In this document: piece by piece, positions 1-64,000 of the stretch
Layout of the letters: each line of letters begins with the position of its first letter
Numbering within the stretch: the stretch's first letter is position 1
Origin: Symmachiella dynata
GTDB taxonomy: Bacteria; Planctomycetota; Planctomycetia; Planctomycetales; Planctomycetaceae
Length of the DNA: 64,000 nucleotides
Assembly: GCF_007747995.1 (NCBI RefSeq)
Contig: NZ_CP036276.1
Span: 4,145,001 to 4,209,000, forward strand
Reading direction: 5' to 3'
The notes under the pieces: generated by a model
Database searches by the model: none
What the model saw: the letters and a program-made list of their open reading frames with translations, nothing else
What the model was told of the DNA's origin: nothing
Position numbers and translations under genes: made by a program

Positions 1-219
1 GTCGGTTCCCCCGACATAGACAAGGTCGTCTTCTTCCCAGTCAGTGAAGTCCCCATCAATGATAATCGGCGGCGCCGCGGAAAGGACCAGTCGATCTTCG
101 AGATTTTCGATCAACAGCGTTCGATTGAAGGGATTTCCTCGCCCGCTAGCTGAAAGTGCGGATGAACGATTCGTTTTAAAGAAATGTCGTGCAGCTTTAC
201 TGTTGGCCCGTTTGGTCAT
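1..219 (-). CDS. N-terminus of a LEPR-type planctomycetal surface protein (truncated by window edge)
   Basis: Reading the minus strand from the ATG at 219 gives 73 open codons that run off the window. The N-terminus is basic (MTKRANSKAARHFF) and is followed by LLIENLEDRLVLSAAPP. This matches the short LEPR-XLL-like motif found near the N-terminus of many large planctomycetal surface proteins. The next residues, IIIDGDFTDWEEDDLVYVG, resemble the start of a carbohydrate-binding-like or DOMON-like 'DGDFSDW' domain. A GAGGG lies 8-12 bases before the ATG and can serve as ribosome binding site. The rest of the gene lies to the left of the window, so length and function are unknown. A second protein with a similar motif is encoded at 19266-24551. 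Confidence 0.7.
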   Translation of the reverse strand, partial: MTKRANSKAARHFFKTNRSSALSASGRGNPFNRTLLIENLEDRLVLSAAPPIIIDGDFTDWEEDDLVYVGGTD

Positions 220-585
220 TTCCCAATCCCTCTTGGAGACGCCTTAGCGTGTTGCAGATTCCGGTGCTTGGTTTACGTTTCTCAAATGTTTGCGCAAACT
301 GCGCACAACAATCAGCAAATCAAATGACGTGGGAACGATTAATAGTCGCCCACGGAAAGCCAGCGCATCTTACCAATGCTACCGGACCGTTACCCCCGAT
401 TCAATCGATTTGTTTGCGATTGAAGCCTTTTCTGACCGCCTGACGCGCTGCAGACACCTGACGCGAGACGCCTCGGACCGGCTCATTCATCCGCATCGGG
501 GCCGCAAACCGATCTAAAGCGTAGCCAACAGCGCGCAATCCCGCTTTAGGAAGAATGCGCTGCCAACGCTGTGCCCTGTCCCCGA
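220..585. other. Intergenic region, no gene seen
   Basis: This 366-base stretch lies upstream of the surface-protein fragment and downstream of the flavoprotein gene, both on the minus strand. The open frames here lack a convincing ribosome binding site and protein-like composition. It must contain the promoter of the gene ending at base 1, but I see no clear -35/-10 pair. A TGCGCA-aac-TGCGCA motif sits near 291-306; its meaning is unknown. Confidence 0.4.
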
Positions 586-2250
586 TTAGTTCCCAGCGGA
601 ATCTTTTTCCGGATTAAACAGCCGGAAGGTTTTGTAGCCGCCGCTGACATTCACAACATCATATCCGGCTTGCAACAGCACCCGCGTCGCCAAGTACCCC
701 CGCTGCCCCACTTGGCAATAGGTGGCAATCCGTCGATCAGTTGGCAATTCATCCAGCCGCGATCGCAACTCGTCAATCGAAATGTTCACCGCGTCTGGGA
801 AATGCCCAGCTGCATACTCCTCCGCTGTGCGGACATCCAACAGCAGCGGACGTTCCTCGGGCGACTGCTCCATGAGCGTTGCGACATCAATCTGCGGATG
901 ATCGCCGCGCAACAGTCCCGCAGCCACAAAACCCGCCATGTTCACCGGGTCCTTAGCGGAACCGTATTGTGGTGCGTAGGCGAGTTCCACTTCTTCGAGA
1001 TCAAAAACTGTCATCCCTGCCTGAATCGCGATCGCCAGTACGTCGATGCGTTTATCCACACCCGCGCCGCCGATGCCCTGCGCGCCCAGTATCCGTCCCG
1101 ATTCGGGATCGAACAGCAACTTGAGCGTCATCTGTTCGGCGCCAGGGTAGTATCCGGCGTGGTTCGCAGGATGAACATAGATCTTCCGAAATGCGATTCC
1201 GCTTCGTTGCAGCGACTTTTCCGACGCACCGGTCATGGCTGCCGTCTGATCAAACAATCCCAAGATGGCCGTTCCCTGCGTCCCGCGGTAATGCACCTCC
1301 CTGCCAAAGACATTATCAGCGGCAATGCGCCCTTGCCGATTCGCCGGACCGGCCAGTGGGATTTGAGTTGGTTCGCCGGAAACGAAGTCCTGGACCTCAA
1401 TGGCGTCGCCGACGGCATAGATGTCGGGATCGCTGGTTTGCAGAGAATCGTTCACCTGAATCCCGCCACGCGGACCGACCTCCAAACCAGCGTCGACAGC
1501 TAGCTTGTTCTCCGGTCGCACTCCAATCCCCAATGCAACCAGCTGCGCCGGTAGCGCGCGGCCGGATTTGGTATGGACGACAACTCCCGTCTCCGTCGTT
1601 TCAAATCGGTCGGCCGATTCTCCCAGCAGCAGTTTGACACCCCGGCGCGTGAGCAGTTCTGCAAGCGGCGTCGACATCTCCTTATCAAACGGCGGCAGCA
1701 CCTGATCCTGCAATTCGACAATTGTCGTGTCGATGCCAAGTTGCAACAGATTCTCAACCAACTCCAGACCGATAAACCCCGCTCCCACCACGACTGCCTG
1801 CTGGATGTTGGTATCAAGCATGGCTTTGATACGGTCGGTGTCCTGAAGATTGCGCAGCGTGAACACACCGGGCGAGTCGATCCCCGGAATCGATGGTCGC
1901 AACGGCGCAGCCCCCGGCGCCAGGATCAATTTGTCATAGGCCTCGTCGTAAATCCGCCCCGATTCCAGATCATGAATCCTTACGGTCTTTGCCTGACGGT
2001 CAATCGATTCGACGGAGGAACGAACCCGCACATCCAGCCGCATGCGGGCCTCCAACCGCTCAGGCGTCACAACCAACAGTTTCTGCCGATCGACGATAGT
2101 CCCGCCCAAGTAATAAGGCAGTCCACAGTTGGCAAAGGAGACGTCGGGGCCCCGTTCCACAAGCACGATCTCGGATTCCTCCGAAAGCCGACGGGCACGG
2201 GCAGCCGCTGAAGCGCCTCCAGCTACGCCTCCTACGATAACAATCTTCAT
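586..2250 (-). CDS. FAD/NAD(P)-dependent CoA-disulfide reductase-like enzyme with C-terminal rhodanese domain
   Basis: The 554-residue protein is a two-dinucleotide-binding flavoprotein of the CoA-disulfide reductase/NADH oxidase family fused to a rhodanese domain (CoADR-RHD type). Visible signs: the FAD-binding start KIVIVGGVAGGASAAAR, the redox cysteine C42 in SFANCGLPYY, a second glycine motif VVVGAGFIGLELVE for NAD(P)H, and the FAD-contacting YAVGDAIEV. At the C-terminus DVRTAEEYAAGHFPDAVNI and the active-site loop CQVGQRG (C512) mark an intact rhodanese. Family members reduce CoA disulfide, per- or polysulfides in the cytosol; the physiological substrate cannot be read from sequence. TGAGGA upstream of the ATG at 2250 supports this start. 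It appears monocistronic and divergent from the gene at 2700. Confidence 0.9.
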   Translation of the reverse strand: MKIVIVGGVAGGASAAARARRLSEESEIVLVERGPDVSFANCGLPYYLGGTIVDRQKLLVVTPERLEARMRLDVRVRSSVESIDRQAKTVRIHDLESGRIYDEAYDKLILAPGAAPLRPSIPGIDSPGVFTLRNLQDTDRIKAMLDTNIQQAVVVGAGFIGLELVENLLQLGIDTTIVELQDQVLPPFDKEMSTPLAELLTRRGVKLLLGESADRFETTETGVVVHTKSGRALPAQLVALGIGVRPENKLAVDAGLEVGPRGGIQVNDSLQTSDPDIYAVGDAIEVQDFVSGEPTQIPLAGPANRQGRIAADNVFGREVHYRGTQGTAILGLFDQTAAMTGASEKSLQRSGIAFRKIYVHPANHAGYYPGAEQMTLKLLFDPESGRILGAQGIGGAGVDKRIDVLAIAIQAGMTVFDLEEVELAYAPQYGSAKDPVNMAGFVAAGLLRGDHPQIDVATLMEQSPEERPLLLDVRTAEEYAAGHFPDAVNISIDELRSRLDELPTDRRIATYCQVGQRGYLATRVLLQAGYDVVNVSGGYKTFRLFNPEKDSAGN

Positions 2251-2699
2251 GTCGAACGGTCCTCAGTCTCTATATTTCATTCCTTGAAACACGGGCGCAC
2301 GATATTCGTGCTCCGAAAATTCTTGTCGCGGTATTCTTGCCGTCAACCCCCTCTCGCTGCAAGAGTGCAGAAACAGAGAATAGGAAACATGGCGTGCTCA
2401 TCAACAAGATCGTGCTGATGAGCGCCTGGCTGCAATTCTCGCTTGCGCGGGAACTCCCAATCAGCACCGGGTTTGTCGCATGGCGTTGGCGGCCGCAAAA
2501 CAAACTGGCACCAAATCCCGGAACGGTTCAACAGCACGACTGGCCAATCCCAAGACAATTAGCTTCCCCAAGCACCTTTGTTGCACGTAATTTCAGTGCA
2601 TCCGAATCATGCGGGCGCATTGATTCGTTGTGGAACTCGACCTATCTTGAACGAACTCATTCAACGACTTCCACTCCGAAAATGCAAAAGGTGACCTAA
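2251..2699. other. Divergent intergenic region
   Basis: These 449 bases separate the minus-strand flavoprotein gene from the plus-strand glycosidase-like gene, so promoters for both are expected here. Open frames inside it have no homology that I recognise. AAAAGGTGACC at 2686-2696 is the ribosome binding site for the GTG at 2700. I could not assign promoter boxes. Confidence 0.4.
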
Positions 2700-4163
2700 G
2701 TGCCTAGCGTCGATCGAATTACGTTGCGACTGATGGTCGCGTGTATGATGGCCTTGGCAGGACAGCTTCTGTTTGTCCCACGTACGGCCCACGCGGCGGA
2801 AAATCCACCGACCGGTTTTCAAGTCCCGGTTGGCCAGCGACAATTGTTCCTCGACGATCATGGCATCGCTCAGCAAAACAACTTACGGCGCCAGATGCAT
2901 CAACCGGAAAAACGCGGAGCAGTGATCCGCAGTCCGCAGCCAAATAAATCCATTCAGACACGCACAGCGCCGGTCTGGGACGAGAAAGCGGGGCTTTACA
3001 AGACGTGGGTCATCACCGTTGACGACAATCTGTGGCAAAGCCGAGATGGTCTGAACTGGACGCCCGGACCGAAGACCAACATGCCGATCATGCTAGCGGT
3101 TTATGATCCACTTGACCCCGATCCTGCGCGGCGGTTCAAAGCGCCGCTCTTAAACCGCGGTTTCGCCGTCTCGCCCGACGGAATTACCTGGAAACAACTT
3201 GATCTCAAGGCGGTCCCCAGTTCTGACGAAGGGAATTTTAGCTTTGATGCCGAAAACGGTCTGTTCATCCATACCGTCAAACGCGGCGGTCCGCACGGCC
3301 GCGCGCTTGCGCTGGCTACCAGCAAGGATTTTAAGACCTGGGACGATCACGGTGTCGTGTTCCAGACCGATGAACTGGATCAAAAACGCGGAAAGCAACA
3401 CATCGCGGATCGGTTGGCCGACGCCACTTTGCAGCAACCGTTATACAACGACCCCAGTTTCTATAATGTCGATGTCTACAACATGGGCGTGTTTCGCTAC
3501 GAAGGATTGTATATCGGCCTGCCGGCCCTGTATCACGCAGTCGGGCCCGTTCCGAATTATCCCAACACCGACGGCTTTCAATTGATTCAACTGGCATGTA
3601 GCCGCGATCTGAAAAACTGGCAACGGCTGGGCAACCGGGAAACGTTCATCGGCCCCTCACACATCGACTCCGGCGCCTATGACCTCACACAACTGCTGCC
3701 CCCCTCCGCACCGATTGTTCACGACGATGAATTGTGGTTCTACTACACCGGACTGAAATGGCGCAGCAATTTCCATTACATCGGAACCTACCCCGACGGG
3801 CGGACTGAACTGATTCCCGGCCGCGATCGCGATGGAGGCGGAATCTGTTTGGCTGTACTCCGGCGTGATGGTTTTGTCTCACTGGATGCAGGGGACGAAG
3901 AAGGCCAGATCGTGACCCAACCCTTTAAATGGTCCGGCAAAAACCTGATGATCAACGCCGACGCTCGCAATGGTCAAGTGCGGGTTGAGGTTTTAAACCC
4001 ACAAGGCGAAGTCGTCGCTGCCGCGAAAAATGTCGCCGAGGATTCCCCCCGCAAGCAATTGCAATGGATACAGGGCGACCTGGATGCACTGCAGAATCAG
4101 ACGGTGTCGCTCCGATTCAAACTCCGCAATGCCAGCCTTTTCTCTTACTGGCTGACGGATTAG
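2700..4163 (+). CDS. Secreted five-bladed beta-propeller, glycosyl hydrolase-like protein
   Basis: The 487-residue protein begins at GTG 2700, supported by AAGGTGA seven bases upstream. A signal peptide is clear: a hydrophobic MVACMMALAGQLLF core and a probable cut after RTAHA. The mature part has features of the GH32/43/68/130-like five-bladed propeller superfamily: LFLDDHGIA near the start, repeated blade strands with aromatic/Asp endings (LWQSRDGLNW, FAVSPDGITWKQLD), and the acidic motifs PSFYNVDVYNM, HIDSGAYDLTQL and VHDDELWFYYTG. A short beta-rich C-terminal part (about residues 395-487) follows. Such proteins are common in planctomycetes and usually lack an assigned substrate. With the sialidase gene 186 bases downstream it suggests breakdown of host or algal glycans outside the cytoplasm; that is inference. 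Confidence 0.75.
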   Translation: MPSVDRITLRLMVACMMALAGQLLFVPRTAHAAENPPTGFQVPVGQRQLFLDDHGIAQQNNLRRQMHQPEKRGAVIRSPQPNKSIQTRTAPVWDEKAGLYKTWVITVDDNLWQSRDGLNWTPGPKTNMPIMLAVYDPLDPDPARRFKAPLLNRGFAVSPDGITWKQLDLKAVPSSDEGNFSFDAENGLFIHTVKRGGPHGRALALATSKDFKTWDDHGVVFQTDELDQKRGKQHIADRLADATLQQPLYNDPSFYNVDVYNMGVFRYEGLYIGLPALYHAVGPVPNYPNTDGFQLIQLACSRDLKNWQRLGNRETFIGPSHIDSGAYDLTQLLPPSAPIVHDDELWFYYTGLKWRSNFHYIGTYPDGRTELIPGRDRDGGGICLAVLRRDGFVSLDAGDEEGQIVTQPFKWSGKNLMINADARNGQVRVEVLNPQGEVVAAAKNVAEDSPRKQLQWIQGDLDALQNQTVSLRFKLRNASLFSYWLTD

Positions 4164-4349
4164 CATCAGGGGCGTCCGACAAGCGCAGTCTCAAGCAATG
4201 GTTGTCGGCAACTCAGCATAGGATTGCTGCTTCATCCACCAGAGGGAAATCCCGCCCCCGCATCATACTGTACATTGAGAATCGAAGATTGACTCTCCAG
4301 CCGTTCATTGCCCGCATAAACGGTAACGAACTAAACAAAAGAGGACACC

Positions 4350-5555
4350 ATGAGAAGAATGCTTTCACGCAGTGCCGTTGTTATCGCCATCGTCGGTTTA
4401 TCCATCCTGCCTGCAACCGCAGCCGATTTTTCACCGGTGACCGTTTTTCAAAACGGCCAGGATGGCTACAAGATATTTCGTATCCCGGCCATCATTAAAG
4501 CAGCCAACGGTGATCTCTTGGCATTTTGCGAGGCTCGCGAAGGGGGAGACGCCAGTCAGATTGACTTGGTGTCGAAACGCTCCACCGATGGCGGGGCGAC
4601 ATGGGAAAAACTTCAAGTTGTGCAACACAACAAAGATTTTCGCGATTTGTACAAGGACGATCCCCGGCCGATCACCGTCGGCAATCCCGCCCCGGTTGTC
4701 GATCTGCTAGATGAAAAACACCCCGGACGTATCTGGTTGCCGTTTAACGTCGAAAACGATCTCGTGTTTGTGACCTACAGCGACGATCACGGCCAGACTT
4801 GGGCACCGCCCCGCAACATCACTGCGGATGTGAAACCGGAAGCATGGGGCTGGTATGCGACCGGTCCAGTCCATTCGATCCAACTACAACATGGCAAACA
4901 TCGTGGCCGGTTAGTCATCCCCGCGGATCACCGCCTCGGCGACGATGGCGCAGACCGTGGAGGGAACGGCGCGCAGGCTATTCTTAGCGATGATCATGGG
5001 AAAACATGGCGACTCGGCGCCATCGACGACACCTACGAGGATGGTTTGAATGCCAATGAGACCACCGTCGTGGAACTGAACGACGGCCGGTTGTATTTCA
5101 ATACGCGTGATCAAAACGGCAAAGCCCAGGGGACGCGCGGCGGTGCTTATAGCAGCGACGGCGGCGAAACGTTCGATCCTTCAAATGAGACCGCCTACAA
5201 ATGGTTCGCACCGGAAGCCGCGCTCCTCGATCCCCCCGTCGTCCAATGTGCCTTACTCCGCGGTCTTTCGACCCAACTCGGCGACGAGACGAATTTAATC
5301 CTCTTCTCCGGCCCCGATGAAAATGGCCCCTCAGGCAAAGGCCGCAGCGATCTGCGGATTCGCTATTCGACCGACGAAACCGCCACCTGGCACGATGGTC
5401 CATTGATCCACACCGGCCCAGCCGCCTACAGCGACATGGTGCGGTTACAGCCAGGCGAATTCGGCGTTTTGTTCGAAGCGGGCGATGCGGGACAAAAACG
5501 GTACGATCGGATCGATTTCGTGCGGTTTGATGCCCTGCCCTTTTCGCAGCAATAG
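4350..5555 (+). CDS. Secreted exo-alpha-sialidase (BNR-repeat neuraminidase)
   Basis: The 401-residue protein has a signal peptide (MRRMLSRSAVVIAIVGLSIL, cut near PATAA). It shows the sialidase six-bladed propeller pattern: the FRIP motif with R44, a second arginine R63 in CEAREGG, candidate acid/base D72 in SQIDLV, and Asp boxes STDGGATW, SDDHGQTW, SDDHGKTW and SSDGGETF. Downstream, NETTVVELNDG supplies the conserved glutamate, FNTRDQNG and LRIRYSTD further arginines, and AYSDMVRL the nucleophile-type tyrosine. This is a nearly full GH33 catalytic set, so the enzyme is probably active and releases terminal sialic or related nonulosonic acids in the periplasm or outside. AGAGGAC precedes the ATG at 4350. 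Confidence 0.87.
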   Translation: MRRMLSRSAVVIAIVGLSILPATAADFSPVTVFQNGQDGYKIFRIPAIIKAANGDLLAFCEAREGGDASQIDLVSKRSTDGGATWEKLQVVQHNKDFRDLYKDDPRPITVGNPAPVVDLLDEKHPGRIWLPFNVENDLVFVTYSDDHGQTWAPPRNITADVKPEAWGWYATGPVHSIQLQHGKHRGRLVIPADHRLGDDGADRGGNGAQAILSDDHGKTWRLGAIDDTYEDGLNANETTVVELNDGRLYFNTRDQNGKAQGTRGGAYSSDGGETFDPSNETAYKWFAPEAALLDPPVVQCALLRGLSTQLGDETNLILFSGPDENGPSGKGRSDLRIRYSTDETATWHDGPLIHTGPAAYSDMVRLQPGEFGVLFEAGDAGQKRYDRIDFVRFDALPFSQQ

Positions 5556-5958
5556 TTATCGTTCCACCTCGAAATCGCCCATTGCGAGTCGCGAATCTAC
5601 GGCAACTTCATGTGGCTTGCGATACCACTCCGGCCCATACTCAGAGCGTTCTAAGCCAGTTCGGATCCCCTTTAATAGCAAGTGATAGCCGCAATCTGGA
5701 TAAGATTTACTAGCCGCATGTTGGCAGAACGAGGTATCCAAAGGTTAATGGGCATGGTACTCTCATTAGTTAGCTAACGAACCGAAGCTCAAATCCACAG
5801 CGGGCATGGAGCGAATGGAGTTGAGTGTTTGGGCGGGAGATGGCCCGCAACCACCGCGAAACAAAACGCTGAAAGCGATCGTTTCGCATCACGAGAACAA
5901 AAGCGTCGATCTGATCAAGCGTAGCGTTTCGCTGAACAGAGTGTTCTGGGAGTACATA
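5556..5958. other. Intergenic region upstream of the efflux operon
   Basis: This 403-base stretch follows the sialidase gene. An open frame continues in phase upstream of the adaptor start (from 5806), but it has no signal peptide character and the ribosome binding site is at 5948-5952, so it is treated as leader. It contains the dyad described at 5766-5781. Confidence 0.4.
5766..5781. promoter_or_regulatory. Candidate operator: 16-base imperfect palindrome before the RND efflux genes
   Basis: TTAGTTAGCTAACGAA contains a perfect 10-base palindrome (GTTAGCTAAC at 5769-5778) that extends to TTnGTTAGCTAACnAA. Such short dyads are typical of TetR- or MarR-type repressor sites. It lies about 180 bases before the adaptor start. 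No regulator gene is adjacent, so the assignment is a guess. Confidence 0.3.
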
Positions 5959-7242
5959 ATGAGCTCGTCACATGTCATAAAAATTGCTTTGGCCGCTTTA
6001 CTGCTTTTAGTGTGTGATCACACAGCACATGCCCAAAAGCCGCCCCGGCCCCCCGCGCGTGTCGTTGTCGAAAAAGTGGTTGCCAAAGAGATGGCGTCCG
6101 GACAATCCTTTGTCGCCACAGTCCTGCCGATCAAGCGCGCCATCGTCGGCAGCGCCGTTGATGGGCGTGTCGTCAAGATTTTGGCGCGCGACGGCCAGCG
6201 CGTCACAAAGATGCAGCCGCTGGTTCAACTGCTCACCGAAACAATCGAACTGCAACTGGTGGCCGCCGAAGCTGAGTTGGAATTGCGGCGGCAGGAGTTG
6301 TTGGAGTTGGAGAACGGGACGCGGAAACAAGACATCGAGCAAGCGCAAGCCAAAATGCTGGGAGCCAAGGCCAACATGGCCTATACCACCACGCGGCGCA
6401 ACCGACTTCAAAACCTGCGCGATGCGCGGGCAGCGACACAGGAGTTGATTGAAGAGGCTGAAGCAGCGGCAACGCATGCCGAACAAGATTATTATGAATT
6501 CAAGTCCGCGTACGAATTGGCTGTCGAAGGCCCGCGGCCGGAAAAAATTGCGCAAGCCCGCGCGAAAGCCGCTATCCAACAAGCGTTGGTCGACGAACTG
6601 AAATTACGCATCAAAAAGCATACGATGATTTCGCGTTTTGATGGATATGTCATCGGTAAAAAAACAGAAGAGGGAGCCTGGGTCTCGTCGGGCGATCCTG
6701 TGATGGAATTGGTCGCGCTGGATTATGTCGAAGTGCAGGCGTTTGTGACCGAAAATCACGCCGCCTTTGTAAAACCCGACATGACTGTCCGCGTGGAAAT
6801 TCCTGCATTACCCGACCGACTCTTTACCGGATTTGTCAGTGCCATTATTCCGCAGGCCGATGCACGGGCCAGAACCGTTCCGATTCGCGTCCGGGTGAAG
6901 AACGAAATTACCGAAGCAGGGCCCATATTGAAATGGGGCATGTATGCACGTGTCGAATTACCAACCGGCTCAATGCAACAAGCTGTCATGGTCCCCAAAG
7001 ACGCATTGGTCCTGGGTGGCCCCAAGCCATTGGTCTATATCGTCGAAGTGGGAAAGGATCAATCCGGCACTGTCAAAGCAGTCCCGGTGGAACTGGGAGT
7101 CGCCACAAAGAATTTGATTCAAGTCAAAGGACCGATTCAAGTGGGGGAATCGGTTGTTGTCGAAGGGAACGAACGTCTGCGCCCCGGTCAGAATGTCGTG
7201 ATTGTCAAGAAGATCCCGTCAACGGCCGCGGCCAAGAACTAA
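5959..7242 (+). CDS. RND efflux periplasmic adaptor (membrane fusion protein)
   Basis: I choose the ATG at 5959 (427 residues) because GGGAG lies seven bases upstream and the protein then starts with a clean signal peptide (HVIKIALAALLLLVCDHTAHA). The order of domains is that of the AcrA/MexA family: first lipoyl half (VDGRVVKILARDGQRV), an alpha-helical hairpin rich in Gln, Glu and Ala (about residues 90-205), second lipoyl half (SRFDGYVIGKKTEEGAWVSS), then beta-barrel and membrane-proximal domains ending in VPKDALVLGG. It bridges the inner-membrane pump encoded 174 bases downstream with an outer-membrane TolC-type channel. No channel gene is adjacent; the one at 32442 is a possible but unproven partner. 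Substrate unknown. Confidence 0.9.
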   Translation: MSSSHVIKIALAALLLLVCDHTAHAQKPPRPPARVVVEKVVAKEMASGQSFVATVLPIKRAIVGSAVDGRVVKILARDGQRVTKMQPLVQLLTETIELQLVAAEAELELRRQELLELENGTRKQDIEQAQAKMLGAKANMAYTTTRRNRLQNLRDARAATQELIEEAEAAATHAEQDYYEFKSAYELAVEGPRPEKIAQARAKAAIQQALVDELKLRIKKHTMISRFDGYVIGKKTEEGAWVSSGDPVMELVALDYVEVQAFVTENHAAFVKPDMTVRVEIPALPDRLFTGFVSAIIPQADARARTVPIRVRVKNEITEAGPILKWGMYARVELPTGSMQQAVMVPKDALVLGGPKPLVYIVEVGKDQSGTVKAVPVELGVATKNLIQVKGPIQVGESVVVEGNERLRPGQNVVIVKKIPSTAAAKN

Positions 7243-7416
7243 CTGAGATACGTTACGGCACAATTTCAACATCTCCGAGAACGGAGAACTGAAAAACAAA
7301 ACATCCCGCCCCGTGTCTGCATGGGAATTGCTCCTCAACTCGAGCATCGTTCACGATCCATCCGCGGGGATTGAAACCAGTCGCACGCAAATTCGCAGGT
7401 TTGATGGTACCCAGTC

Positions 7417-10400
7417 ATGCAGCTCATAGAATCGTTCGTTCGCAATCCCGTCAAAGTGAGTGTCGGCGCGCTCTTGGTCGCCCTCTTCGGTCTGGTAGCC
7501 CTGACGCGAATGCCGATGCAACTCACGCCCGAAGTGCAGACGCCCACGATTACCATCGAAACGCTCTGGCCCGGGGCCAGTCCGCAGGAAGTCGAACAGG
7601 AAATCGTGTTGGAGCAGGAGGAGCAGCTCAAAAGCGTCGAGGGGATCACGAAAATGACCTCCGAAAGCGCCGACTCCAAGGGAACCATCACGCTCGAATT
7701 CCAAGTCGGCATCGACATGGGAGAATCGCTGCTCAAGGTCAATAGCCGCTTGCAACAGGTACGCGAATACCCCGAAGATGCCGACGAACCGGTCATCTCG
7801 ACCGCGAACTCCTCAGACCGGCCGATTGCCTGGTTTATTCTTAGTTCGCGTGCTCCCTCAAATGAGCAATACGATGCATTCGAAGCCAAGTATCCCGAAT
7901 TGGTCGAATTGATCGCTCCGGCGCGGCGGGCCAACAACGTCGGGTTGGGAATGCTGCGACTCCGCTTGCTGTCCAAGGAACATCCCGAGCTCAAGGAGTT
8001 ATTACCGCCGGACGATCTGGATGTGACCAAGATGCGGCGTTTTGCTGAAGATGAAATCGAGGCCCGCTTTGAACGCGTCTCAGGCGTATCGCAATCGAAT
8101 GTGATTGGCGGACTCGAAGACGAACTGCAAGTCGTCGTCGATCCGGAAAGACTCGCCGCTCGGCAATTGACTCTCACAGACGTTCGTAACGTCCTGCAGG
8201 CTCAAAACTCCGATACGTCAGCGGGCGACTTCTGGGAAGGCAAACGACGGTGGGTCGTCCGTGCTCTAGGACAGTTTCGTGATCCCAAACAAGTCGAGGA
8301 TCAACCGTTGGCCGTTGTGAACGGCGCCCCCGTTTTTGTGCGAGACGTGGCAGAGGTCCAGTTGGGATACAAAAAACCGGACGGTTTGGTGCGGCGGTTC
8401 GGCGAATCCAGTATCGCCATCAACTGCCTGCGGGAAACCGGGGCCAATGTGTTGGACGTGATGGATGGTTTACGCGCCGCAGTCGCCGAGGTGGATGAGG
8501 ACATCCTGAAGCCCCGTGGTCTGCAACTGGTACAAGTCTACGACGAAACGGACTACATCAACTCTTCCATCAATCTCGTGCAACAAAACATCTTCATCGG
8601 TGGTGCGCTAACCATGATTGTGTTGATGTTGTTCTTGCATCTCGGGATCCGCACCTTGTTGGCTGTGCCGCTGATTGTGGCCAGCGCCTGGGCCGCCGCC
8701 TACATCTCCCCGATATATTTTGTCGTCTGTGTCGCAGTCATCGTCGCCTCGGGATTTTGGTTTGCCCGCGGTGCGTTGGTTGTCGCGTTGGCGATTCCCA
8801 CCAGTTTGATTGCTTCGTTCCTCGTCATGGGGATCCTCGGACGATCACTCAACGTCATCAGCTTGGCCGGATTGGCATTCGCCGTGGGGATGCTGGTCGA
8901 TAATGCCGTGGTCGTTCTGGAAAATATCTATCGTCGCCACGATTTGGGCGAAGGTCCATTTGAAGCCGCCGTCCGGGGGACGCAGGAAGTTTTAGGAGCC
9001 GTCGCCGCTTCAACTATTACGACAGTCGCCGTGTTCCTCCCGGTTGTGTTTGTGCAAGAAGAAGCTGGCCAGTTGTTCCGCGATATCGCACTGGCAATTA
9101 GCGCCGCGGTTGCGTTATCGCTGGTCGTCTCCATGACCGTAATTCCCACCGCCGCATCCCGACTGTTTCACTCTGACGACGAAGACGCGACTCCCCGTAA
9201 GCCGTCCGTCTTGCACCGCTTGTTCCACCGATCCGCTGGAAAGAATGGCACGCAACGGAATCAATCCGCACCGGAAACCACGCCCGCCCCGAGTACACGT
9301 TTGGGCAAATTCGCACAAATCATCGTTGCCCCTTTGACAATTTTCGGCAACTTATTTGTCTCAGCGATCGTCGGCTTCAACCGTTGGATCCAACGCGGAG
9401 TGTTGCGTCGTCTCGCCGTTGTCACGGCACTATTCGGCTTAGCGGTCGGAGTCAGTTGGGCACTCTGGCCTAAAATTGAATACCTGCCAACCGGGAACCG
9501 CAACTTGGTCTTCGGGATCGTGCTACCACCGCCGGGGTACAACCTTGACCAGTTGACAAAATTGGGACAGACCGTCGAAACAGAATTGCGGCCCTATTGG
9601 GACGTCGACGTCGACAGCCCTGAAGCCCAAGCTCTGGATTACCCTGTCATTAGCGACTTCTTCTTCGTAGCCCGCGGACGGCAAGTCTTCATGGGAATTC
9701 GTGCCTACGACGGGCAGCGGGTGGGAGAACTCGTCCCGTTGGTGCAACAGGTCGGATCTAAAATCCCCGGTGCATTCGCCATCGCAAAACAATCAAGCCT
9801 GTTCGAACAAGGTCTATCGGCAGGTCGGACGATTGATATCGAAATCACCGGTCCAGACCTGAAGAAACTTGTCGCATTGGGTGGACAGATCTTGGGGCAA
9901 GTCTCGCAGATTATGCCCGCAGCCCAAGCACGTCCCGTCCCCAGTCTGGACTTATCCACGCCCGAATTGCACATCGACCCCAAACTCGTCCAAGCAGCCG
10001 AAATGGAGGTCAGCAGCCGCGACCTAGGATTTGCAGCCAACTCCTTGATCGACGGTGCTTATGCCGGTGACTACTACTTGGACGGAAAGAAAATCGACTT
10101 GTCGATCGTCGGACGAGAGCACTACGCCGATACGACACATGAAATCGAAGCATTGCCCGTGGCGACGCCCAGTGGGCAGCTTGTCCCGCTGTCGTCGTTG
10201 GCTCATGTGACCATGTCCAGCGGACCGGAACAAGTCAATCACCGCGAACGGGTCCGGGCGATCACCATCGAAGTCTCGCCCCCGCAGGGGACCGCTCTAG
10301 AAGATGCGATGATTCAAATCAAAGAGCGTATCGTCGGTCCGATCATGCAAAGCGGGCAACTGGATGGAGGTTATCAAATCAACCTTGCGGGGACTGCCGA

Positions 10401-11094
10401 TAAACTGAGCAAAATGCAAGACACCTTTTTCGGCCGGTGGACCGGCTGGAACGTAGACAGTCTCACCAGCGTATTTACCAGCCAATTTGTGCTCGTCGTG
10501 CTGATCACGTATCTCTTGATGGCGGCATTGTTCGAATCGTGGTTGTATCCCCTGGTGATTATTCTCACCGTGCCGTTGGGTGCTGTGGGAGGCATCTTGG
10601 GGCTCAATTTGCTCAACGTCTATCTGGTTGCCACCGGTCAGATCACACAACAATTGGACGTGCTGACCATGCTTGGTTTCGTAATTTTGATCGGTACCGT
10701 CGTGAATAATCCGATTCTGATCGTGCACCAATCGTTGAATCATATGCGTGAAGATGGCATGCTCCCCCGCGATGCGATTTTGGAAAGTATTCGCACGCGG
10801 ATCCGGCCGATCTTTATGACGACGCTCACCACCGTGTTGGGCTTGCTGCCGTTGGTGCTGTTTCCCGGAGCGGGGAGCGAACTTTATCGCGGATTGGGAA
10901 GCGTTGTCTTGGGCGGCTTGCTGGTCTCGACCGTCTTTACGTTGGTTTTGGTTCCCACGCTGTTCAGCCTCATGCTCGATGCCAGAACACGGTTTGTGCG
11001 GTTGTTTGTTGGGGAACGAATTCCAGAGACAACTTCACCGCCCGAACCGCCACAAACACCCGCCCCGCAACGGGAACTGGTGCACCCAAGTTAA
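7417..11094 (+). CDS. RND-family inner-membrane efflux pump
   Basis: The 1225-residue protein is an AcrB/MexB-like proton-driven RND transporter, longer than the usual 1030-1050. It starts with the cytosolic/TM1 signature FVRNPVKVSVGALLVALFGL and has porter motifs (ETLWPGASPQEVE). TM4 carries the proton-relay pair in AFAVGMLVDNAVVVLENIYR. TM8-TM12 run from about residue 1027 to 1185. Three insertions explain the length: about residues 145-205 in the first periplasmic loop, a hydrophobic stretch at about 413-450 between the usual TM2 and TM3, and a basic cytosolic loop at about 585-640. The ribosome binding site is weak. The adaptor gene directly upstream is its obvious partner. Drug, lipid or solvent export is possible; metal export (CzcA-type) seems less likely. 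Confidence 0.9.
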   Translation: MQLIESFVRNPVKVSVGALLVALFGLVALTRMPMQLTPEVQTPTITIETLWPGASPQEVEQEIVLEQEEQLKSVEGITKMTSESADSKGTITLEFQVGIDMGESLLKVNSRLQQVREYPEDADEPVISTANSSDRPIAWFILSSRAPSNEQYDAFEAKYPELVELIAPARRANNVGLGMLRLRLLSKEHPELKELLPPDDLDVTKMRRFAEDEIEARFERVSGVSQSNVIGGLEDELQVVVDPERLAARQLTLTDVRNVLQAQNSDTSAGDFWEGKRRWVVRALGQFRDPKQVEDQPLAVVNGAPVFVRDVAEVQLGYKKPDGLVRRFGESSIAINCLRETGANVLDVMDGLRAAVAEVDEDILKPRGLQLVQVYDETDYINSSINLVQQNIFIGGALTMIVLMLFLHLGIRTLLAVPLIVASAWAAAYISPIYFVVCVAVIVASGFWFARGALVVALAIPTSLIASFLVMGILGRSLNVISLAGLAFAVGMLVDNAVVVLENIYRRHDLGEGPFEAAVRGTQEVLGAVAASTITTVAVFLPVVFVQEEAGQLFRDIALAISAAVALSLVVSMTVIPTAASRLFHSDDEDATPRKPSVLHRLFHRSAGKNGTQRNQSAPETTPAPSTRLGKFAQIIVAPLTIFGNLFVSAIVGFNRWIQRGVLRRLAVVTALFGLAVGVSWALWPKIEYLPTGNRNLVFGIVLPPPGYNLDQLTKLGQTVETELRPYWDVDVDSPEAQALDYPVISDFFFVARGRQVFMGIRAYDGQRVGELVPLVQQVGSKIPGAFAIAKQSSLFEQGLSAGRTIDIEITGPDLKKLVALGGQILGQVSQIMPAAQARPVPSLDLSTPELHIDPKLVQAAEMEVSSRDLGFAANSLIDGAYAGDYYLDGKKIDLSIVGREHYADTTHEIEALPVATPSGQLVPLSSLAHVTMSSGPEQVNHRERVRAITIEVSPPQGTALEDAMIQIKERIVGPIMQSGQLDGGYQINLAGTADKLSKMQDTFFGRWTGWNVDSLTSVFTSQFVLVVLITYLLMAALFESWLYPLVIILTVPLGAVGGILGLNLLNVYLVATGQITQQLDVLTMLGFVILIGTVVNNPILIVHQSLNHMREDGMLPRDAILESIRTRIRPIFMTTLTTVLGLLPLVLFPGAGSELYRGLGSVVLGGLLVSTVFTLVLVPTLFSLMLDARTRFVRLFVGERIPETTSPPEPPQTPAPQRELVHPS

Positions 11095-11113
11095 TCAGCG
11101 ACGTTGGGCCACG

Positions 11114-11512
11114 TTATTTGCGAAAGATGTCGCTGACGGACTTGCCAATTCCCGCCGCAACCAAAATCCAACCGCCGATGAGCGTACCGGCCACCGGCGC
11201 AGGTGTGCCCACCACAACGCCGATCACCAACGCCTTTAAGATAGCCTTCCAGAGCGGGTCTTTCGCAAATTGTTTTTGAAAGAACAACGTACCCGCGCCG
11301 CCCAGCAGAAACCCTATGACCATGATGATGGGTGTCGCCAATCCCCCCATCAAACTGTTTGACCCAAACAGCAGCCAGTCCAAGCCGAGGACCCACACAC
11401 CGGTCAGCGGCAACAACATCCGCCGCGGTTCGTTATCGATCAACCAGCGAAACTGACCACCCGGACGCGATGGCTTTGCTGGTTCCAATTTATCAGCGCT
11501 AGATTCAGGCAC
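11114..11512 (-). CDS. Small multi-pass membrane protein, unknown function
   Basis: Upstream the frame stays open but overlaps the YeaQ-like gene, so I place the start at GTG 11512, preceded by CGAAGGATTGCC. The 132-residue product has a hydrophilic N-terminus (PESSADKLEPAKPSRPGGQF), a hydrophobic segment LPLTGVWVLGLDWLLF, a glycine-rich pair of membrane helices around PIIMVIGFLLGGAGTLFF, and a final pair around ALVIGVVVGTPAPVAGTLIGGWILVAAGIG. I do not recognise the family. The gene ends 20 bases from the end of the convergent pump gene and lies 35 bases after the YeaQ-like gene, so both small membrane genes are probably cotranscribed. Confidence 0.65.
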   Translation of the reverse strand: MPESSADKLEPAKPSRPGGQFRWLIDNEPRRMLLPLTGVWVLGLDWLLFGSNSLMGGLATPIIMVIGFLLGGAGTLFFQKQFAKDPLWKAILKALVIGVVVGTPAPVAGTLIGGWILVAAGIGKSVSDIFRK

Positions 11513-11547
11513 GATGGCAATCCTTCGAGACAGTCTCGTGGGTACCG

Positions 11548-11811
11548 CTACTTGGAAGCCGCCATTTTGGAGGCAATAAACAGCACCAGGCACGCGCCAA
11601 TGGTGGACATAATCCATCCCCCGGGGTGCATCGCTGCCCCGTCGCCCCCGCCGAAGATGAGTGTTGAGATAAACCCACCGGTGAAGGACCCCACCACGCC
11701 AAGCAGAATTGTCATGATCAGCCCCATACTCTGCGTGCCCGGCATCAAAAAGCGAGCGATGGCGCCGATGATGAGCCCAAACACACACCAACTGATGATT
11801 CCAATGATCAT
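11548..11811 (-). CDS. GlsB/YeaQ/YmgE family (transglycosylase-associated) membrane protein
   Basis: The 87-residue protein has the three-helix, glycine-rich layout of the Transgly_assoc family (PF04226): IIGIISWCVFGLIIGAIARF, then LMPGTQSMGLIMTILLGVVG, SFTGGFISTLIFGG and a last helix IMSTIGACLVLFIASK. The motif ARFLMPG followed by GxxGSFxGG is diagnostic. Members are often induced by stress, but their biochemical role is unknown. A TTG four codons upstream is possible, but GGAG six bases before the ATG at 11811 favours the shorter start. Confidence 0.88.
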   Translation of the reverse strand: MIIGIISWCVFGLIIGAIARFLMPGTQSMGLIMTILLGVVGSFTGGFISTLIFGGGDGAAMHPGGWIMSTIGACLVLFIASKMAASK

Positions 11812-12016
11812 GGCAGACTCCAATGCATTCGATGTGATGAAGTAGAAAACGCTACGGCAGTATTCCGCAAGGCCCGGGAAAGGCAGTCTGAATCCAGCAT
11901 TTGAGACGGGACGATAACCACAACGCTATACGGTGACGTACTCAACGTCAAGCTTTGCCCCGCAACGATAAACATGCTTGAACCGGATGCGGTCGGTTTT
12001 TAGTCCGTGTCAGGCA

Positions 12017-13099
12017 TCACGAATAATCGATGCCGGAAGATGGATGCATCTGCGCTTCTGCATGCGCGAGACTAGCGTCAAACTTGTTGGTCAATTCCTG
12101 CCTGTCGAACGACGAGCCGATGGCGACGATTTGTGTCCGCGGCGTTCGATCACCCCACGCATCTAATTCCGCGATCTCCGTACGACGTCCGACAATCTGC
12201 AGGGCGATCCGCTTATCCGGTGAGTCGGCGGCAAACACGACGCCTTTGCAACGATAAATCGATGCTGGAAGCTCCCTCCGCACCATCTCTCGCAGAGCTT
12301 CTAACGAAAATGGCCGGTCGGTCTCGTAGCTCCAAGTATTGAATATGTTGCCAACGGTTCCATGTCCATGAAGGTGTTCCTGGTTTTCGCCTTCACGTTT
12401 GTATTGTGCCACAACGTGTGCGGGGTCGAAACGTCCAACCGCAAGCAGAACTTCCAGCGGGACATCGCAACGTGTGGCGTCGATGATCCGTATCCGATGC
12501 AAATGGTGATTGATCCACTCCTTGACAACCTCAAGGTGCTCAGCACCAATAAGATCAACCTTGTTCAGCACGACCAAATCCGCGAAACCAATCTGGCGCA
12601 ACTTGAGCATATTCAGCGCTTCATTGTCACCATCCGCAAAAATCCCCTCGGCATCGACAAGGCACGTGATGCTGTCAAGCCGCAGCAACTTTTCGTACCT
12701 CTGATCCAAGAAAGTCATCACAATACCTTCCGGGTCAGCCACGCCGCTCGCTTCCAAGATCACGTAATCGATCGTTTCGGTCCGTGTGAGAAGCTGCTCA
12801 AGCGAGTTCACAAGGTCATCGCGAATTTCGCAGCAGACACAGCCGTTGGTGAGGTTGATCGTATTTTCCTCAATGCCGTCTATCAGTTCAGCGTCAATAT
12901 TGATGGCACCAAAGTCGTTCACAAGCACGCCCACCCGCAGTCCATGCTGACCGTTGAGAATTCGGTTGAGAAGCGTCGTTTTTCCAGCACCGAGGAATCC
13001 AGTTAGAAGCGTGACCGGGACCGGATCGCGCCCCGGTATAACGAGAGGTTCGGTTCTAGGGGCCGGAGCAAGAATCGGGGGGGCAAGATGCTCGGTCAT
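12017..13099 (-). CDS. COG0523 (CobW/ZNG1-type) GTP-dependent metallochaperone
   Basis: The 360-residue protein carries Walker A GFLGAGKTTLLN (from about residue 34), the family's metal-binding CxCC motif in NGCVCCEIRDDL (C87, C89, C90), the G-domain motifs ILEASGVADP and LNKVDL, and the C-terminal CobW_C domain. HLHGHG at the linker adds possible metal ligands. COG0523 proteins use GTP hydrolysis to deliver zinc, cobalt or other metals to client enzymes. AAGGA six bases before the ATG at 13099 fixes the start and excludes an 11-residue extension. It lies 70 bases downstream of the metallo-hydrolase gene on the same strand, so this zinc-type enzyme could be its client; that link is inference. 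I see no Zur-type operator. Confidence 0.9.
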   Translation of the reverse strand: MTEHLAPPILAPAPRTEPLVIPGRDPVPVTLLTGFLGAGKTTLLNRILNGQHGLRVGVLVNDFGAINIDAELIDGIEENTINLTNGCVCCEIRDDLVNSLEQLLTRTETIDYVILEASGVADPEGIVMTFLDQRYEKLLRLDSITCLVDAEGIFADGDNEALNMLKLRQIGFADLVVLNKVDLIGAEHLEVVKEWINHHLHRIRIIDATRCDVPLEVLLAVGRFDPAHVVAQYKREGENQEHLHGHGTVGNIFNTWSYETDRPFSLEALREMVRRELPASIYRCKGVVFAADSPDKRIALQIVGRRTEIAELDAWGDRTPRTQIVAIGSSFDRQELTNKFDASLAHAEAQMHPSSGIDYS

Positions 13100-13169
13100 G
13101 ATATTCCTTGTGAAGAAAATAAGGCAAATCACCGACTCAATCGTGATGTGCTCTGGAGCCTGAAGTAAT

Positions 13170-14642
13170 CTATTTGTCGTCGCCCACGTCGATTCCCTTT
13201 GCCTTGAGCATCTCGCGCGGGTTCAGCACCACGCCGGGCCACTTCTGAACCGGCTTGCGATAGACATCCGGCGGGTAGTATTTCTTAGGGTCGATTTCTA
13301 AATCGCGCACGAATTGCTCTTGCTGCACTTCACGCGGCATCGTTGGCGTTGGCAACTCGATTTCATCAGGCAGTTTTTCACCAGGCTTCAAAAACCAGCG
13401 TGGGTCCATGTTCGCCGGAGCAGCTCCATCGGCAACCACTGCTTCCCGCGACCAAATCGCATCTTTGGTGACGTTGATTACCTGGAGATCCAGGCCAAAC
13501 ATAAATAGCCCGTCCCAGTTCGACCGAACCTCCGCCACCGATTCGGCGGCCAGTTGATCGCCTGACCATTCGAAATGGCAGATAGCAGCCATGCGGGGCT
13601 GGGCCTGCTTGAACAGGTAACCGGCTGCATAGTACATCGTGTGGAAGATGTCGATCGTATACTCCCAGAGTTCGGCGGGCGACCCAAGCTTCATTGCCGA
13701 AAGAGTTGGAACGTCGATCGTGCCTTCCGAAACGAACACGTCTGCTCCCTTGCCGTATTCGGCGGAGAGTTCGTCGGGGCGGCCGTCCCCGGTCCAGACA
13801 AACGACAGGCCGGCATCTTCCCAATCAAGTCGATAAGCAGACGCGCCGTCCTTCACATGCGAGCGTGGCCAGTGACGTACCTTCACACCGTCTTTGTCGT
13901 AGCAGATTCCGTTTCGTTCCTTCCAGTCAAATTCGGTGACTTCGATCTCCATCCCATCACCGACGGGGCAGGCATGGAAGTTTTCTTCGTGCCAGCGATT
14001 CATCTCCCGCATATGTTTGATCATATGCTTGATCCCCAACTCGGGTGTCCTTCCCGAGGGTCCATACACCCGTAGAGGGGTAAATCCGCCCGAAAACGCG
14101 CGGAAGGGATACATGTAAGGCAGATCAGCAAAGTGATCTGAGTGGAGATGGCTGATGAAGATGTCGTTGATGAACGGCGCAGGGACTTGCAGCGCAATGG
14201 CATTTCCAACGCTGCCGTTGCCCAGATCAAAGAAAAACCGCCGTGGTTGGGACGTCCCGTTTCCCAGTTCGACCAGCATCGAGGTCCCTTTTTGCAGCCG
14301 ATTCGGCGGCCAGGGCGAGCTTCCCAGGAATGTGATCCGCATCTCGTTTTTGGGCAGCGTTTCTGTGCCGGGGAGGTACATATTGCGGTTTTTAATCGCC
14401 GGCCAAGGTTTGTAGTACTCCGGGAGACTGATGCCCCCACCCGGGCGTTTTCCATACGGATTTTTGGATGGAGCATCTGATGGGGAATAGGAAGCTTGCG
14501 AATCCGCCGCGTCGGCCTCTGCCAAACCGGGAACGGTTGCCGCGGCAAGCCCGCCCGCAACAATGCCCCCTCCCTTTAGAAAATCGCGGCGGCTTTGCTC
14601 ACTGGTCTCCTGGTCCTCTGGCTGGGTCTCTTGTTCGCGCAT
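13170..14642 (-). CDS. Tat-exported metallo-beta-lactamase-fold hydrolase
   Basis: Starting at ATG 14642 gives 490 residues with a twin-arginine signal (SRRDFLKGGGIVAGGLAAAT, residues 17-36). The MBL fold is shown by HLHSDH (H165, H167, D169, H170), which provides the two-metal site, and by later FVWTGDG and ICHFEW motifs. It is larger than simple MBL hydrolases and resembles a Tat-exported family that databases sometimes name after GntH of guanitoxin biosynthesis; no other guanitoxin genes are here, so I would not carry that name over. Folding in the cytoplasm before Tat export implies metal loading there, which fits the COG0523 gene just downstream. ATG 14669 is an alternative start. Substrate unknown. 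Confidence 0.82.
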   Translation of the reverse strand: MREQETQPEDQETSEQSRRDFLKGGGIVAGGLAAATVPGLAEADAADSQASYSPSDAPSKNPYGKRPGGGISLPEYYKPWPAIKNRNMYLPGTETLPKNEMRITFLGSSPWPPNRLQKGTSMLVELGNGTSQPRRFFFDLGNGSVGNAIALQVPAPFINDIFISHLHSDHFADLPYMYPFRAFSGGFTPLRVYGPSGRTPELGIKHMIKHMREMNRWHEENFHACPVGDGMEIEVTEFDWKERNGICYDKDGVKVRHWPRSHVKDGASAYRLDWEDAGLSFVWTGDGRPDELSAEYGKGADVFVSEGTIDVPTLSAMKLGSPAELWEYTIDIFHTMYYAAGYLFKQAQPRMAAICHFEWSGDQLAAESVAEVRSNWDGLFMFGLDLQVINVTKDAIWSREAVVADGAAPANMDPRWFLKPGEKLPDEIELPTPTMPREVQQEQFVRDLEIDPKKYYPPDVYRKPVQKWPGVVLNPREMLKAKGIDVGDDK

Positions 14643-15041
14643 GGGTACAACTTTCCTTGTTGGATTCATCCCGGAGGCTGGCTGCAAGGGGAGAAGACGT
14701 ATAGTCGACCAACTTGAATGGTTTGCTGTACCCGAGATCTGGCATGAGACATGTCTTTCGCCTCTGCCGGATAGGTGCTGCAAACAAGAAAGTCATCTCC
14801 CGTCAAATCGAGATATCGGGATGTTTGCCCAGGCGCGAAGAGATGAAGTCTGTATGGAATGCCAGAAACAGTCCAATTCCGAGCCAAATCCCGTAGAACC
14901 CGTCGCTCCCAGAAAGCCAATGACCGGGTAGCCCCCAAGGCCCATCTCAGAACCCAGCATCCCGGACAGTCGTGAATTGACGCACGAAGTAGCCCAGCCC
15001 AGCGCAGCAGAGCCGCAACCCAAACGACGATTATTTTTAGC

Positions 15042-15070
15042 CACAGATCAAACACAGATCAAACACAGAT
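15042..15070. repeat. Short tandem repeat, 11-base unit CACAGATCAAA, about 2.6 copies
   Basis: CACAGATCAAA occurs twice in full, followed by CACAGAT. Similar 'acagatcaaacacagat' runs occur as intergenic repeats in planctomycetes as far as I recall; here only this one copy is seen. Confidence 0.75.
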
Positions 15071-15100
15071 TCGCGTGCGTGAAACCGCAAAGTCCCAAAC

Positions 15101-15116
15101 CGACGGCTTGCCGTCG
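15101..15116. repeat. Hairpin with CTTG loop (possible member of a dispersed family)
   Basis: CGACGG-CTTG-CCGTCG forms a perfect six-pair stem. It resembles the nine-pair CTTGT-loop hairpins at 32297-32319 and 55283-55305 in loop sequence and in the G-G/C-C closing pairs, but lacks the GGGTGC flank. Confidence 0.45.
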
Positions 15117-15448
15117 TGCACGGCGATCCTTGTCGGGCACGGTGGCCGAATGATTTCCGACGTAAAACAACCTGTCGGATCGTTCTGCATCGTTTTTTAA
15201 ATGGCCACTATGCACCAGATCCTCAAAAAGCCTCGTCACACGAATATGGGGTGCAGCGCGTCACTGCAGAAGCTGGAAATTCCAATAGTCCGGCTATAAG
15301 ATGATGCAAGCTGCGAGACTTGCGTTGACGGTGGGGCAGCAAGAAGCATGTGATTCGCGGGATGGGCAGCATATTTTGATCGTGAGAGGCAGTGTGCGGC
15401 GAAGCGTCTTAGGATTCTTGTTCTGGCACTTGTAAAACGGAGAGACAA

Positions 15449-15784
15449 ATGACACCAGGAGTCAAGTTCACCGTAATCCTTTCGTCAACTCTTCTCTGCG
15501 CTGTGTCGCTCTTCCCACCCCGAGTTACAGGAAATTCCACACCCGTTGGTCGTGGCTTCTTGTTTGGGGATCTCTATCGAGCCAATGTCCCTCAAGTCAT
15601 AAACGTAAATTCTGGAGTCGACGCGTCGATTTCTTACCAAGAGGTCTCTTGTCGCATCGACTTCACGCGACTAATTCTGGAATTGTTGGTTATCGTTTCT
15701 GCCACCATTGCCCTTGTGTCGTGGATAACCCCATCTCGAAAGCCAAAGCAAGTCGTTCAATCTGATGACGAATTCCGCCCGTAA
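15449..15784 (+). CDS. Small two-helix membrane protein, unknown function
   Basis: The ATG at 15449 has CGGAGAG eight bases upstream. The 111-residue product has an N-terminal hydrophobic helix (FTVILSSTLLCAVSLF), about 50 residues that would lie outside the cytoplasm (with GRGFLFGDLYRANV), a second helix (LILELLVIVSATIALVSWI) and a short hydrophilic tail (SRKPKQVVQSDDEFRP). The layout resembles short planctomycetal proteins of the 'FPPW...GYGFLF' type, but no function is known. It is convergent with the zinc peptidase gene. Confidence 0.65.
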   Translation: MTPGVKFTVILSSTLLCAVSLFPPRVTGNSTPVGRGFLFGDLYRANVPQVINVNSGVDASISYQEVSCRIDFTRLILELLVIVSATIALVSWITPSRKPKQVVQSDDEFRP

Positions 15785-15857
15785 TGCTTCACAAGTCTCC
15801 CGCTCGGCAAGTTTGCTCCGACTCGAAAGCGTAACTGACGCATCGAAACCGCCGCGC

Positions 15858-16712
15858 TCACAGCTGACTATACGGAATCGAAAACGTATCCCCATCGTTT
15901 ACGTCGCCCCCTTTGAGGCCGCGCATAAACCAGCGAGCGCGTTGTTCGGATGTGCCGTGGGTGAATGATTCGGGAACGACGTAGCCGCGTGATTGTTTCT
16001 GCAAACGGTCATCGCCGATCGCAGTCGCTGCACGTAGGGCTTCTTCGATATCTCCTTCTTCTAAAATCCGCCAGTTCTGTTGCGCATGATGGGCCCAGAC
16101 GCCAGCATAAAAATCGGCCTGCAATTCCAGCCGCACCGACAATTGGTTGGCTTCCTCTTTGCTGACTTGGCGTTGCCGGTTGTGCACGCGTTCGTTGGTG
16201 CCCAATATTTTCTGCACATGATGTCCGACTTCATGAGCGACAACGTAAGCTTGTGCGAAATCGCCCGGCGCGCCCAACTGGCTTTTCATGTCGTCGAAGA
16301 AACTCAGATCAATGTACACTTGCTCGTCGAGTGGACAATAAAACGGCCCCGTGGCCGCATTTTGAAAGCCGCAGGCGGAACGGACTGAATCGCGAAACAA
16401 AATGAGTTTGGGATCCCGATATTGTTTCCCGTCTTCTCGTAACAGTTCGTCCCACACTTCCTCAGTGTCGGCCAACACCACCGAGACCATTTGCGCCAAT
16501 TCGTCTTGTGCCGGATCGTTGCGAGCCGGAGCCCCTGGTTGCGCCGGCTGATTTTGTTGCATCTGTTGCAACAGCTGAGCCGGATCGCCCCCCATCACAA
16601 TCACAATAATCACGATGACGATGCCGATGATCCCGCCACCGGCGACCGCCGGACCGCGAGCGGACCGCCGGTCCTCGACATTGTCGCTTCCCCGTCTACC
16701 TTTCCAACGCAT
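15858..16712 (-). CDS. Neutral zinc metallopeptidase, YpfJ family
   Basis: The 284-residue protein matches the PF04228 'putative neutral zinc metallopeptidase' family in order and length: basic N-terminus (MRWKGRRGSDNVEDRR), one membrane helix (IIGIVIVIIVIVM, residues 28-40), a Gln/Pro linker, then SACGFQNAATGPFYCP and the zinc site HEVGHH (H160, E161, H164). Downstream ELQADFYAGVWAHHAQ supplies the further acidic metal ligand. The catalytic domain would lie on the outer face of the inner membrane. GAGGG ten bases upstream supports the ATG at 16712. It follows the MscS gene region but with its own spacing of 113 bases to the next gene end. Confidence 0.92.
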   Translation of the reverse strand: MRWKGRRGSDNVEDRRSARGPAVAGGGIIGIVIVIIVIVMGGDPAQLLQQMQQNQPAQPGAPARNDPAQDELAQMVSVVLADTEEVWDELLREDGKQYRDPKLILFRDSVRSACGFQNAATGPFYCPLDEQVYIDLSFFDDMKSQLGAPGDFAQAYVVAHEVGHHVQKILGTNERVHNRQRQVSKEEANQLSVRLELQADFYAGVWAHHAQQNWRILEEGDIEEALRAATAIGDDRLQKQSRGYVVPESFTHGTSEQRARWFMRGLKGGDVNDGDTFSIPYSQL

Positions 16713-16824
16713 CGTATCGTACCCTCATGTCAATCTGGAACTTGGATGTTTGAACAAGGCAACAAGCAGCCCAACTGCGGACGGGCTGGATTCTCAACAA
16801 GATGAACGGCCGCCAAGAAAACGG

Positions 16825-18210
16825 TTAATCGTTGGTTGCGTCCGCGAGTGGCTGGCCATCTCCGGCAACGTTCTCATGATACACATGCACATCGCGTTGT
16901 GGAAATGGAATCGAGATGCCGTTGCGGTCGAATTCCTCTTTGACTTGACGGGTCACGTCCCAAAAGACGGTCCAATAATCACCCGCTTTGGTCCAAGGCC
17001 GACAAATGAAATTGACCGACGAATCCCCCAACTCGTTGAGCTGAATGACAGCGGGGGGATCCTGAAGGACCAGTTCGTGGTTGTTGACAATCGATTCCAA
17101 GATTCCCCGAGACTTCTCCACATCGTCGTCATAGCCGATTCCAAACATCATATCCACGCGCCGCGTGTCGCTGGCCGTTGCATTGGTAATCGTGTCCGTG
17201 GCGATCTTGTTGTTGGGGACAATCATCACCTTGTTGTCGAAGGTGCGAATTTTTGTCGAGATCAGATTCATCGAATCGACGATGCCGGTAATCCCTGCCG
17301 CTTCGATCACATCACCCACATCAAAAGGACGATACCCCAGGATAATCAACCCGCTGGCAAAATTACTCAACGTCCCCTGCAGCGCCAAACCGATCACAAA
17401 AGCCGCACCGCCGATGGCAGCCAGCAACGGCGAAATGTTGATTTCTAATGCCGAAGCGGCGATCACCAAGCCGATCAACAGCACGACTTGTTTGACAAAG
17501 GTTCCCAGGAATTTTTTTAATAACTCCGACGAACCCTTGGTACGCGATGATGCCCGCACGACAAGATTGCTAATAATGCTCGCCAAAATATAAAACGCCC
17601 CAAGAATGAGCACGAATTTCAATATATTCCAAAACCATCGCTGTCCCCCCTGCTCCGACATCGCCCAACCTTGCAACGCCGCCCAAGTGGTACTGGCATC
17701 GGTCACGTCAATTTCCAGACCACCCACCGCTGACACATATTGTCGATACTCTTCATCCTCTCCCCCCTTTAACTCCCAAGCATCGAGCACCACATTGAGT
17801 CGATCGATCAATTGTGTCCGCTGTTCCTGCAATTGGGGAAGTTTCTCAACCAATTCCGCCTTCAGATCTTTTCCGTCGGCATCGGCACCCGCGTCCCCCG
17901 GCGCTTCCTCCGCGCCCTCTTCGCTCGCTTGGGTTTGCTGTTTTGCGCTAACTTGCAGTTGGCTGGATTCTTCCACCTTTTCCTTGAGCAGTTCGCGCCA
18001 ACCCGCTGCTTCCACAGCCAATTCTTCGCGTGTCAACGGTTTGACAAGTAACTCCAACTGATCAACGGTAATCTCGACATTGCTCGTCGTAGTCGGTTCT
18101 GGTGGTGCGGCAGCTTCTTCTGCGGCTTGAAGTAAGCTCGGCATCCAGGGCAGAACAAGAGCAATGGCCAGAGCCCCCGACCTGCAAAACATCCGTAGAC
18201 AAAACTTCAT
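16825..18210 (-). CDS. MscS-type mechanosensitive channel with periplasmic extension
   Basis: The 461-residue protein has a signal peptide (residues 1-29), an acidic, helical extracytoplasmic region with Glu/Ala-rich stretch (about 45-190), three membrane helices at about 193-215, 238-256 and 262-290, and the cytosolic MscS beta and alpha-beta domains. The pore helix is IGGAAFVIGLALQGTLSNFA, followed by the family signatures PFDVGDVIEA, TFDNKVMIVPNNKI and the C-terminal ISIPFPQRDVHV. It should open under membrane tension during hypo-osmotic shock. AAGGGAAC nine bases upstream supports the start. The added periplasmic part is similar in principle to that of MscK/YbdG-like channels. Confidence 0.92.
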   Translation of the reverse strand: MKFCLRMFCRSGALAIALVLPWMPSLLQAAEEAAAPPEPTTTSNVEITVDQLELLVKPLTREELAVEAAGWRELLKEKVEESSQLQVSAKQQTQASEEGAEEAPGDAGADADGKDLKAELVEKLPQLQEQRTQLIDRLNVVLDAWELKGGEDEEYRQYVSAVGGLEIDVTDASTTWAALQGWAMSEQGGQRWFWNILKFVLILGAFYILASIISNLVVRASSRTKGSSELLKKFLGTFVKQVVLLIGLVIAASALEINISPLLAAIGGAAFVIGLALQGTLSNFASGLIILGYRPFDVGDVIEAAGITGIVDSMNLISTKIRTFDNKVMIVPNNKIATDTITNATASDTRRVDMMFGIGYDDDVEKSRGILESIVNNHELVLQDPPAVIQLNELGDSSVNFICRPWTKAGDYWTVFWDVTRQVKEEFDRNGISIPFPQRDVHVYHENVAGDGQPLADATND

Positions 18211-18357
18211 CCCAGTTCCCTTTCTTCCTAATTGAAGGATTCACCGCCATCGTGATTACCCGATCCCCAATGGCTCATTGGGGCCACGAGAGCAGCGGCG
18301 GATGAATAGATCCACCGCTGATCAAACGCGTGTGGCCCGACTGTACACTCTACCTGT

Positions 18358-19005
18358 TTAATTGCCAGACATTGATTTCAACTTGTCCATCAACTCCGCC
18401 AACTTGGGTTGAATCACATCGCGGACTCCGGGAATCGCTTCGACCTTCTCAATCAGCGCTTTCAATTGAGCGGTCCCCGCAGCGATCATGGGCCCGATCG
18501 ATGCTTGGGCACTTTCGGGTAACTTGCCGACCATGTCGCCAATCTTGGCGATCGCACCGTCCAGATCGCCTAACTTCGAGACTGCGGCTTCGGCTGATTC
18601 CTTGTTTGTGATTCCCTTGAGTGTCTCTTGGGCCGAGCCAAAGAATTCTTTGACCTGTGTTAACAACTCACTCCCACCGTCAACACCTTCTAAAGCGCTC
18701 GCCGCCTTTTCGGCGGCCGCCGAAAAGCCTGCACTCAGTTTGTCGCCAGCCTCTTTTGCAAGTTCGCCAGCAGACTCTGAGGCCTCACCCACCGCCTCAC
18801 CAGCATCTTCAGCTGCTTCTTTGACCGCACCACCGGTTTCTTCAGCGGCATCTGTCACAGCCTCTCCCGCCTTGTCCAGTGCATCCCCGGCTTCTTGCGA
18901 GCAACCGAGATTCACAATCGCCAACATCGAACACACAAGCGTGGAAACGACCCAAAGATTTGCCGGACGTGCGATACCACGCTCACTCAGATTTCTCATC
19001 GACAT
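18358..19005 (-). CDS. Ala/Glu-rich lipoprotein with LEA-like repeats
   Basis: I choose ATG 19005 because AAGGGGA lies eight bases upstream. The 215-residue protein has a lipoprotein signal: hydrophobic LWVVSTLVCSMLAIV and lipobox NLGC. The mature part starts with SQEAGDALDKAGEAV and has heptad/11-mer-like repeats of the type AxEAxxxAGEAVGEA over about 60 residues, as in LEA or apolipoprotein-like amphipathic helices. The second half (about 110-215) is a helical domain without known motif. A role at the inner face of the outer membrane or periplasm is likely; function unknown. It lies downstream of nothing obvious and is divergent from the PKD protein gene. Confidence 0.75.
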   Translation of the reverse strand: MSMRNLSERGIARPANLWVVSTLVCSMLAIVNLGCSQEAGDALDKAGEAVTDAAEETGGAVKEAAEDAGEAVGEASESAGELAKEAGDKLSAGFSAAAEKAASALEGVDGGSELLTQVKEFFGSAQETLKGITNKESAEAAVSKLGDLDGAIAKIGDMVGKLPESAQASIGPMIAAGTAQLKALIEKVEAIPGVRDVIQPKLAELMDKLKSMSGN

Positions 19006-19265
19006 CGTTTTCTTCCCCTTGCTGAGTCTGCATGAAACAGACATAGACGTGAAATAGAGACAGCCTTCGTTTCGTTATTCTGCCAATTTCCGCTTGGGCT
19101 TCAATCGCATAATCACGTATTTCCCAACGATCCCAGAATTAATCTGGCCGGCCCCAGGACCAATTCGGGCGTCAGAAACCTGCTAAACCATAGGAGTTTC
19201 AGCCTATTTCAGCACAATTCCGCCACCTTTCTCTAGACCCACGTAACGACCGATCGTCATAATTG

Positions 19266-22200
19266 ATGTGGGACCATTGCGCACAGTCGGTGGCCTCTCC
19301 CTCTTCAGGAAGCGACCAACAGACTGTTTTCTCCAAGTTGACCGAGTTTTTTCGCATGCTTTTTCGCACCTATTGGCTGACGCGGCTTTCGGTAGCTAAC
19401 TGCCTAACGGCCCTACGTCACCCGCGACTTCTCGACGATTCGACGATCCTGCAGCCGCTACGGCTTGAGGAACGCCGTCTCTTAGACAGCAATCCGGTGA
19501 TCACTGCCCTTGATGTCACTCCCACGGTTGTCGACGAAGGTGAGACGGTCACTCTCAGCGGAAAATTCCAAGATGCCCCACCCGGCGAGGCCGATCACCA
19601 CATCCTGATCAATTGGGGAGACGGACAAACCAGTGAACTGACAGGTGACTTTAGCGGATCAACGTCCGGAGCCAACCGCGAATTCACCGCAACCCACATC
19701 TACCAGAACGCACCGACCGGCGGCTCTTCGCAAAGTCAATACACAATCACCGTCATCATAACCGACGCAAGTAACGGCAGTGACACTGCACAAACCCACG
19801 TCAGCGTCAACAACACGATCCCCACCCTAGCGGATTTGACCATCACCTCGCCCGTGCTGGAGAACGACTTCGCCACCGTCAGCGGACGCGTCGTCGCTGC
19901 CGGCATCCGCGACACGCACACCGTCAGCGTCAATTGGGGAGACGGCAGCGCAGCGTCGATCATCCAACTCGCCGCCCGGGAAACCACCTTCACCGCCACG
20001 CACCGCTACCTCGACGACAACCCCACCGGCACACCGCAAGACATCTATCCCGTCACCGTCTCCGTCGTAGACAACGAAAACAGCGGCAGCCAACAACAAC
20101 TCGACGTCACCGTGCAAAACGTCGCTCCACAGATCACCACGCTGGCCACCAAACCGGATGCCGTCGAAGAAGGCTCACCCCTCGTGCTCGACGGCACGTT
20201 CAGTGACATTGGTTCCCGCGACACGCACAGCGCCACCATTAACTGGGGCGACGGCACCAGCAGCAGTGTCGCCGCCGGCGGCGGGATCTTCAGCGGCGAG
20301 CACACCTACGTTGATTCGGGTGTCTACACCATCTCCGTGACCCTCACCGATGATGATGGCGGCAGTAGTACCTCACAGATCAACGTTATCATCGGCAATT
20401 CAATTCCCACACTGACGGACCTCACCATCACTTCACCCGTGCTGGAAAACGGCCTCGCCACCGTCACAGGAAGGGTCGTCGATGCGGGCATCCGCGACAC
20501 GCACATCGTCAGCGTCAATTGGGGAGACGGTAGCGAAGCGACGATCATCCAACTCGCCGCCCGGGAAACCACCTTCACCGCCACGCACCGTTACCTCGAC
20601 GACAACCCGACCGGTACGCCACAGGACATCTACCCCGTCACCGTCTCTGTCGTCGACAACGAAAACAGCGGCAGCCAACAGCAACTCGCCGTCACCGTCC
20701 AAAACGTCGCACCGCAGATCACCACGCTGGCCACCAAACCGGATGCCGTCGAAGAAGGCTCGCTCCTGGTCCTCGACGGAACGTTCAGTGACGTCGGCAG
20801 TCGCGACACACACAGCGTCACCATCAACTGGGGCGATGGCAGGACCAGCAACGTGTTGGCCGGCGGCGGAATCTTCAACGGTGAGCATACCTACGTCGAC
20901 TCGGGAACCTACACTATCGCCGTCACCCTCACCGACGACGACGGCGGTAGCAGTACGTCGCAAATCAACGTCACCATCGGCAACTCGATCCCCACACTCA
21001 ACGATCTGACAATCACTTCGCCCATCTTTGAAAACGGCCTCGCCACCGTTACGGGAAGGGTCGTCGATGCGGGCATCCGCGACACGCATACCGTCAGCGT
21101 CAATTGGGGCGACGGTAGTGCAGCGTCGATCATCCAACTCGCCGCCGGCGAGACCACTTTCACCGCGACGCACCGCTATCTCGATGATAACCCCACCGGC
21201 ACGCCACAGGACATCTATCCCGTTACCGTCTCCGTCGTCGACAACGAAAACAGCGGCAGCCAACAACAACTCGACGTTACCGTGCAAAACGTCGCACCGC
21301 AGATCACCACGCTGGCCACCAAACCGGATGCCGTCGAAGAAGGCTCACCCCTCGTGCTCGACGGCACGTTCAGTGACATTGGTTCCCGCGACACGCACAG
21401 CGCCACCATTAACTGGGGCGACGGCACCAGCAGCAGTGTCGCCGCCGGCGGCGGGATCTTCAGTGGCGAGCACACCTACGTCGACTCGGGAACCTACACT
21501 ATCGCCGTCACCCTCACCGATGACGATGGCGGTAGCAGTACCTCACAAATCAACGTCACCATCGGCAACGCGATCCCCACGCTGACCGATCTGACGATCA
21601 CCTCGCCCATCTTCGAGAACGACATCGCCACGGTCACCGGACGCGTCGTCGATGTTGGCATCCGCGACACGCACACCGTCAGCGTCAATTGGGGCGACGG
21701 CAGCGCAGCGTCGATCATCCAACTCGCCGCCCGGAAAACCACCTTCACCGCCACGCACCGTTACCTCGACGACAACCCGACCGGCACGCCACAGGACATC
21801 TATCCCGTCACGGTCTCTGTCGTCGATAACGAAAACAGCGGCAGCCAACAGCAACTCAACGTCACCGTGCAAAACGTCGCACCGCAGATCACGTCACTCA
21901 CCACCAAACCGGACGCCGTTGAAGAAGGCTCACCCCTCGCGCTCGACGGCACCTTCAGTGATGTCGGCAGCCGCGATACGCACACCGCCACGATTGACTG
22001 GGGCGACGGCACCAGCAGCAACGTATCGGCCGGCGGCGGGATCTTCAGTGGCGAGCACACCTACGTCGATTCGGGAACCTATACCATTGCGGTTACGCTC
22101 ACCGATGACGATGGCGGTAGCAGTACCTCACAAATCAACGTCACCATCGGCAACGCGATCCCCACACTCAACGATCTGACAATCACTTCGCCCATCTTCG

Positions 22201-24551
22201 AGAACGGCTTCGCCACCGTTACGGGACGCGTCGTCGATGCGGGCAGCCGCGACACGCATACCGTCAGCGTCAACTGGGGCGACGGCAGCGCTGCGTCGAT
22301 CATTCAACTCGCCGCCCGGGAAACCACCTTCACCGCCACGCACCGTTACCTCGACGACAACCCGACCGGCACGCCACAGGACATCTATCCCGTCACAGTC
22401 TCCGTCGTCGACAACGAAAACAGCGGCAGCCAACAGCAACTCGACGTCACCGTGCAAAACGTCGCTCCACAGATCACCACGCTGGCCACCAAACCGGACG
22501 CCGTCGAAGAAGGTTCCCCCCTCGTGCTCGACGGCACGTTCAGTGACATTGGTTCCCGCGACACGCACAGCGCCACCATCGATTGGGGCGACGGCACGAC
22601 CAGCAACGTCGCTGCCGGCGGCGGAATCTTCAGTGGTGAGCACACCTACGTCGACTCGGGAACCTACACTATCGCCGTCACGCTCACCGACGATGACGGC
22701 GGTAGCAGTACCTCGCAAATCGACGTTACCATCGGCAACGCGATCCCCACGCTGACCGATCTGACGATCACCTCGCCCATCTTCGAGAACGACATCGCCA
22801 CCGTTACGGGACGCGTCGTAGATGCCGGCAGCCGCGACACGCATACCGTCAGCGTCAACTGGGGCGACGGTAGCACAGCGTCACTCATCCAACTCGCCGC
22901 CGGGGAGACGACCTTCACCGCCACGCACCGTTACCTCGACGACAACCCGACCGGTACGCCACAGGACATCTACCCCGTCACCGTCTCTGTCGTCGACAAC
23001 GAAAATAGCGGCAGCCAACAGCAACTCGACGTCACCGTGCAAAACGTCGCGCCGCAGATCACAACACTCACCACCAAACCGGACGCCGTCGAAGAAGGCT
23101 CACCTCTGGTGCTGAACGGAACGTTCAACGATGTCGGCAGCCGCGACACACACACCGCCACGATCAACTGGGGCGACGGCACCAGCAGTAACGTGGCCGC
23201 TAGCGGCGGGATCTTCAGTGGCGAACATACCTACGTTGATTCGGGTGTCTACACCATCTCCGTCACGCTCACCGACGATGACGGCGGTAGCAGTACCTCG
23301 CAAATCGACGTTACGATTGGGAACGCGATTCCTACGCTGGCCGACCTGACGATCAATTCGCCAATATTAGAGAACGGCCTCGCCACCGTCAGCGGGCGCG
23401 TCGTCGATGCGGGAAGTTTGGACACGCACATCGTCCGCGTCAATTGGGGCGACGGTAGCGCAGCGTCACTCATCCAACTCGCCGCCGGCGAGACCACCTT
23501 CACCGCCACGCACCGTTACCTCGACGACAATCCCACCGGCACACCGCAGGACATCTACCCCGTCACTGTCTCCGTCGTCGACAACGAAAATAGCGGCAGC
23601 CAACAACAACTTCCCGTCACCGTGCAGAACGTCGCTCCGATTATCGACAGTGCTGCATTAACAGCGATTCCGGAGGTCGATGCGGAATTCGTGGTATCCG
23701 GTAAGTTTTCAGATGCCGGTTCACTGGACGACCATACGCTGACAGTCGACTGGGGTGATGGATCGGCGCCCTCAGTGATTCAGTACACGGGTGGAGCACA
23801 AAACTTTATTGCCTCGCATGTGTTTGAGTCCGAAGGAGCCTTTGCGATTACGGCTACGCTGCGGGACGATGATGGTGCGACAGCCGTTTCAAGATTTTCA
23901 GCCGATGTCAGCCTGGAAACACAACTGATTGTCACCGAGTTCCCTCAAGCGACGGTGGCGAATGCCCCCAGCGGTGGGTATGTCGCTGGCGTCGTGATTA
24001 AGTCGTCTCGCGAAAACATTACGACCACGGTCTCCCCCAATCCGACAACATCAATTCCCTTCGAAGGCAATACCAGCGACCGACCGGTGAAGGCCATGGA
24101 AAATCGCGGTTCTCAGGAAGAAGTGGTTGTGATTGAACTGCTGTCTCCTGAGGGAAAGAGGATTCGACACCAGAATCTTCCCAAGACCATTCTGGTGGAT
24201 CTTCCCGAATATATTCGAAAATTGCCCGACGGTCATTATCGCTTTTACTTCAAGACGCCTGAAGCTCAGCGTCTGATTATGGATGTTCATGTCAGAGGCG
24301 GACAAATTATTGATCCGGGAGATTTGTTGAAAACGCAACAACAAAACGTTTCACAAACCCCCACAAATGACGGCGAATTACCGGCGCAGGCGAGTGCCCT
24401 GCGAATTGATGCCGCGGATCAAGGCGAATCGACCAGCGCTCACATCGATCATCCTAACTGGGAAGCAACGGTCGACTCGGCGATGTCCAAGTTTCCCGAA
24501 AGTTCGTCCCAAGTCCCGTGGTCGGCACGGCGCTCCACTTCAACTTTCTAA
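19266..24551 (+). CDS. Giant PKD-repeat surface protein with LEPR-like N-terminal motif
   Basis: The 1761-residue protein (ATG 19266; a TTG directly before and an ATG at 19356 are alternatives, none with a good ribosome binding site) lacks a standard signal peptide. Instead its N-terminal 75 residues contain ILQPLRLEERRLLDSNP, a LEPR-XLL-like motif seen in large planctomycetal surface proteins. I count 15 PKD-like domains by their NWGDG/DWGDG signatures: one at the start, six nearly identical tandem pairs, one extra first-type unit, and a divergent last one. The C-terminal 240 residues are different: Ser/Thr-rich, with VVIELLSPEGKRIRHQNLP and a LPDGHYRFYFKTPEAQ beta domain. It probably acts as an extended surface or matrix protein. 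The kinase gene begins 30 bases after its stop. Confidence 0.82.
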   Translation: MWDHCAQSVASPSSGSDQQTVFSKLTEFFRMLFRTYWLTRLSVANCLTALRHPRLLDDSTILQPLRLEERRLLDSNPVITALDVTPTVVDEGETVTLSGKFQDAPPGEADHHILINWGDGQTSELTGDFSGSTSGANREFTATHIYQNAPTGGSSQSQYTITVIITDASNGSDTAQTHVSVNNTIPTLADLTITSPVLENDFATVSGRVVAAGIRDTHTVSVNWGDGSAASIIQLAARETTFTATHRYLDDNPTGTPQDIYPVTVSVVDNENSGSQQQLDVTVQNVAPQITTLATKPDAVEEGSPLVLDGTFSDIGSRDTHSATINWGDGTSSSVAAGGGIFSGEHTYVDSGVYTISVTLTDDDGGSSTSQINVIIGNSIPTLTDLTITSPVLENGLATVTGRVVDAGIRDTHIVSVNWGDGSEATIIQLAARETTFTATHRYLDDNPTGTPQDIYPVTVSVVDNENSGSQQQLAVTVQNVAPQITTLATKPDAVEEGSLLVLDGTFSDVGSRDTHSVTINWGDGRTSNVLAGGGIFNGEHTYVDSGTYTIAVTLTDDDGGSSTSQINVTIGNSIPTLNDLTITSPIFENGLATVTGRVVDAGIRDTHTVSVNWGDGSAASIIQLAAGETTFTATHRYLDDNPTGTPQDIYPVTVSVVDNENSGSQQQLDVTVQNVAPQITTLATKPDAVEEGSPLVLDGTFSDIGSRDTHSATINWGDGTSSSVAAGGGIFSGEHTYVDSGTYTIAVTLTDDDGGSSTSQINVTIGNAIPTLTDLTITSPIFENDIATVTGRVVDVGIRDTHTVSVNWGDGSAASIIQLAARKTTFTATHRYLDDNPTGTPQDIYPVTVSVVDNENSGSQQQLNVTVQNVAPQITSLTTKPDAVEEGSPLALDGTFSDVGSRDTHTATIDWGDGTSSNVSAGGGIFSGEHTYVDSGTYTIAVTLTDDDGGSSTSQINVTIGNAIPTLNDLTITSPIFENGFATVTGRVVDAGSRDTHTVSVNWGDGSAASIIQLAARETTFTATHRYLDDNPTGTPQDIYPVTVSVVDNENSGSQQQLDVTVQNVAPQITTLATKPDAVEEGSPLVLDGTFSDIGSRDTHSATIDWGDGTTSNVAAGGGIFSGEHTYVDSGTYTIAVTLTDDDGGSSTSQIDVTIGNAIPTLTDLTITSPIFENDIATVTGRVVDAGSRDTHTVSVNWGDGSTASLIQLAAGETTFTATHRYLDDNPTGTPQDIYPVTVSVVDNENSGSQQQLDVTVQNVAPQITTLTTKPDAVEEGSPLVLNGTFNDVGSRDTHTATINWGDGTSSNVAASGGIFSGEHTYVDSGVYTISVTLTDDDGGSSTSQIDVTIGNAIPTLADLTINSPILENGLATVSGRVVDAGSLDTHIVRVNWGDGSAASLIQLAAGETTFTATHRYLDDNPTGTPQDIYPVTVSVVDNENSGSQQQLPVTVQNVAPIIDSAALTAIPEVDAEFVVSGKFSDAGSLDDHTLTVDWGDGSAPSVIQYTGGAQNFIASHVFESEGAFAITATLRDDDGATAVSRFSADVSLETQLIVTEFPQATVANAPSGGYVAGVVIKSSRENITTTVSPNPTTSIPFEGNTSDRPVKAMENRGSQEEVVVIELLSPEGKRIRHQNLPKTILVDLPEYIRKLPDGHYRFYFKTPEAQRLIMDVHVRGGQIIDPGDLLKTQQQNVSQTPTNDGELPAQASALRIDAADQGESTSAHIDHPNWEATVDSAMSKFPESSSQVPWSARRSTSTF
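19812..23640 (+). repeat. Tandem 585-base repeat inside the PKD protein gene (6.5 copies)
   Basis: The codon before the IPTL motif starts at 19812, 20397, 20982, 21567, 22152, 22737 and 23322: a constant period of 585 bases (195 codons) with no insertion or deletion. Each unit holds an A half (about 106 codons, ending in QNVAP) and a B half (about 89 codons, ending in IGN). The seventh copy has only the A half before the divergent last domain. Copies differ mostly by synonymous changes such as ggtacg/ggcacg and tacctc/tatctc. Confidence 0.95.
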
Positions 24552-24580
24552 GCCAATTGTTTCTGTAAGACTGCCATACC

Positions 24581-27500
24581 ATGTTAAATTGTCCGCACTG
24601 CCGAACCACGTTAAAAACGTCGGACTTGGAGTTAGACGCCTGTCCGCATTGCGGCGCCGTATTAGTACCATCCAATAGCGAGTCTTCGCTGGGGACCGAT
24701 CGAACTATAGCCGATAACCCCGACGAAGCTGCCGATGCGACGACCGCCGAAACTCCCACAGTCGCCGACGTCGATGCGGCCAAGTCTGCGGAAACCGACG
24801 AGACTTTCGTGACGAATGTCCTGGACGACGACCAGACATCTGCGAAAACAATTGCGAATACCGAATCATCCGATTCACCGCGTGATACCGAAAGTGATAA
24901 AACGATCGTTGTCGATTCCGGCACTTTCGAAGCGCCCTCTGATGGCAACCAAACCATCGCCGATTCCGGTCACATCGCCGCCACGGAACAAACGTTTGTC
25001 TCCGACGAATTCGATGCAGATCGCACCATCGCCAATGATCCGGATCAGGGTCCAGGTTCCGATCAAGCCGCTGCGATCGATCGCACTTTTGTGACTGAAG
25101 ATGTCGACATCACTGCCAACCTGGATCGTTCGATGGCCGACGATTGGTCGATCGCGATCAAGAACGACGATGCTCCCACTACGTCGATCCGGGCCAAGGA
25201 ACGATTCGAACCTTCTTCCAATTCCTCGTTGGTCATCAAACCCCGCGCCGTGCAGTCCACAACCATCCCCACCGAGACAGACGAAGCGGAATACGAAATT
25301 CTCGGCATTCTGGGAAAAGGCGGCATGGGGGTCGTCTATGAAGCACGGCAAACGTCGATCGATCGGTCTGTCGCCGTCAAAATGCTGGGAGAAAAAACAA
25401 AGTCCGGTGCGCAAAACCAGCAAAAGTTTCTCGCCGAAGCCGTCGTCACTGGCGAACTGGACCATCCCAACGTTGTACCCATCTACGACGTGGGCGTGAA
25501 TGATCGTGGCTCCCTGTTCTATTCGATGAAGAAAGTCCAAGGAACTCCTTGGAGCAAGGTCATCAAGGACAACTCGCAGGCCGAGAATCTCGACATCCTG
25601 CTGCGTGTTGCTGATGCGGTCGCTTTTGCGCATTCCCGCGGAATCGTACACCGCGACCTCAAGCCCGATAACGTCATGCTGGGAGAATTTGGCGAAGTTT
25701 TGGTGATGGACTGGGGTCTGGCGCAACCTACAGAAACCTTCCGCAAAAAAAACACGGTGGCCAATATCAGATCCCTGGGCGGTACTCCGTCCTATATGGC
25801 TCCGGAGATGGTGCTCGGTCCGGTGGAGTCCATTGGACCAGCCAGCGATACCTATCTATTGGGCGCGATTCTGTATGAAATTCTGACCGGCAAACCACCT
25901 CACACTGCCTCGAACGTCTCGCAGGCATTGGTCTATGCGGGCAAAAACATCGTCAAGCCGCCCGAGGAAACAAACGAACTCACTGAAATTGCCATGCGGG
26001 CGATGGCGACCAATCCGGAAGATCGTTATCCCAGCGTGCGGGATTTCCAAAATGACATTCGCGATTACCAATCACATATCGAATCGGTCGCCCTCTCCGG
26101 TGTGGCTGAAGAGTATCTAAGAAAATCTCGGGAAACAGATGAGTATGAAGGTTTCTCGCGCGCCTTGTTCGCCTTCGAGGAAGCATCGTCGCTGTGGGAA
26201 GGAAACACCTCCGCCAAACGGGGCGCTGCCGCAGCCCGGTTGGAATATGCGCAGACGGCTTTGGAGAAAGCCGACTTCGATTTGTCGGAGTCGCTGCTCG
26301 ACGCCGATAATCCCGACCATACTGAACTCCTGCAACAAGTCATCACAAAAAAACAAGAGCGTGCCGCTCATAAACGACGATTACGCAGAGCCAAACTACT
26401 GGTCCGCGGACTGGTCGCAATCGTTTTGGCCGTGGTCAGCATCGGCCTGCTGCTAGTCATGAAAGCCGAAAAAACCGCCCGCCGCGAACGCGACGTCGCG
26501 GAACAACAACGGCAACTCGCGGAATCGGAAACACTCCGCGCCAATGAAGCAGCGGAAAAGGAATCCTTGGCAAGAGTCGTGGCTGAGAAAGCGACCATTT
26601 TAGAAAAAGAGGCAACGGCCAAAGCGAAGAAAGCCCTCGCTGCCGAAGAGGCTGCCAGGAAGGCTGCGGTCCTAGCCTGGAAAGCGGAAGAAGAAGCCAA
26701 ACAAAAGGAAACTGAGGCCAAAGAAAAGGAAACAAAAGCCCGCAAATTGGCCGAAGAGGAACGGCTACGTGCCGACGAAGCGCGTGTCGCCGCCATCGCA
26801 GCCAAAGAAGCGGAGGAATACGAAGCCTACATTGCCCGCATCGGTTTGGCGGCCGCTAAGATCGATGAGAATGCTTTTGATTCAGCGCGTGTATTGCTCG
26901 AAGATTGCGACCCCAAGTTTCGCCAATGGGAATGGGGCCGGTTGATGTATCTGTGCAGCCAGTCCGAGAAGAGTTTTGATGTGCGGGAACCGGCGAGTTG
27001 TTTAGCACTGGCGCCGGATAATCAAACATTTGTTACCGGCGGCCCCAGCGGTACCGCCCGGATATGGAACGCGCAAGATGGAAAGCTTCTGCACGAATGC
27101 CGGCACGTGGGCGATGTGATCCACGCGGTCGCGTTTTCTCCCGATGGACGACTGCTGGCCACCGGCGGTGATGATACGAACAGTCTCATCAAGATCTGGG
27201 ATGCAAAGACCGGACAACCGATCGAACGGCAATTCGGCCCCCCCGCTTCCGAAGACGCCTTTGAAACCGGCCATACGCAAACTGTGACCAGCGTCCAGTT
27301 TTCACATGACGGCCGCCGGTTGCTCACCGCATCGCTGGATGGCACAGCACGCTTGTGGGACGTCGAGTCCGGGAAACAGATACAACGTCTTTTCGGTCAC
27401 AATTGGTGGGTCTGGTCGGCAACCTTTCGTCGCGAACAGGATGCCCAAGGCCAAGCAGTTGATGAAAAACGAATTGTCACGACCGGGCAGGATGGTACAG

Positions 27501-30175
27501 CCATCGTCTGGTCGGACGAAACCGGTCAATGGACCGATGACACTCAGATCCGACAAGGCATTCCGTTTCGAGGTCACAAAGGCCCCGTGTTTTGCGCCCG
27601 CTTCACTCCCGATGGCAAACACGTAGTCTCGGGAGGTTATGACCGCCGCATTTTGATCTGGGAACCCGAAGCGATTGTCGAATTCGATTTCCGCAATCTG
27701 GCCGAAGGATTAGCGCCCACTGAAACCACATTTCAAGAATTGACCGGCCACACGGACACCGTGCGGTCGATTCGCTTCTCACAAGACGGATCGTTGATCG
27801 TCTCCAGCGGTCGCGATAATACCGTCCGCGTGTGGGACATTGGCTCCGAGAAATTGATCCGGACATTTCGCGGGCACGGCAGTGCGGTCGCGGCGGCCGA
27901 TTTTTCCGCTGATGGACGCTGGATCCTCTCTGCCGGAGGCGATGGGCAAGCCAAACGTTGGAGTCTGGACGGCGACGACGAAATCCAAACGCTGCAAGGT
28001 CGCCGGCTTGCTGGGCATACTAACGCCGTGTTGGGCGCCAGTTTTTCACCCGACGGCCAACAGGTGGTAACCGCCAGTCAGGACCGCTATGCCAAATCAT
28101 GGTCGGCCGAATCCGGCGACGTCACACGCGCGTTCTTCGAAGGACATCAGTTTCTTTCCTCCTCGGTCGTATTCTTGCCCGACGGACGGCGACTGATCAC
28201 CAGCGCCATGGATAATACGGCGCGTGTGTGGGATTTGGCTTCGGGAACGGAGGAATTCTCGCTGTTGGGGACGGGGCGCAAAGCGGCTGTGGCCGCCTCG
28301 CCTGATGGAGATTGGATTGTGACCGGCAGCGATCAAGCGACCGTAAAGCTATGGGACGCCGCCAACGGAAAACTGGTGCGAGAATTCACCGGTCATGCAC
28401 ATGAAGTCACCGCCGTTGCCATGAGCACGGCCAAGGGAGGATTAGTACTCTCTGGAGATGAAGCTGGCCGCTGCTGGTTATGGGATGCCAGTACTGGAAA
28501 GCAAATTCGGAGACTGACCGGAAAACTAGGAGGACATTCCGGACGCATCGTCGCGGCCGCGTTCACCATCGACGGACGCCGCGCATTAACGGCCAGCAAC
28601 GACCGTACCGTCGCCCAATGGGATGTGGAGACTGGTGAGGAGTTGGTTGACCGCGTTTTAAAACATCCCGCAGCCGTCACGGCAATGGCCCTCGCGCCGG
28701 AAGGTGGGTTTGCCTTAACCGGTTGTCTCGACGGTACGGTCCGATATTGGGATATTCAAAGTGGAAAGCTGTTGCACTCGTTCGTAGATGTGGGTGGGAG
28801 TGGCGCTGTTTCTGATAACTTGCGGTCGCTGATGGAAGAACGTGCCTGGTCTGTGGCTGATCTAAGCCGGCAAAGTCACGTTCGTGAGGAAGAGATCGAC
28901 AAACTATTTTCCGGCAAGGCGGTAGTTGAAGCAGCCACGATTGATCAGTTGGCCAAAGCGTTTGATGTTGCAACGACAAAACTACATGAATCGGTCCCGG
29001 TTTCGGTGAGCCTTTCCCCGGCTGGGATGGCAGCGGCAACCTATGCGGCCGACGGGAAAGTCCGCGTGTGGGAAGTAGCCTCGGGACGTGAAGTCCTTAA
29101 TCAAGAGTATCCATTTTTGATTTGGTCGGCGGCGTTTGACCCGCAGGCGCAAGGCTCACGGCTGGCCGTTGTCGGTGGAAATCAGACGCATTTGCTCGAA
29201 GCGGCTACCGGACAAGTCGCGATGGCGTTCGGCCCGCACGGAGCGGTCGCCTCCGCGAACTTCTCGCCCGATGGCAATCGCCTAGTGACGGGCAGTTGGG
29301 ATAGTTCGGCACGTATCTGGGATGCGGTCAACGGACGTGTGCTGGCCAAATTGGAAGGGGCACATGCCGGCGCCATCAATAGTTGTGTTTTCTCGCCCGA
29401 TGCCGAAGGCCGATTTGTCCTCACCTCCAGCGACGACGGAACTGCTAAACTTTGGGAGATTGTCACCCAACGGCACAAAGTCTCTCCAGACGCCGCTGAA
29501 GTCGATGTCCGTATAGGCCGCGTGGTACGCACCTATGCCGGACACACCGCTCGCGTGGGATTTGCAACATTCTCTCCCGACGGACGCTGGGTCCTGACCG
29601 CTTCGGACGACAAAACAGCTGCCCTGTATGAAACATCGGCACCCGCAACCTCCGGCGCAGACGAACAGCAAATCCAACCCGCCTGCGTATTACGGGGGCA
29701 TGAATGGGAAGTCCTCTGCATCGCCGCTTCGGCCGACGGGACACGGGTCATCACCGGCAGCGCCGACAATACAGCCCGTGTCTGGGACCTCGATATCCAA
29801 GAGGACGGCAGTATAAAGGCCGCTCCCAGCTTGCTATTGGACGGACATACTTCAAGCGTCACCTGCGTCGCATTTTCGCCGCCGCAGGACAAAAACAACA
29901 ACGGCCAGTGGGATCCCGGTGAAACCAACGCCGTCCGTGCCATCACTTCCAGTCGGGACAACAGCGTCAAGCTGTGGGACACCACAGTCAATTCCAGCCG
30001 TGACCAGGACGACGGGACCGGAGGAATGTTGAATGCGACCGAGATCCTGACCTTGACCGAACATGATCGTACGGTGACATCAGTAGCGTTTTCCAACGAC
30101 GGCCGCCGCATTCTCTCAGCCAGCCGCGACGGTCGGGCGATTGTTTGGAAATCCGTCGACTGGTCAGCACCGTAA
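24581..30175 (+). CDS. Zinc-ribbon Ser/Thr kinase with WD40 array and inserted XRE-like helix-turn-helix
   Basis: The 1864-residue protein starts with a zinc ribbon (C4, C7, C21, C24). An acidic linker (about 40-200) repeats short Thr motifs such as RTIAD, QTIAD and ETFVT. The Hanks-type kinase domain (about 237-500) has LGKGGMGVVYE, the VAVK lysine, HRDLKPDNV and MDWGLAQ, where DWG replaces DFG as in many planctomycetal kinases. Then come a helical region, one membrane helix (RGLVAIVLAVVSIGLLLVM, about 608-627), a long Glu/Ala/Lys coiled coil (about 630-770) and a C-terminal array in which I count about 21 WD40 blades, enough for three seven-bladed propellers. Between blades 13 and 14 lies an XRE-type helix-turn-helix (about 1413-1470). 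The kinase is cytosolic and the propellers should be periplasmic, which makes the HTH puzzling. The SecA-like gene starts 28 bases downstream. Confidence 0.9.
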   Translation: MLNCPHCRTTLKTSDLELDACPHCGAVLVPSNSESSLGTDRTIADNPDEAADATTAETPTVADVDAAKSAETDETFVTNVLDDDQTSAKTIANTESSDSPRDTESDKTIVVDSGTFEAPSDGNQTIADSGHIAATEQTFVSDEFDADRTIANDPDQGPGSDQAAAIDRTFVTEDVDITANLDRSMADDWSIAIKNDDAPTTSIRAKERFEPSSNSSLVIKPRAVQSTTIPTETDEAEYEILGILGKGGMGVVYEARQTSIDRSVAVKMLGEKTKSGAQNQQKFLAEAVVTGELDHPNVVPIYDVGVNDRGSLFYSMKKVQGTPWSKVIKDNSQAENLDILLRVADAVAFAHSRGIVHRDLKPDNVMLGEFGEVLVMDWGLAQPTETFRKKNTVANIRSLGGTPSYMAPEMVLGPVESIGPASDTYLLGAILYEILTGKPPHTASNVSQALVYAGKNIVKPPEETNELTEIAMRAMATNPEDRYPSVRDFQNDIRDYQSHIESVALSGVAEEYLRKSRETDEYEGFSRALFAFEEASSLWEGNTSAKRGAAAARLEYAQTALEKADFDLSESLLDADNPDHTELLQQVITKKQERAAHKRRLRRAKLLVRGLVAIVLAVVSIGLLLVMKAEKTARRERDVAEQQRQLAESETLRANEAAEKESLARVVAEKATILEKEATAKAKKALAAEEAARKAAVLAWKAEEEAKQKETEAKEKETKARKLAEEERLRADEARVAAIAAKEAEEYEAYIARIGLAAAKIDENAFDSARVLLEDCDPKFRQWEWGRLMYLCSQSEKSFDVREPASCLALAPDNQTFVTGGPSGTARIWNAQDGKLLHECRHVGDVIHAVAFSPDGRLLATGGDDTNSLIKIWDAKTGQPIERQFGPPASEDAFETGHTQTVTSVQFSHDGRRLLTASLDGTARLWDVESGKQIQRLFGHNWWVWSATFRREQDAQGQAVDEKRIVTTGQDGTAIVWSDETGQWTDDTQIRQGIPFRGHKGPVFCARFTPDGKHVVSGGYDRRILIWEPEAIVEFDFRNLAEGLAPTETTFQELTGHTDTVRSIRFSQDGSLIVSSGRDNTVRVWDIGSEKLIRTFRGHGSAVAAADFSADGRWILSAGGDGQAKRWSLDGDDEIQTLQGRRLAGHTNAVLGASFSPDGQQVVTASQDRYAKSWSAESGDVTRAFFEGHQFLSSSVVFLPDGRRLITSAMDNTARVWDLASGTEEFSLLGTGRKAAVAASPDGDWIVTGSDQATVKLWDAANGKLVREFTGHAHEVTAVAMSTAKGGLVLSGDEAGRCWLWDASTGKQIRRLTGKLGGHSGRIVAAAFTIDGRRALTASNDRTVAQWDVETGEELVDRVLKHPAAVTAMALAPEGGFALTGCLDGTVRYWDIQSGKLLHSFVDVGGSGAVSDNLRSLMEERAWSVADLSRQSHVREEEIDKLFSGKAVVEAATIDQLAKAFDVATTKLHESVPVSVSLSPAGMAAATYAADGKVRVWEVASGREVLNQEYPFLIWSAAFDPQAQGSRLAVVGGNQTHLLEAATGQVAMAFGPHGAVASANFSPDGNRLVTGSWDSSARIWDAVNGRVLAKLEGAHAGAINSCVFSPDAEGRFVLTSSDDGTAKLWEIVTQRHKVSPDAAEVDVRIGRVVRTYAGHTARVGFATFSPDGRWVLTASDDKTAALYETSAPATSGADEQQIQPACVLRGHEWEVLCIAASADGTRVITGSADNTARVWDLDIQEDGSIKAAPSLLLDGHTSSVTCVAFSPPQDKNNNGQWDPGETNAVRAITSSRDNSVKLWDTTVNSSRDQDDGTGGMLNATEILTLTEHDRTVTSVAFSNDGRRILSASRDGRAIVWKSVDWSAP

Positions 30176-30202
30176 GCAGAACCTGGAGACACCTCTCTCG
30201 AC

Positions 30203-32140
30203 ATGTGGGGCATCTTGTCACAATTCGGAATGGTCTCGGCCCGCGGCGAATTCAACCGCGCTCAAGCCGCGCTGCGCCGTGTGACAATCGCCGAACGAGA
30301 CCTGGGCAGTTTCACCGACGAGCAATTACTCCGGGAAAGCTCCTCGCTACGGTATCGCGCCAAGTGCGGAGACGCCTTAGATGCATTACTGCCCCGCGCC
30401 TTTGCTCTGGTGCGCGAAACCGCCGGTCGGCAATTGGGCATGCGGCATTACGACGTGCAAATTATCGCGGGAACCTTATTAGCACGCGGATGTTTAGCCG
30501 AGATGGCAACCGGCGAAGGCAAGACATTGTCCGCCGCATTACCGTTATACTTGCACGCTTTATCCGGCAACGGCGCGCATTTGGCGACCGCCAACGACTA
30601 CCTAGCGAATCGCGATGCCGAATGGATGCGGCCGATTTTTGCGGCATTGGGGCTTTCCGTCGGCGTGATTCAATCCGACATGCTCCCCGATCAGCGGCGC
30701 GCGGCGTATGCCTGCGATGTCACCTACGGGACAGCTAAGGAGTTCGGCTTTGACTTTTTGCGAGATCGGTTGCTAGGAAGCGAACATGGTCTCCTCAATA
30801 CCGGATTCCACAATCACGGCGAACACCGCGCCGCACAGTTCGTACAACGCGACTTGAACTACGCGCTGGTCGATGAGGCTGACAGCATTTTGATCGACGA
30901 AGCTCGTATCCCCTTGATCATCAGTCAGTTTGAGTCCGCATCATCCGCAAAACTGACCGCAGTCTCAAAATGGGCCGCTGACATCGTCGGCCGTTTAGAA
31001 CAGACGACAGACTTTGTGCTGGATCCGGAAATCTCGACATTTCGCCTCACCCCCGCCGGTCGAGAATTGATCCGCCGATTTCCCAAACCGTCGACCTTGG
31101 CGGGCATCCCAGTCAGCGACCTTTACCACAGCGTCGAACAAGCGATCTTGGTGCACCAGCGATTTCGCCGCGAACAACAATATGTGATTCAAGACGGCGA
31201 AGTCGTGATTGTCGATGAATTCAACGGACGTATCGCCAATGGACGCCGCTGGCGCAACGGTTTGCATCAAGCGATCGAGGCCCGTGAAGGTTTGGCAATT
31301 TCTCCCGTCTCGTCATCCGCAGCACAACTCACCACGCAGGAGTTATTTCTTCGCTACAACTGTTGGGCCGGCATGTCGGGCACGCTTCTACCCGCCGCAA
31401 GGGAAATCAACAGCGTCTATCACCGGCCCACCGTCGCCGTCCCTCTCAACCGTCCCTGCCAGCGGAGCCATTGGCCCGATCAGGTCTTTTTAACGGCCGC
31501 CGAGAAATGGACGGCGATCGTCGAAGAGATACGCACCGTCAGCCAGCAAGGCCGTCCCGTCTTGGTCGGAACGCGGTCGATTGAGAAATCAGCACACCTC
31601 TCCCAATTACTCGACCAAGCGGGCATCTCGCACCAAGTCCTCAACGCGCTGCACGTTCGTAGCGAAGCCGAACGCATTGCCAGTGCCGGGCAGCAGGGAC
31701 AAGTCACCGTCGCCACGAACATGGCCGGTCGCGGCACGGACATTGGTTTGGGACCGGGAGCAGCTGAATTAGGCGGTCTGCACGTGATCGGCACGGAATT
31801 GCACGAATCTCCACGGATCGATCGCCAACTCAGCGGCCGCGCCGCACGCCAAGGAGATCCTGGAAGTGACCGGATGTTTCTTTCACTGGACGATGAAATC
31901 CTCGAAGCAGGTTTTGGAAAGGAACAATCCGCCAAACTGCGAGCAGCTGCCCAGAAGCGCAAAGACACACGCGGCTTAGCCAGTCTCTTTCGATCCGCGC
32001 AGCACCAAGTCGAAAAGCGACACGCAGGTCAGCGGCGGCAATTGATTCAGTCCGCACTGCGCCGACAAGACCAGCTTGAACAATTGGGACTCGATCCGTT
32101 TTTAGAAGTCGAAGAGGACGCGTCCATCGCGCTTTCTTAA
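30203..32140 (+). CDS. SecA-like preprotein translocase ATPase, C-terminally short
   Basis: The 645-residue protein has all SecA ATPase motifs: Walker A EMATGEGKTLSA (101-109), LATANDYLANRDAEWM, DVTYGTAKEFGFDFLRD, Walker B VDEADSILIDEARIPLI, the NBD2 motifs GTRSIEKS and VTVATNMAGRGTDIGLG, and the arginine-finger region RQLSGRAARQGDPG. The preprotein-binding domain is present (VVIVDEFNGRIANGRRW). The protein ends soon after the first part of the long scaffold helix (AQHQVEKRHAGQRRQL), so the helical wing, the two-helix finger region and the zinc-binding tail of the 830-900 residue housekeeping SecA are missing or not recognisable. It is therefore an accessory SecA-type ATPase, not the main one. 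Start at ATG 30203; GGAGA is 16 bases upstream. Neighbours suggest a link with the export genes at 32442-40184. Confidence 0.85.
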   Translation: MWGILSQFGMVSARGEFNRAQAALRRVTIAERDLGSFTDEQLLRESSSLRYRAKCGDALDALLPRAFALVRETAGRQLGMRHYDVQIIAGTLLARGCLAEMATGEGKTLSAALPLYLHALSGNGAHLATANDYLANRDAEWMRPIFAALGLSVGVIQSDMLPDQRRAAYACDVTYGTAKEFGFDFLRDRLLGSEHGLLNTGFHNHGEHRAAQFVQRDLNYALVDEADSILIDEARIPLIISQFESASSAKLTAVSKWAADIVGRLEQTTDFVLDPEISTFRLTPAGRELIRRFPKPSTLAGIPVSDLYHSVEQAILVHQRFRREQQYVIQDGEVVIVDEFNGRIANGRRWRNGLHQAIEAREGLAISPVSSSAAQLTTQELFLRYNCWAGMSGTLLPAAREINSVYHRPTVAVPLNRPCQRSHWPDQVFLTAAEKWTAIVEEIRTVSQQGRPVLVGTRSIEKSAHLSQLLDQAGISHQVLNALHVRSEAERIASAGQQGQVTVATNMAGRGTDIGLGPGAAELGGLHVIGTELHESPRIDRQLSGRAARQGDPGSDRMFLSLDDEILEAGFGKEQSAKLRAAAQKRKDTRGLASLFRSAQHQVEKRHAGQRRQLIQSALRRQDQLEQLGLDPFLEVEEDASIALS

Positions 32141-32441
32141 ACAGGTTACCCGTGTCGACGGGTTGCTACGTCGAACAGAGACCGCGTCCCCGGAAGGGCG
32201 AAGCTCCGTCTGATCCGCATCGGTACACTCAGCATGGTTTGCAAGATCGTAGAGAAAGCAAGCGTCTCGATCAGTTCACATAACCGCCTGGGGTGCCACT
32301 GGCGGCTTGTCCGCCAGTGCGATGGAAGAGCATATTCTCCATGCCAATCGACGACAAACAACATGCGTACTGCAAGCCTCCAGCGCGCCGACAAACGTGA
32401 ACGGAGAAGTCATGTCGAAACGCTGTAGTATTTGCCTACGA
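32141..32441. other. Convergent intergenic region with two hairpins
   Basis: This 301-base gap separates the ends of the convergent SecA-like and TolC-like genes. ACCCGT-gtcg-ACGGGT at 32148-32163 lies eight bases after the SecA-like stop and may end transcription, although no T-run follows. A second hairpin (32297-32319) belongs to a dispersed repeat. No gene seen. Confidence 0.5.
32297..32319. repeat. Dispersed hairpin repeat with CTTGT loop, copy 1
   Basis: CACTGGCGG-CTTGT-CCGCCAGTG is a perfect nine-pair hairpin preceded by GGGTGC. A second copy at 55283-55305 has the same flank and loop but a stem changed at paired positions. Confidence 0.8.
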
Positions 32442-34604
32442 TCAGTTCACATCGAATAAACCAACCGCGTCTTCGCTCTCCCCATCGAACTCATCATCAA
32501 ACCACGCTTCCGCTCCATCGTTATCGTCGGGGGCAGGAGGCACAGCGACGGGTTCTGAGATTTCCGGTTCGCAATCTTCCGGCAAGACCTCGGCGAATCG
32601 GCTCACCTGCCCGTAAGGGCCGCGGCTGACCACCGGATCGGAATAGGTCTTTTGCAGATCCTCGAGATTATGAATCCGTGATTGCAATCGTTCTTCCGCA
32701 TCGCAATAAGCGGCTTGCGGCCAGGGGCCTTCGGATAGATAAATCTGATTATGCTCCAGCAAAGTCCCTTCAGCATAGAACAGATTTTTTAGTCCCAGCG
32801 CATATTCGACGCGGGCTTTGTAGTGGGCGCTATCTGCTTCGGCAAACCGTCGTTGTGCGTCGAGAACGCGGTCAAGATCGGTGATGTTTTCCTTCTCGAA
32901 TTTGTCCTGTAACACTTCAAATTCCCGCTTGGCTGCCAAACGTCGATTGAATGTCGTCTTCACCGAGGCCTGTGACCGCTTCACCTCGCCCACGCTATTA
33001 CTCAAATCGTGGACCACTTCCCGTTCTTGCTCGTGCAAAATTGCTCGGTCGCGGGCCAAGGCCAATTCCGCGTTTTTCACCGCAGCATTCGCACGTCGAT
33101 GGCCCAACGGCACCGCGAATTCCATCCCCAATTCCCATTCTTGGTAGTCGCCGCTCCCGAGATTTCCCCAGGCATTATTAAACTGGCCGTTGACGCCGGC
33201 ATGTTGCCCCATCAGGTCCTTACCGAATCCGCGGAACCGGTAGGTCCCCAAGGCATCTAATCGCGGCAGCAGGAATTTGTTCGTGGCTTCCAACTCCAAC
33301 ATCCGGCGTTTGACTTGCCATCGTTGCCGGCGCAATTCGACGCGGCGTGCTAAGGCTTCGGATTTGATCGTCTCCCAATCGAAAATCACTTCCGCTACAG
33401 GGGGTTCGTCGATCGGGCGCAGTAGCGTCCCATCCGAGAGTGGCAGCCCCATCAACAGCCGCATCCGCCGCTCAGCGACCTGAATTCCTTCCAGTCCGCG
33501 AAACGTACCACCGCGACTGCCGTTGTTGTCCCGCGTCCCTTCGACCAATCTGCCGGAGAGCGCGTCCTGCACCGCCTCTTCAAATCGATAGTATTGTTCT
33601 TGAGCCTGCGCTTCGTTTTCTTCTTCACCACCCACGCGTCCGGCAAGATTGAGCGCCTTAACGCGCCGCCATGTTTCTAAAGCGGCGTCGCGGGCAGCGA
33701 TACGTGAATGCAAATTGCGGTACGAAAAGTAGAGGTCCCAATACGCGTTTTCTACGTTACTGATGAATTTGATCACACTTTCTTCAAAGTCCGCCAGACT
33801 GACATCTTCATCAATACGTGCCAGCATCACGCCGTTAAATCGCGATCCGTAGGGCAATCGCGGTAACGTTGCCGTGCTGCCGGTACCGGGAGGAAATTGC
33901 GGACCGGCGATGCGGTTGAATTCCACACCGGCTCCCAATAGCAACGGTTGGCGGACATTGGCCTCGATCCGCGTATCCCATGCACTGGGAAATCGGTTGC
34001 CCGGAGCGTTGTTCGCGTCGTAACCGGTGATTTGCCGAATGCCTAACTCGGCCCCAGTCACCGCTCGTTTGTCCAATCCATATTGCATAAATGCGGCGTC
34101 TTGTTGCAGCATCTGCGTGCCGAATGCGGTGACCGCGTTATTGACGGCCCGGTCATTCTTCTGATGGAAGCCATTGGCATAAAAATTGGGATCAAAGGCG
34201 CTCAACGCTCCTTCCACACCAAATCGTGGATCAGTCTCGGTGATGGCTGGATCGTAGGTTGTGGCTACGACTTGTGGGGCATCCAAGACTCGTCCGCCCA
34301 GATCCCGCAGTACGCGGGAATTCGAGAGCGCCGTCTTGACGGTTTGTTCCAACGTCAGGTCCGTAAACTCGGCGATGTCAACATCTTCAACGGTCAAGGG
34401 TGCCGGCGTGATGGACGCATCGAGATCCGGCCCCTCATCGACAAGTGGTTCTTCGATTTCAGTCGAGGCGATCTGATAATCACTCAAATCAGGCGAGAAC
34501 GGCACGTAGGAATTCGTGCTGCTACAACCCGTGTACGCCACAGCCATGAAAATCATGGCTGCTAACCAGACCGCTCGTGTTGCAGGTGAACGGGTGTAAT
34601 ACAC
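32442..34604 (-). CDS. TolC-like outer-membrane efflux lipoprotein
   Basis: The frame is open from 34667 (TTG), but GTG 34604 gives a compact lipoprotein signal: YYTRSPATRAVWLAAMIF followed by lipobox VAYTGC. This start is my choice; 720 residues result. Long alpha-helical stretches of the outer-membrane efflux protein family (PF02321) are seen twice: VIKFISNVENAYWDLYFSYR with a following helical part, and NAELALARDRAILHEQEREV through FEVLQDKFEKENITDLDRVL. Between them, beta-strand-like segments GLPLSDGTLLRP and MEFAVPLGHRRANAAVKN fit the barrel. It is much longer than E. coli TolC (471 mature residues), with an acidic C-terminal tail. It should form the outer-membrane duct for a tripartite exporter, most likely with the adaptor genes starting at 34992. 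Confidence 0.85.
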   Translation of the reverse strand: MYYTRSPATRAVWLAAMIFMAVAYTGCSSTNSYVPFSPDLSDYQIASTEIEEPLVDEGPDLDASITPAPLTVEDVDIAEFTDLTLEQTVKTALSNSRVLRDLGGRVLDAPQVVATTYDPAITETDPRFGVEGALSAFDPNFYANGFHQKNDRAVNNAVTAFGTQMLQQDAAFMQYGLDKRAVTGAELGIRQITGYDANNAPGNRFPSAWDTRIEANVRQPLLLGAGVEFNRIAGPQFPPGTGSTATLPRLPYGSRFNGVMLARIDEDVSLADFEESVIKFISNVENAYWDLYFSYRNLHSRIAARDAALETWRRVKALNLAGRVGGEEENEAQAQEQYYRFEEAVQDALSGRLVEGTRDNNGSRGGTFRGLEGIQVAERRMRLLMGLPLSDGTLLRPIDEPPVAEVIFDWETIKSEALARRVELRRQRWQVKRRMLELEATNKFLLPRLDALGTYRFRGFGKDLMGQHAGVNGQFNNAWGNLGSGDYQEWELGMEFAVPLGHRRANAAVKNAELALARDRAILHEQEREVVHDLSNSVGEVKRSQASVKTTFNRRLAAKREFEVLQDKFEKENITDLDRVLDAQRRFAEADSAHYKARVEYALGLKNLFYAEGTLLEHNQIYLSEGPWPQAAYCDAEERLQSRIHNLEDLQKTYSDPVVSRGPYGQVSRFAEVLPEDCEPEISEPVAVPPAPDDNDGAEAWFDDEFDGESEDAVGLFDVN

Positions 34605-34991
34605 GGAGGTTATCTCGACTTTTTGGAAATTGAGATCGACAACTTTGCCCCAGCGGCACCGCACCAACGCTCGACCGCCACGACCTAAGACTAAGCGTTA
34701 GGCGATCATCCGTGAGCGGACCCTAGACATTGATGTGGACGTACCAATACGAAGTATCGGCAATCCACGCGATCGGCATGACCGGTACTATTGATACAAG
34801 CCGGAAATTCCATATTTCCCATTCAATTGCCCCAGTCTGCCATATGAGAGGCACGTGCAGATAGCCTCGCCCAGCGAACAGATCCGCCATCAAGCCGCGC
34901 AGACAGCTGTTCGGTAGCGGTTTAGAATGAATCACCGCCCGTACAAAACATCATATCAATTGCCGCCCCTGTTCTTTTTTCCGAGCCTTCG
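34605..34991. other. Divergent intergenic region
   Basis: These 387 bases lie between the divergent TolC-like and GAF-HlyD genes and should hold promoters for both, so the two transcription units could be coregulated. No convincing gene or operator was seen. Confidence 0.4.
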
Positions 34992-37007
34992 ATGCCTCCT
35001 TCTCCACTCAGTGATCCGCCGGATGCCGCCGCGGCGGCACTGCGCGAAATCCACGAGTTGATCGCCACGATCGCCCATACCGGGGAAGGCGATGCCACGA
35101 CCGAGGTGTTTTACGACACCCTGCTAGAGAACTGTGTCCAAGCGACCGCTGCGATTGGCGGGGCGGTCTGGTATCAAGATGTGGACTCCGGCTTCTTTAA
35201 GACAGTCCGCGAGCTGAATTTCCCCCCGACGCTGTTCAACGACTTTCAATCTGAAGAAGCGCATGCAGGACAGCTGGCCGAGGTTTGCCGCACGGGCGAA
35301 CCGCAAGGTCTCCCCTACTCGACGACAGCACCTGATTCAGGCGATGCCCCGCATTCCCCCGATTATCTCCTGTTGCTGTGTCCGGTTCCCGTGGACATAG
35401 ATTCGAAATGGATCGTTGAACTTGTCCTGCGACGTACAATCTCGCCTTCTGCACAACAAGGACATCTGCGATTTCTCTCCGCCGTCAGCGAGATTGCCGC
35501 CGACTTTCATCGACACGCTGAATTGCGAACACTTCGCGGCAACGAGGAGCGTTGGCAAGAACTCTACCGTCTCTCGATCGATGTCCACCAAGGCCTCTCC
35601 GTCGACGAAACCGCCTACGCCATCACCAACGGTAGCCGACCATTATTGGAGTGCGACCGTGTGAGCGTGCTCCAACGGCGTGGCGGTCGCTGTCGTCTCC
35701 TCAGCGTCTCGGGTGTGGATCAAATCGAAAGCCGCTCACTTTCCGTACGACGGCTAGAGTCACTCGCCGAAGCGGCCATCGCCACCAGAGAACCGCTGTG
35801 GTACACCGAAAACGGCGACCCGTTGCCGCCACAAATTGAACGTCCGCTCGAGGACTACCTCAACGAAGCGCACATGCGGCAACTCGCCGTGATCCCGATG
35901 TTTCAAGCTCGCGAATCGTCCGAGACCAATACGGCCCCCGCGTTTGCAGCGATTGTTGTCGAATGGAAACGAGCACACGACTTAGACGACGTCGCTCGCA
36001 AGCGATCGCTCCGCGTGGCCCACGTCTGCGAATCAGCATTGGCACGGGCACTAATGCTGCGCGGGTTGCCATTCTCCGGTTGGTTACTGCGACGACGGAA
36101 AACGACTCTAGCGACACCACGGCGCTGGTTCAAAAGACTCTTTTTCGCCGCAATATTAATCACCGGATTGACGTTGCTGGGCATGCTCCCCCGGCCCTTT
36201 ACGGTTTCCGGATTGGGTGAACTTCAACCGCGAAATGAGCAGCGTATCTTTGCCGTCTCCGATGGCGAAGTCGAAAAACTGCATGTCCAACATGGAGATG
36301 ATTGCGCTGTCGGTGAATTGTTAGTCACCATGACTAACTCGCAACTCGATTTCGATCTCAAACAGGTCGGCGGCGAATTACAGACCACGCGCACGCGCCT
36401 CACATCCGTCCGCGCCGCCTATTTGGGCATTGACCGTTCGCTGACGCAATCCAACCAGCGGTACGAAGAACTCACGGCCGAAGAACAAGAACTCCAAGAG
36501 AAAATCGATAGCCTCAACAAGCAGTACCAGATCCTGTTGGATCAAAAACAGCGGTTAGAAATCCGCAGCCCGCTCGACGGACGCGTACTGACCTGGGACG
36601 CCGAACAATTACTGCAAGCACGACCGGTCCGTCAGGGCCAAGCACTTTTGACGGTCGCCAACCTCAACGGTCCGTGGCGCGTTGAATTGCACGTTTCTGA
36701 AGAAGACGTGGGCTATCTGATCGCCGCTCAAGATGAACTCGGTGCGGAATTGCCGGTGAGCTTTCTGCTCGAATCGGACCCCAGCGTCACCTATACCGGA
36801 AGACTCGAAACCACCAGTCTCTCGACCAGCTTCGACGAATGGGACGCAGCCGGTATGGCAGTCACCATCGTCATCGACGAAGGTCAACAAATCCCCCTCC
36901 GCCCCGGCGCCCGTGTCCGCGCCAAAATCGCGGGAGGGGAACGCTCACTCGCGTTTGTTTGCCTACACGATTTGTATGCCGCTGTGCAGCGCTGGTTGTT
37001 GTTTTAA
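34992..37007 (+). CDS. GAF-domain/HlyD-type membrane adaptor fusion
   Basis: The 671-residue protein begins with about 375 cytosolic residues that look like two GAF domains (first about 20-165, with VQATAAIGGAVWYQDVDSG; second about 190-350, with ALLECDRVSVLQRRGGRCRL and MRQLAVIPMFQAR). One membrane helix follows (LFFAAILITGLTLLGML, about 384-402). The periplasmic half is an HlyD/EmrA-like adaptor: lipoyl half SDGEVEKLHVQHGDDCAVGE, a short coiled-coil hairpin, and second half RSPLDGRVLTW, ending in a membrane-proximal beta domain. GAF domains commonly bind small ligands or mediate dimers, so this adaptor could sense a cytosolic signal. The ribosome binding site is weak. The next gene starts 13 bases after its stop. 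Confidence 0.82.
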   Translation: MPPSPLSDPPDAAAAALREIHELIATIAHTGEGDATTEVFYDTLLENCVQATAAIGGAVWYQDVDSGFFKTVRELNFPPTLFNDFQSEEAHAGQLAEVCRTGEPQGLPYSTTAPDSGDAPHSPDYLLLLCPVPVDIDSKWIVELVLRRTISPSAQQGHLRFLSAVSEIAADFHRHAELRTLRGNEERWQELYRLSIDVHQGLSVDETAYAITNGSRPLLECDRVSVLQRRGGRCRLLSVSGVDQIESRSLSVRRLESLAEAAIATREPLWYTENGDPLPPQIERPLEDYLNEAHMRQLAVIPMFQARESSETNTAPAFAAIVVEWKRAHDLDDVARKRSLRVAHVCESALARALMLRGLPFSGWLLRRRKTTLATPRRWFKRLFFAAILITGLTLLGMLPRPFTVSGLGELQPRNEQRIFAVSDGEVEKLHVQHGDDCAVGELLVTMTNSQLDFDLKQVGGELQTTRTRLTSVRAAYLGIDRSLTQSNQRYEELTAEEQELQEKIDSLNKQYQILLDQKQRLEIRSPLDGRVLTWDAEQLLQARPVRQGQALLTVANLNGPWRVELHVSEEDVGYLIAAQDELGAELPVSFLLESDPSVTYTGRLETTSLSTSFDEWDAAGMAVTIVIDEGQQIPLRPGARVRAKIAGGERSLAFVCLHDLYAAVQRWLLF

Positions 37008-37020
37008 GGTGCCAAGTGAC

Positions 37021-37950
37021 ATGAGAATCATGGACCTGAATAAAACGATGCGAATTTTCATAATCCTGACAGCCGGTGTATTGCTGACGGCGCAGTCCTT
37101 ACCGGCGGATGAACCACAGACCATTGTGATTGATTCCGTGCTGGTCACCGTGCTAGAAAAAGCTGACGTACCGGCGCGAGAAGCGGGGTTGCTGGCAAAG
37201 CTCAATATTCGTGAAGGGGATCTGGTTCGTGCAGGCCAGATTCTGGGTGGGCTGGATGATAAGGTTCCTCAACTCGAGCGGGACCGCGTGAACGCTGAAC
37301 TCGATTTGGCCAAGCAGCGTTCCACAAACGATGTGCGGATTCGTTTTTCTGAAAAGGCCGAAGCCGTGACGCGCGCAGAATTAAAACGGGCTCAGGAGTC
37401 GGTCGACAAATTCAGCAAAGCGATTTCGCAGACCGAAATGGACCGCCTACGGCTTTCCACCGAGAAATCGACACTGGAAGTGGAGCAAGCGCGGCGCGAG
37501 CAACGGGAGGCGGAATTGGAAACGCGGGTGAAAGAACAAGAATTGCGCCTCGCCGATGAAGCCGTGCACCGACGTACAATCAGCGCCCCAATTTCCGGCA
37601 TTGTCGTGCAAGTCAGCAAAAGCCCCGGCGAGTGGGTCGAACCAGGAGAAACTGTGCTGCGCATCCTTCGCGTCGATCTACTCCGCGCCGAAGGATTCGC
37701 CGATGCGCGTCTCATGCAACGCCGCCAAGCCGGCCAACCTGTCACTTTGACGATTGATCAACCAGGCGAAAAATCGCAAACGTACTCCGGCAAATTGGTA
37801 TTCGTCAGCCCCGAGGTGAATCGCTTCAACGGACAAGTCCGCGTTTGGGCCGAAATCGAAAACCCCAGCTTGACGTTGCGTCCCGGGTTGACCGCCACAA
37901 TGACCGTGACGTCCAAGCCCCACAAAGACAACGAGCCACCGGGGGAATAA
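37021..37950 (+). CDS. HlyD/RND-type periplasmic adaptor
   Basis: I place the start at ATG 37021 because AAGGTG overlaps the end of the previous gene at 37006-37011. The 309-residue protein has a signal peptide (MRIFIILTAGVLLTAQSLPA) and the adaptor order: VPAREAGLLAKLNIREGDLV, a long alpha-helical hairpin rich in Arg and Glu (about 80-180), RRTISAPISGIVVQVSKSPGEWV, and a C-terminal beta domain ending in LTLRPGLTATMTV. It has no transmembrane segment other than the signal, unlike its neighbour. It lies five bases upstream of the M50 fusion gene, so the three genes form an operon and probably one complex. Confidence 0.88.
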   Translation: MRIMDLNKTMRIFIILTAGVLLTAQSLPADEPQTIVIDSVLVTVLEKADVPAREAGLLAKLNIREGDLVRAGQILGGLDDKVPQLERDRVNAELDLAKQRSTNDVRIRFSEKAEAVTRAELKRAQESVDKFSKAISQTEMDRLRLSTEKSTLEVEQARREQREAELETRVKEQELRLADEAVHRRTISAPISGIVVQVSKSPGEWVEPGETVLRILRVDLLRAEGFADARLMQRRQAGQPVTLTIDQPGEKSQTYSGKLVFVSPEVNRFNGQVRVWAEIENPSLTLRPGLTATMTVTSKPHKDNEPPGE

Positions 37951-37955
37951 ACGTC

Positions 37956-40184
37956 ATGATTTCCCTCACGCCCGTTCAACCACTTCGGCAGGCAACACCC
38001 CGCGCCATGCCATTGCGTCTGCGCGATGACTTGATCATTCAACAAGTGGGCACCGACTCCGCCACACGGTGGGTGGTCAAAGATCCCATCTCCTTGCGTT
38101 ACTTTCATTTTCGCCGCGAAGAGTTTTTTGTCCTGCAACGGTTGGATGGAACACGCTCCTTGGAAGATATTCGGCGGGAGTTTATACGGGAATTCCCAGC
38201 TGAGAATTTGACAACAATGCGGTTGCAGACCTTCATGGCCTATCTGCACGAGAACAGCTTGATCATCACCGATGCCGAAGGCGAAGGGCAGCGGATGCTG
38301 GTTCGACGGCGACGGGCACGAGCGAGCGGCGCGCGGGCCGCCATGACCAACCTGTTGGCGATCCGTTTTCCTGGATTTGATCCAACGCGTTTGTTGGACT
38401 GGCTGTCACCGCGTTGCCGGTGGATGTTTACGCGCACGTTTGTCGCCGCTTGCCTCCTGGTGATCATAGCAGCGGCGCTGCTATTGGCGGTCCAGGCCCG
38501 CACTTTCCTCGTGCGCCTGCCTGATTTTCACGCGTTTTTCACCGTGATAAATCTCGTCTATCTGATGGCGGCGGTGGCCGGTGCGAAAGTCCTGCATGAA
38601 TTGGCCCACGCTTTAACCTGCCGCCATTTTGGAGCGCAGTGCCATGAAATGGGATTCATGCTGTTGGTCTTCACCCCCTGCCTGTACTGCAACGTCACCG
38701 ATTCCTGGATGCTCCGCCATCGCCGCGAACGGATTCTCATTAGCGCCGCGGGCATGTTCGTCGAAGTGGTTTTGGCCGCCCTTTGTGTATTCGGCTGGTG
38801 GTTCAGCCACCCCGGTCTGTTCAACTCCTTGTGCCTGAATCAATTGGTGGTCTGCTCGGTGGCCACGTTGCTATTCAACGGAAATCCGCTGTTGCGTTAC
38901 GACGGTTACTATATTTTGTCCGATCTCGTGAATGTCCCCAATTTGCAGCAGCGCGCAACGGAGGCGCTCCGTGCAGTACTGGCAAAGTTTTTTCTCGGCG
39001 TGAAGTTGCCCCGGACTGAGTTCGGACAGCGGTCCCATACCGGCTGGCTAGCTGCTTACGCCATCGCCTCCATGCTTTACAAGCTGTTCATTCTCGCCGC
39101 GATTTTGTGGTTCTATTACAAATTGCTTGAGCCATACCAACTACAGGTCTTCCCTCAAATCCTCGGCGGATTAACGATTGCAACCGCATTCTTGCTTCCC
39201 TTATGGCGCTCGATGCGATTCTTCGGCGGACTGGCGAGCGGCGGACATGTGCACTGGTTTCGGTTCTTGTTTCGAACAATAGTTGTCGCCGCAATCTTAG
39301 GCGTGATCATTTTCGTTCCACTCCCCAGAACGGTTTCGGCACCGGCGGTTCTCGAATCCCAAGATGCACGGCGAGTGTATGTCACCGTCCCGGGGGAATT
39401 GAAGTCGATAGTTGCCGAAGGAACCGTCGTGCGGCAAGAGGATGTGTTGGCGGAATTGGAAAGCCCCCTATTGCGGCGGGATGTCGCTGAATCGCAAGGC
39501 TTGCTAAATCAAGAGCAACGCCATCTCGACAATTTGCGGAAACGACGCATTCAAGAACCGGATGTCGAATTGCAAATTCCCGCTGTCATCGAACGGATCA
39601 AGGATTTGCAGGACCAATTGCAGCAGCGGCTCACCGATCTGCAGGCACTTTCGATCATCGCCCCACGCAACGGCACGGTCATCGCCGTGCCCAACGACCA
39701 ATCGCAGGCTGCGGAAGGCGAATTGATGGCCTGGTCAGGCAGTCTGCACGATGCCAAGAACCGGGGATGTTTTCTCGAATCGGGAACTCAACTCTGTCTC
39801 ATCGGTGATCCCGATCAAGGTGAAGCGATGTTGCTCATCGATCGTAACGATATTCCGTTGGTGCAGCCTGGCCAAAGCGTGAAGTTGTATTTCGGCGCGC
39901 TTCAGAACCATTTGATGACTGGCAAGATCGTTGAAGTGGCCGAAGCAGACACCGACGTGCTGCCTCCCATGTTGGCCAAACAGGTGCAGATTCCGGTGCG
40001 TGATCAAACCGACAATGGAGCGCGGCCGATGGAGACGGTTTATTTGGCTCGCGTCAAGTTTGAAGACCAGCCGCAACGGATCATTTCCGGCAGTTCGGGC
40101 GCAGCCCGCATTCGCGTCGCCCCACGTTCGCTTGCGCTGCGACTGGCCGATTATGTGACGCGCACGTTTCGCATGGAATTCTAA
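37956..40184 (+). CDS. PqqD-like / M50 site-2 protease / HlyD fusion (YydH-like peptide exporter-protease)
   Basis: The start is ATG 37956, with GGGGGAA nine bases upstream (742 residues). Residues about 20-110 form a PqqD-like winged-helix domain (LRDDLIIQQVG, DPISLRYFHFRREEFFVLQ, LDGTRSLEDIRREF), of the kind that binds leader peptides. Then come several membrane helices with the M50 zinc site HELAHA near residue 213 and the second motif RYDGYYILSDL. The C-terminal third is a HlyD-like adaptor: VYVTVPGELKSIVAEGTVVR, a helical hairpin, and IIAPRNGTVIAVPND. This architecture corresponds to the 'putative peptide zinc metalloprotease' group that includes YydH. It suggests recognition, intramembrane cleavage and transfer of a substrate to the adaptors and TolC-type duct. 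The substrate is not known. Confidence 0.88.
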   Translation: MISLTPVQPLRQATPRAMPLRLRDDLIIQQVGTDSATRWVVKDPISLRYFHFRREEFFVLQRLDGTRSLEDIRREFIREFPAENLTTMRLQTFMAYLHENSLIITDAEGEGQRMLVRRRRARASGARAAMTNLLAIRFPGFDPTRLLDWLSPRCRWMFTRTFVAACLLVIIAAALLLAVQARTFLVRLPDFHAFFTVINLVYLMAAVAGAKVLHELAHALTCRHFGAQCHEMGFMLLVFTPCLYCNVTDSWMLRHRRERILISAAGMFVEVVLAALCVFGWWFSHPGLFNSLCLNQLVVCSVATLLFNGNPLLRYDGYYILSDLVNVPNLQQRATEALRAVLAKFFLGVKLPRTEFGQRSHTGWLAAYAIASMLYKLFILAAILWFYYKLLEPYQLQVFPQILGGLTIATAFLLPLWRSMRFFGGLASGGHVHWFRFLFRTIVVAAILGVIIFVPLPRTVSAPAVLESQDARRVYVTVPGELKSIVAEGTVVRQEDVLAELESPLLRRDVAESQGLLNQEQRHLDNLRKRRIQEPDVELQIPAVIERIKDLQDQLQQRLTDLQALSIIAPRNGTVIAVPNDQSQAAEGELMAWSGSLHDAKNRGCFLESGTQLCLIGDPDQGEAMLLIDRNDIPLVQPGQSVKLYFGALQNHLMTGKIVEVAEADTDVLPPMLAKQVQIPVRDQTDNGARPMETVYLARVKFEDQPQRIISGSSGAARIRVAPRSLALRLADYVTRTFRMEF

Positions 40185-40203
40185 GCTAATTCCCACCGGC
40201 GAA

Positions 40204-40848
40204 TCAGCGACAACATTCGTATGCCTTGCCGACGGTCCGGCAATGCCACTCGAACGGGACGCAGCGACCGGGACGATAATGGCCCAGATAGTATTCGCAG
40301 TCGTGGGGTGGTTCGATCAACATCTTCAGCGGCAATAATCCGATGGAAGCGTAATAATGTCCGGCAGAGACCCACGGCTGCCAACATCCAAACGTATTGC
40401 CATACCGCTCCGCATTGACTTCCTCGAAGTACAGCGGGTTGTAACAAAACGCCGGCGCCTCCCATTGGTAATTCATCAGGCCCCACAGTCGCACCTGTTC
40501 GATCGGCACCAAGTGATCCCCATTGGCGGCGAAGTATTCACTCGCGCTATCCGGCGCCATCATCAACGCGCGCCCTTGTTCATCGCGTGATTTGGGGAGA
40601 ATGTTCACGCTCAATGCGGTGATCGGTACAAAACCGACATCTTCCTGAACGGGCGTCGGCGTCAGTACATCTTCGGGGAATTGCGAGACGAATCCAAAAC
40701 CGTCCTCTGCGGGAATGCTTTCCACCGCGGGAGTGCTCAGGTCATCAGCACGCGCGCAGTGCGTCTGCGTGCCGATCCCAGTCACTCCGACCAACAGGCC
40801 GAGAATAGCAGGGAACCACCGTATCTCAAATGGTTTAATGCATGACAT
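40204..40848 (-). CDS. Exported conserved planctomycetal protein, unknown function
   Basis: AAGGAGG nine bases before the ATG at 40848 is one of the strongest ribosome binding sites in the window and excludes an 11-residue extension. The 214-residue protein has a signal peptide (WFPAILGLLVGVTGIGTQTHC, cut near ARA). The C-terminal half is rich in aromatic residues, Pro and Cys: FCYNPLYFEEVNAERYG, FGCWQPWVSAGHYYASI, PPHDCEYYLGHYRPGRCVPF and a final ECCR. At least five cysteines in the mature part could form disulfides outside the cytoplasm. I do not know the family's function. It ends 20 bases from the M50 fusion gene on the opposite strand. Confidence 0.75.
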   Translation of the reverse strand: MSCIKPFEIRWFPAILGLLVGVTGIGTQTHCARADDLSTPAVESIPAEDGFGFVSQFPEDVLTPTPVQEDVGFVPITALSVNILPKSRDEQGRALMMAPDSASEYFAANGDHLVPIEQVRLWGLMNYQWEAPAFCYNPLYFEEVNAERYGNTFGCWQPWVSAGHYYASIGLLPLKMLIEPPHDCEYYLGHYRPGRCVPFEWHCRTVGKAYECCR

Positions 40849-41103
40849 ACCTGGCGACCTCCTTGTCTGGTGGAATGACATGTTTCTTTTTCGACGTGTC
40901 TCGCTGCCGAGCTACAACCGTTCAACGTCCGTTGCCATCGATCCTCCAGTGATTCTGAGGACAATCGCGCAAATCCGCAAAATCGCTGTAGCTTTCTTGT
41001 GAGACAGACGCGGTTGCCTCACCAGCCAAAATAAGACACGAGGAGTCGCGGCTGTGCCTTCCAGGCCGCCGGATGCATTCCAGAATTCGGCCGCCGTCGT
41101 GTC

Positions 41104-42570
41104 TTAGGAAAGCAACGCGTGAACCGGCTCATGTTCTTCCACACCGGTCAGGCGGAAATTGAGGCCTTGCGAGCGAAACGTCAGGCGCGAGTGATCCAGC
41201 CCCAAACAGCGTAGGATCGTGGCTTGAACATCGTGCACATGCACCGGATTCTCCTGGGCATGAAACCCAAGCTCATCGGTGCGACCGTAGGCGATTCCCG
41301 GCTTGATGCCCCCGCCGGCAAACCACATCGTAAAGGCCTGTGGATGATGGTCGCGCCCCATACTGCGGCCCAGCGCCGCGCTGGCTTCGACCATGGGCGT
41401 CCGCCCGAACTCTCCGCCCCAAACCACGAGCGTATCATCCAGCATCCCGCGGCGTTTCAAATCCACAATCAATGCCGCACAGGCTTGGTCGGTTTTGGCG
41501 CACTGGCTACGGACGCCCCCTTCGACATTGCTGTGATGATCCCAACCGGCGTGATAGATCTGCACAAACCGCACACCCCGCTCCGCAAGCCGCCGCGCGA
41601 GTAAGCAATTATTGGCGAAGACCGCCGAGGGCTCTCCCGGTTGCGCACCGTAGAGATCCAGCGTCTCCTGTCCCTCTTGAGAAAACTCCATCAATTCGGG
41701 AGCACGGGACTGCATACGGTAGGCCATTTCATAGGCATTGATGCGGGTTTCGATTTCGGGATCGCCAATGGCGCTATATTGGTTCGCATTCAACGACCGA
41801 ATCAAGTCCAACGATTCGCGCTGCGCACGGGCATCGTATCCCGCTGGGTTGGCGACATGCAAAATCGGATCTCCTTGGCTGCGGAACGGGACTCCTTGAT
41901 GCACCGACGGCAAAAATCCACTGCTCCACATCGCCGCTCCGCCACTCAGGCTGCCCCCACTTTTGAGCACAACGAACGACGGCAGATCATTCGCCTCGCT
42001 GCCCAATCCATAACTCAGCCATGCCCCCATCCCTGGTCGCCCCGGAACGCCGCTGCCTGTATTCACAAACAATTGCGCGGGTGAATGATTAAACAAGTCC
42101 GTATGCACGGAACGCACGATGGCAAGCTCATCCACCACCTGGGCCAAGTGCGGCATCACATCAGCAATCTCCGCCCCGCATTTCCCATGCTTAGAAAAAG
42201 AAAACCGCGGCCCCAGCACCGCTGCGTCAGGCTGGATGAAGGCGTACCGTTGTCCTTGGATCACCGACGGCGGGATCGGCTTGCCTTCCAGTTCCGCCAA
42301 TTTTGGTTTGTAGTCGAACAGGTCCAACTGGCTCGGCGCGCCTGCCATAAACAAGAAGATCACCCGCTTGGCCGTAGCAGGAAAATGTGTAGCGCGCGGC
42401 GCAAACGGACTCGCCGATTCACCCGCCGCCGCTGAGGAGGGGACTAATCCCTCGGCCAGTAGCGACGCCAAAGCAATTTTCCCCACGCCGACTCCGCAAT
42501 CGTGAAAGAAATGCCGCCGCGTCTGTTGTTGAAGTTGAATTGGATTCATGATGTCGTTCGTTGGTTGCAT
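41104..42570 (-). CDS. DUF1501 protein (alkaline-phosphatase-superfamily fold), module A
   Basis: The 488-residue protein belongs to the DUF1501 family (PF07394), found in great numbers in planctomycetes and related to sulfatase/phosphatase folds. It has a Tat-like N-terminus (TRRHFFHDCGVGVGKIALAS) and the family motifs VIFLFMAGAPSQLDLFDYKP, SVHTDLFNHSPAQLF, GWDHHSNVEGGV, VWGGEFGRTPMVE and GRDHHPQAFTMWFAGGG. The ATG at 42570 overlaps the stop of the preceding gene (TAATG), which points to translational coupling; ATG 42549 is an alternative. Biochemical activity of the family is not established. With the PSCyt gene upstream it forms a two-gene module. Confidence 0.9.
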   Translation of the reverse strand: MQPTNDIMNPIQLQQQTRRHFFHDCGVGVGKIALASLLAEGLVPSSAAAGESASPFAPRATHFPATAKRVIFLFMAGAPSQLDLFDYKPKLAELEGKPIPPSVIQGQRYAFIQPDAAVLGPRFSFSKHGKCGAEIADVMPHLAQVVDELAIVRSVHTDLFNHSPAQLFVNTGSGVPGRPGMGAWLSYGLGSEANDLPSFVVLKSGGSLSGGAAMWSSGFLPSVHQGVPFRSQGDPILHVANPAGYDARAQRESLDLIRSLNANQYSAIGDPEIETRINAYEMAYRMQSRAPELMEFSQEGQETLDLYGAQPGEPSAVFANNCLLARRLAERGVRFVQIYHAGWDHHSNVEGGVRSQCAKTDQACAALIVDLKRRGMLDDTLVVWGGEFGRTPMVEASAALGRSMGRDHHPQAFTMWFAGGGIKPGIAYGRTDELGFHAQENPVHVHDVQATILRCLGLDHSRLTFRSQGLNFRLTGVEEHEPVHALLS

Positions 42571-45500
42571 TATGGTTTTGTAATCACTTCATCCAGGTTC
42601 ATCAGCGCTCGGGCCGCCATCGCCCAGGCTGCTTGCTGAGGAGTCGCCTCTTCGTTCCCCGCGATTTCAGCAGTATTCAATTCGCCTGTTTCTAACCGTG
42701 CTAGTTGCGCCCGTTGATATTTGACGACTGCATCGATCTCTTCGACTTCGACGGGCCGCGTCAATAACTGTCGCAGCAACAGACCCGCCCTTACCTTTGG
42801 GGAAGATGCCCGATCCATGATCCGTTTCGCGAGCGCCCGAGACATTTCGAGATACATTTCATCGTTCAACAACGTTAGCGCTTGTAGCGGAGTGTTGCTG
42901 CGATTGCGACGGGCGATGCAGGTCTCTCCAGTCGGCGCATCAAAGACCGTGAAGGCCGCAAAGGGAGCCGTCCGTTTACTAAACGTGTACAGTGATCGTC
43001 GGTAACGGTCCTCACCGGTCGAAACCGGCCAACTCGCACCTCCGTATGCCAATGCGCTCACGCTGTCAGGCTGCGGCGGATAGACGCTACGACCGTAGAG
43101 TTTGGGGGACAATAAACCGCTGATGCGGAGCATGATGTCACGAACGGTCTCCGCATTCACACGCTGCCGCGGTCCGCGGGCTAACAACGCGTTGTGCGGG
43201 TCGCGCTCGAGTAATTCGGGGGTAAACTGGCTCCGCTGACGATAGGTCGCGCTCGTCACAATCAGCCGGTGCAGCTTTTTCAGCGACCAACCCTGTTCAA
43301 CGAATTCTGTCGCCAACCAGTCCAGCAATTCGGGATGTGTCGGGGGATCTCCCTGGGTGCCGAAGTCGCTACTGGTTTTTACTAGTCCCGTTCCGAAAAA
43401 CGCCTGCCAGGCGCGATTGACCGTCACCCGTCCGATCAATGGATTATCGCGGCTAACCAACCAACGGGCGAGTGACAACCGGTCGGACGGTCCATGAGTT
43501 CCGTCGGTTGTGGTGAGCAGAAATTCGGGAATCCCCGGCGTAACCGCTTCTTTGGGGCTGAGGAATTCACCACGATGGTGCCGGTGGGTGGGACGAGGAT
43601 TGTCGTGCGGACGTTCCTGCATCACCAACGTCGTGGGATAAGCCGGTAACTTTTCACGCAATTCATCGATCGGTTTACGGGCCTCAGCCAACTCCGGTGC
43701 GCTGAGCGAATAATGCCGCTTGATCCTCGCTAAATCTTCGTCCGACCATTGATCTGCCCCTGCGGTCAAAAGTTTTTCCATGGCGACTGGCATTTGCTTG
43801 GCAGCTATCTGCCTATCCGCAGCACCGGCCGAAAATCGAAACCGCCCCAGACTAGCGGCGTAGTGCCGCTCGAATAACATCATAACTTGCAGTTCGCCCA
43901 CCTGCGTGATCGGTTGGGACAGATTCAACACGAGTTGATGCGGCTCCCCTTCCCGCTGTGAGGTTGACCATCCGGTCGACCCGTCGCCGTCGTACACATT
44001 CTCAGCGTTGGCATTCACGCTATCGACTTTACTGGCGAAGGCAAGCTTTCCATAACTCTGCGACGCAGCGACGAATTCAACCGCCGCACCACCGAACTTG
44101 GCGGACAGTTCGCTGAGGAAAAAGTCCCCCTTGCGGCCTTCGTAATAAGCCCGTCCCGGACCTCCGGCGGGCAGTCGATCATCGGGCAGCACTTCCAAGC
44201 GAAGCGCCGTAACGGGCAGCGCCGCCTCGTCGATTTGAAAAGTGAGGTGAAAGACATCTCGTTTCGTAATGTCGCCACTTGAAAAAATCGAATGATCATC
44301 AAGCCGTTCCAGCTTGGGGAGGTTCGACTTGAATTGCACAGGTCGCAAAACCGTCCAGTCGACCGCTTCCGACTGTGCCTTCTGCAACCATTCCTCAAAC
44401 TTGACCTTAAAGCGTTGCCTAGATAGCTCCACGTCAGGTTTCGCTTTGGGTTTCTCGTCAGGTTCTGCTTCAGGTTCCGCGTCGGATTCCGGTTTAGGTT
44501 TTGCATCAGGTTTTGCGTCAGGTTTTGCTTCAGGTTTCGCGTCAGGTTTCGCGTCAGGTTTCGCGTCAGGTTTCGCGTCAGGTTTCGCGTCAGGTTTCGC
44601 GTCAGGTTTCGCGTCAGGTTTCGCGTCAGGTTCCGCGGCGGGTTCCGCATTAGGATCTGCTTCAGGGTCCTCGTCAGGTTTCTCCTCATCGGTGATCGGA
44701 AACTGGTTTGGCAAATCCGCTTCCAGAGCCGCAATTTGTAATTCCAATTCCTCGCGGCGTTGTTGAACATCCGGCGTTTTTAGAATCAAATCCGGCTCAT
44801 CCGCATTGTCCAACAATGCCATAAAACGATAGTAGTCGGTGTGTGTGATCGGGTCATACTTATGGGTATGGCATTGGGCGCAGCCTGTGGTTAGCCCCAA
44901 CCACACCGTCCCGGTCGTCGCAACGCGATCCACCATTGCATAAAAACGATATTCCAACGGATCGATGCCCCCCTCTTCGTTGAGCATCGTATTGCGGTGA
45001 AACCCCGTCGCGATGATCTGATCCGTCCTCGCCCCCGGCAGCATGTCGCCGGCGAGTTGTTCAATGGTGAATTGATCAAACGGCATGTCGGCATTGAGCG
45101 CGCGAATCACCCAATCGCGATACGGCCAAATGGAGCGGTCGCGATCCTTTTCATATCCATTCGTGTCGGCGTACCGCGCCAAGTCCAGCCAGTCCCGCGC
45201 CCACCGCTCCCCATAATGCGGCGATTCCAGCAACTGATCCACCAGTTTTTCGTAGGCCGCCGGATCTTCGTTGGTCGCAAACGCGTCCGCTTCCTCCGGT
45301 GTCGGCGGCAAACCGATCAAGTCCAAATAGACCCGGCGAACCAGCGCATAACGATCCGCTTTGCGAGTCGGACTTAAGCCTTCAGCTTCGAGTCGGGCCA
45401 ATACGAAATTGTCGATCGGATTGCGGGGCCACCTCGCATCCTCAACCGAAGGAACCGGCGGCCGTTTTGGCGGGACAAAAGCCCAGTGTTCGTCGTATTC

Positions 45501-45875
45501 AGCCCCCTGACTGATCCAGCGGCGAAACAATTCTTTTTGTTCGTCGCTCAACGTGTCATTAGACTGCGGCGGCGGCATGCGCAGATCAGGATCATCCGAT
45601 TCGATCCGCGCGATCAATTCGCTTTCATCCAGTTTTCCGGGAACAATCGCCCCCAACTCTAAGGTCGCCTTGCGGTCATCGAATCGCAAATCCGCCTCAC
45701 GATGCTCCTCATCCGGACCATGGCAGGCGTAACATTTGGCCGCAAACATCGGAAGTATGTCGCGGTTATAATCGACCGGACTGTCGGCCGCTTGGACTGC
45801 CGGTGTTGCCACCAAGGCTAGCGCCAAAATGGCCCACAAGGTGATTTTATTAATACCACTTGCTTTGACAAACAT
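42570..45875 (-). CDS. PSCyt1-DUF1549-DUF1553 protein with DAKP repeat insertion, module A
   Basis: Starting at ATG 45875 (1101 residues) gives a clean signal peptide (MFVKASGINKITLWAILALA, cut after VQA). The planctomycetal cytochrome-C-like domain (PSCyt1) carries the haem-binding-type motif CYACHG and MPPP. DUF1549 follows (DNFVLARLEAEGLSPTRKAD, RRVYLDLIGLPPTPEE) with a second CAQCH. DUF1553 ends the protein (HPELLDWLATEFVEQGW, LIVTSATYRQRS, ARGPRQRVNAETVRD, NTPLQALTLLND). Between them is an acidic, Pro-rich low-complexity insertion of about 80 residues made largely of DAKP units, then a discoidin-like region. Start codons at 45893 and 45923 are possible. If the CxxCH motifs bind haem it would be a periplasmic cytochrome-like protein; the true function is unknown. 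Confidence 0.88.
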   Translation of the reverse strand: MFVKASGINKITLWAILALALVATPAVQAADSPVDYNRDILPMFAAKCYACHGPDEEHREADLRFDDRKATLELGAIVPGKLDESELIARIESDDPDLRMPPPQSNDTLSDEQKELFRRWISQGAEYDEHWAFVPPKRPPVPSVEDARWPRNPIDNFVLARLEAEGLSPTRKADRYALVRRVYLDLIGLPPTPEEADAFATNEDPAAYEKLVDQLLESPHYGERWARDWLDLARYADTNGYEKDRDRSIWPYRDWVIRALNADMPFDQFTIEQLAGDMLPGARTDQIIATGFHRNTMLNEEGGIDPLEYRFYAMVDRVATTGTVWLGLTTGCAQCHTHKYDPITHTDYYRFMALLDNADEPDLILKTPDVQQRREELELQIAALEADLPNQFPITDEEKPDEDPEADPNAEPAAEPDAKPDAKPDAKPDAKPDAKPDAKPDAKPDAKPEAKPDAKPDAKPKPESDAEPEAEPDEKPKAKPDVELSRQRFKVKFEEWLQKAQSEAVDWTVLRPVQFKSNLPKLERLDDHSIFSSGDITKRDVFHLTFQIDEAALPVTALRLEVLPDDRLPAGGPGRAYYEGRKGDFFLSELSAKFGGAAVEFVAASQSYGKLAFASKVDSVNANAENVYDGDGSTGWSTSQREGEPHQLVLNLSQPITQVGELQVMMLFERHYAASLGRFRFSAGAADRQIAAKQMPVAMEKLLTAGADQWSDEDLARIKRHYSLSAPELAEARKPIDELREKLPAYPTTLVMQERPHDNPRPTHRHHRGEFLSPKEAVTPGIPEFLLTTTDGTHGPSDRLSLARWLVSRDNPLIGRVTVNRAWQAFFGTGLVKTSSDFGTQGDPPTHPELLDWLATEFVEQGWSLKKLHRLIVTSATYRQRSQFTPELLERDPHNALLARGPRQRVNAETVRDIMLRISGLLSPKLYGRSVYPPQPDSVSALAYGGASWPVSTGEDRYRRSLYTFSKRTAPFAAFTVFDAPTGETCIARRNRSNTPLQALTLLNDEMYLEMSRALAKRIMDRASSPKVRAGLLLRQLLTRPVEVEEIDAVVKYQRAQLARLETGELNTAEIAGNEEATPQQAAWAMAARALMNLDEVITKP
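44531..44626 (-). repeat. 12-base minisatellite, eight identical copies, coding DAKP
   Basis: CAGGTTTCGCGT (plus strand) is repeated eight times without a mismatch and is flanked on both sides by degenerate copies (about 44440-44700). On the coding strand it gives repeated Asp-Ala-Lys-Pro. The period is a multiple of three, so copy-number change keeps the frame. Confidence 0.95.
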
Positions 45876-46157
45876 TTTCTTCCGCCACTCCATACCATGA
45901 CACACTGCATTCCCCGATAACATTCAGTACGATTTTCGTCAGCAGAATCGTAGTTTTTTATCGGGATTTCCATGAGAGCGCGTTCCCAGAGAACCGTCCA
46001 CTTATTGTACGAAGTCCCGGCGGCATTTATCACCCTTTGCGCCATGGCCCCGGTGGACGAATTCTCCCAAGATTTACATAAATGGGACGCTTCGCCCAGG
46101 AATTCTTTGGGCAAGCGTAGAGCGAATCAAGCCCCGACAATCCAACCGTTCGCCCCG

Positions 46158-47486
46158 TCACAGCAATTCATGAATCGGTTTGCCCGTGCCAACAATACTC
46201 ACCGGGCGGCCGGCGGCGTCTTCGAAATGGGTGCCGAGCGGAATCCCCATGGTTTTATAAATCGTCGCCAGCACATCCAGCGGAATCACCTGCCGCTCCC
46301 GCACGCCACCGCCATGCTTTTCACTCGCGCCAACGACCTGTCCCCCCTGCAAACCGCCGCCGCCCAATAAAACGGTAAAACAGTTGGACCAATGGTCGCG
46401 GCCCGCATGCCCGTTCATCAACGGCGTTCGCCCGAATTCACCCGCACAATAAATCAGCACATCGTCCAGCATCCCTCGTTCATCAAGGTCCTCGACCAGC
46501 GTGCCGAGTGCACGATCCAGGGGAGGGAGATGTTCTTCGAGCCCCGGCTCGATATTGTCGTGATGATCCCAATAGCCAGTATTGATCGTCACACAACGGC
46601 TGCCCGCTTCGACCAACCGCCGTGCGAGCAACGCGCTTTGGCCGTATTGATGCCGGCCATAACGTTCCCGCAACTCCGGCGATTCGGAAGCCAGATCAAA
46701 CGCTTGGCGGACGCGATCTCCGGAAACCATATCCAGTGCCTGAGCTTTGAATGTATCGAGTCCCTCCAGCACTCCGGAACCGTCAATGTCGCGCCGCAAT
46801 GTATCGAATGTTGATAACAGTTTTTTCCGCGATTCAATACTTTTCAATTCCAAACCATCGGGCAAAGCGAGATTCGGAACCTTGAAGTCCTTCGCATTGG
46901 GATTGGCACCGACCTCGAACGGGTTATACGCTTTGCCGAGATAGACGGCTCCCTGATAGCCAAACGCCTCCGATTTCGGCACGGTGACATAAGTCGGCAG
47001 TTGCGGTGTCCGCGCAGGGCAGGTGCGGGCAATCACTGAACCAAACGAGGGATGTTGCGCCGCATTTCGCGCAAGCGTCGGCCCAAAATAACCGGTTTGC
47101 ATCCAATGCGCGGACGGAGCATGAATTCCGTTCTCATGATGCACCGACCGGATTAAAGAGAGTCGGTCCATCACCTTGGCGTGCTGCGGGAATCGTTCGC
47201 AGACCGAAATCCCCTGTGCGGAGGTCGCAATCGGCTCGTACATCCCCCGATACTCCGCCGGCGCATCGGGCTTCATATCATACGTATCTTGCTGACTCAT
47301 CCCGCCATGCGTCCAGAAGACGATCAATGATTTTGCATTGGACGATTCTCCTTGATCAGCCGCGCGCCCTTGCGCACGAAACAGATCCGTCAGCCCCAAC
47401 CCCAAAAGCGGCGCGCCAATTTGCAGAAATGTACGGCGGGGAATTCCGTCGCAGCATCGATAGGATGAACCGGAGACTTTCAGCAT
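46158..47486 (-). CDS. DUF1501 protein, module B
   Basis: The 442-residue protein is a second DUF1501 member. Motifs: a Tat-like start GIPRRTFLQIGAPLLGLGLT, LIVFWTHGGMSQQDTYDMKP, SVHHENGIHAPSAHWMQTG, YWDHHDNIEPGLEEHLPPLD, IYCAGEFGRTPLMNG and GRDHWSNCFTVLLGGGG. It is clearly diverged from the module A protein rather than a recent copy. It lies 24 bases after the DUF1549/DUF1553 gene and is the last gene of a three-gene operon. Export by Tat suggests folding with a cofactor or metal in the cytoplasm; the histidines and aspartates of the phosphatase-like core would be the ligands. Confidence 0.9.
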   Translation of the reverse strand: MLKVSGSSYRCCDGIPRRTFLQIGAPLLGLGLTDLFRAQGRAADQGESSNAKSLIVFWTHGGMSQQDTYDMKPDAPAEYRGMYEPIATSAQGISVCERFPQHAKVMDRLSLIRSVHHENGIHAPSAHWMQTGYFGPTLARNAAQHPSFGSVIARTCPARTPQLPTYVTVPKSEAFGYQGAVYLGKAYNPFEVGANPNAKDFKVPNLALPDGLELKSIESRKKLLSTFDTLRRDIDGSGVLEGLDTFKAQALDMVSGDRVRQAFDLASESPELRERYGRHQYGQSALLARRLVEAGSRCVTINTGYWDHHDNIEPGLEEHLPPLDRALGTLVEDLDERGMLDDVLIYCAGEFGRTPLMNGHAGRDHWSNCFTVLLGGGGLQGGQVVGASEKHGGGVRERQVIPLDVLATIYKTMGIPLGTHFEDAAGRPVSIVGTGKPIHELL

Positions 47487-47510
47487 TGCATCAATCTCAT
47501 CTTTGAGACG

Positions 47511-49739
47511 TTAATGATTGAACATAAACTCGCCCGTCGCCAACAGCGACCACAACAGCGTTCGATATGCTTCCCCGCGATCCTCGGTAGCCTCCAGAAA
47601 ATCCACCGCGGCAACCAACTCTTCGCCGCGCGGTGGGCGGGCAAAGGTGCGGAGAAATATCTCTTGGACGTTCTCGCGATGAGATGCGTCGCTCGCAGCC
47701 AACTGGGCGGCATAGCCGGTTTCGGCCGTCAGCTTTCGTTGGATCTCGGCTGAATTGACAATTTCCAAGGCTTGTGCCAGTGCCGGTTCGTCGGAACGCT
47801 CGCATTCACACGCCGAGGTCCGCCCCGGGCGGCCGAAGACGTCCAAGAAATTCAGCGGCACGTTTTCGTCCGGTAAATCGATAGCTCGTGTTCCGAGCGG
47901 AAACTTGCCGGGCGTTCCCACAAAAACCGTCGGCACGTCGAGCACCTGACTCATCCCATCCAGTAAGACTTCCGCAGTTAAGCGTTTGGGATAAAACCGC
48001 GCAAAGTTTTGTTTGTCCCCGCGATTCCCCGGCAACGGCGTCGAACTATGCCGGTACGCGCGGGATGCTGTGATCGTGCGGATTAACTGCTTGACGTCGT
48101 ATCCGCTTTCAACAAACCCGGTCGCCAAAGCCTCAAGGAGTTCGGGATTGCTGGGAGGATTCGTACTGCGGGCATCGTCGATCGGATGAATAATCCCTCG
48201 CCCCATAAAATGCCCCCACATCCGGTTGACCATCGTGCGGGCAAAAAACGGGTTGTTCGCCGAAGTCATCCAGGCTGTGAAGCCTCGCCGAGGATCGTCG
48301 AATCGAGAATTCGCAAACACCGGTCCCCCCAAAGCGCGGGGCGCGATCACCGCATTCGTCCGCGGATGCCGCACCGTTCCTTCACGTTTCACGAAAATAA
48401 TTTCGTTGGTGGGAACTTCCGAGTCGGCAAAACCTTGCTTGCGACCGATCCGGGCAAACACGGCCGCCAATCCGTAATAGTCCGTTTGGCTCCACCGCTC
48501 AGCGGGATGATGATGGCATTGCGCACATTGGATGCGGACCCCCAGAAATGCTTGTGCGATCGATTCGACATATTCTTGCGGCGTACGGATCGAGCGGTAC
48601 CAAATCGTGGGAGGATTCTGCTGTTGGCTGCCGGTCGCTGTGAGAATTTCCGCCACAAACCGGTCATACGGCTTGTTCTCAGCGATCGAGTCACGTATCC
48701 AGGCCGAGAACAGTGCCGTCCCCGCGCGTTGCTTACTCGTGGCATATCCGCCCCCGCGGTTTTTCAAGATCGCGGCCCATTTCTGCGCAAAATACCCGGC
48801 GTACTCCGGACGCTCCAACAACCGGTCGATTAGCAGCGCCTGTTTGTTCGGCCGTTCGTCGGCGAGATAGGCTTGGACTTCCGCAGTCGTGGGCAGCGTG
48901 CCACAAATATCCACAGTCGCACGGCGAATCAACTCCGCGTCGGTCGCCGGTGGGGATGGCTCGATCCCCAATCGTTCCCATTGCCGCCAGAGTTGCTCAT
49001 CAATCGTCGACAATTCTCCAGCGGGACGGCTTGGCGCAGTGCCGCCGATCGATGCACGATCATACGGAATCGTCCCTTCGAAGGCGGCAATTTTGTCGCC
49101 GAAGCGGACCATCACCGCAAACAGCCCGCCGCCCGATTGCGTCGCAATCAGTCCATTCGCGTCAACATCAGCAATTTCCGCTTCGTTGGATTCAAAAACC
49201 GCCCGGCGGGTCACGTCGCGCTGAGTACCATCCGAGAAATGCGCCGTGACCGTCAATTGTTGCTGCGTCTCTGCTGCTAACACTTTGCGGTCGGGCGAAA
49301 TCGTCAATTTTTCCAGCACGGGACTATCAGAGCGCGATCCAATCCCGCCCGATGCAATCCAGCGATAGAGCACGCGGTACTCGTCAGACTCCGCCGCCAG
49401 TCGCCGCCCACCGCCATGAGGAATCTGTCCGGTCGCTTTGCGCAACAACAGACTTCGCTCCGGTGCCGCCGGCAGTATGCGCCGACTTCTCCCCTCCTGC
49501 ACCAAGGCTGCATGATCACTTTCGGGATGAAATCCGAAAAGCGAAATCTTCAACCCTCCCTGCCCCGTCGATTTCCCATGACAACCGCCGCTATTGCAAC
49601 TTAATTTTGTCAGCAGCGGAATCACGTCATTCCGAAAATCGGGCGCCGCCACTTCAGCGGCATCCAAAGCAGACGCGAGCCATGCGACCGCAATCAGCGA
49701 CACGGACAAACGTCGATAGTTTGAAAAAACAATCCTCAT
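47511..49739 (-). CDS. PSCyt-type DUF1549-DUF1553 protein with Ig-like domain, module B
   Basis: The 742-residue protein has a signal peptide (LSVSLIAVAWLASALDA), then LSCNSGGCHGKSTGQGGLKI, a CX4CH variant of the haem-type motif, an Ig-like (BIG_2-type) domain (LTVTAHFSDGTQRDVTRRAV), DUF1549 (LIRRATVDICGTLPTTAEVQ) with CAQCHHHP, and DUF1553 (NPELLEALATGFVESGYDVK, TITASRAYRHSS). It has no DAKP insertion and a different N-terminal architecture from the module A protein. It lies 46 bases after the PPC-domain gene and 24 bases before the DUF1501 gene. The family is thought to act in the periplasm; the activity is not known. Confidence 0.9.
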   Translation of the reverse strand: MRIVFSNYRRLSVSLIAVAWLASALDAAEVAAPDFRNDVIPLLTKLSCNSGGCHGKSTGQGGLKISLFGFHPESDHAALVQEGRSRRILPAAPERSLLLRKATGQIPHGGGRRLAAESDEYRVLYRWIASGGIGSRSDSPVLEKLTISPDRKVLAAETQQQLTVTAHFSDGTQRDVTRRAVFESNEAEIADVDANGLIATQSGGGLFAVMVRFGDKIAAFEGTIPYDRASIGGTAPSRPAGELSTIDEQLWRQWERLGIEPSPPATDAELIRRATVDICGTLPTTAEVQAYLADERPNKQALLIDRLLERPEYAGYFAQKWAAILKNRGGGYATSKQRAGTALFSAWIRDSIAENKPYDRFVAEILTATGSQQQNPPTIWYRSIRTPQEYVESIAQAFLGVRIQCAQCHHHPAERWSQTDYYGLAAVFARIGRKQGFADSEVPTNEIIFVKREGTVRHPRTNAVIAPRALGGPVFANSRFDDPRRGFTAWMTSANNPFFARTMVNRMWGHFMGRGIIHPIDDARSTNPPSNPELLEALATGFVESGYDVKQLIRTITASRAYRHSSTPLPGNRGDKQNFARFYPKRLTAEVLLDGMSQVLDVPTVFVGTPGKFPLGTRAIDLPDENVPLNFLDVFGRPGRTSACECERSDEPALAQALEIVNSAEIQRKLTAETGYAAQLAASDASHRENVQEIFLRTFARPPRGEELVAAVDFLEATEDRGEAYRTLLWSLLATGEFMFNH

Positions 49740-49785
49740 GGTCCCGCCGTAATCTTTCAGGTGGTTCCCATTTGACTCGACAACG

Positions 49786-52266
49786 TTACTCCACGACTTC
49801 CAAATTCAAAAAGCAGCTCCCGTGATAGATCGGTTGATCTTCCACCGTGCCGATGCCGTACAACCGCAAGAAGGGTTGTTGGCCCAATTCCGCATCGTCG
49901 TTGGCGATGATTTGTATCGTACCCGAATCGGTCTGCCCCACAAACGTCACCCCCCGCCCGCGAATCCCGGCGACCTTGACCGGTGCAGCCAGTTCCGTAT
50001 GAATTTTGCTAATAAACCCATTGACCCGGCGGGCCGTATAATTAATTTTAATGACTTCACCACGACGAATTGTATTCGGGGCGTAGGGATCAATTTCAAC
50101 AACAAATGCCGGGCGATGCACTTCAAAGGAAACCGCATTGCTGATCACGGCGACCGATTTGGGTTTGCCCTCGTTTTGAGGATCAGGCACAGTCGTTTCC
50201 GCACGGATGGCGAGCGAGTAATGGCCCAACTCCAGTGTCGGTGGAAGGTAGAAGCTGATGTATCCTTTATTTCGCCCCGGCGGAATGGTGGCTGTCTGGT
50301 TTCCGATCATTGGCGGCAGTCCGGTGCCGATGAGTTTCACTTCCGCCTGATGATCCGCTCCCGCCCGTTCGACATGCACTGCCACATCCACGATCCCACC
50401 AGAAGCATGCCGGACTTTCAATTCCCCATACAATTCATGCAACCGTGGTTCGTGAGCTTCAGCGATAATCCGTAAGGGTGACGGCATACCAGAAACCGCC
50501 ACCGGATGATCGGCCGTAAGCCGCCCCCATCCGTTGGGTCGTCCGTTGCGCACCATCGTCCCCGATTGGACAGAACGCGCTTCGACCGATGGAGCATCCG
50601 CCACCAAATCGAGTGACGCAATCCCCGGCGCAGCACCCCGCATTGCTGTGATCACCAACGGTGCGGAATCAACTCCAGGCCCCAACCAAATCGGCGGGCA
50701 TTCCAAACCGGGCGGAAGATTGCGGGCCGACACGCGAATCGGACCGCTCATACCGCGCTGGCGAAAAGCCAACACATCAAGCAGCGTCCGTCCCCCCGGT
50801 TGGACATTCAATGACTCCGGTCGTTCCGCGCGAGGAATAACGACGACATGAAATCCCGGTTCCTGGCGGCGGATGGTCAGCGCGTAAACTCGACGCGGAT
50901 CGGCATCCAAACCGCCGATCAGATTTCGTACCAGAATCAAATATCGCCCATCAGCCGGAACCACCCACGAGCCTGCCGGATCCAGGTGCCCGGATGGAAA
51001 TCGAACGTCGCCAAGATTTCGCACGTCATCGCTGAATCGCGCGAACTCCGTTTCGCCATCGGCGGAGAGAATACTCAAATCCAGATCGACCGGTGAACCG
51101 AGACGTTCCCCAAAACCTTCAAACCAAAGCACCTCACCCCGCCGCGCCTCAAACGCGAAAACGTCGCGTTCGTCCCCCGCTAACAATTGTCCGCTGATCG
51201 CACACGGAATCGGTACTGACGGGTGTGAAGCGTTCCCAACTTGCCCGTCGCTTTCCTGAACGACCGGCATATCGGTCACAGCCAGCATTACGGGAACATG
51301 GCTGTCGGCAAGATGATAGGCAATCGGATCGAGCGTCGCTTGCGACGGCCGCAGTCGCAACGACCGTGCCGATGTTTCCGTATCACCGGGGATATTCACT
51401 TCCACATCACGACGATCCCAGTCGCCGCGCGTCTCTGCAACGAAACTCACCTGCGAACCGTCACCAGCCACACCCTCGCGGGAAATAGGGGGATTCAAAT
51501 TCCAACCATACAGCGCAACGGTGGTCGGTTGGTCCCGTTCCACAATTGCCGGCACAGCAAACGCGACGCGCGGATGGTTGCCGATCTCCAAACGATAGAC
51601 AGCATCCTCGCTCCCCGTATAGACGAGGTCGAACACCCGTACAATATAATCGCCATCCTCGGGAACGACAAAATCAATCAGCGGATCGATACCGAAGTAA
51701 CCCCGATTGACGCGCAAACGTCGCCCCCGACTGTCATATACTTCCAAGACAGCCCGCAGTGGAGAATCAATGCGTTCCGCCCAGCATTCAATCACAATCC
51801 GCTCACCCCGTTGGGCGGTGAACCGAAAATGATCCTGATCGCCCGCTGCGCCTATGCGACCATTCACCGTTTGGACCGCAGCAATTTTTTGCGGCGACGC
51901 CAGGGTGTCATTTGGCTCTGCTTCATTGAGTTCGGCATACGTGCCGCAGCAGAACGTCCTTGGCGAACTGAGGCCGTTTAGCCCCACCGTGCGAAGGTCG
52001 TATTGCCCTGGCAGTACGCTGTCGGGAATGGTGACCCGAAATTTGTTCCCGGCAACCTGCTCAAAGCCGATACCGGGGTGGCTGCACTGCAGGGTTGTCA
52101 GGCCGTCTAAACCGGTTCCCGCCACATCGACCTCAAAGTGCGTCCCCACTTGACCGCCAGCGGGAAAAACATGATTCAGCACAACTGCCGGCCCGTCCGC
52201 TTGCGCCGCTGTCCCGCCCGATGCCCAGAGAATCAGCCCCATCGCGCAAACGATGAACGATTTCAC
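49786..52266 (-). CDS. Secreted PPC-domain (pre-peptidase C-terminal) beta-rich protein
   Basis: GTG 52266 gives a compact signal peptide (KSFIVCAMGLILWASGGTAA); TTG 52290 would add eight residues, and neither has a clear ribosome binding site. The roughly 826-residue protein has an IPT/Ig-like N-terminus (AGGQVGTHFEVDVAGTGLDG), two PPC domains (EAEPNDTLASPQKI ... GDQDHFRFTAQRGERIVIEC, and ISGQLLAGDERDVFAFEARR) and further beta domains (YKL-like strands around PIRVSARNLPPGLECP). No peptidase active site is visible. In planctomycetes such proteins often precede DUF1553/DUF1501 genes, as here, suggesting that they work together at the surface or in the periplasm. It is the first gene of the module B operon. 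Confidence 0.85.
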   Translation of the reverse strand: MKSFIVCAMGLILWASGGTAAQADGPAVVLNHVFPAGGQVGTHFEVDVAGTGLDGLTTLQCSHPGIGFEQVAGNKFRVTIPDSVLPGQYDLRTVGLNGLSSPRTFCCGTYAELNEAEPNDTLASPQKIAAVQTVNGRIGAAGDQDHFRFTAQRGERIVIECWAERIDSPLRAVLEVYDSRGRRLRVNRGYFGIDPLIDFVVPEDGDYIVRVFDLVYTGSEDAVYRLEIGNHPRVAFAVPAIVERDQPTTVALYGWNLNPPISREGVAGDGSQVSFVAETRGDWDRRDVEVNIPGDTETSARSLRLRPSQATLDPIAYHLADSHVPVMLAVTDMPVVQESDGQVGNASHPSVPIPCAISGQLLAGDERDVFAFEARRGEVLWFEGFGERLGSPVDLDLSILSADGETEFARFSDDVRNLGDVRFPSGHLDPAGSWVVPADGRYLILVRNLIGGLDADPRRVYALTIRRQEPGFHVVVIPRAERPESLNVQPGGRTLLDVLAFRQRGMSGPIRVSARNLPPGLECPPIWLGPGVDSAPLVITAMRGAAPGIASLDLVADAPSVEARSVQSGTMVRNGRPNGWGRLTADHPVAVSGMPSPLRIIAEAHEPRLHELYGELKVRHASGGIVDVAVHVERAGADHQAEVKLIGTGLPPMIGNQTATIPPGRNKGYISFYLPPTLELGHYSLAIRAETTVPDPQNEGKPKSVAVISNAVSFEVHRPAFVVEIDPYAPNTIRRGEVIKINYTARRVNGFISKIHTELAAPVKVAGIRGRGVTFVGQTDSGTIQIIANDDAELGQQPFLRLYGIGTVEDQPIYHGSCFLNLEVVE

Positions 52267-52534
52267 TCTGGGATATCGGAAAGTTGACAAATCACGAAAT
52301 CCAAAGAAACGGCCTGGGAAGGTGACGAGTCCAATCGATTACGGTTTTCACTTGTGCGTTCAGAATGGCCGTAATTTACGCCACTCTTCCAAACGACACA
52401 GAACAAACACATCAACGGCAATCGATATATTAGAGTAACTGGTGGCAGCAAAATTGTCACCCCGGAAACTCCAATTCTCTTCAACAAGCCATTCAGACCA
52501 GCGCGTCTCCGCATTCAGCAACACGTGCAGGTTC

Positions 52535-53269
52535 CTACTGCACGCGAGGCAATCGCTCGGTAATGAAACTCAGCATTCGCTCATCCACATCCGACAACCC
52601 GCCGTTCGCAGACTGCTTTTTCGTCCACAGCAGGTCTTTGGCCTCACCATATTTCTCCCGAGCTGATGCAAAATCCTTCCGCAGTTCGGCAATGCGCGCC
52701 CGTTGGACACCATCCAAAACGCGCCGTGCCGTCGGATCGTTCTCTCCATGTTCCCACGTGTAATCTTCAACGACCTCTTCAAATTGGACGGTCGTGCTCT
52801 TTGCGGAACTCTGTTTGGCTCCGAAGGTCAACAGAAACAGAATTCCGACCGCACATGCCCCCAGGATGATCAGCGACGTCGTATTTTTGTTACCTTTTTT
52901 TTCAGTCGGTTCGTCCGTCGATTGCTCATCATCGTCGTCGTACCGTTCCGTCGATGGAGCTTGCTTCAGTGCCTCTTCAGCCGACTGCAGCATCAGCGCC
53001 GCCTCTCCGCCGATCTCCAATTCCTGCCCCAGGTCCCAGGGATTCGATGCCCCTTCGGGGACTATCTGCCCGGCGATGCGGATTGGTGCTGTGCACCGAT
53101 TGAAGACATAATACCGGCCGCCGCGATGTTGAACCGTCAACGCATGCGGCGCGATTCCTGGGAGCGGCAACTCGCAACCCGCATCGCTGCCGACTCGAAT
53201 CACATCGTCATTGACCCAAAATTCGGTGAGGGCGGCATCTGATGTTTTTGCAAATATTTTGGCGGTCAT
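52535..53269 (-). CDS. FHA-like domain membrane protein at the end of the Tad locus
   Basis: GGAG seven bases before ATG 53269 supports the start. The 244-residue protein starts with an FHA-like fold (about 8-95: DVIRVGSDAGCELPLPGIAP, HALTVQHRGGRYYVFNR, GQELEIGGEAALMLQ). An acidic linker (DDDDEQSTDEPTEKK), one membrane helix (TTSLIILGACAVGILFLLTF, about 130-150) and a helical periplasmic part (RRVLDGVQRARIAELRKDFA) follow. The canonical FHA residues are only partly kept (RVGS is present; an SxxH motif is replaced by APHALTV), so pThr binding is uncertain. Its place 47 bases after TadC suggests a link with pilus assembly or its control. Confidence 0.75.
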   Translation of the reverse strand: MTAKIFAKTSDAALTEFWVNDDVIRVGSDAGCELPLPGIAPHALTVQHRGGRYYVFNRCTAPIRIAGQIVPEGASNPWDLGQELEIGGEAALMLQSAEEALKQAPSTERYDDDDEQSTDEPTEKKGNKNTTSLIILGACAVGILFLLTFGAKQSSAKSTTVQFEEVVEDYTWEHGENDPTARRVLDGVQRARIAELRKDFASAREKYGEAKDLLWTKKQSANGGLSDVDERMLSFITERLPRVQ

Positions 53270-53316
53270 CTGAAGACTCCGGTAGTTAAATTCTGTTTGT
53301 GTACAGGATTAATTTA

Positions 53317-54270
53317 TTAGAAAGGCGAATTTTCAATGGCATCAATCACGAAGGGAGCGACCACAATCAACAGGCAAGCCAACATGACAACCAGCCCCGG
53401 AAAGGTAATCATGGTTTGCGCTTTACCGGCTGCGACTTCGGCCCACTGTGATCGCTTCAGTCGAATTTGATCGGCCATCGTCAAAAAGATCTTGCTGAGC
53501 GGCGTCCCCAGTTCTTCAGCTTTCACAACAGCGAAGACCAATTCGTCAACATCCCCATCGCCTAACCGATTTTGAAACTCCTCAAGTGAGGCCCGCATCG
53601 ACTGCCCCCGTGCCAGGCTACGGAGCACACCGGCGAATTCCTCTCCGACCGGGTGGCCATCGCTCTCATTGACCACGGTTCGCAAACTCTCACGAAACCC
53701 GCCGCCGGCTTGCATCATCAAGGCCAACAAGTCGACGGAAAAAGGCAGGCGTTGTTTGAACCGCGCCATCCGCATCGTGGCGGTGCCCGACAATTTTTGG
53801 ACACCGATACGCAGATAGCAAAAGGCTGCAAAGACGGCGATGAAGCCTGTGACGAACATTCCGGCAAAATTGCTCACCAGGAACCACGCACCGACTCCCA
53901 CGCCGACGGACTCCAGCGCCCGAACAGCCAAATATTCCTCAGCCGTCCACGGAACCGTTGTCCCCCGCAATCGCAACGCGTTCTCAACCCGCGCCGTCCC
54001 TCCCAGCCAGCCCAACAGGGACGAGCCTTTGATTTCTTCAACGAGCGGTTCCAACCAACGATACGTGCGGCTGGCCGTACGGAGTTGAATGCGACGATTT
54101 TCCTCGAACTCCCACGACTCAGCTGCCATGCGGTACGGGCGATAAATCAACGCAAATATCTGGTAGGCCAACCACGCAACCGCAACTCCGCACAACACAC
54201 CGCCCAAAACGAGCGACGTATTCGGCGGCACCGCAGCCGGTTCCGTTGTACTCAAGAAAGCAGTGACCAT
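53317..54270 (-). CDS. tadC: Tad pilus inner-membrane platform protein TadC
   Basis: I choose ATG 54270 because GGAGTGG lies seven bases upstream. The 317-residue protein has an N-terminal helix (VLGGVLCGVAVAWLAYQIFA), a cytosolic region, two further helices (FLVSNFAGMFVTGFIAVFAA), the type II secretion F domain (FKQRLPFSVDLLALMMQAGG, SLRTVVNESDGHPVGEEFAG, VFAVVKAEELGTPLSKIF) and a last helix (GLVVMLACLLIVVAPFVI). With TadB it forms the platform on which the TadA ATPase drives pilus growth. TadB is encoded 78 bases upstream on the same strand. Confidence 0.88.
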   Translation of the reverse strand: MVTAFLSTTEPAAVPPNTSLVLGGVLCGVAVAWLAYQIFALIYRPYRMAAESWEFEENRRIQLRTASRTYRWLEPLVEEIKGSSLLGWLGGTARVENALRLRGTTVPWTAEEYLAVRALESVGVGVGAWFLVSNFAGMFVTGFIAVFAAFCYLRIGVQKLSGTATMRMARFKQRLPFSVDLLALMMQAGGGFRESLRTVVNESDGHPVGEEFAGVLRSLARGQSMRASLEEFQNRLGDGDVDELVFAVVKAEELGTPLSKIFLTMADQIRLKRSQWAEVAAGKAQTMITFPGLVVMLACLLIVVAPFVIDAIENSPF

Positions 54271-54348
54271 CAGTTCCACTCCGAAGTTTAAAACAGTTGT
54301 CTTTTTCGTTATCAAGTATCAGCCGCCACTGGAAAGTGCTCCGCGGCA

Positions 54349-55215
54349 CTAGACATCGCATCGCATAATACGATTGGCCCAGGCGACACCCAGATAGACC
54401 AGTATGGCCACCACACACACCACCAATTGCCCCGCCAATGTACCGAACAACAACGCTCCGGCATGGGGATCAACAAAGTAGAAGAAACCGATAAAAAACA
54501 GTGGGAACACAGCGAGGATTTGTACGATCTGTCGTCCACTGGCCGTGTCGGCTTCCAACTTGCGTTCGATACGTTGATTTTCCTGCAAACTGACACTGAT
54601 GCGGTTCAAGGCTTCGCCAACATTTCCACCGCGGTCCAACGAGACTTCGATGGCTAGGGCGAACAATGTAAACGCGTCGATGTCGAGACGTTGGCGAACT
54701 TCCTCAATGGCATCCCGCAGCGGGCGGCCGCGGTGGTATTCAAATTCAATCCTCCGTAACTCCGAAACCAGCGGCTCGGGAACTTCTTCACAAATCGACG
54801 TTAATCCCTGCGGCAGCGACAATCCCGCTTTGACTGCGTTGGCCAGCCCCATGGTGGCCGACACCATTTGGTCTCGAATGAGTGTGCGGCGGCGTTCGAC
54901 AAGGTAGTGCAAGATGTATCGCGGCGCGACGTAAACCATCACGCCGGTCATCAAGGCCACGGGAAACATCCCGCACACAGCCCACAAGAAAAACACCGAC
55001 CCGATCATAGTCGCCCCCCACAACCGCAACCCAAGCCGCAGTCGGCTGGTTTTCAAACCGAGACGCTGAAACATCTCCGTTTGTTGCGACCATTGCGCCC
55101 CGGCAATGCTATCCCAAACCGCTCCCGCCCGGGCAACGCCCCAGGCCACAGCGGCGAACAGCGAGGCCGATCCGAGCACCAGCGTCATATCAGTTGTGGT
55201 CATTGTGGCAAACAT
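54349..55215 (-). CDS. tadB: Tad pilus inner-membrane platform protein TadB
   Basis: ATG 55215 (288 residues) is preferred over the longer open frame, which would run through an intergenic hairpin repeat. The protein has an N-terminal helix (LVLGSASLFAAVAWGVARAG), a pair of helices around WGATMIGSVFFLWAVCGMFP, the T2SSF domain (RDQMVSATMGLANAVKAGLS, LPQGLTSICEEVPEPL, DAFTLFALAIEVSLDRGGNV, EALNRISVSLQENQRIERKL) and two C-terminal helices. It is paralogous to TadC, as usual in Tad loci, and acts with it and TadA at the inner membrane. Confidence 0.88.
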   Translation of the reverse strand: MFATMTTTDMTLVLGSASLFAAVAWGVARAGAVWDSIAGAQWSQQTEMFQRLGLKTSRLRLGLRLWGATMIGSVFFLWAVCGMFPVALMTGVMVYVAPRYILHYLVERRRTLIRDQMVSATMGLANAVKAGLSLPQGLTSICEEVPEPLVSELRRIEFEYHRGRPLRDAIEEVRQRLDIDAFTLFALAIEVSLDRGGNVGEALNRISVSLQENQRIERKLEADTASGRQIVQILAVFPLFFIGFFYFVDPHAGALLFGTLAGQLVVCVVAILVYLGVAWANRIMRCDV

Positions 55216-55282
55216 CGTGAGTTCCAAGTTCCTACAGTGCGGGGTTAGCGGTACGTTAAAAAAATATTCAAGAGTCGGGTGC

Positions 55283-55305
55283 CACTGCTGGCTTGTCCAG
55301 CAGTG
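55283..55305. repeat. Dispersed hairpin repeat with CTTGT loop, copy 2
   Basis: CACTGCTGG-CTTGT-CCAGCAGTG, preceded by GGGTGC and followed on the plus strand by six Ts. It lies between two minus-strand genes, so the T-run would be useful only to a plus-strand transcript. See copy 1 at 32297-32319. Confidence 0.8.
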
Positions 55306-55338
55306 TTTTTTACCGGACACACGGATTTCAATGTGTGA

Positions 55339-57225
55339 TTAGCGGTAAAAGCCATCGAGTTCGATCAAATCCCCATCAATCAGTTCGTCCATAAAACTCG
55401 GCAGTCTCCCGGTCGGCATCAACTCCAACGTCTTCCCCATTTTTTCGAGAGCAAAAATATCCTTCGTTCGCACGCCGCCGTGCACTTCGTCGATGCCGTC
55501 GATTTCCGTAACTTGCGAAATGCGGCGACGTCCATCCTTCGCTCGATTCAGTTGGACCACCAAGTCGATTGCCGAAGAAATCTGGCGATGAATCGAATCC
55601 ACCGGCAATGCGACCGCTGATTGCACCATGATTTCTAATCGAAGCACTACGTCGGCAGAATTATTGGCGTGAATCGTCGTCAACGAACCATCGTGGCCCG
55701 TGTTCATCGCCTGCAACATGTCCAACGCTTCTGCCCCTCGGCATTCCCCGACGACAATCCGCTCGGGTCGCATCCGTAACGAGTTTTTCACCAAATCGTG
55801 AATCGAATATGCCCCGGTTCCCTCGGTGTTGGCCTTCTTTGTTTCCAACCGCACAACATGTTCTTTGTTGAGTTGTAATTCGGCCGTATCTTCGATCGTG
55901 ACAATCCGTTCTTTGTCCGGAATGAAGTCGCTGAGGCAATTCAGCAAGGTGGTTTTTCCCGTGCCCGTTCCGCCGGAGATTAAAATATTCTTGCGTGCAA
56001 TAACGGCCGCCCGCAGGAACGCCGCTACCGTGTCGCTCATCGCCCCCATGGCGATCAAGTCGTCGATCATCAGCCGTGATGCGGGGAATTTGCGAATCGT
56101 CAGACAGGGTCCACTGACTGCCAGTGGCGGAATCACCGCGTTCACACGGCTGCCGTCCAGCAAACGGGCGTCGACCAGGGGTTGCGACTTATCGATCCGT
56201 CGCCCCACTTTCCCCACGATCCGCTCGATAATTGTCAGCGTGACTTCATCCGAGATAAAACGCCGTCCCGAATTTTCCACAACGCCGTTTTTTTCGACGT
56301 AAATCTGATCCCGGCTGACCACCATAATTTCGCTGACCGTCGGTGTCCGCAACAAATCTTCCAAGGGTCCGTAGCCGAAGACAATGTCTTTGATTTGCTT
56401 CTTCAAGTGCCGCAGTGCCGTATAAAGTCGGAACTCCTCAAATACGTCTCCGCTCAGGCCATCCCAGGCAGTCCAAAACTTTGTCTCCACCAAGGCCATT
56501 TGCTCACTGATGTCGGACACCGCTTCCAGTTCTAGATTGCGAAACATGCGATCGATCACTTGGTCCAACTCGCGTTCCCGGTCCGGAACGGCGGAAACCA
56601 AACGTGCCCAGTCGTGCGACTCACACAGCGGATTGGCCGCATCTTCTTTTTTGCACTGATCAATCAAACGCTCAATGAGTAGATTGCGGACCGCTTGTCC
56701 GGCAATGTGCGTGACCAGCTCCACCTTGTCGGGAGCGGTGATTCCGTTCAGCCGCGCGATTTCATCAATGTTTCGCTCTAGCGACATCAGGTATTCGTCG
56801 CTGTTATTCCGCGGGTCATCGGCATCACCCAAATCCATGTGCGACAGCAATTGGACATGCATGTCGCGGATCAATTCCGACGTCTGAACATCGCCGGCAC
56901 GATGCCGCTCTTCCGGAGTGCTGACTTTGTTTTTTTCCGGCTCCAACGTGAGCGTGAACGGAAACAGTTTGATCTTTTCCGAACCGTCGAGTGCGATCCG
57001 GTCCCCTTGCCATAACGGCGAATCGTTGACTTCGCAGCCATTCAACCCCAAGGCAATCAGTTCCCACCGGTCGCCCCGCCGCGATAGCACAGCAGCTTCC
57101 TCAGCGACGTAGGGGCTTTTCAAGACAATATCATTCCCGACACCGCGTCCAATGCGGACACGATTTCCGACCACGTCGGTAATGAATCGTTCGGATTCCA
57201 GTGCGTTGTTGTACCAAATTTTCAT
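55339..57225 (-). CDS. tadA: Tad pilus secretion ATPase TadA/CpaF with N-terminal FHA domain
   Basis: The 628-residue protein is a CpaF/TadA type II/IV secretion ATPase with an added FHA domain. FHA (about 10-85): [36 protein letters not shown]; the RIGRG arginine is kept, and N in LNGCEVND fits the pThr-contacting asparagine. A helical part (about 110-290) precedes the ATPase: [20 protein letters not shown], Walker [16 protein letters not shown] (about 415-430), Asp box IEDTAELQL, Walker [21 protein letters not shown] and His box [10 protein letters not shown]. It powers assembly of Flp pili from the cytosolic side. FHA fusion suggests recruitment or switching by a phosphoprotein. The ribosome binding site is weak. 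Confidence 0.92.
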
Positions 57226-57252
57226 AATGACTGCGGCTTACTATTACAAGTC

Positions 57253-57329
57253 GTTTTAAAACCCTCTGATGCGTCTCACTGACTATGATCCGCAAGTTTT
57301 CAGAACTAGCTCAACCGGGTTTTAAAAAC
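57253..57329. repeat. Inverted repeat before the FHA-TadA gene
   Basis: GTTTTAAAACCC (57253-57264) and GGGTTTTAAAAAC (57317-57329) are inverted copies 52 bases apart; each arm is itself nearly palindromic (GTTTTAAAAC). They lie in the 175-base gap between the CpaB and TadA genes. They could be a regulator binding site or form a cruciform or mRNA structure; no T-run follows. Confidence 0.45.
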
Positions 57330-57400
57330 TGGTTTTAGGGAAGAAATTCGTCGTTCTGTCAGCTGTGATGTCCGTTGTGTCAAATTGTCGCCGGTCCTAT

Positions 57401-58066
57401 TCAGCCGTCCAAAAACACACCTAACACACGTTCGACGGAATGCGTTTCCATGGCTTGCGACAGCCGCTCCATCCGCTCGTCGTCCCATTTGACGGCAACT
57501 TTGATGTATCCATTCGACCGAGCCGCATCTTCTTCACCAGAAACGTCGAACCCGCCGACTTCCAAGACGCGGAACGGGCCGATCTTCTGATCAGTCGTCG
57601 CATTCGCCACATAATTGGTGCGAGCGTCGCCTCGCAATTTGGTCGTGTCGGTTCCCACACGAAAACTGACTTGCTGCCCCGCGCGGATGTCTTTCGGCAC
57701 AGCCTGCAGATCACGAAAGGCGACGTGAAACTCCAATTCGCCCGGTTCCGCTGAAAGCTTCAACGTGGGAGCCGTGGCATCCCGCCAAAACACGATATCC
57801 CCCGCCTGCAAGTTGCGTGGCACCGGACGTTGATAAAGCACTGCCCGTTCTTTCCAAGGCACGAATGTCTTTGATAAGTCCGACCGTTCGCCTTGCAAGG
57901 AGACCTTGGTGAGGTTGTCGCCCGAAAAGCTTTCGCCCGCTTTCAAGTCCTCGCTCACGCGCACAAAATACTGCGGCTGGATCCGAGCACTCACCGTCTT
58001 GTAGTTCAAAAATGCTGCGACCAAGCCTAAGCCGATCGGCAATGCGAGTTTTGTTAAATGATTCAT
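57401..58066 (-). CDS. cpaB: Flp pilus assembly protein CpaB/RcpC (SAF domain)
   Basis: AAGGTG precedes ATG 58066. The 221-residue protein has an N-terminal membrane anchor (LALPIGLGLVAAFLNYKTVS), a SAF-like domain (YFVRVSEDLKAGESFSGDNL, ERAVLYQRPVPRNLQAGDIV) and a C-terminal beta-rich RcpC-like region (PKDIRAGQQVSFRVGTDTTK). CpaB/RcpC proteins are periplasmic and stabilise the secretin or pilus base; the SAF fold is related to antifreeze and pilus chaperone domains. Sequence agreement with classical CpaB is modest but length, topology and place in the locus support it. The next gene upstream ends 30 bases away. Confidence 0.75.
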   Translation of the reverse strand: MNHLTKLALPIGLGLVAAFLNYKTVSARIQPQYFVRVSEDLKAGESFSGDNLTKVSLQGERSDLSKTFVPWKERAVLYQRPVPRNLQAGDIVFWRDATAPTLKLSAEPGELEFHVAFRDLQAVPKDIRAGQQVSFRVGTDTTKLRGDARTNYVANATTDQKIGPFRVLEVGGFDVSGEEDAARSNGYIKVAVKWDDERMERLSQAMETHSVERVLGVFLDG

Positions 58067-58096
58067 AAAACACCTTGTGAGTTAGAAAAGTCAGAT

Positions 58097-58972
58097 TCAG
58101 CGAATCACTTGAGGACTGCGAACGAACAGCACATAGTCCGAGGGGGTACCCGGAGCGGCCAAGACATGGACCTGCACAATCTCCGAGCCGCGCGTCAACT
58201 GAAAGGAATTGGGATCGGTCTTCGCGACGGGCAACGCGTTCACCTTCCAACCGGCGTGTTGCCAAGCCAGGGACGCTTGCTCCAGTCCGCCGTGCAGTTG
58301 CACAATTTCGCATTGCAAAGTGCCATCCGCATTGCGACGGGCCGCGACTCGCTGTGAACCGTTCGGCAAAGTCGTCAGGAACTCTTGGTGGTCCACCGTC
58401 AATGCTTGCGGCACACATCCCCGGAGCATGACGACCATCCAGTGGCCGTCCCCACGCGGGACCGCCACATTTCCCCCCAGAAAGTGGTCGGTCCCGCCCC
58501 CGTTACGAAAGTACATGCGAACGCGTACAGAGGGTTCGTCCATGCCGTACACGTGAACGTCCTGGTCGGTTGCCAGCTCAGCCATGCGCGACTTGAATTG
58601 ATTGATCATCACCGACAAGTCGTTGGCGACGGAAAACGGGATCTCGTTAGCAGCCGGAGCTTGGGATAAAATCGCATCGACGCGGCTTTCATCTGTTTGC
58701 AATAACTCGATGCTGACCGGCATTCCGGTGACTTCCCACCGCCCGCGGAGCATCTCAATCGTCACCGCCGGCATTTGTGGGAACGCATCGTTCTCAACGA
58801 CCTGAGGAGCTTGGGCTGCTTCGCTGGAAAACAAGGTCTTCAGCGCGCCGCCCGTTGTAATCCCCGCCCAGATCAGCAGGACGATAATCAGAATCCGTCC
58901 CGCCCGGGTCGCGATTTTTGCCGCCCCGCTTTTCTCTTCTGTGGGGCGAGTTTTTTCGGAAAGGCTCGACAT
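58097..58972 (-). CDS. Membrane-anchored periplasmic protein in the Tad locus, unknown function
   Basis: GGCGGGAAAC directly before ATG 58972 favours this start (291 residues) over TTG 58984. The N-terminus is cytosolic and polar (SLSEKTRPTEEKSGAAK), followed by one helix (ILIIVLLIWAGITTGGALKT) and a periplasmic region. This includes ITIEMLRGRWEV, HVYGMDEPSVRVRMYFRNGG, HWMVVMLRGCVPQALTVD and CEIVQLHGGLEQASLAWQ, and ends in PSDYVLFVRSPQ. I do not recognise a family. Its place between TadE-like and CpaB genes and the shared strand suggest a structural or quality-control role in pilus assembly. Confidence 0.65.
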   Translation of the reverse strand: MSSLSEKTRPTEEKSGAAKIATRAGRILIIVLLIWAGITTGGALKTLFSSEAAQAPQVVENDAFPQMPAVTIEMLRGRWEVTGMPVSIELLQTDESRVDAILSQAPAANEIPFSVANDLSVMINQFKSRMAELATDQDVHVYGMDEPSVRVRMYFRNGGGTDHFLGGNVAVPRGDGHWMVVMLRGCVPQALTVDHQEFLTTLPNGSQRVAARRNADGTLQCEIVQLHGGLEQASLAWQHAGWKVNALPVAKTDPNSFQLTRGSEIVQVHVLAAPGTPSDYVLFVRSPQVIR

Positions 58973-59284
58973 GTTTCCCGCCAATTTGTGATGAGGAAAA
59001 CCGCGAGGCGAACCCGACGTTCGCCCCTGCGGCTACCTAGTTGATCACAAACTCGCGTAAAAACCGGACATCTGCAGCACAGATTCTTTCAGGAAATTGC
59101 CGCAGACACCTTTCGCGACGCCTCCAACAAAACCAACTTCCCTAACTGCTTTATTTATATACAGTTAAGACACAGCCTAAATCATGGCCCTGTCACCGCA
59201 TCCAGGCGATCTGAATGCGAGGGGACCGGGCTGCGTGTGGCAGGGTCCCATGCCGTCAATGCAACTCGATCCCCACCGCCAAGC
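58973..59284. other. Intergenic region, possible internal promoter
   Basis: This 312-base gap within the Tad locus is more AT-rich than its surroundings. The minus strand reads TTAACTGTATATAAATAAAG around 59152-59171, where TATAAA could be a -10 element; no good -35 is visible. It may hold a promoter for the genes from 58972 down to the ATPase. Confidence 0.35.
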
Positions 59285-60085
59285 TCAGATTGGTAGCTGG
59301 TTGCCAAAGTTGTCCAGTTCACCCATCGCGTCCTGAATTTCGCTGATCTGATTATACAGTTCTTGAATTTGCTGCTGCAGTGCCTGGATCTGTCCCCAAT
59401 CCGGCGGATCGGCGTCTTTCAATTCTTCGATTTGCTCTTTGAGGTCCTCGATTTTTTCATTTAGCTCTGCAATCTTCTTCACCGCATCCGCTTTCCCCTG
59501 GGTGAGTGCATCCACAACATCACTGCCATCGAGCAGTGAACCGACGTTGGCAATCAGATCAGCGCTCAACAGGTCGGCGAAACCGGACATATCGGGCATC
59601 GAAATATCTCCCAGATCCAGCGAAGTGAAAAGGTTCGACGGAACCAACCGCCCCCGATCAGTGCTCGGCACGCGCCGGTGATCCCATGCTCCTCCCAACA
59701 CAAAATGATTGGCGTCGGTCGTCAGATTTTGGGACTCGTACCCCGGATGCGCCACGGCCACGGAGCGACTGTCGTTGCCTTCCAACAGACCGGCGTTAGT
59801 CGCATACCCCGGCCCCAGCGCCAGGATCACACCCAAAGCCCCCGTGCCGGCCACATTACTATTGGTTTGAGAGTAGGTTGGTGAGTCTTGCCATTCATTG
59901 TTCCGTTCCCGCCACGCATTATGCCGCGCGGTGACGGCACTTTGCGACTTCGTCAGCCCCGCGCTAGCCAGCGTGAAGATCACCGCCAACGCCCCCACTA
60001 AAAAGGGAAGGCACAGGACCAATTCAATCGGAGCCGCCCCACGACGGCGCGATGTGGCGAGTTTTTGTTTACGGTTGTTTTTCAT
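59285..60085 (-). CDS. TadE-like pseudopilin with C-terminal coiled coil
   Basis: ATG 60085 follows GGGTGATCACA; a GTG at 60094 is an alternative. The 266-residue protein begins with a basic leader and a TadE-type segment RRRGAAPIELVLCLPFLVGA: cleavage after the Gly would leave E at +5 of the mature chain (AAPIE), as in type IVb pseudopilins. The rest is unusual: a polar region, then about 75 residues of strong heptad-like helix (KKIAELNEKIEDLKEQIEEL, IQALQQQIQELYNQISEIQD). A long coiled coil on a pseudopilin could extend from the membrane and tether the pilus base. TadE-type proteins are normally 150-200 residues. Confidence 0.78.
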   Translation of the reverse strand: MKNNRKQKLATSRRRGAAPIELVLCLPFLVGALAVIFTLASAGLTKSQSAVTARHNAWRERNNEWQDSPTYSQTNSNVAGTGALGVILALGPGYATNAGLLEGNDSRSVAVAHPGYESQNLTTDANHFVLGGAWDHRRVPSTDRGRLVPSNLFTSLDLGDISMPDMSGFADLLSADLIANVGSLLDGSDVVDALTQGKADAVKKIAELNEKIEDLKEQIEELKDADPPDWGQIQALQQQIQELYNQISEIQDAMGELDNFGNQLPI

Positions 60086-60211
60086 TGTGATCACCCGCGC
60101 AATTTATGTTTGCCTTGGCCTCGCCAAGTGTTATTAAAAATGCCCTCTACGAAAGTCCGCACCCCAAATGAGCCATTTGATACAACCCGATGTCGGTTGC
60201 TTTATCCACGT

Positions 60212-61717
60212 TTAATGATGAACCATCGGCGAGGCGCTGACAGTCCGTTCCAACACACTGCGAAACGGCTCCTGGACCATGGCTGTCGGTTGAGCGGTCA
60301 GCATGCGATTGTTCGTCACCGGGACGAGTTTTGCCTGCCAATTCAGTCTGATCGTCGGAAATCCCGTGCTCCGTTCATCAGTCGGGCATTCCACTGGTCG
60401 ATCTTGCCAGTTCAACGTATCCCACCCCAGTGCCGCTTGACGGCTTTGAACGCTTTGAAGCGGTTCTTGAGGATTCGCGTTGTAGAACATTGCCTGGGCA
60501 AAGTTCACCATGCCATCCTCCTGCGATTGTGTATAAACGACCGGTGAAATGACCGGCGGCCGTTCGCGATGCGCAAAGCCCACCATGGTGAACATGTTGT
60601 CTGCTGCTTGGGAATCGGTCGTCCAGTCTTCGTGCCCTTTGTCGGGATCTTTCACATCGGCCATCATCAACAGTTCCATAATCCCGTCGACTTGCAGCCG
60701 CCGACTGACGACGATCGTGCATTCGTTTGTGTGTGTCTCATAAAATCCTTGCGCCCCGGAAAACGTGAGCCAGTTTCGCATGAAATCGAGAATCGGTTTG
60801 CGATGGAATGTCACCCAAGGGTACGTCGCACGGACGAATTGGGTTTTCGCAACATCCGCATCCGAGCTATCACTGGTCAGATCCTCACCCACCGGATCCG
60901 CCTCCAACGGCAGCATCAAATTCGGCAGTGCGACAAAACCAGTCGTGTCGTTCCGCTCAGCGACCTCTTTCGCCGCTGCCAATCCGACGGCCGGTATTCC
61001 AGCCTGAACAACAACGGTGTACCCCTTCACTGCCGGCAAAACGACTTTTTGCAGTGCCTGCGAAACCGGTTTGAGCCCCGACGCGATTAAGTGAATACCC
61101 TTCAAGACCATGTACTCTTGATAGACTTTCAACTCGACCGCAGTGGCAGCAATGTCCAGGGCGATACCAACCGCGTACGTATAGGGAATCGCTTCCAAGA
61201 CAGCCGCAACCGCCTTCCCGCCGTAGGCCACCGTTAGAATAATTTTCAGTTGAGTTTTTGAATCCAACAGCGTCCGCTCGGCTTCGATTCCATCTTCTTG
61301 GCGAACCGTGTCGTAGACTTCGTCCTGCGGAGCAATTGCCGCACTCTGGGCCAAGTTGTACGCAATCTCCAACGCCGCATCTTCTGCCTGCGTCGCTTCT
61401 TTCTGATTGGTGTCATCCAAATCCTCACCACCAATCGCCTCATGCAGCACGACAAATGCGTTGATCTCGCCCATGACATGATTGGCCATCGTCACCGCAT
61501 TCATCCCGCGGGCATGCCACAGTGCGGCAGTATAGGCGGTCGCGTCGGCTGAGTTTTGTACCTCGACCTTGTGCCGCACAATATTGCCGGCATTGACCAC
61601 CAGACCCATCAAAATGGTGCATAACAAGATCGCGACCACATTCACGACCGAGATAAAACCCGCTTCGGACGAATGCAATGCGGTGATTGTGCTCGATGTT
61701 TTAGATGGCTGAGTCAT
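60212..61717 (-). CDS. TadG-like Flp pilus assembly protein
   Basis: The 501-residue protein shows the N-terminal TadG-like domain: a hydrophobic segment in EAGFISVVNVVAILLCTILM, followed by VNAGNIVRHKVEVQNSADAT and AYTAALWHARGMNAVTMANH. The segment 'NSADATAYTAALWHARGMNA' is typical of Tad-locus proteins from planctomycetes. No intact vWA metal-binding motif (MIDAS) is apparent in the long C-terminal part, which distinguishes it from canonical TadG. The start overlaps the upstream TadE-like gene by 17 bases and has GGGGATCG five bases upstream, so translation is probably coupled. It should be anchored in the inner membrane with its bulk in the periplasm. Confidence 0.8.
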   Translation of the reverse strand: MTQPSKTSSTITALHSSEAGFISVVNVVAILLCTILMGLVVNAGNIVRHKVEVQNSADATAYTAALWHARGMNAVTMANHVMGEINAFVVLHEAIGGEDLDDTNQKEATQAEDAALEIAYNLAQSAAIAPQDEVYDTVRQEDGIEAERTLLDSKTQLKIILTVAYGGKAVAAVLEAIPYTYAVGIALDIAATAVELKVYQEYMVLKGIHLIASGLKPVSQALQKVVLPAVKGYTVVVQAGIPAVGLAAAKEVAERNDTTGFVALPNLMLPLEADPVGEDLTSDSSDADVAKTQFVRATYPWVTFHRKPILDFMRNWLTFSGAQGFYETHTNECTIVVSRRLQVDGIMELLMMADVKDPDKGHEDWTTDSQAADNMFTMVGFAHRERPPVISPVVYTQSQEDGMVNFAQAMFYNANPQEPLQSVQSRQAALGWDTLNWQDRPVECPTDERSTGFPTIRLNWQAKLVPVTNNRMLTAQPTAMVQEPFRSVLERTVSASPMVHH

Positions 61718-62468
61718 ATTCGATCCCCAACAGTTGATTAGACGACTGCGGCCCCTCCTGCTCGAGGATGACCGATGAGCTAATTTTTCGCGTAAAAAAC
61801 GGTGCCGTCGGCCATGATGCTTGGTTCCCTAAAAAGCGACCGATGCCCGGCACGTTGATCGGCATTTCATATTCGACACTGACTTTCAATTCGCTGTTCG
61901 GCTCGTTGCCTTGTGGCTCGATTGTGATCTGCGTGGCAATATCGGCGAACTGGTATTTGCCAACAATATAGTCCTGCGGCGCGTTGCCCTTGGTGTAAAA
62001 CTGGTAGGCTTCGTGATACAGCAGTCCGTCGATCGACGCCGATCGCGGCAGAAATTCCAGAGGCGTCCCCCGGCGATGCACATCGCGCCCCGACGCAAAC
62101 GGCGTCATCGCTTGCACGGCTGCTTTTTTGACCTTCGCCTGCGAGGCGTCGTCGTCCTGTGGCTCAGCCGGCACCCAAACAATCGCCGACCGCCCCGCCG
62201 CATATGCGGCATACATCGTGCCGGTCTTCACAACCAACATGAGCGTGCACTCCACGATCAGACACACCAGAAAAATATAGACCGGCATGACAAGCACCAG
62301 CGACAGCGTATAGGACGCCCCCTCTTCGCCGCCGGCCAATTCGCGAACGTTCCAGCGCCGCAGTCGCAAAATCGCTCCGCGAGTCAAATAAACGAGCGCA
62401 GCGGCGGAGAGAATCCACACCAGCCAAACATCCGCTACGGAATCCATCAGTGATTGAATTGTGATCAT
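61701..62468 (-). CDS. TadE-like pilus assembly protein with additional N-terminal helix
   Basis: AGGGGGAAAC precedes ATG 62468. The 255-residue protein has a first hydrophobic helix (VWLVWILSAAALVYLTRGAI), a basic loop, then a TadE-like segment (GEEGASYTLSLVLVMPVYIF, LVCLIVECTLMLVVKTGTMY, AAYAAGRSAIVW). Cleavage sites here would be internal, and the glutamate is replaced by S/T at the usual place, so processing by the prepilin peptidase is doubtful. The rest is a periplasmic alpha-beta region. It overlaps the TadG-like gene and lies 120 bases downstream of the small pseudopilin gene. Confidence 0.75.
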   Translation of the reverse strand: MITIQSLMDSVADVWLVWILSAAALVYLTRGAILRLRRWNVRELAGGEEGASYTLSLVLVMPVYIFLVCLIVECTLMLVVKTGTMYAAYAAGRSAIVWVPAEPQDDDASQAKVKKAAVQAMTPFASGRDVHRRGTPLEFLPRSASIDGLLYHEAYQFYTKGNAPQDYIVGKYQFADIATQITIEPQGNEPNSELKVSVEYEMPINVPGIGRFLGNQASWPTAPFFTRKISSSVILEQEGPQSSNQLLGIEYDSAI

Positions 62469-62588
62469 TTCGGTTTCCCCCTAAGGGCGAAGTTGTCGTT
62501 CGTAGAAATGGAATCGTTGTGCAGAAGTGCCGAGTGAGAATCGTATGCTGCGAAGTGCATGCAGGTCGTAAGAAATACCGATGATCTG

Positions 62589-62777
62589 TTACATGTAAGG
62601 CGAACCGACCATACCGCCGATCACCTGGAAGAGATTGTGGCAAGACATAACAGCCATTCTGTAGAGCGCGACCGTGAAGACGAAGACTGTCCCTAATGTC
62701 AGTACCAATTCCAACATGGCCAGTCCGCGACGCTTGCGCACAGCAATGCGCGATGGTCTTCGGCGAATGATTTTCAT
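62589..62777 (-). CDS. Small TadE-type pseudopilin
   Basis: The 62-residue protein has a basic leader (MKIIRRRPSRIAVRKRRG) and a hydrophobic segment LAMLELVLTLGTVFVFTVAL. Cleavage after Gly18 would put glutamate at position +5 of the mature chain (LAMLE), the hallmark of type IVb prepilins and pseudopilins. The ATG overlaps the stop of the prepilin peptidase gene by four bases (ATGA), indicating coupled translation of the peptidase and one of its substrates. The short C-terminal end contains one Cys. It may be a minor pilin. Confidence 0.78.
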   Translation of the reverse strand: MKIIRRRPSRIAVRKRRGLAMLELVLTLGTVFVFTVALYRMAVMSCHNLFQVIGGMVGSPYM

Positions 62778-63493
62778 AGCGTCAGCCCCTGAAAGTACGA
62801 GAGGATTGTGCCGACCGCGAAGAATGCGGCCAACGGCACAGGACGTTGGAGGATGGCTTGCGCGCCCAATCCGGGCTTCGCAATCCGGCTAGGCAACAAC
62901 ACCGAGCCGACGTAACGCAAAAGTGTAGACAGAAGTTTCAACGGGCCGAGCTGCCAGACCAACATGCCGACCATCACGACTCCCGCCGCAATGTGGCACC
63001 ACAGAATGACTGTGAGCCCCTGTCCGGTTCCCAGGATTGCCCCCAGCGCCGCCGCCAATTTCACATCGCCGGCTCCACTGCCGGCCAATTGAAACACGAC
63101 GAGCATCGTCGCAAAACAGACCGCCGCTCCCAACAACGACGCTCCGATTCCAATCGGCGGCACGATTGCACGCGAGGCCCCAATCGCCTCACTGCTCATT
63201 GTCGCCGAGGCAACCAAATTGACCGCCAATGCCCAACCCAGGGCCGAGTAGGTCGCCCAGTTGGGAATCTTTCTCCAGTGGCTGTCCGTAAAACTCGAAA
63301 CCGCCAAGAGCAGCACAAGCACAGCGGCATTGATGGACGCCAATGCCGTCCCCCATGCGACCACTGACTGCGACAAGGCAATGACTAAACCCACAACCAA
63401 CGGCGCGGCCGCGGCCAGCTGCCAAGCCCGTCGCCGCTCCCCGCTACCGGCGGGGGAACAGATGGTGCGTTCGAATTGAGCCGTAATCGTCAC
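62774..63493 (-). CDS. tadV: Prepilin peptidase, A24 family (TadV/CpaA-like)
   Basis: GTG 63493, with GGGAG eight bases upstream, gives 239 residues; the open frame continues to 63556 without a better start. The two catalytic aspartates of A24 peptidases are visible: D70 in SSFTDSHWRKIPN and D143 in the GxGD motif AGSGAGDVKLAAALG. At least six membrane helices surround them (APLVVGLVIALSQSVVAW, AAVLVLLLAVSSF, IGIGASLLGAAVCFATMLVV, LTVILWCHIAAGVVMVGM). It lacks the N-terminal methylase domain, as do TadV/CpaA enzymes. It should cleave the leaders of the pilin at 63632 and the pseudopilins downstream. Confidence 0.9.
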   Translation of the reverse strand: MTITAQFERTICSPAGSGERRRAWQLAAAAPLVVGLVIALSQSVVAWGTALASINAAVLVLLLAVSSFTDSHWRKIPNWATYSALGWALAVNLVASATMSSEAIGASRAIVPPIGIGASLLGAAVCFATMLVVFQLAGSGAGDVKLAAALGAILGTGQGLTVILWCHIAAGVVMVGMLVWQLGPLKLLSTLLRYVGSVLLPSRIAKPGLGAQAILQRPVPLAAFFAVGTILSYFQGLTL

Positions 63494-63568
63494 GTCATTG
63501 CTCCCACTGATTTTCCGAGTTCCGTTTGTATGTTTTGTTGATTTGTTGTGCACCAAGTCTGCATCAAG

Positions 63569-63615
63569 AAAAATGCCGCCCGTTCGGCCCCACGCAAGTC
63601 GGACCGAACGGCGGC
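63569..63615 (-). terminator. Rho-independent terminator or attenuator after the pilin gene
   Basis: On the minus strand the arms GCCGCCGTTCGG (63615-63604) and CCGAACGGGCGGC (63587-63575) pair over 12 positions with one bulged base and are followed by A-TTTTT (63573-63569). The hairpin starts 17 bases after the pilin stop and lies before the prepilin peptidase gene. Confidence 0.8.
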
Positions 63616-63631
63616 AACATCCCCCACAGGA

Positions 63632-63874
63632 TTAGCCGTCGGTTCCGCCGAAATCGACATCGAAGATCCGGCCCAACAGGTCGTTCACCCACCCCCCGAC
63701 CGTGTTGTCACCAGCACCGTCACCCGCGTTGCCCACCCAGGTGTTAATCATCAATACGATCAATGCGGCGATCGCGACAATCACCACGACCTGCAGGGTT
63801 TCCATGCCCCCTTCATCGTTGTTGAACTTGCCCACAATTTTCCGCAGCTGACTGTTTTTTGAGAAAGCCTTCAT
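63632..63874 (-). CDS. Flp-type pilin, probable major subunit
   Basis: AAAGGGAAC precedes ATG 63874. The 80-residue protein has a polar leader (MKAFSKNSQLRKIVGKFNND), a Gly-Gly, the hydrophobic segment METLQVVVIVAIAALIVLMI and a short polar tail with Gly/Asp (GNAGDGAGDNTVGGWVND). Size, place as first gene and the GG leader fit a Flp pilin. The glutamate would be +2 or +3 after a Gly-Gly or Gly cut, not +5 as in canonical pilins. The terminator-like hairpin downstream would give more pilin than downstream mRNA. Secretin and TadZ/CpaE genes may lie further upstream, beyond the window. Confidence 0.75.
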   Translation of the reverse strand: MKAFSKNSQLRKIVGKFNNDEGGMETLQVVVIVAIAALIVLMINTWVGNAGDGAGDNTVGGWVNDLLGRIFDVDFGGTDG

Positions 63875-64000
63875 AGTTTCGTTCCCTTTAAGATGGAGTC
63901 CTTGTGATTCCCCAGCCGAATGATTCAGCCAGATTTGATTTCACCATTTCGTATGGCTAGTAAATGTCGCCGCAGCGATTGGTCTCGCAACTGGCGACCC
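63875..64000. other. Upstream region of the pilin gene, window edge
   Basis: The 126 bases hold the ribosome binding site AAAGGGAAC (63881-63889 region, minus strand) and should include the pilin promoter. I see no clear promoter boxes and no further gene start before the edge. Confidence 0.35.

Follow-up and report, generated by a model that had tools for sequence, protein, structure and literature searches.

Gene content of the locus

The window analysed here, 64,000 nucleotides of the Symmachiella dynata genome (contig NZ_CP036276.1, positions 4,145,001 to 4,209,000), carries a group of genes expected to encode an export and processing system, together with two candidate cargo proteins:

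1..243, minus strand: second candidate cargo, N-terminal part, with motif ENLEDRLVLSA (NF012209 above cut-off, 19.2 bits)
19263..24551, plus strand: candidate cargo, a large PKD-repeat protein in a 1762-residue frame (PKD_4 1.1e-82, T1SS-143 repeats 8.3e-19)
19464..19490, plus strand: leader-type motif LEERRLLDS, N-terminal in the 1762-residue frame (six-frame pattern scan)
24581..30175, plus strand: protein kinase with WD40 repeats (Pkinase 1.9e-38, WD40 6.2e-152)
30203..32140, plus strand: SecA-like ATPase, 645 aa, C-terminal part of SecA absent (Pfam, NCBIfam, PDB-chain alignment)
32442..34667, minus strand: TolC-like outer-membrane factor, probable lipoprotein (OEP 7.6e-18)
34992..37007, plus strand: GAF-HlyD adaptor (HlyD_3 6.4e-10, GAF 4.9e-5)
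37021..37950, plus strand: HlyD-type periplasmic adaptor (HlyD_3 1.3e-20; RND_mfp above the NCBIfam cut-off)
37956..40184, plus strand: PqqD-like/M50 metalloprotease/HlyD fusion, 742 aa (domain matches and family-level PqqD)
38595..38609, plus strand: HExxH zinc site H214-H218 of the M50 domain (invariant in 34/34 and 26/26 sequences of two alignments)
38901-38903, plus strand: distal D316 of the M50 domain (invariant in the same 34/34 and 26/26)

The five genes from the SecA-like ATPase to the fusion had been proposed to form a single system, and ORF calls together with domain profile searches found all of them. The close spacing described for the adaptors is as expected, with the ATG at 37021 lying 13 bases past the preceding stop and that at 37956 five bases past the next. 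The TolC-like protein, which has an OEP domain, was predicted to be a lipoprotein, in keeping with a lipobox-like TGC after a hydrophobic stretch, but its gene is on the opposite strand to its neighbours and is therefore not co-transcribed with them. The GAF-HlyD adaptor, through which a ligand was suggested to control the system, does have a GAF domain, although Pfam finds one (residues 204-307) and not the several that were claimed. Our genome survey recovered the same genes side by side in many other genomes, so the grouping is more than chance and the notion of a conserved system stands. Modules have three HlyD-type adaptors each, often also TolC, and TolC-like homologues lie near several planctomycete modules. 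The GAF-HlyD profile was rejected as a marker, since in many of the 44 planctomycete genomes (of 148) that it matched at E<=0.001 the match came through the HlyD part alone.

A locus of this kind is not new. In the sections of their article drawn on here, Kamneva, Poudel & Ward (2015; PMC4452313) described a secondary SecA_DEAD/T1SS-like locus comprising a SecA_DEAD protein without wing/scaffold, GAF-HlyD, HlyD and M50-HlyD proteins and sometimes OEP, with no ABC gene, and proposed that the SecA-like and M50 parts take the place of the ABC exporter. The window has the same composition, with SecA_DEAD lacking a full SecA_SW and with GAF-HlyD, HlyD and M50-HlyD as neighbours (the M50 match falls below the Pfam cut-off, its catalytic residues being kept). 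Those sections name no cargo or signal, and the words giant, LamG, cadherin, adhesin and PqqD are absent from the article text; the operon of Methylobacterium extorquens AM1 is listed there as MexAM1_META1p2402-2399. Relative to those sections, the candidate cargo, the modules without a SecA-like gene and the predicted PqqD-like domain of the fusion are new additions.

The original prediction that no ABC transporter is present was borne out: a Pfam scan of 20 window proteins detected no ABC gene, and ABC-type frames, all of 223-379 aa, occur in the fetched stretch of only 8/144 module loci. RND-size membrane frames occur in 4/144 loci, the window not being counted; the window does encode an RND pump (7417-11091), but this has its own adaptor (5806-7242) and lies 26.7 kb from the fusion. 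By the 144-locus scan, then, the module does not usually have an ABC or RND protein next to it, and the adaptors are not always accompanied by either.

The PqqD-M50-HlyD fusion

The fusion begins with a probable PqqD-like domain, of the type that binds leader peptides, followed by an M50 domain with seven hydrophobic segments (simple hydropathy) which retains HExxH and the distal aspartate; H214, E215, H218 and D316 are invariant in 34/34 aligned relatives. Individual matches for the window copy are modest, with Peptidase_M50 at 2.1e-5 (below cut-off) and HlyD_D23 at 3.1e-4 in Pfam, and daptide_HExxH at 4.8e-53, also below cut-off, in NCBIfam. PqqD itself is weak in this copy (NCBIfam E 0.0046, 16.8 bits vs a cut-off of 46), and it is at the level of the family that the assignment gains weight: Pfam matched PqqD in 17/34 members, and the family profile aligned with the PDB entries for PqqD (3g2b, 5.1e-6) and TfuB1 (6jx3, 4.5e-4).

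All 34 fusions match the daptide/epipeptide M50 proteases (NF041824, NF058609), with which they share an M50 core with HExxH and, as predicted, a PqqD-like domain, the window fusion scoring 180.6 bits against NF041824 and so not reaching its cut-off of 300. Unlike those proteases, the fusion has an additional HlyD domain, and the cargo proposed for it consists of giant proteins. NHLP-type leader-peptide exporters perform leader-guided export with proteolysis. The module has this concept in common with them, as well as a weak HlyD match (TIGR03794) in the fusion, but no peptidase-ABC fusion lies beside it in the loci checked.

A leader-type motif and its candidate cargo

The proteins proposed as cargo are large and in many cases rich in repeats, and they share an N-terminal motif, LExRxLL[S/D][A/G], that resembles and is related to NCBIfam LEPR-XLL. 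The latter is a named N-terminal domain for which the portions of PMC10868602 and PMC9611531 consulted give no export route. In the open-licence literature no title or abstract start links it to the module; subscription papers and preprints lie outside this scope, and priority is unproven.

LEPR-XLL proteins follow the fusion closely in two phyla. The fusion is found in 84 of 397 Pseudomonadota genomes, and LEPR-XLL (E<=1e-3) in 38, which are 38/38 with the fusion and 0/313 without (p 6.6e-30); among 148 Planctomycetota the fusion (E<1e-40) occurs in 43 and LEPR-XLL above cut-off in 25, with the fusion present in 24/25 (p 6e-15), the genomes in both surveys being phylogenetically non-independent. 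Cargo and module are also often adjacent: in Pseudomonadota with both, a LEPR frame lies <=15 kb from the fusion in 31/52. At the thresholds used, 46/84 fusion-bearing Pseudomonadota and 19/43 fusion-bearing Planctomycetota have no LEPR-XLL. This tracking strongly indicates that the system has leader-bearing cargo, as had been predicted.

Where the motif lies in its protein is in keeping with a leader. In long frames it occurs 36 times within the first 130 residues vs 8 times later (rate ratio 19), the N-termini are basic, with no hydrophobic core in 33/35, and the frames extend to 19,427 residues, although six of the 51 LEPR matches at E<=1e-3 are in frames of <500 residues. A wider motif profile, A2, matched 10/105 fusion-less planctomycetes at E<=0.02, a number that falls to 2 with the stricter limit of E<=1e-3. 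In five genomes with a LEPR or A2 match and no fusion (G087, G002, G016, G110, G112), the M50 profile matches the HlyD part alone, and in G087 the NF012209 match lies at least 219 residues into the frame; the other fusion-less genomes matched by A2, beyond these re-checked ones, are G040, G050, G068, G091 and G105.

We considered whether repeat-rich giants as such could be behind the association, and rejected this since LEPR-XLL was found in none of 106 fusion-less Pseudomonadota genomes with cadherin-like repeats. Common descent and horizontal co-transfer might by themselves account for it, given that the genomes are related and some modules are plasmid-borne, but the association also holds within three planctomycete families (f15, f24, f55) and among cadherin-repeat genomes alone, and we regard this explanation as very improbable. 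We attach just as little probability to a RiPP-like role in which the module matures and exports small peptides and the giants are neighbours without a functional link: the relationship of its PqqD-like and M50 parts to daptide/epipeptide proteases in 34/34 members, and weak NHLP HlyD matches in 15/34, would suit such a role, but in both phyla LEPR-XLL proteins occur together with the fusion, and they lie next to it.

In the window, the PKD-repeat candidate is encoded upstream of the SecA-like gene and on the same strand, the kinase-WD40 gene being the only one between them (gaps of 29 and 27 bases, respectively). Its start is uncertain, the options including TTG 19263, ATG 19266 and ATG 19356. 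LEERRLLDS is the first row of alignment A2 and hence offers no independent A2 match, and LEPR-XLL NF012209 (cut-off 17) is absent from the matches of this frame at E<=1. The 1762-residue protein may nevertheless be placed in the cargo class by its motif, and this giant gene, outside the stretch originally considered, probably belongs to the system. The second candidate is a 1218-residue frame (genome 4141590-4145243) which crosses the left edge of the window.

The SecA-like ATPase and a possible export route

The SecA-like protein matches SecA_DEAD (4.9e-96), the SecA P-loop (2.8e-58) and the preprotein cross-linking domain (1.4e-26), with no match to the wing/scaffold domain. GEGKT, a DEAD-type Walker B and TNMAGRGTD are visible in its translation. 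Its best PDB match is SecA2 (6t4h, residues 20-608 of a 781-residue chain), and it falls short of the NCBIfam SecA2 cut-offs (TIGR03714 511/930, TIGR04221 457/725, TIGR04397 579/1085, NF012136 410/1100). A second SecA-type ATPase is a feature in common with accessory SecA2 systems; unlike in those, the protein here lacks the C-terminal part and is tied to HlyD/TolC genes.

In the strong form of the original prediction and of the 2015 proposal, this ATPase would be an obligatory motor that substitutes for the ABC exporter wherever the system occurs. The gene adjoins the fusion in 71/80 loci and GEGKT is kept in 86/94 SecA-like frames, which speaks for this model, but of seven genomes behind SecA-less loci six have one SecA only, of canonical length, and these six carry the module with an adjacent motif-bearing frame. 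Furthermore, no SecA gene is listed alongside the annotated plasmid modules of E. coli, Burkholderia, Azospirillum and Magnetospirillum, and in three planctomycetes with the fusion (G084, G136, G143) the single SecA match per genome falls in a frame of canonical length. Cellvibrio mixtus is one species that lacks the SecA-like gene. The SecA-like ATPase is therefore optional, and a universal motor is rejected; we consider the obligatory form of the model unlikely. Of the published idea that the SecA-like protein and/or the M50 fusion replace the ABC exporter, the lack of a usual ABC or RND partner stands, whilst the SecA-like protein as a general replacement does not. A Sec-linked route is likewise unproven, given the missing SecA C-terminal part and the cargo N-termini mostly devoid of a hydrophobic core.

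We think it likely that the module carries out leader-guided, protease-containing, ABC-less tripartite export of giant LExRxLL[S/D][A/G] proteins, with the SecA-like protein as motor where present. The PqqD-like domain of the fusion would bind the leader at the inner membrane and the M50 domain, its zinc-protease residues intact, would cut it. Together with TolC, the adaptors (GAF-HlyD, HlyD and M50-HlyD) would build a duct for the exit of the unfolded protein. The truncated SecA-like ATPase, where encoded, may push the cargo, some other energy source being required elsewhere. Alternatively, the module could process or release LExR proteins after they have passed the inner membrane in some different way, for which the resemblance of the fusion to maturation proteases and the dispensable SecA-like gene would speak, but the three HlyD-type adaptors, often with TolC, and the cargo N-termini without a classical signal core make maturation in place of export an improbable reading.

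Like type I secretion (HlyB-HlyD-TolC), whose cargo includes repeat adhesins, the exporter that we favour uses HlyD-type adaptors and TolC, both found in the window. It differs in having no ABC exporter, in its PqqD-M50-HlyD chain and in the N-terminal position of the cargo motif. The chances seem to us evenly balanced that this is a distinct Gram-negative secretion class, leader-guided, protease-gated and ABC-independent, in which the fusion would recognise and cut the leader and also form or gate the inner-membrane passage, with the truncated SecA as an optional motor. The co-occurrence pairs two orphans, offering a machine for the LEPR-XLL signal and a cargo for the secondary-SecA locus; if correct, it would account for giant-protein export in many planctomycetes and proteobacteria without a Sec-type signal core or ABC exporter, and would provide a sequence tag with which such proteins could be catalogued.

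It would also raise a question of energy, since ABC and second SecA ATPases are both missing from some modules. In our FastTree tree of 144 fusions, whose SecA labels cover the fetched neighbourhood only, eight SecA-less fusions fall on one supported branch: five from replicons of E. coli, Burkholderia, Azospirillum, Cupriavidus and Magnetospirillum, and three from planctomycetes.

Genes of the locus and their neighbourhood

All five genes of the original prediction, which had placed a SecA/TolC/HlyD/M50 exporter at 30203..40184, are real in the window by gene calling and domain profiles, with gaps of 13 bases between GAF-HlyD and HlyD and five bases between HlyD and the fusion.

Features of the window
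1-243, minus strand: start of a 1218-residue protein, second candidate cargo (ENLEDRLVLSA; LEPR-XLL 19.2 bits)
5806-11094: adaptor and RND pump side by side (ACR_tran 2.4e-183)
19263-24551, plus strand: 1762-residue PKD-repeat frame, candidate cargo
24581-30175, plus strand: kinase-WD40 gene, between candidate cargo gene and SecA-like gene
30203-32140, plus strand: SecA-like ATPase, 645 residues
32442-34667, opposite strand: TolC-like protein
34992-37007: GAF-HlyD
37021-37950: HlyD
37956-40184: PqqD-M50-HlyD fusion, 742 residues

The SecA-like protein retains the nucleotide-binding and preprotein cross-linking domains, and its alignment is confined to residues 20-608 of a 781-residue SecA2; the missing part is presumably the helical wing and two-helix finger. 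The M50 residues of the fusion are invariant in two alignments (26/26 and 34/34 relatives). Judged by profile comparison, the N-terminal domain of the fusion is PqqD-like at the family level: Pfam PqqD matches 17 of 34 family members, and the family profile matches PqqD 3g2b (E 5.1e-6) and TfuB1 6jx3 (E 4.5e-4). Domains of this kind bind leader peptides. A Cro-type helix-turn-helix-like stretch was seen by eye within the WD40 region of the kinase-WD40 protein. The same genome carries a second module (G000:C1:7146539-7153906, minus strand), with M50-HlyD, GAF-HlyD and SecA-like genes in a row.

The absence of a usual ABC or RND partner beside the module was borne out across 144 module loci, with ABC-type frames, recognised by motif pattern and all of 223-379 residues, in the examined stretch of eight and RND-size membrane frames near four. 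The window's own RND pump, at 26.7 kb from the fusion and with an adaptor of its own alongside, was rejected as a partner; pump and adaptor look like a separate efflux system. This type of locus had already been described in 2015 by Kamneva, Poudel & Ward (PMC4452313), who suggested that its SecA-like ATPase and M50 protein compensate for the lack of an ABC exporter. Their text, when searched, contains none of the terms giant, LamG, cadherin, adhesin or PqqD and uses "substrate" a single time, in a general statement.

Candidate cargo and the leader-type motif

A six-frame reading of the window revealed LEERRLLDS near the start of the PKD-repeat frame, whose gene stops 29 bases upstream of the kinase-WD40 gene, which in turn stops 27 bases upstream of the SecA-like gene. 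This stretch resembles NCBIfam LEPR-XLL (NF012209), a model that gave no match in the 1762-residue protein; the 1218-residue protein, interrupted by the window edge, is above the LEPR-XLL cut-off. Nine further frames in the genome have the motif near the N-terminus (for example ESLEQRLVMSA and EALEDRRLMAA).

Among frames of at least 400 residues in 147 stretches, the motif pattern was counted 36 times within residues 1-130 (191,620 residues in total) and 8 times further along (807,030 residues), a rate ratio of 19. One of the 36, in a 623-residue frame of locus L121, was later discarded as apparently spurious. The others fall in 23/86 plasmid and genome-collection module loci and 12/58 planctomycete loci, many of which end at contig ends. 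By simple hydropathy with guessed start codons, a hydrophobic core is missing from 33/35 cargo N-termini and present in the six adaptor or TolC proteins that served as controls.

Of 81 plasmid records carrying a fusion, six regions were examined, and in three of them the module has a motif-bearing giant as its neighbour: E. coli (a 4460-codon gene with cadherin/Ig repeats, LESRQLFDGA), Burkholderia anthina (LEPRVVYDAS) and Cupriavidus metallidurans CH34 (LEPRLLYDAA). The Methylosinus region holds a LamG giant whose N-terminus lies beyond the examined stretch, and no giant with the motif was seen in the stretches examined from Azospirillum and Magnetospirillum. The module is rare in E. coli (fusion gene in 24/5426 genomes; 21/25 places on plasmids). 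Two E. coli IncF-type plasmids (L091, L298) have a SecA-less module next to a giant that combines cadherin/Ig repeats, LESRQLFDGA and DUF4347. Very long open frames occur in two genomes with an M50 fusion, of 26,117 residues with cadherin-like repeats (G248:C1) and 19,427 residues with LEPR-XLL (G220:C115).

Co-occurrence of motif and fusion

Genome-wide co-occurrence makes it very probable, at the level of sequence, that LExR cargo is linked to the module. Among 397 Pseudomonadota genomes, 84 have a fusion at our threshold of E<1e-80. LEPR-XLL at E<=1e-3 was found in 38, comprising 38/38 with and 0/313 without the fusion (p 6.6e-30, the genomes not being phylogenetically independent). The 51 hits at this threshold fall in frames whose lengths range from 144 to 19,427 residues, with six shorter than 500. 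At E<=0.02 the count was 57, 52 with a fusion, and the five fusion-less genomes had frames of 64-311 residues; in 31 of those 52 a LEPR frame lies within 15 kb of a fusion. Cadherin-like repeats, our control for repeat-rich giants, occur in 164/397 genomes; LEPR-XLL was present in 27/58 of these with a fusion (E<=1e-3) and 0/106 without.

Among 148 Planctomycetota genomes, 43 have a fusion at our threshold of E<1e-40 (53 at 0.001). LEPR-XLL exceeded its cut-off in 25, 24 with a fusion (p 6e-15, again for genomes that are not phylogenetically independent), or 17 with vs 1 without once the window's family is removed, and at E<=1e-3 in 13, 12 with a fusion. Only these stricter counts were used because at E<=1 the model matches 82/148 Planctomycetota and 7/14 control genomes (one control over cut-off). 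Within families, fusion and LEPR occur together in 1/11 genomes (f15), 2/8 (f24) and 1/2 (f55), all others having neither; in f42 (three genomes), one genome carries the two together, another lacks them, and the third, G087, has only LEPR, matched internally. Part of the fusion-bearing genomes have no LEPR-XLL match (present in 38/84 Pseudomonadota and 24/43 Planctomycetota).

A wider profile, A2, built from 34 motif windows with the L, E and R columns selected for, matched 43/148 planctomycete genomes at E<=0.02 (33 with a fusion, 10 without), 27 vs 2 at E<=1e-3 and 24 vs 0 at 5e-4. With the nine row-supplying genomes removed, the counts were 24/34 with vs 10/105 without, 18 vs 2 and 15 vs 0. 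In the open-access library searched, we found no paper linking LEPR-XLL to the module, which does not prove novelty.

A possible export route and the place of SecA

The exporter reading fits since a leader-binding type of domain, a membrane protease and an adaptor share one chain, accompanied by two more adaptors and an outer-membrane factor. The PqqD-like domain would bind the LExR leader, which we consider likely, and M50 would then remove it, a step we favour slightly. Adaptors and TolC would form the duct, with inner-membrane passage perhaps through the M50-HlyD assembly or SecYEG. Where present, the SecA-like protein would supply the force, and its role as motor seems as likely as leader recognition by the PqqD-like domain. 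These gradings are rough, and the whole reading rests on sequence comparison.

As a general replacement for the ABC exporter, the SecA-like protein did not hold up, since some modules lack its gene and some genomes have only a canonical-length SecA; by gene content, it is optional in the module. A SecA-like frame is present in 71/80 genome-collection loci, absent from seven despite at least 2.5 kb of downstream sequence, and two end too soon. A motif-bearing frame adjoins the module in all seven, five being interrupted by a contig end. Whole-genome searches, several of them in metagenome assemblies of unstated completeness, showed that six of these genomes (loci L145, L146, L152, L159, L161 from Cellvibrio mixtus, and L171) have just one SecA each, of canonical length, and that the seventh (L164) has a SecA-like gene elsewhere. 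Likewise, three fusion-bearing Planctomycetota genomes (G084, G136, G143) each gave one SecA match, from a frame of canonical length, and the annotation of the modules in E. coli, Burkholderia, Azospirillum and Magnetospirillum lists no adjacent SecA gene, in plasmid gene tables that are incomplete. L126, counted among the 71, and L249 each have a SecA-like frame at the expected position, with scores of just 78 and 99 bits respectively and none of the four ATPase motif patterns tested; judging from these sequences, they are possibly inactive SecA remnants. On the Methylosinus plasmid the SecA-like gene (L094:22042-23958) is annotated 'prepilin peptidase', probably a naming error.
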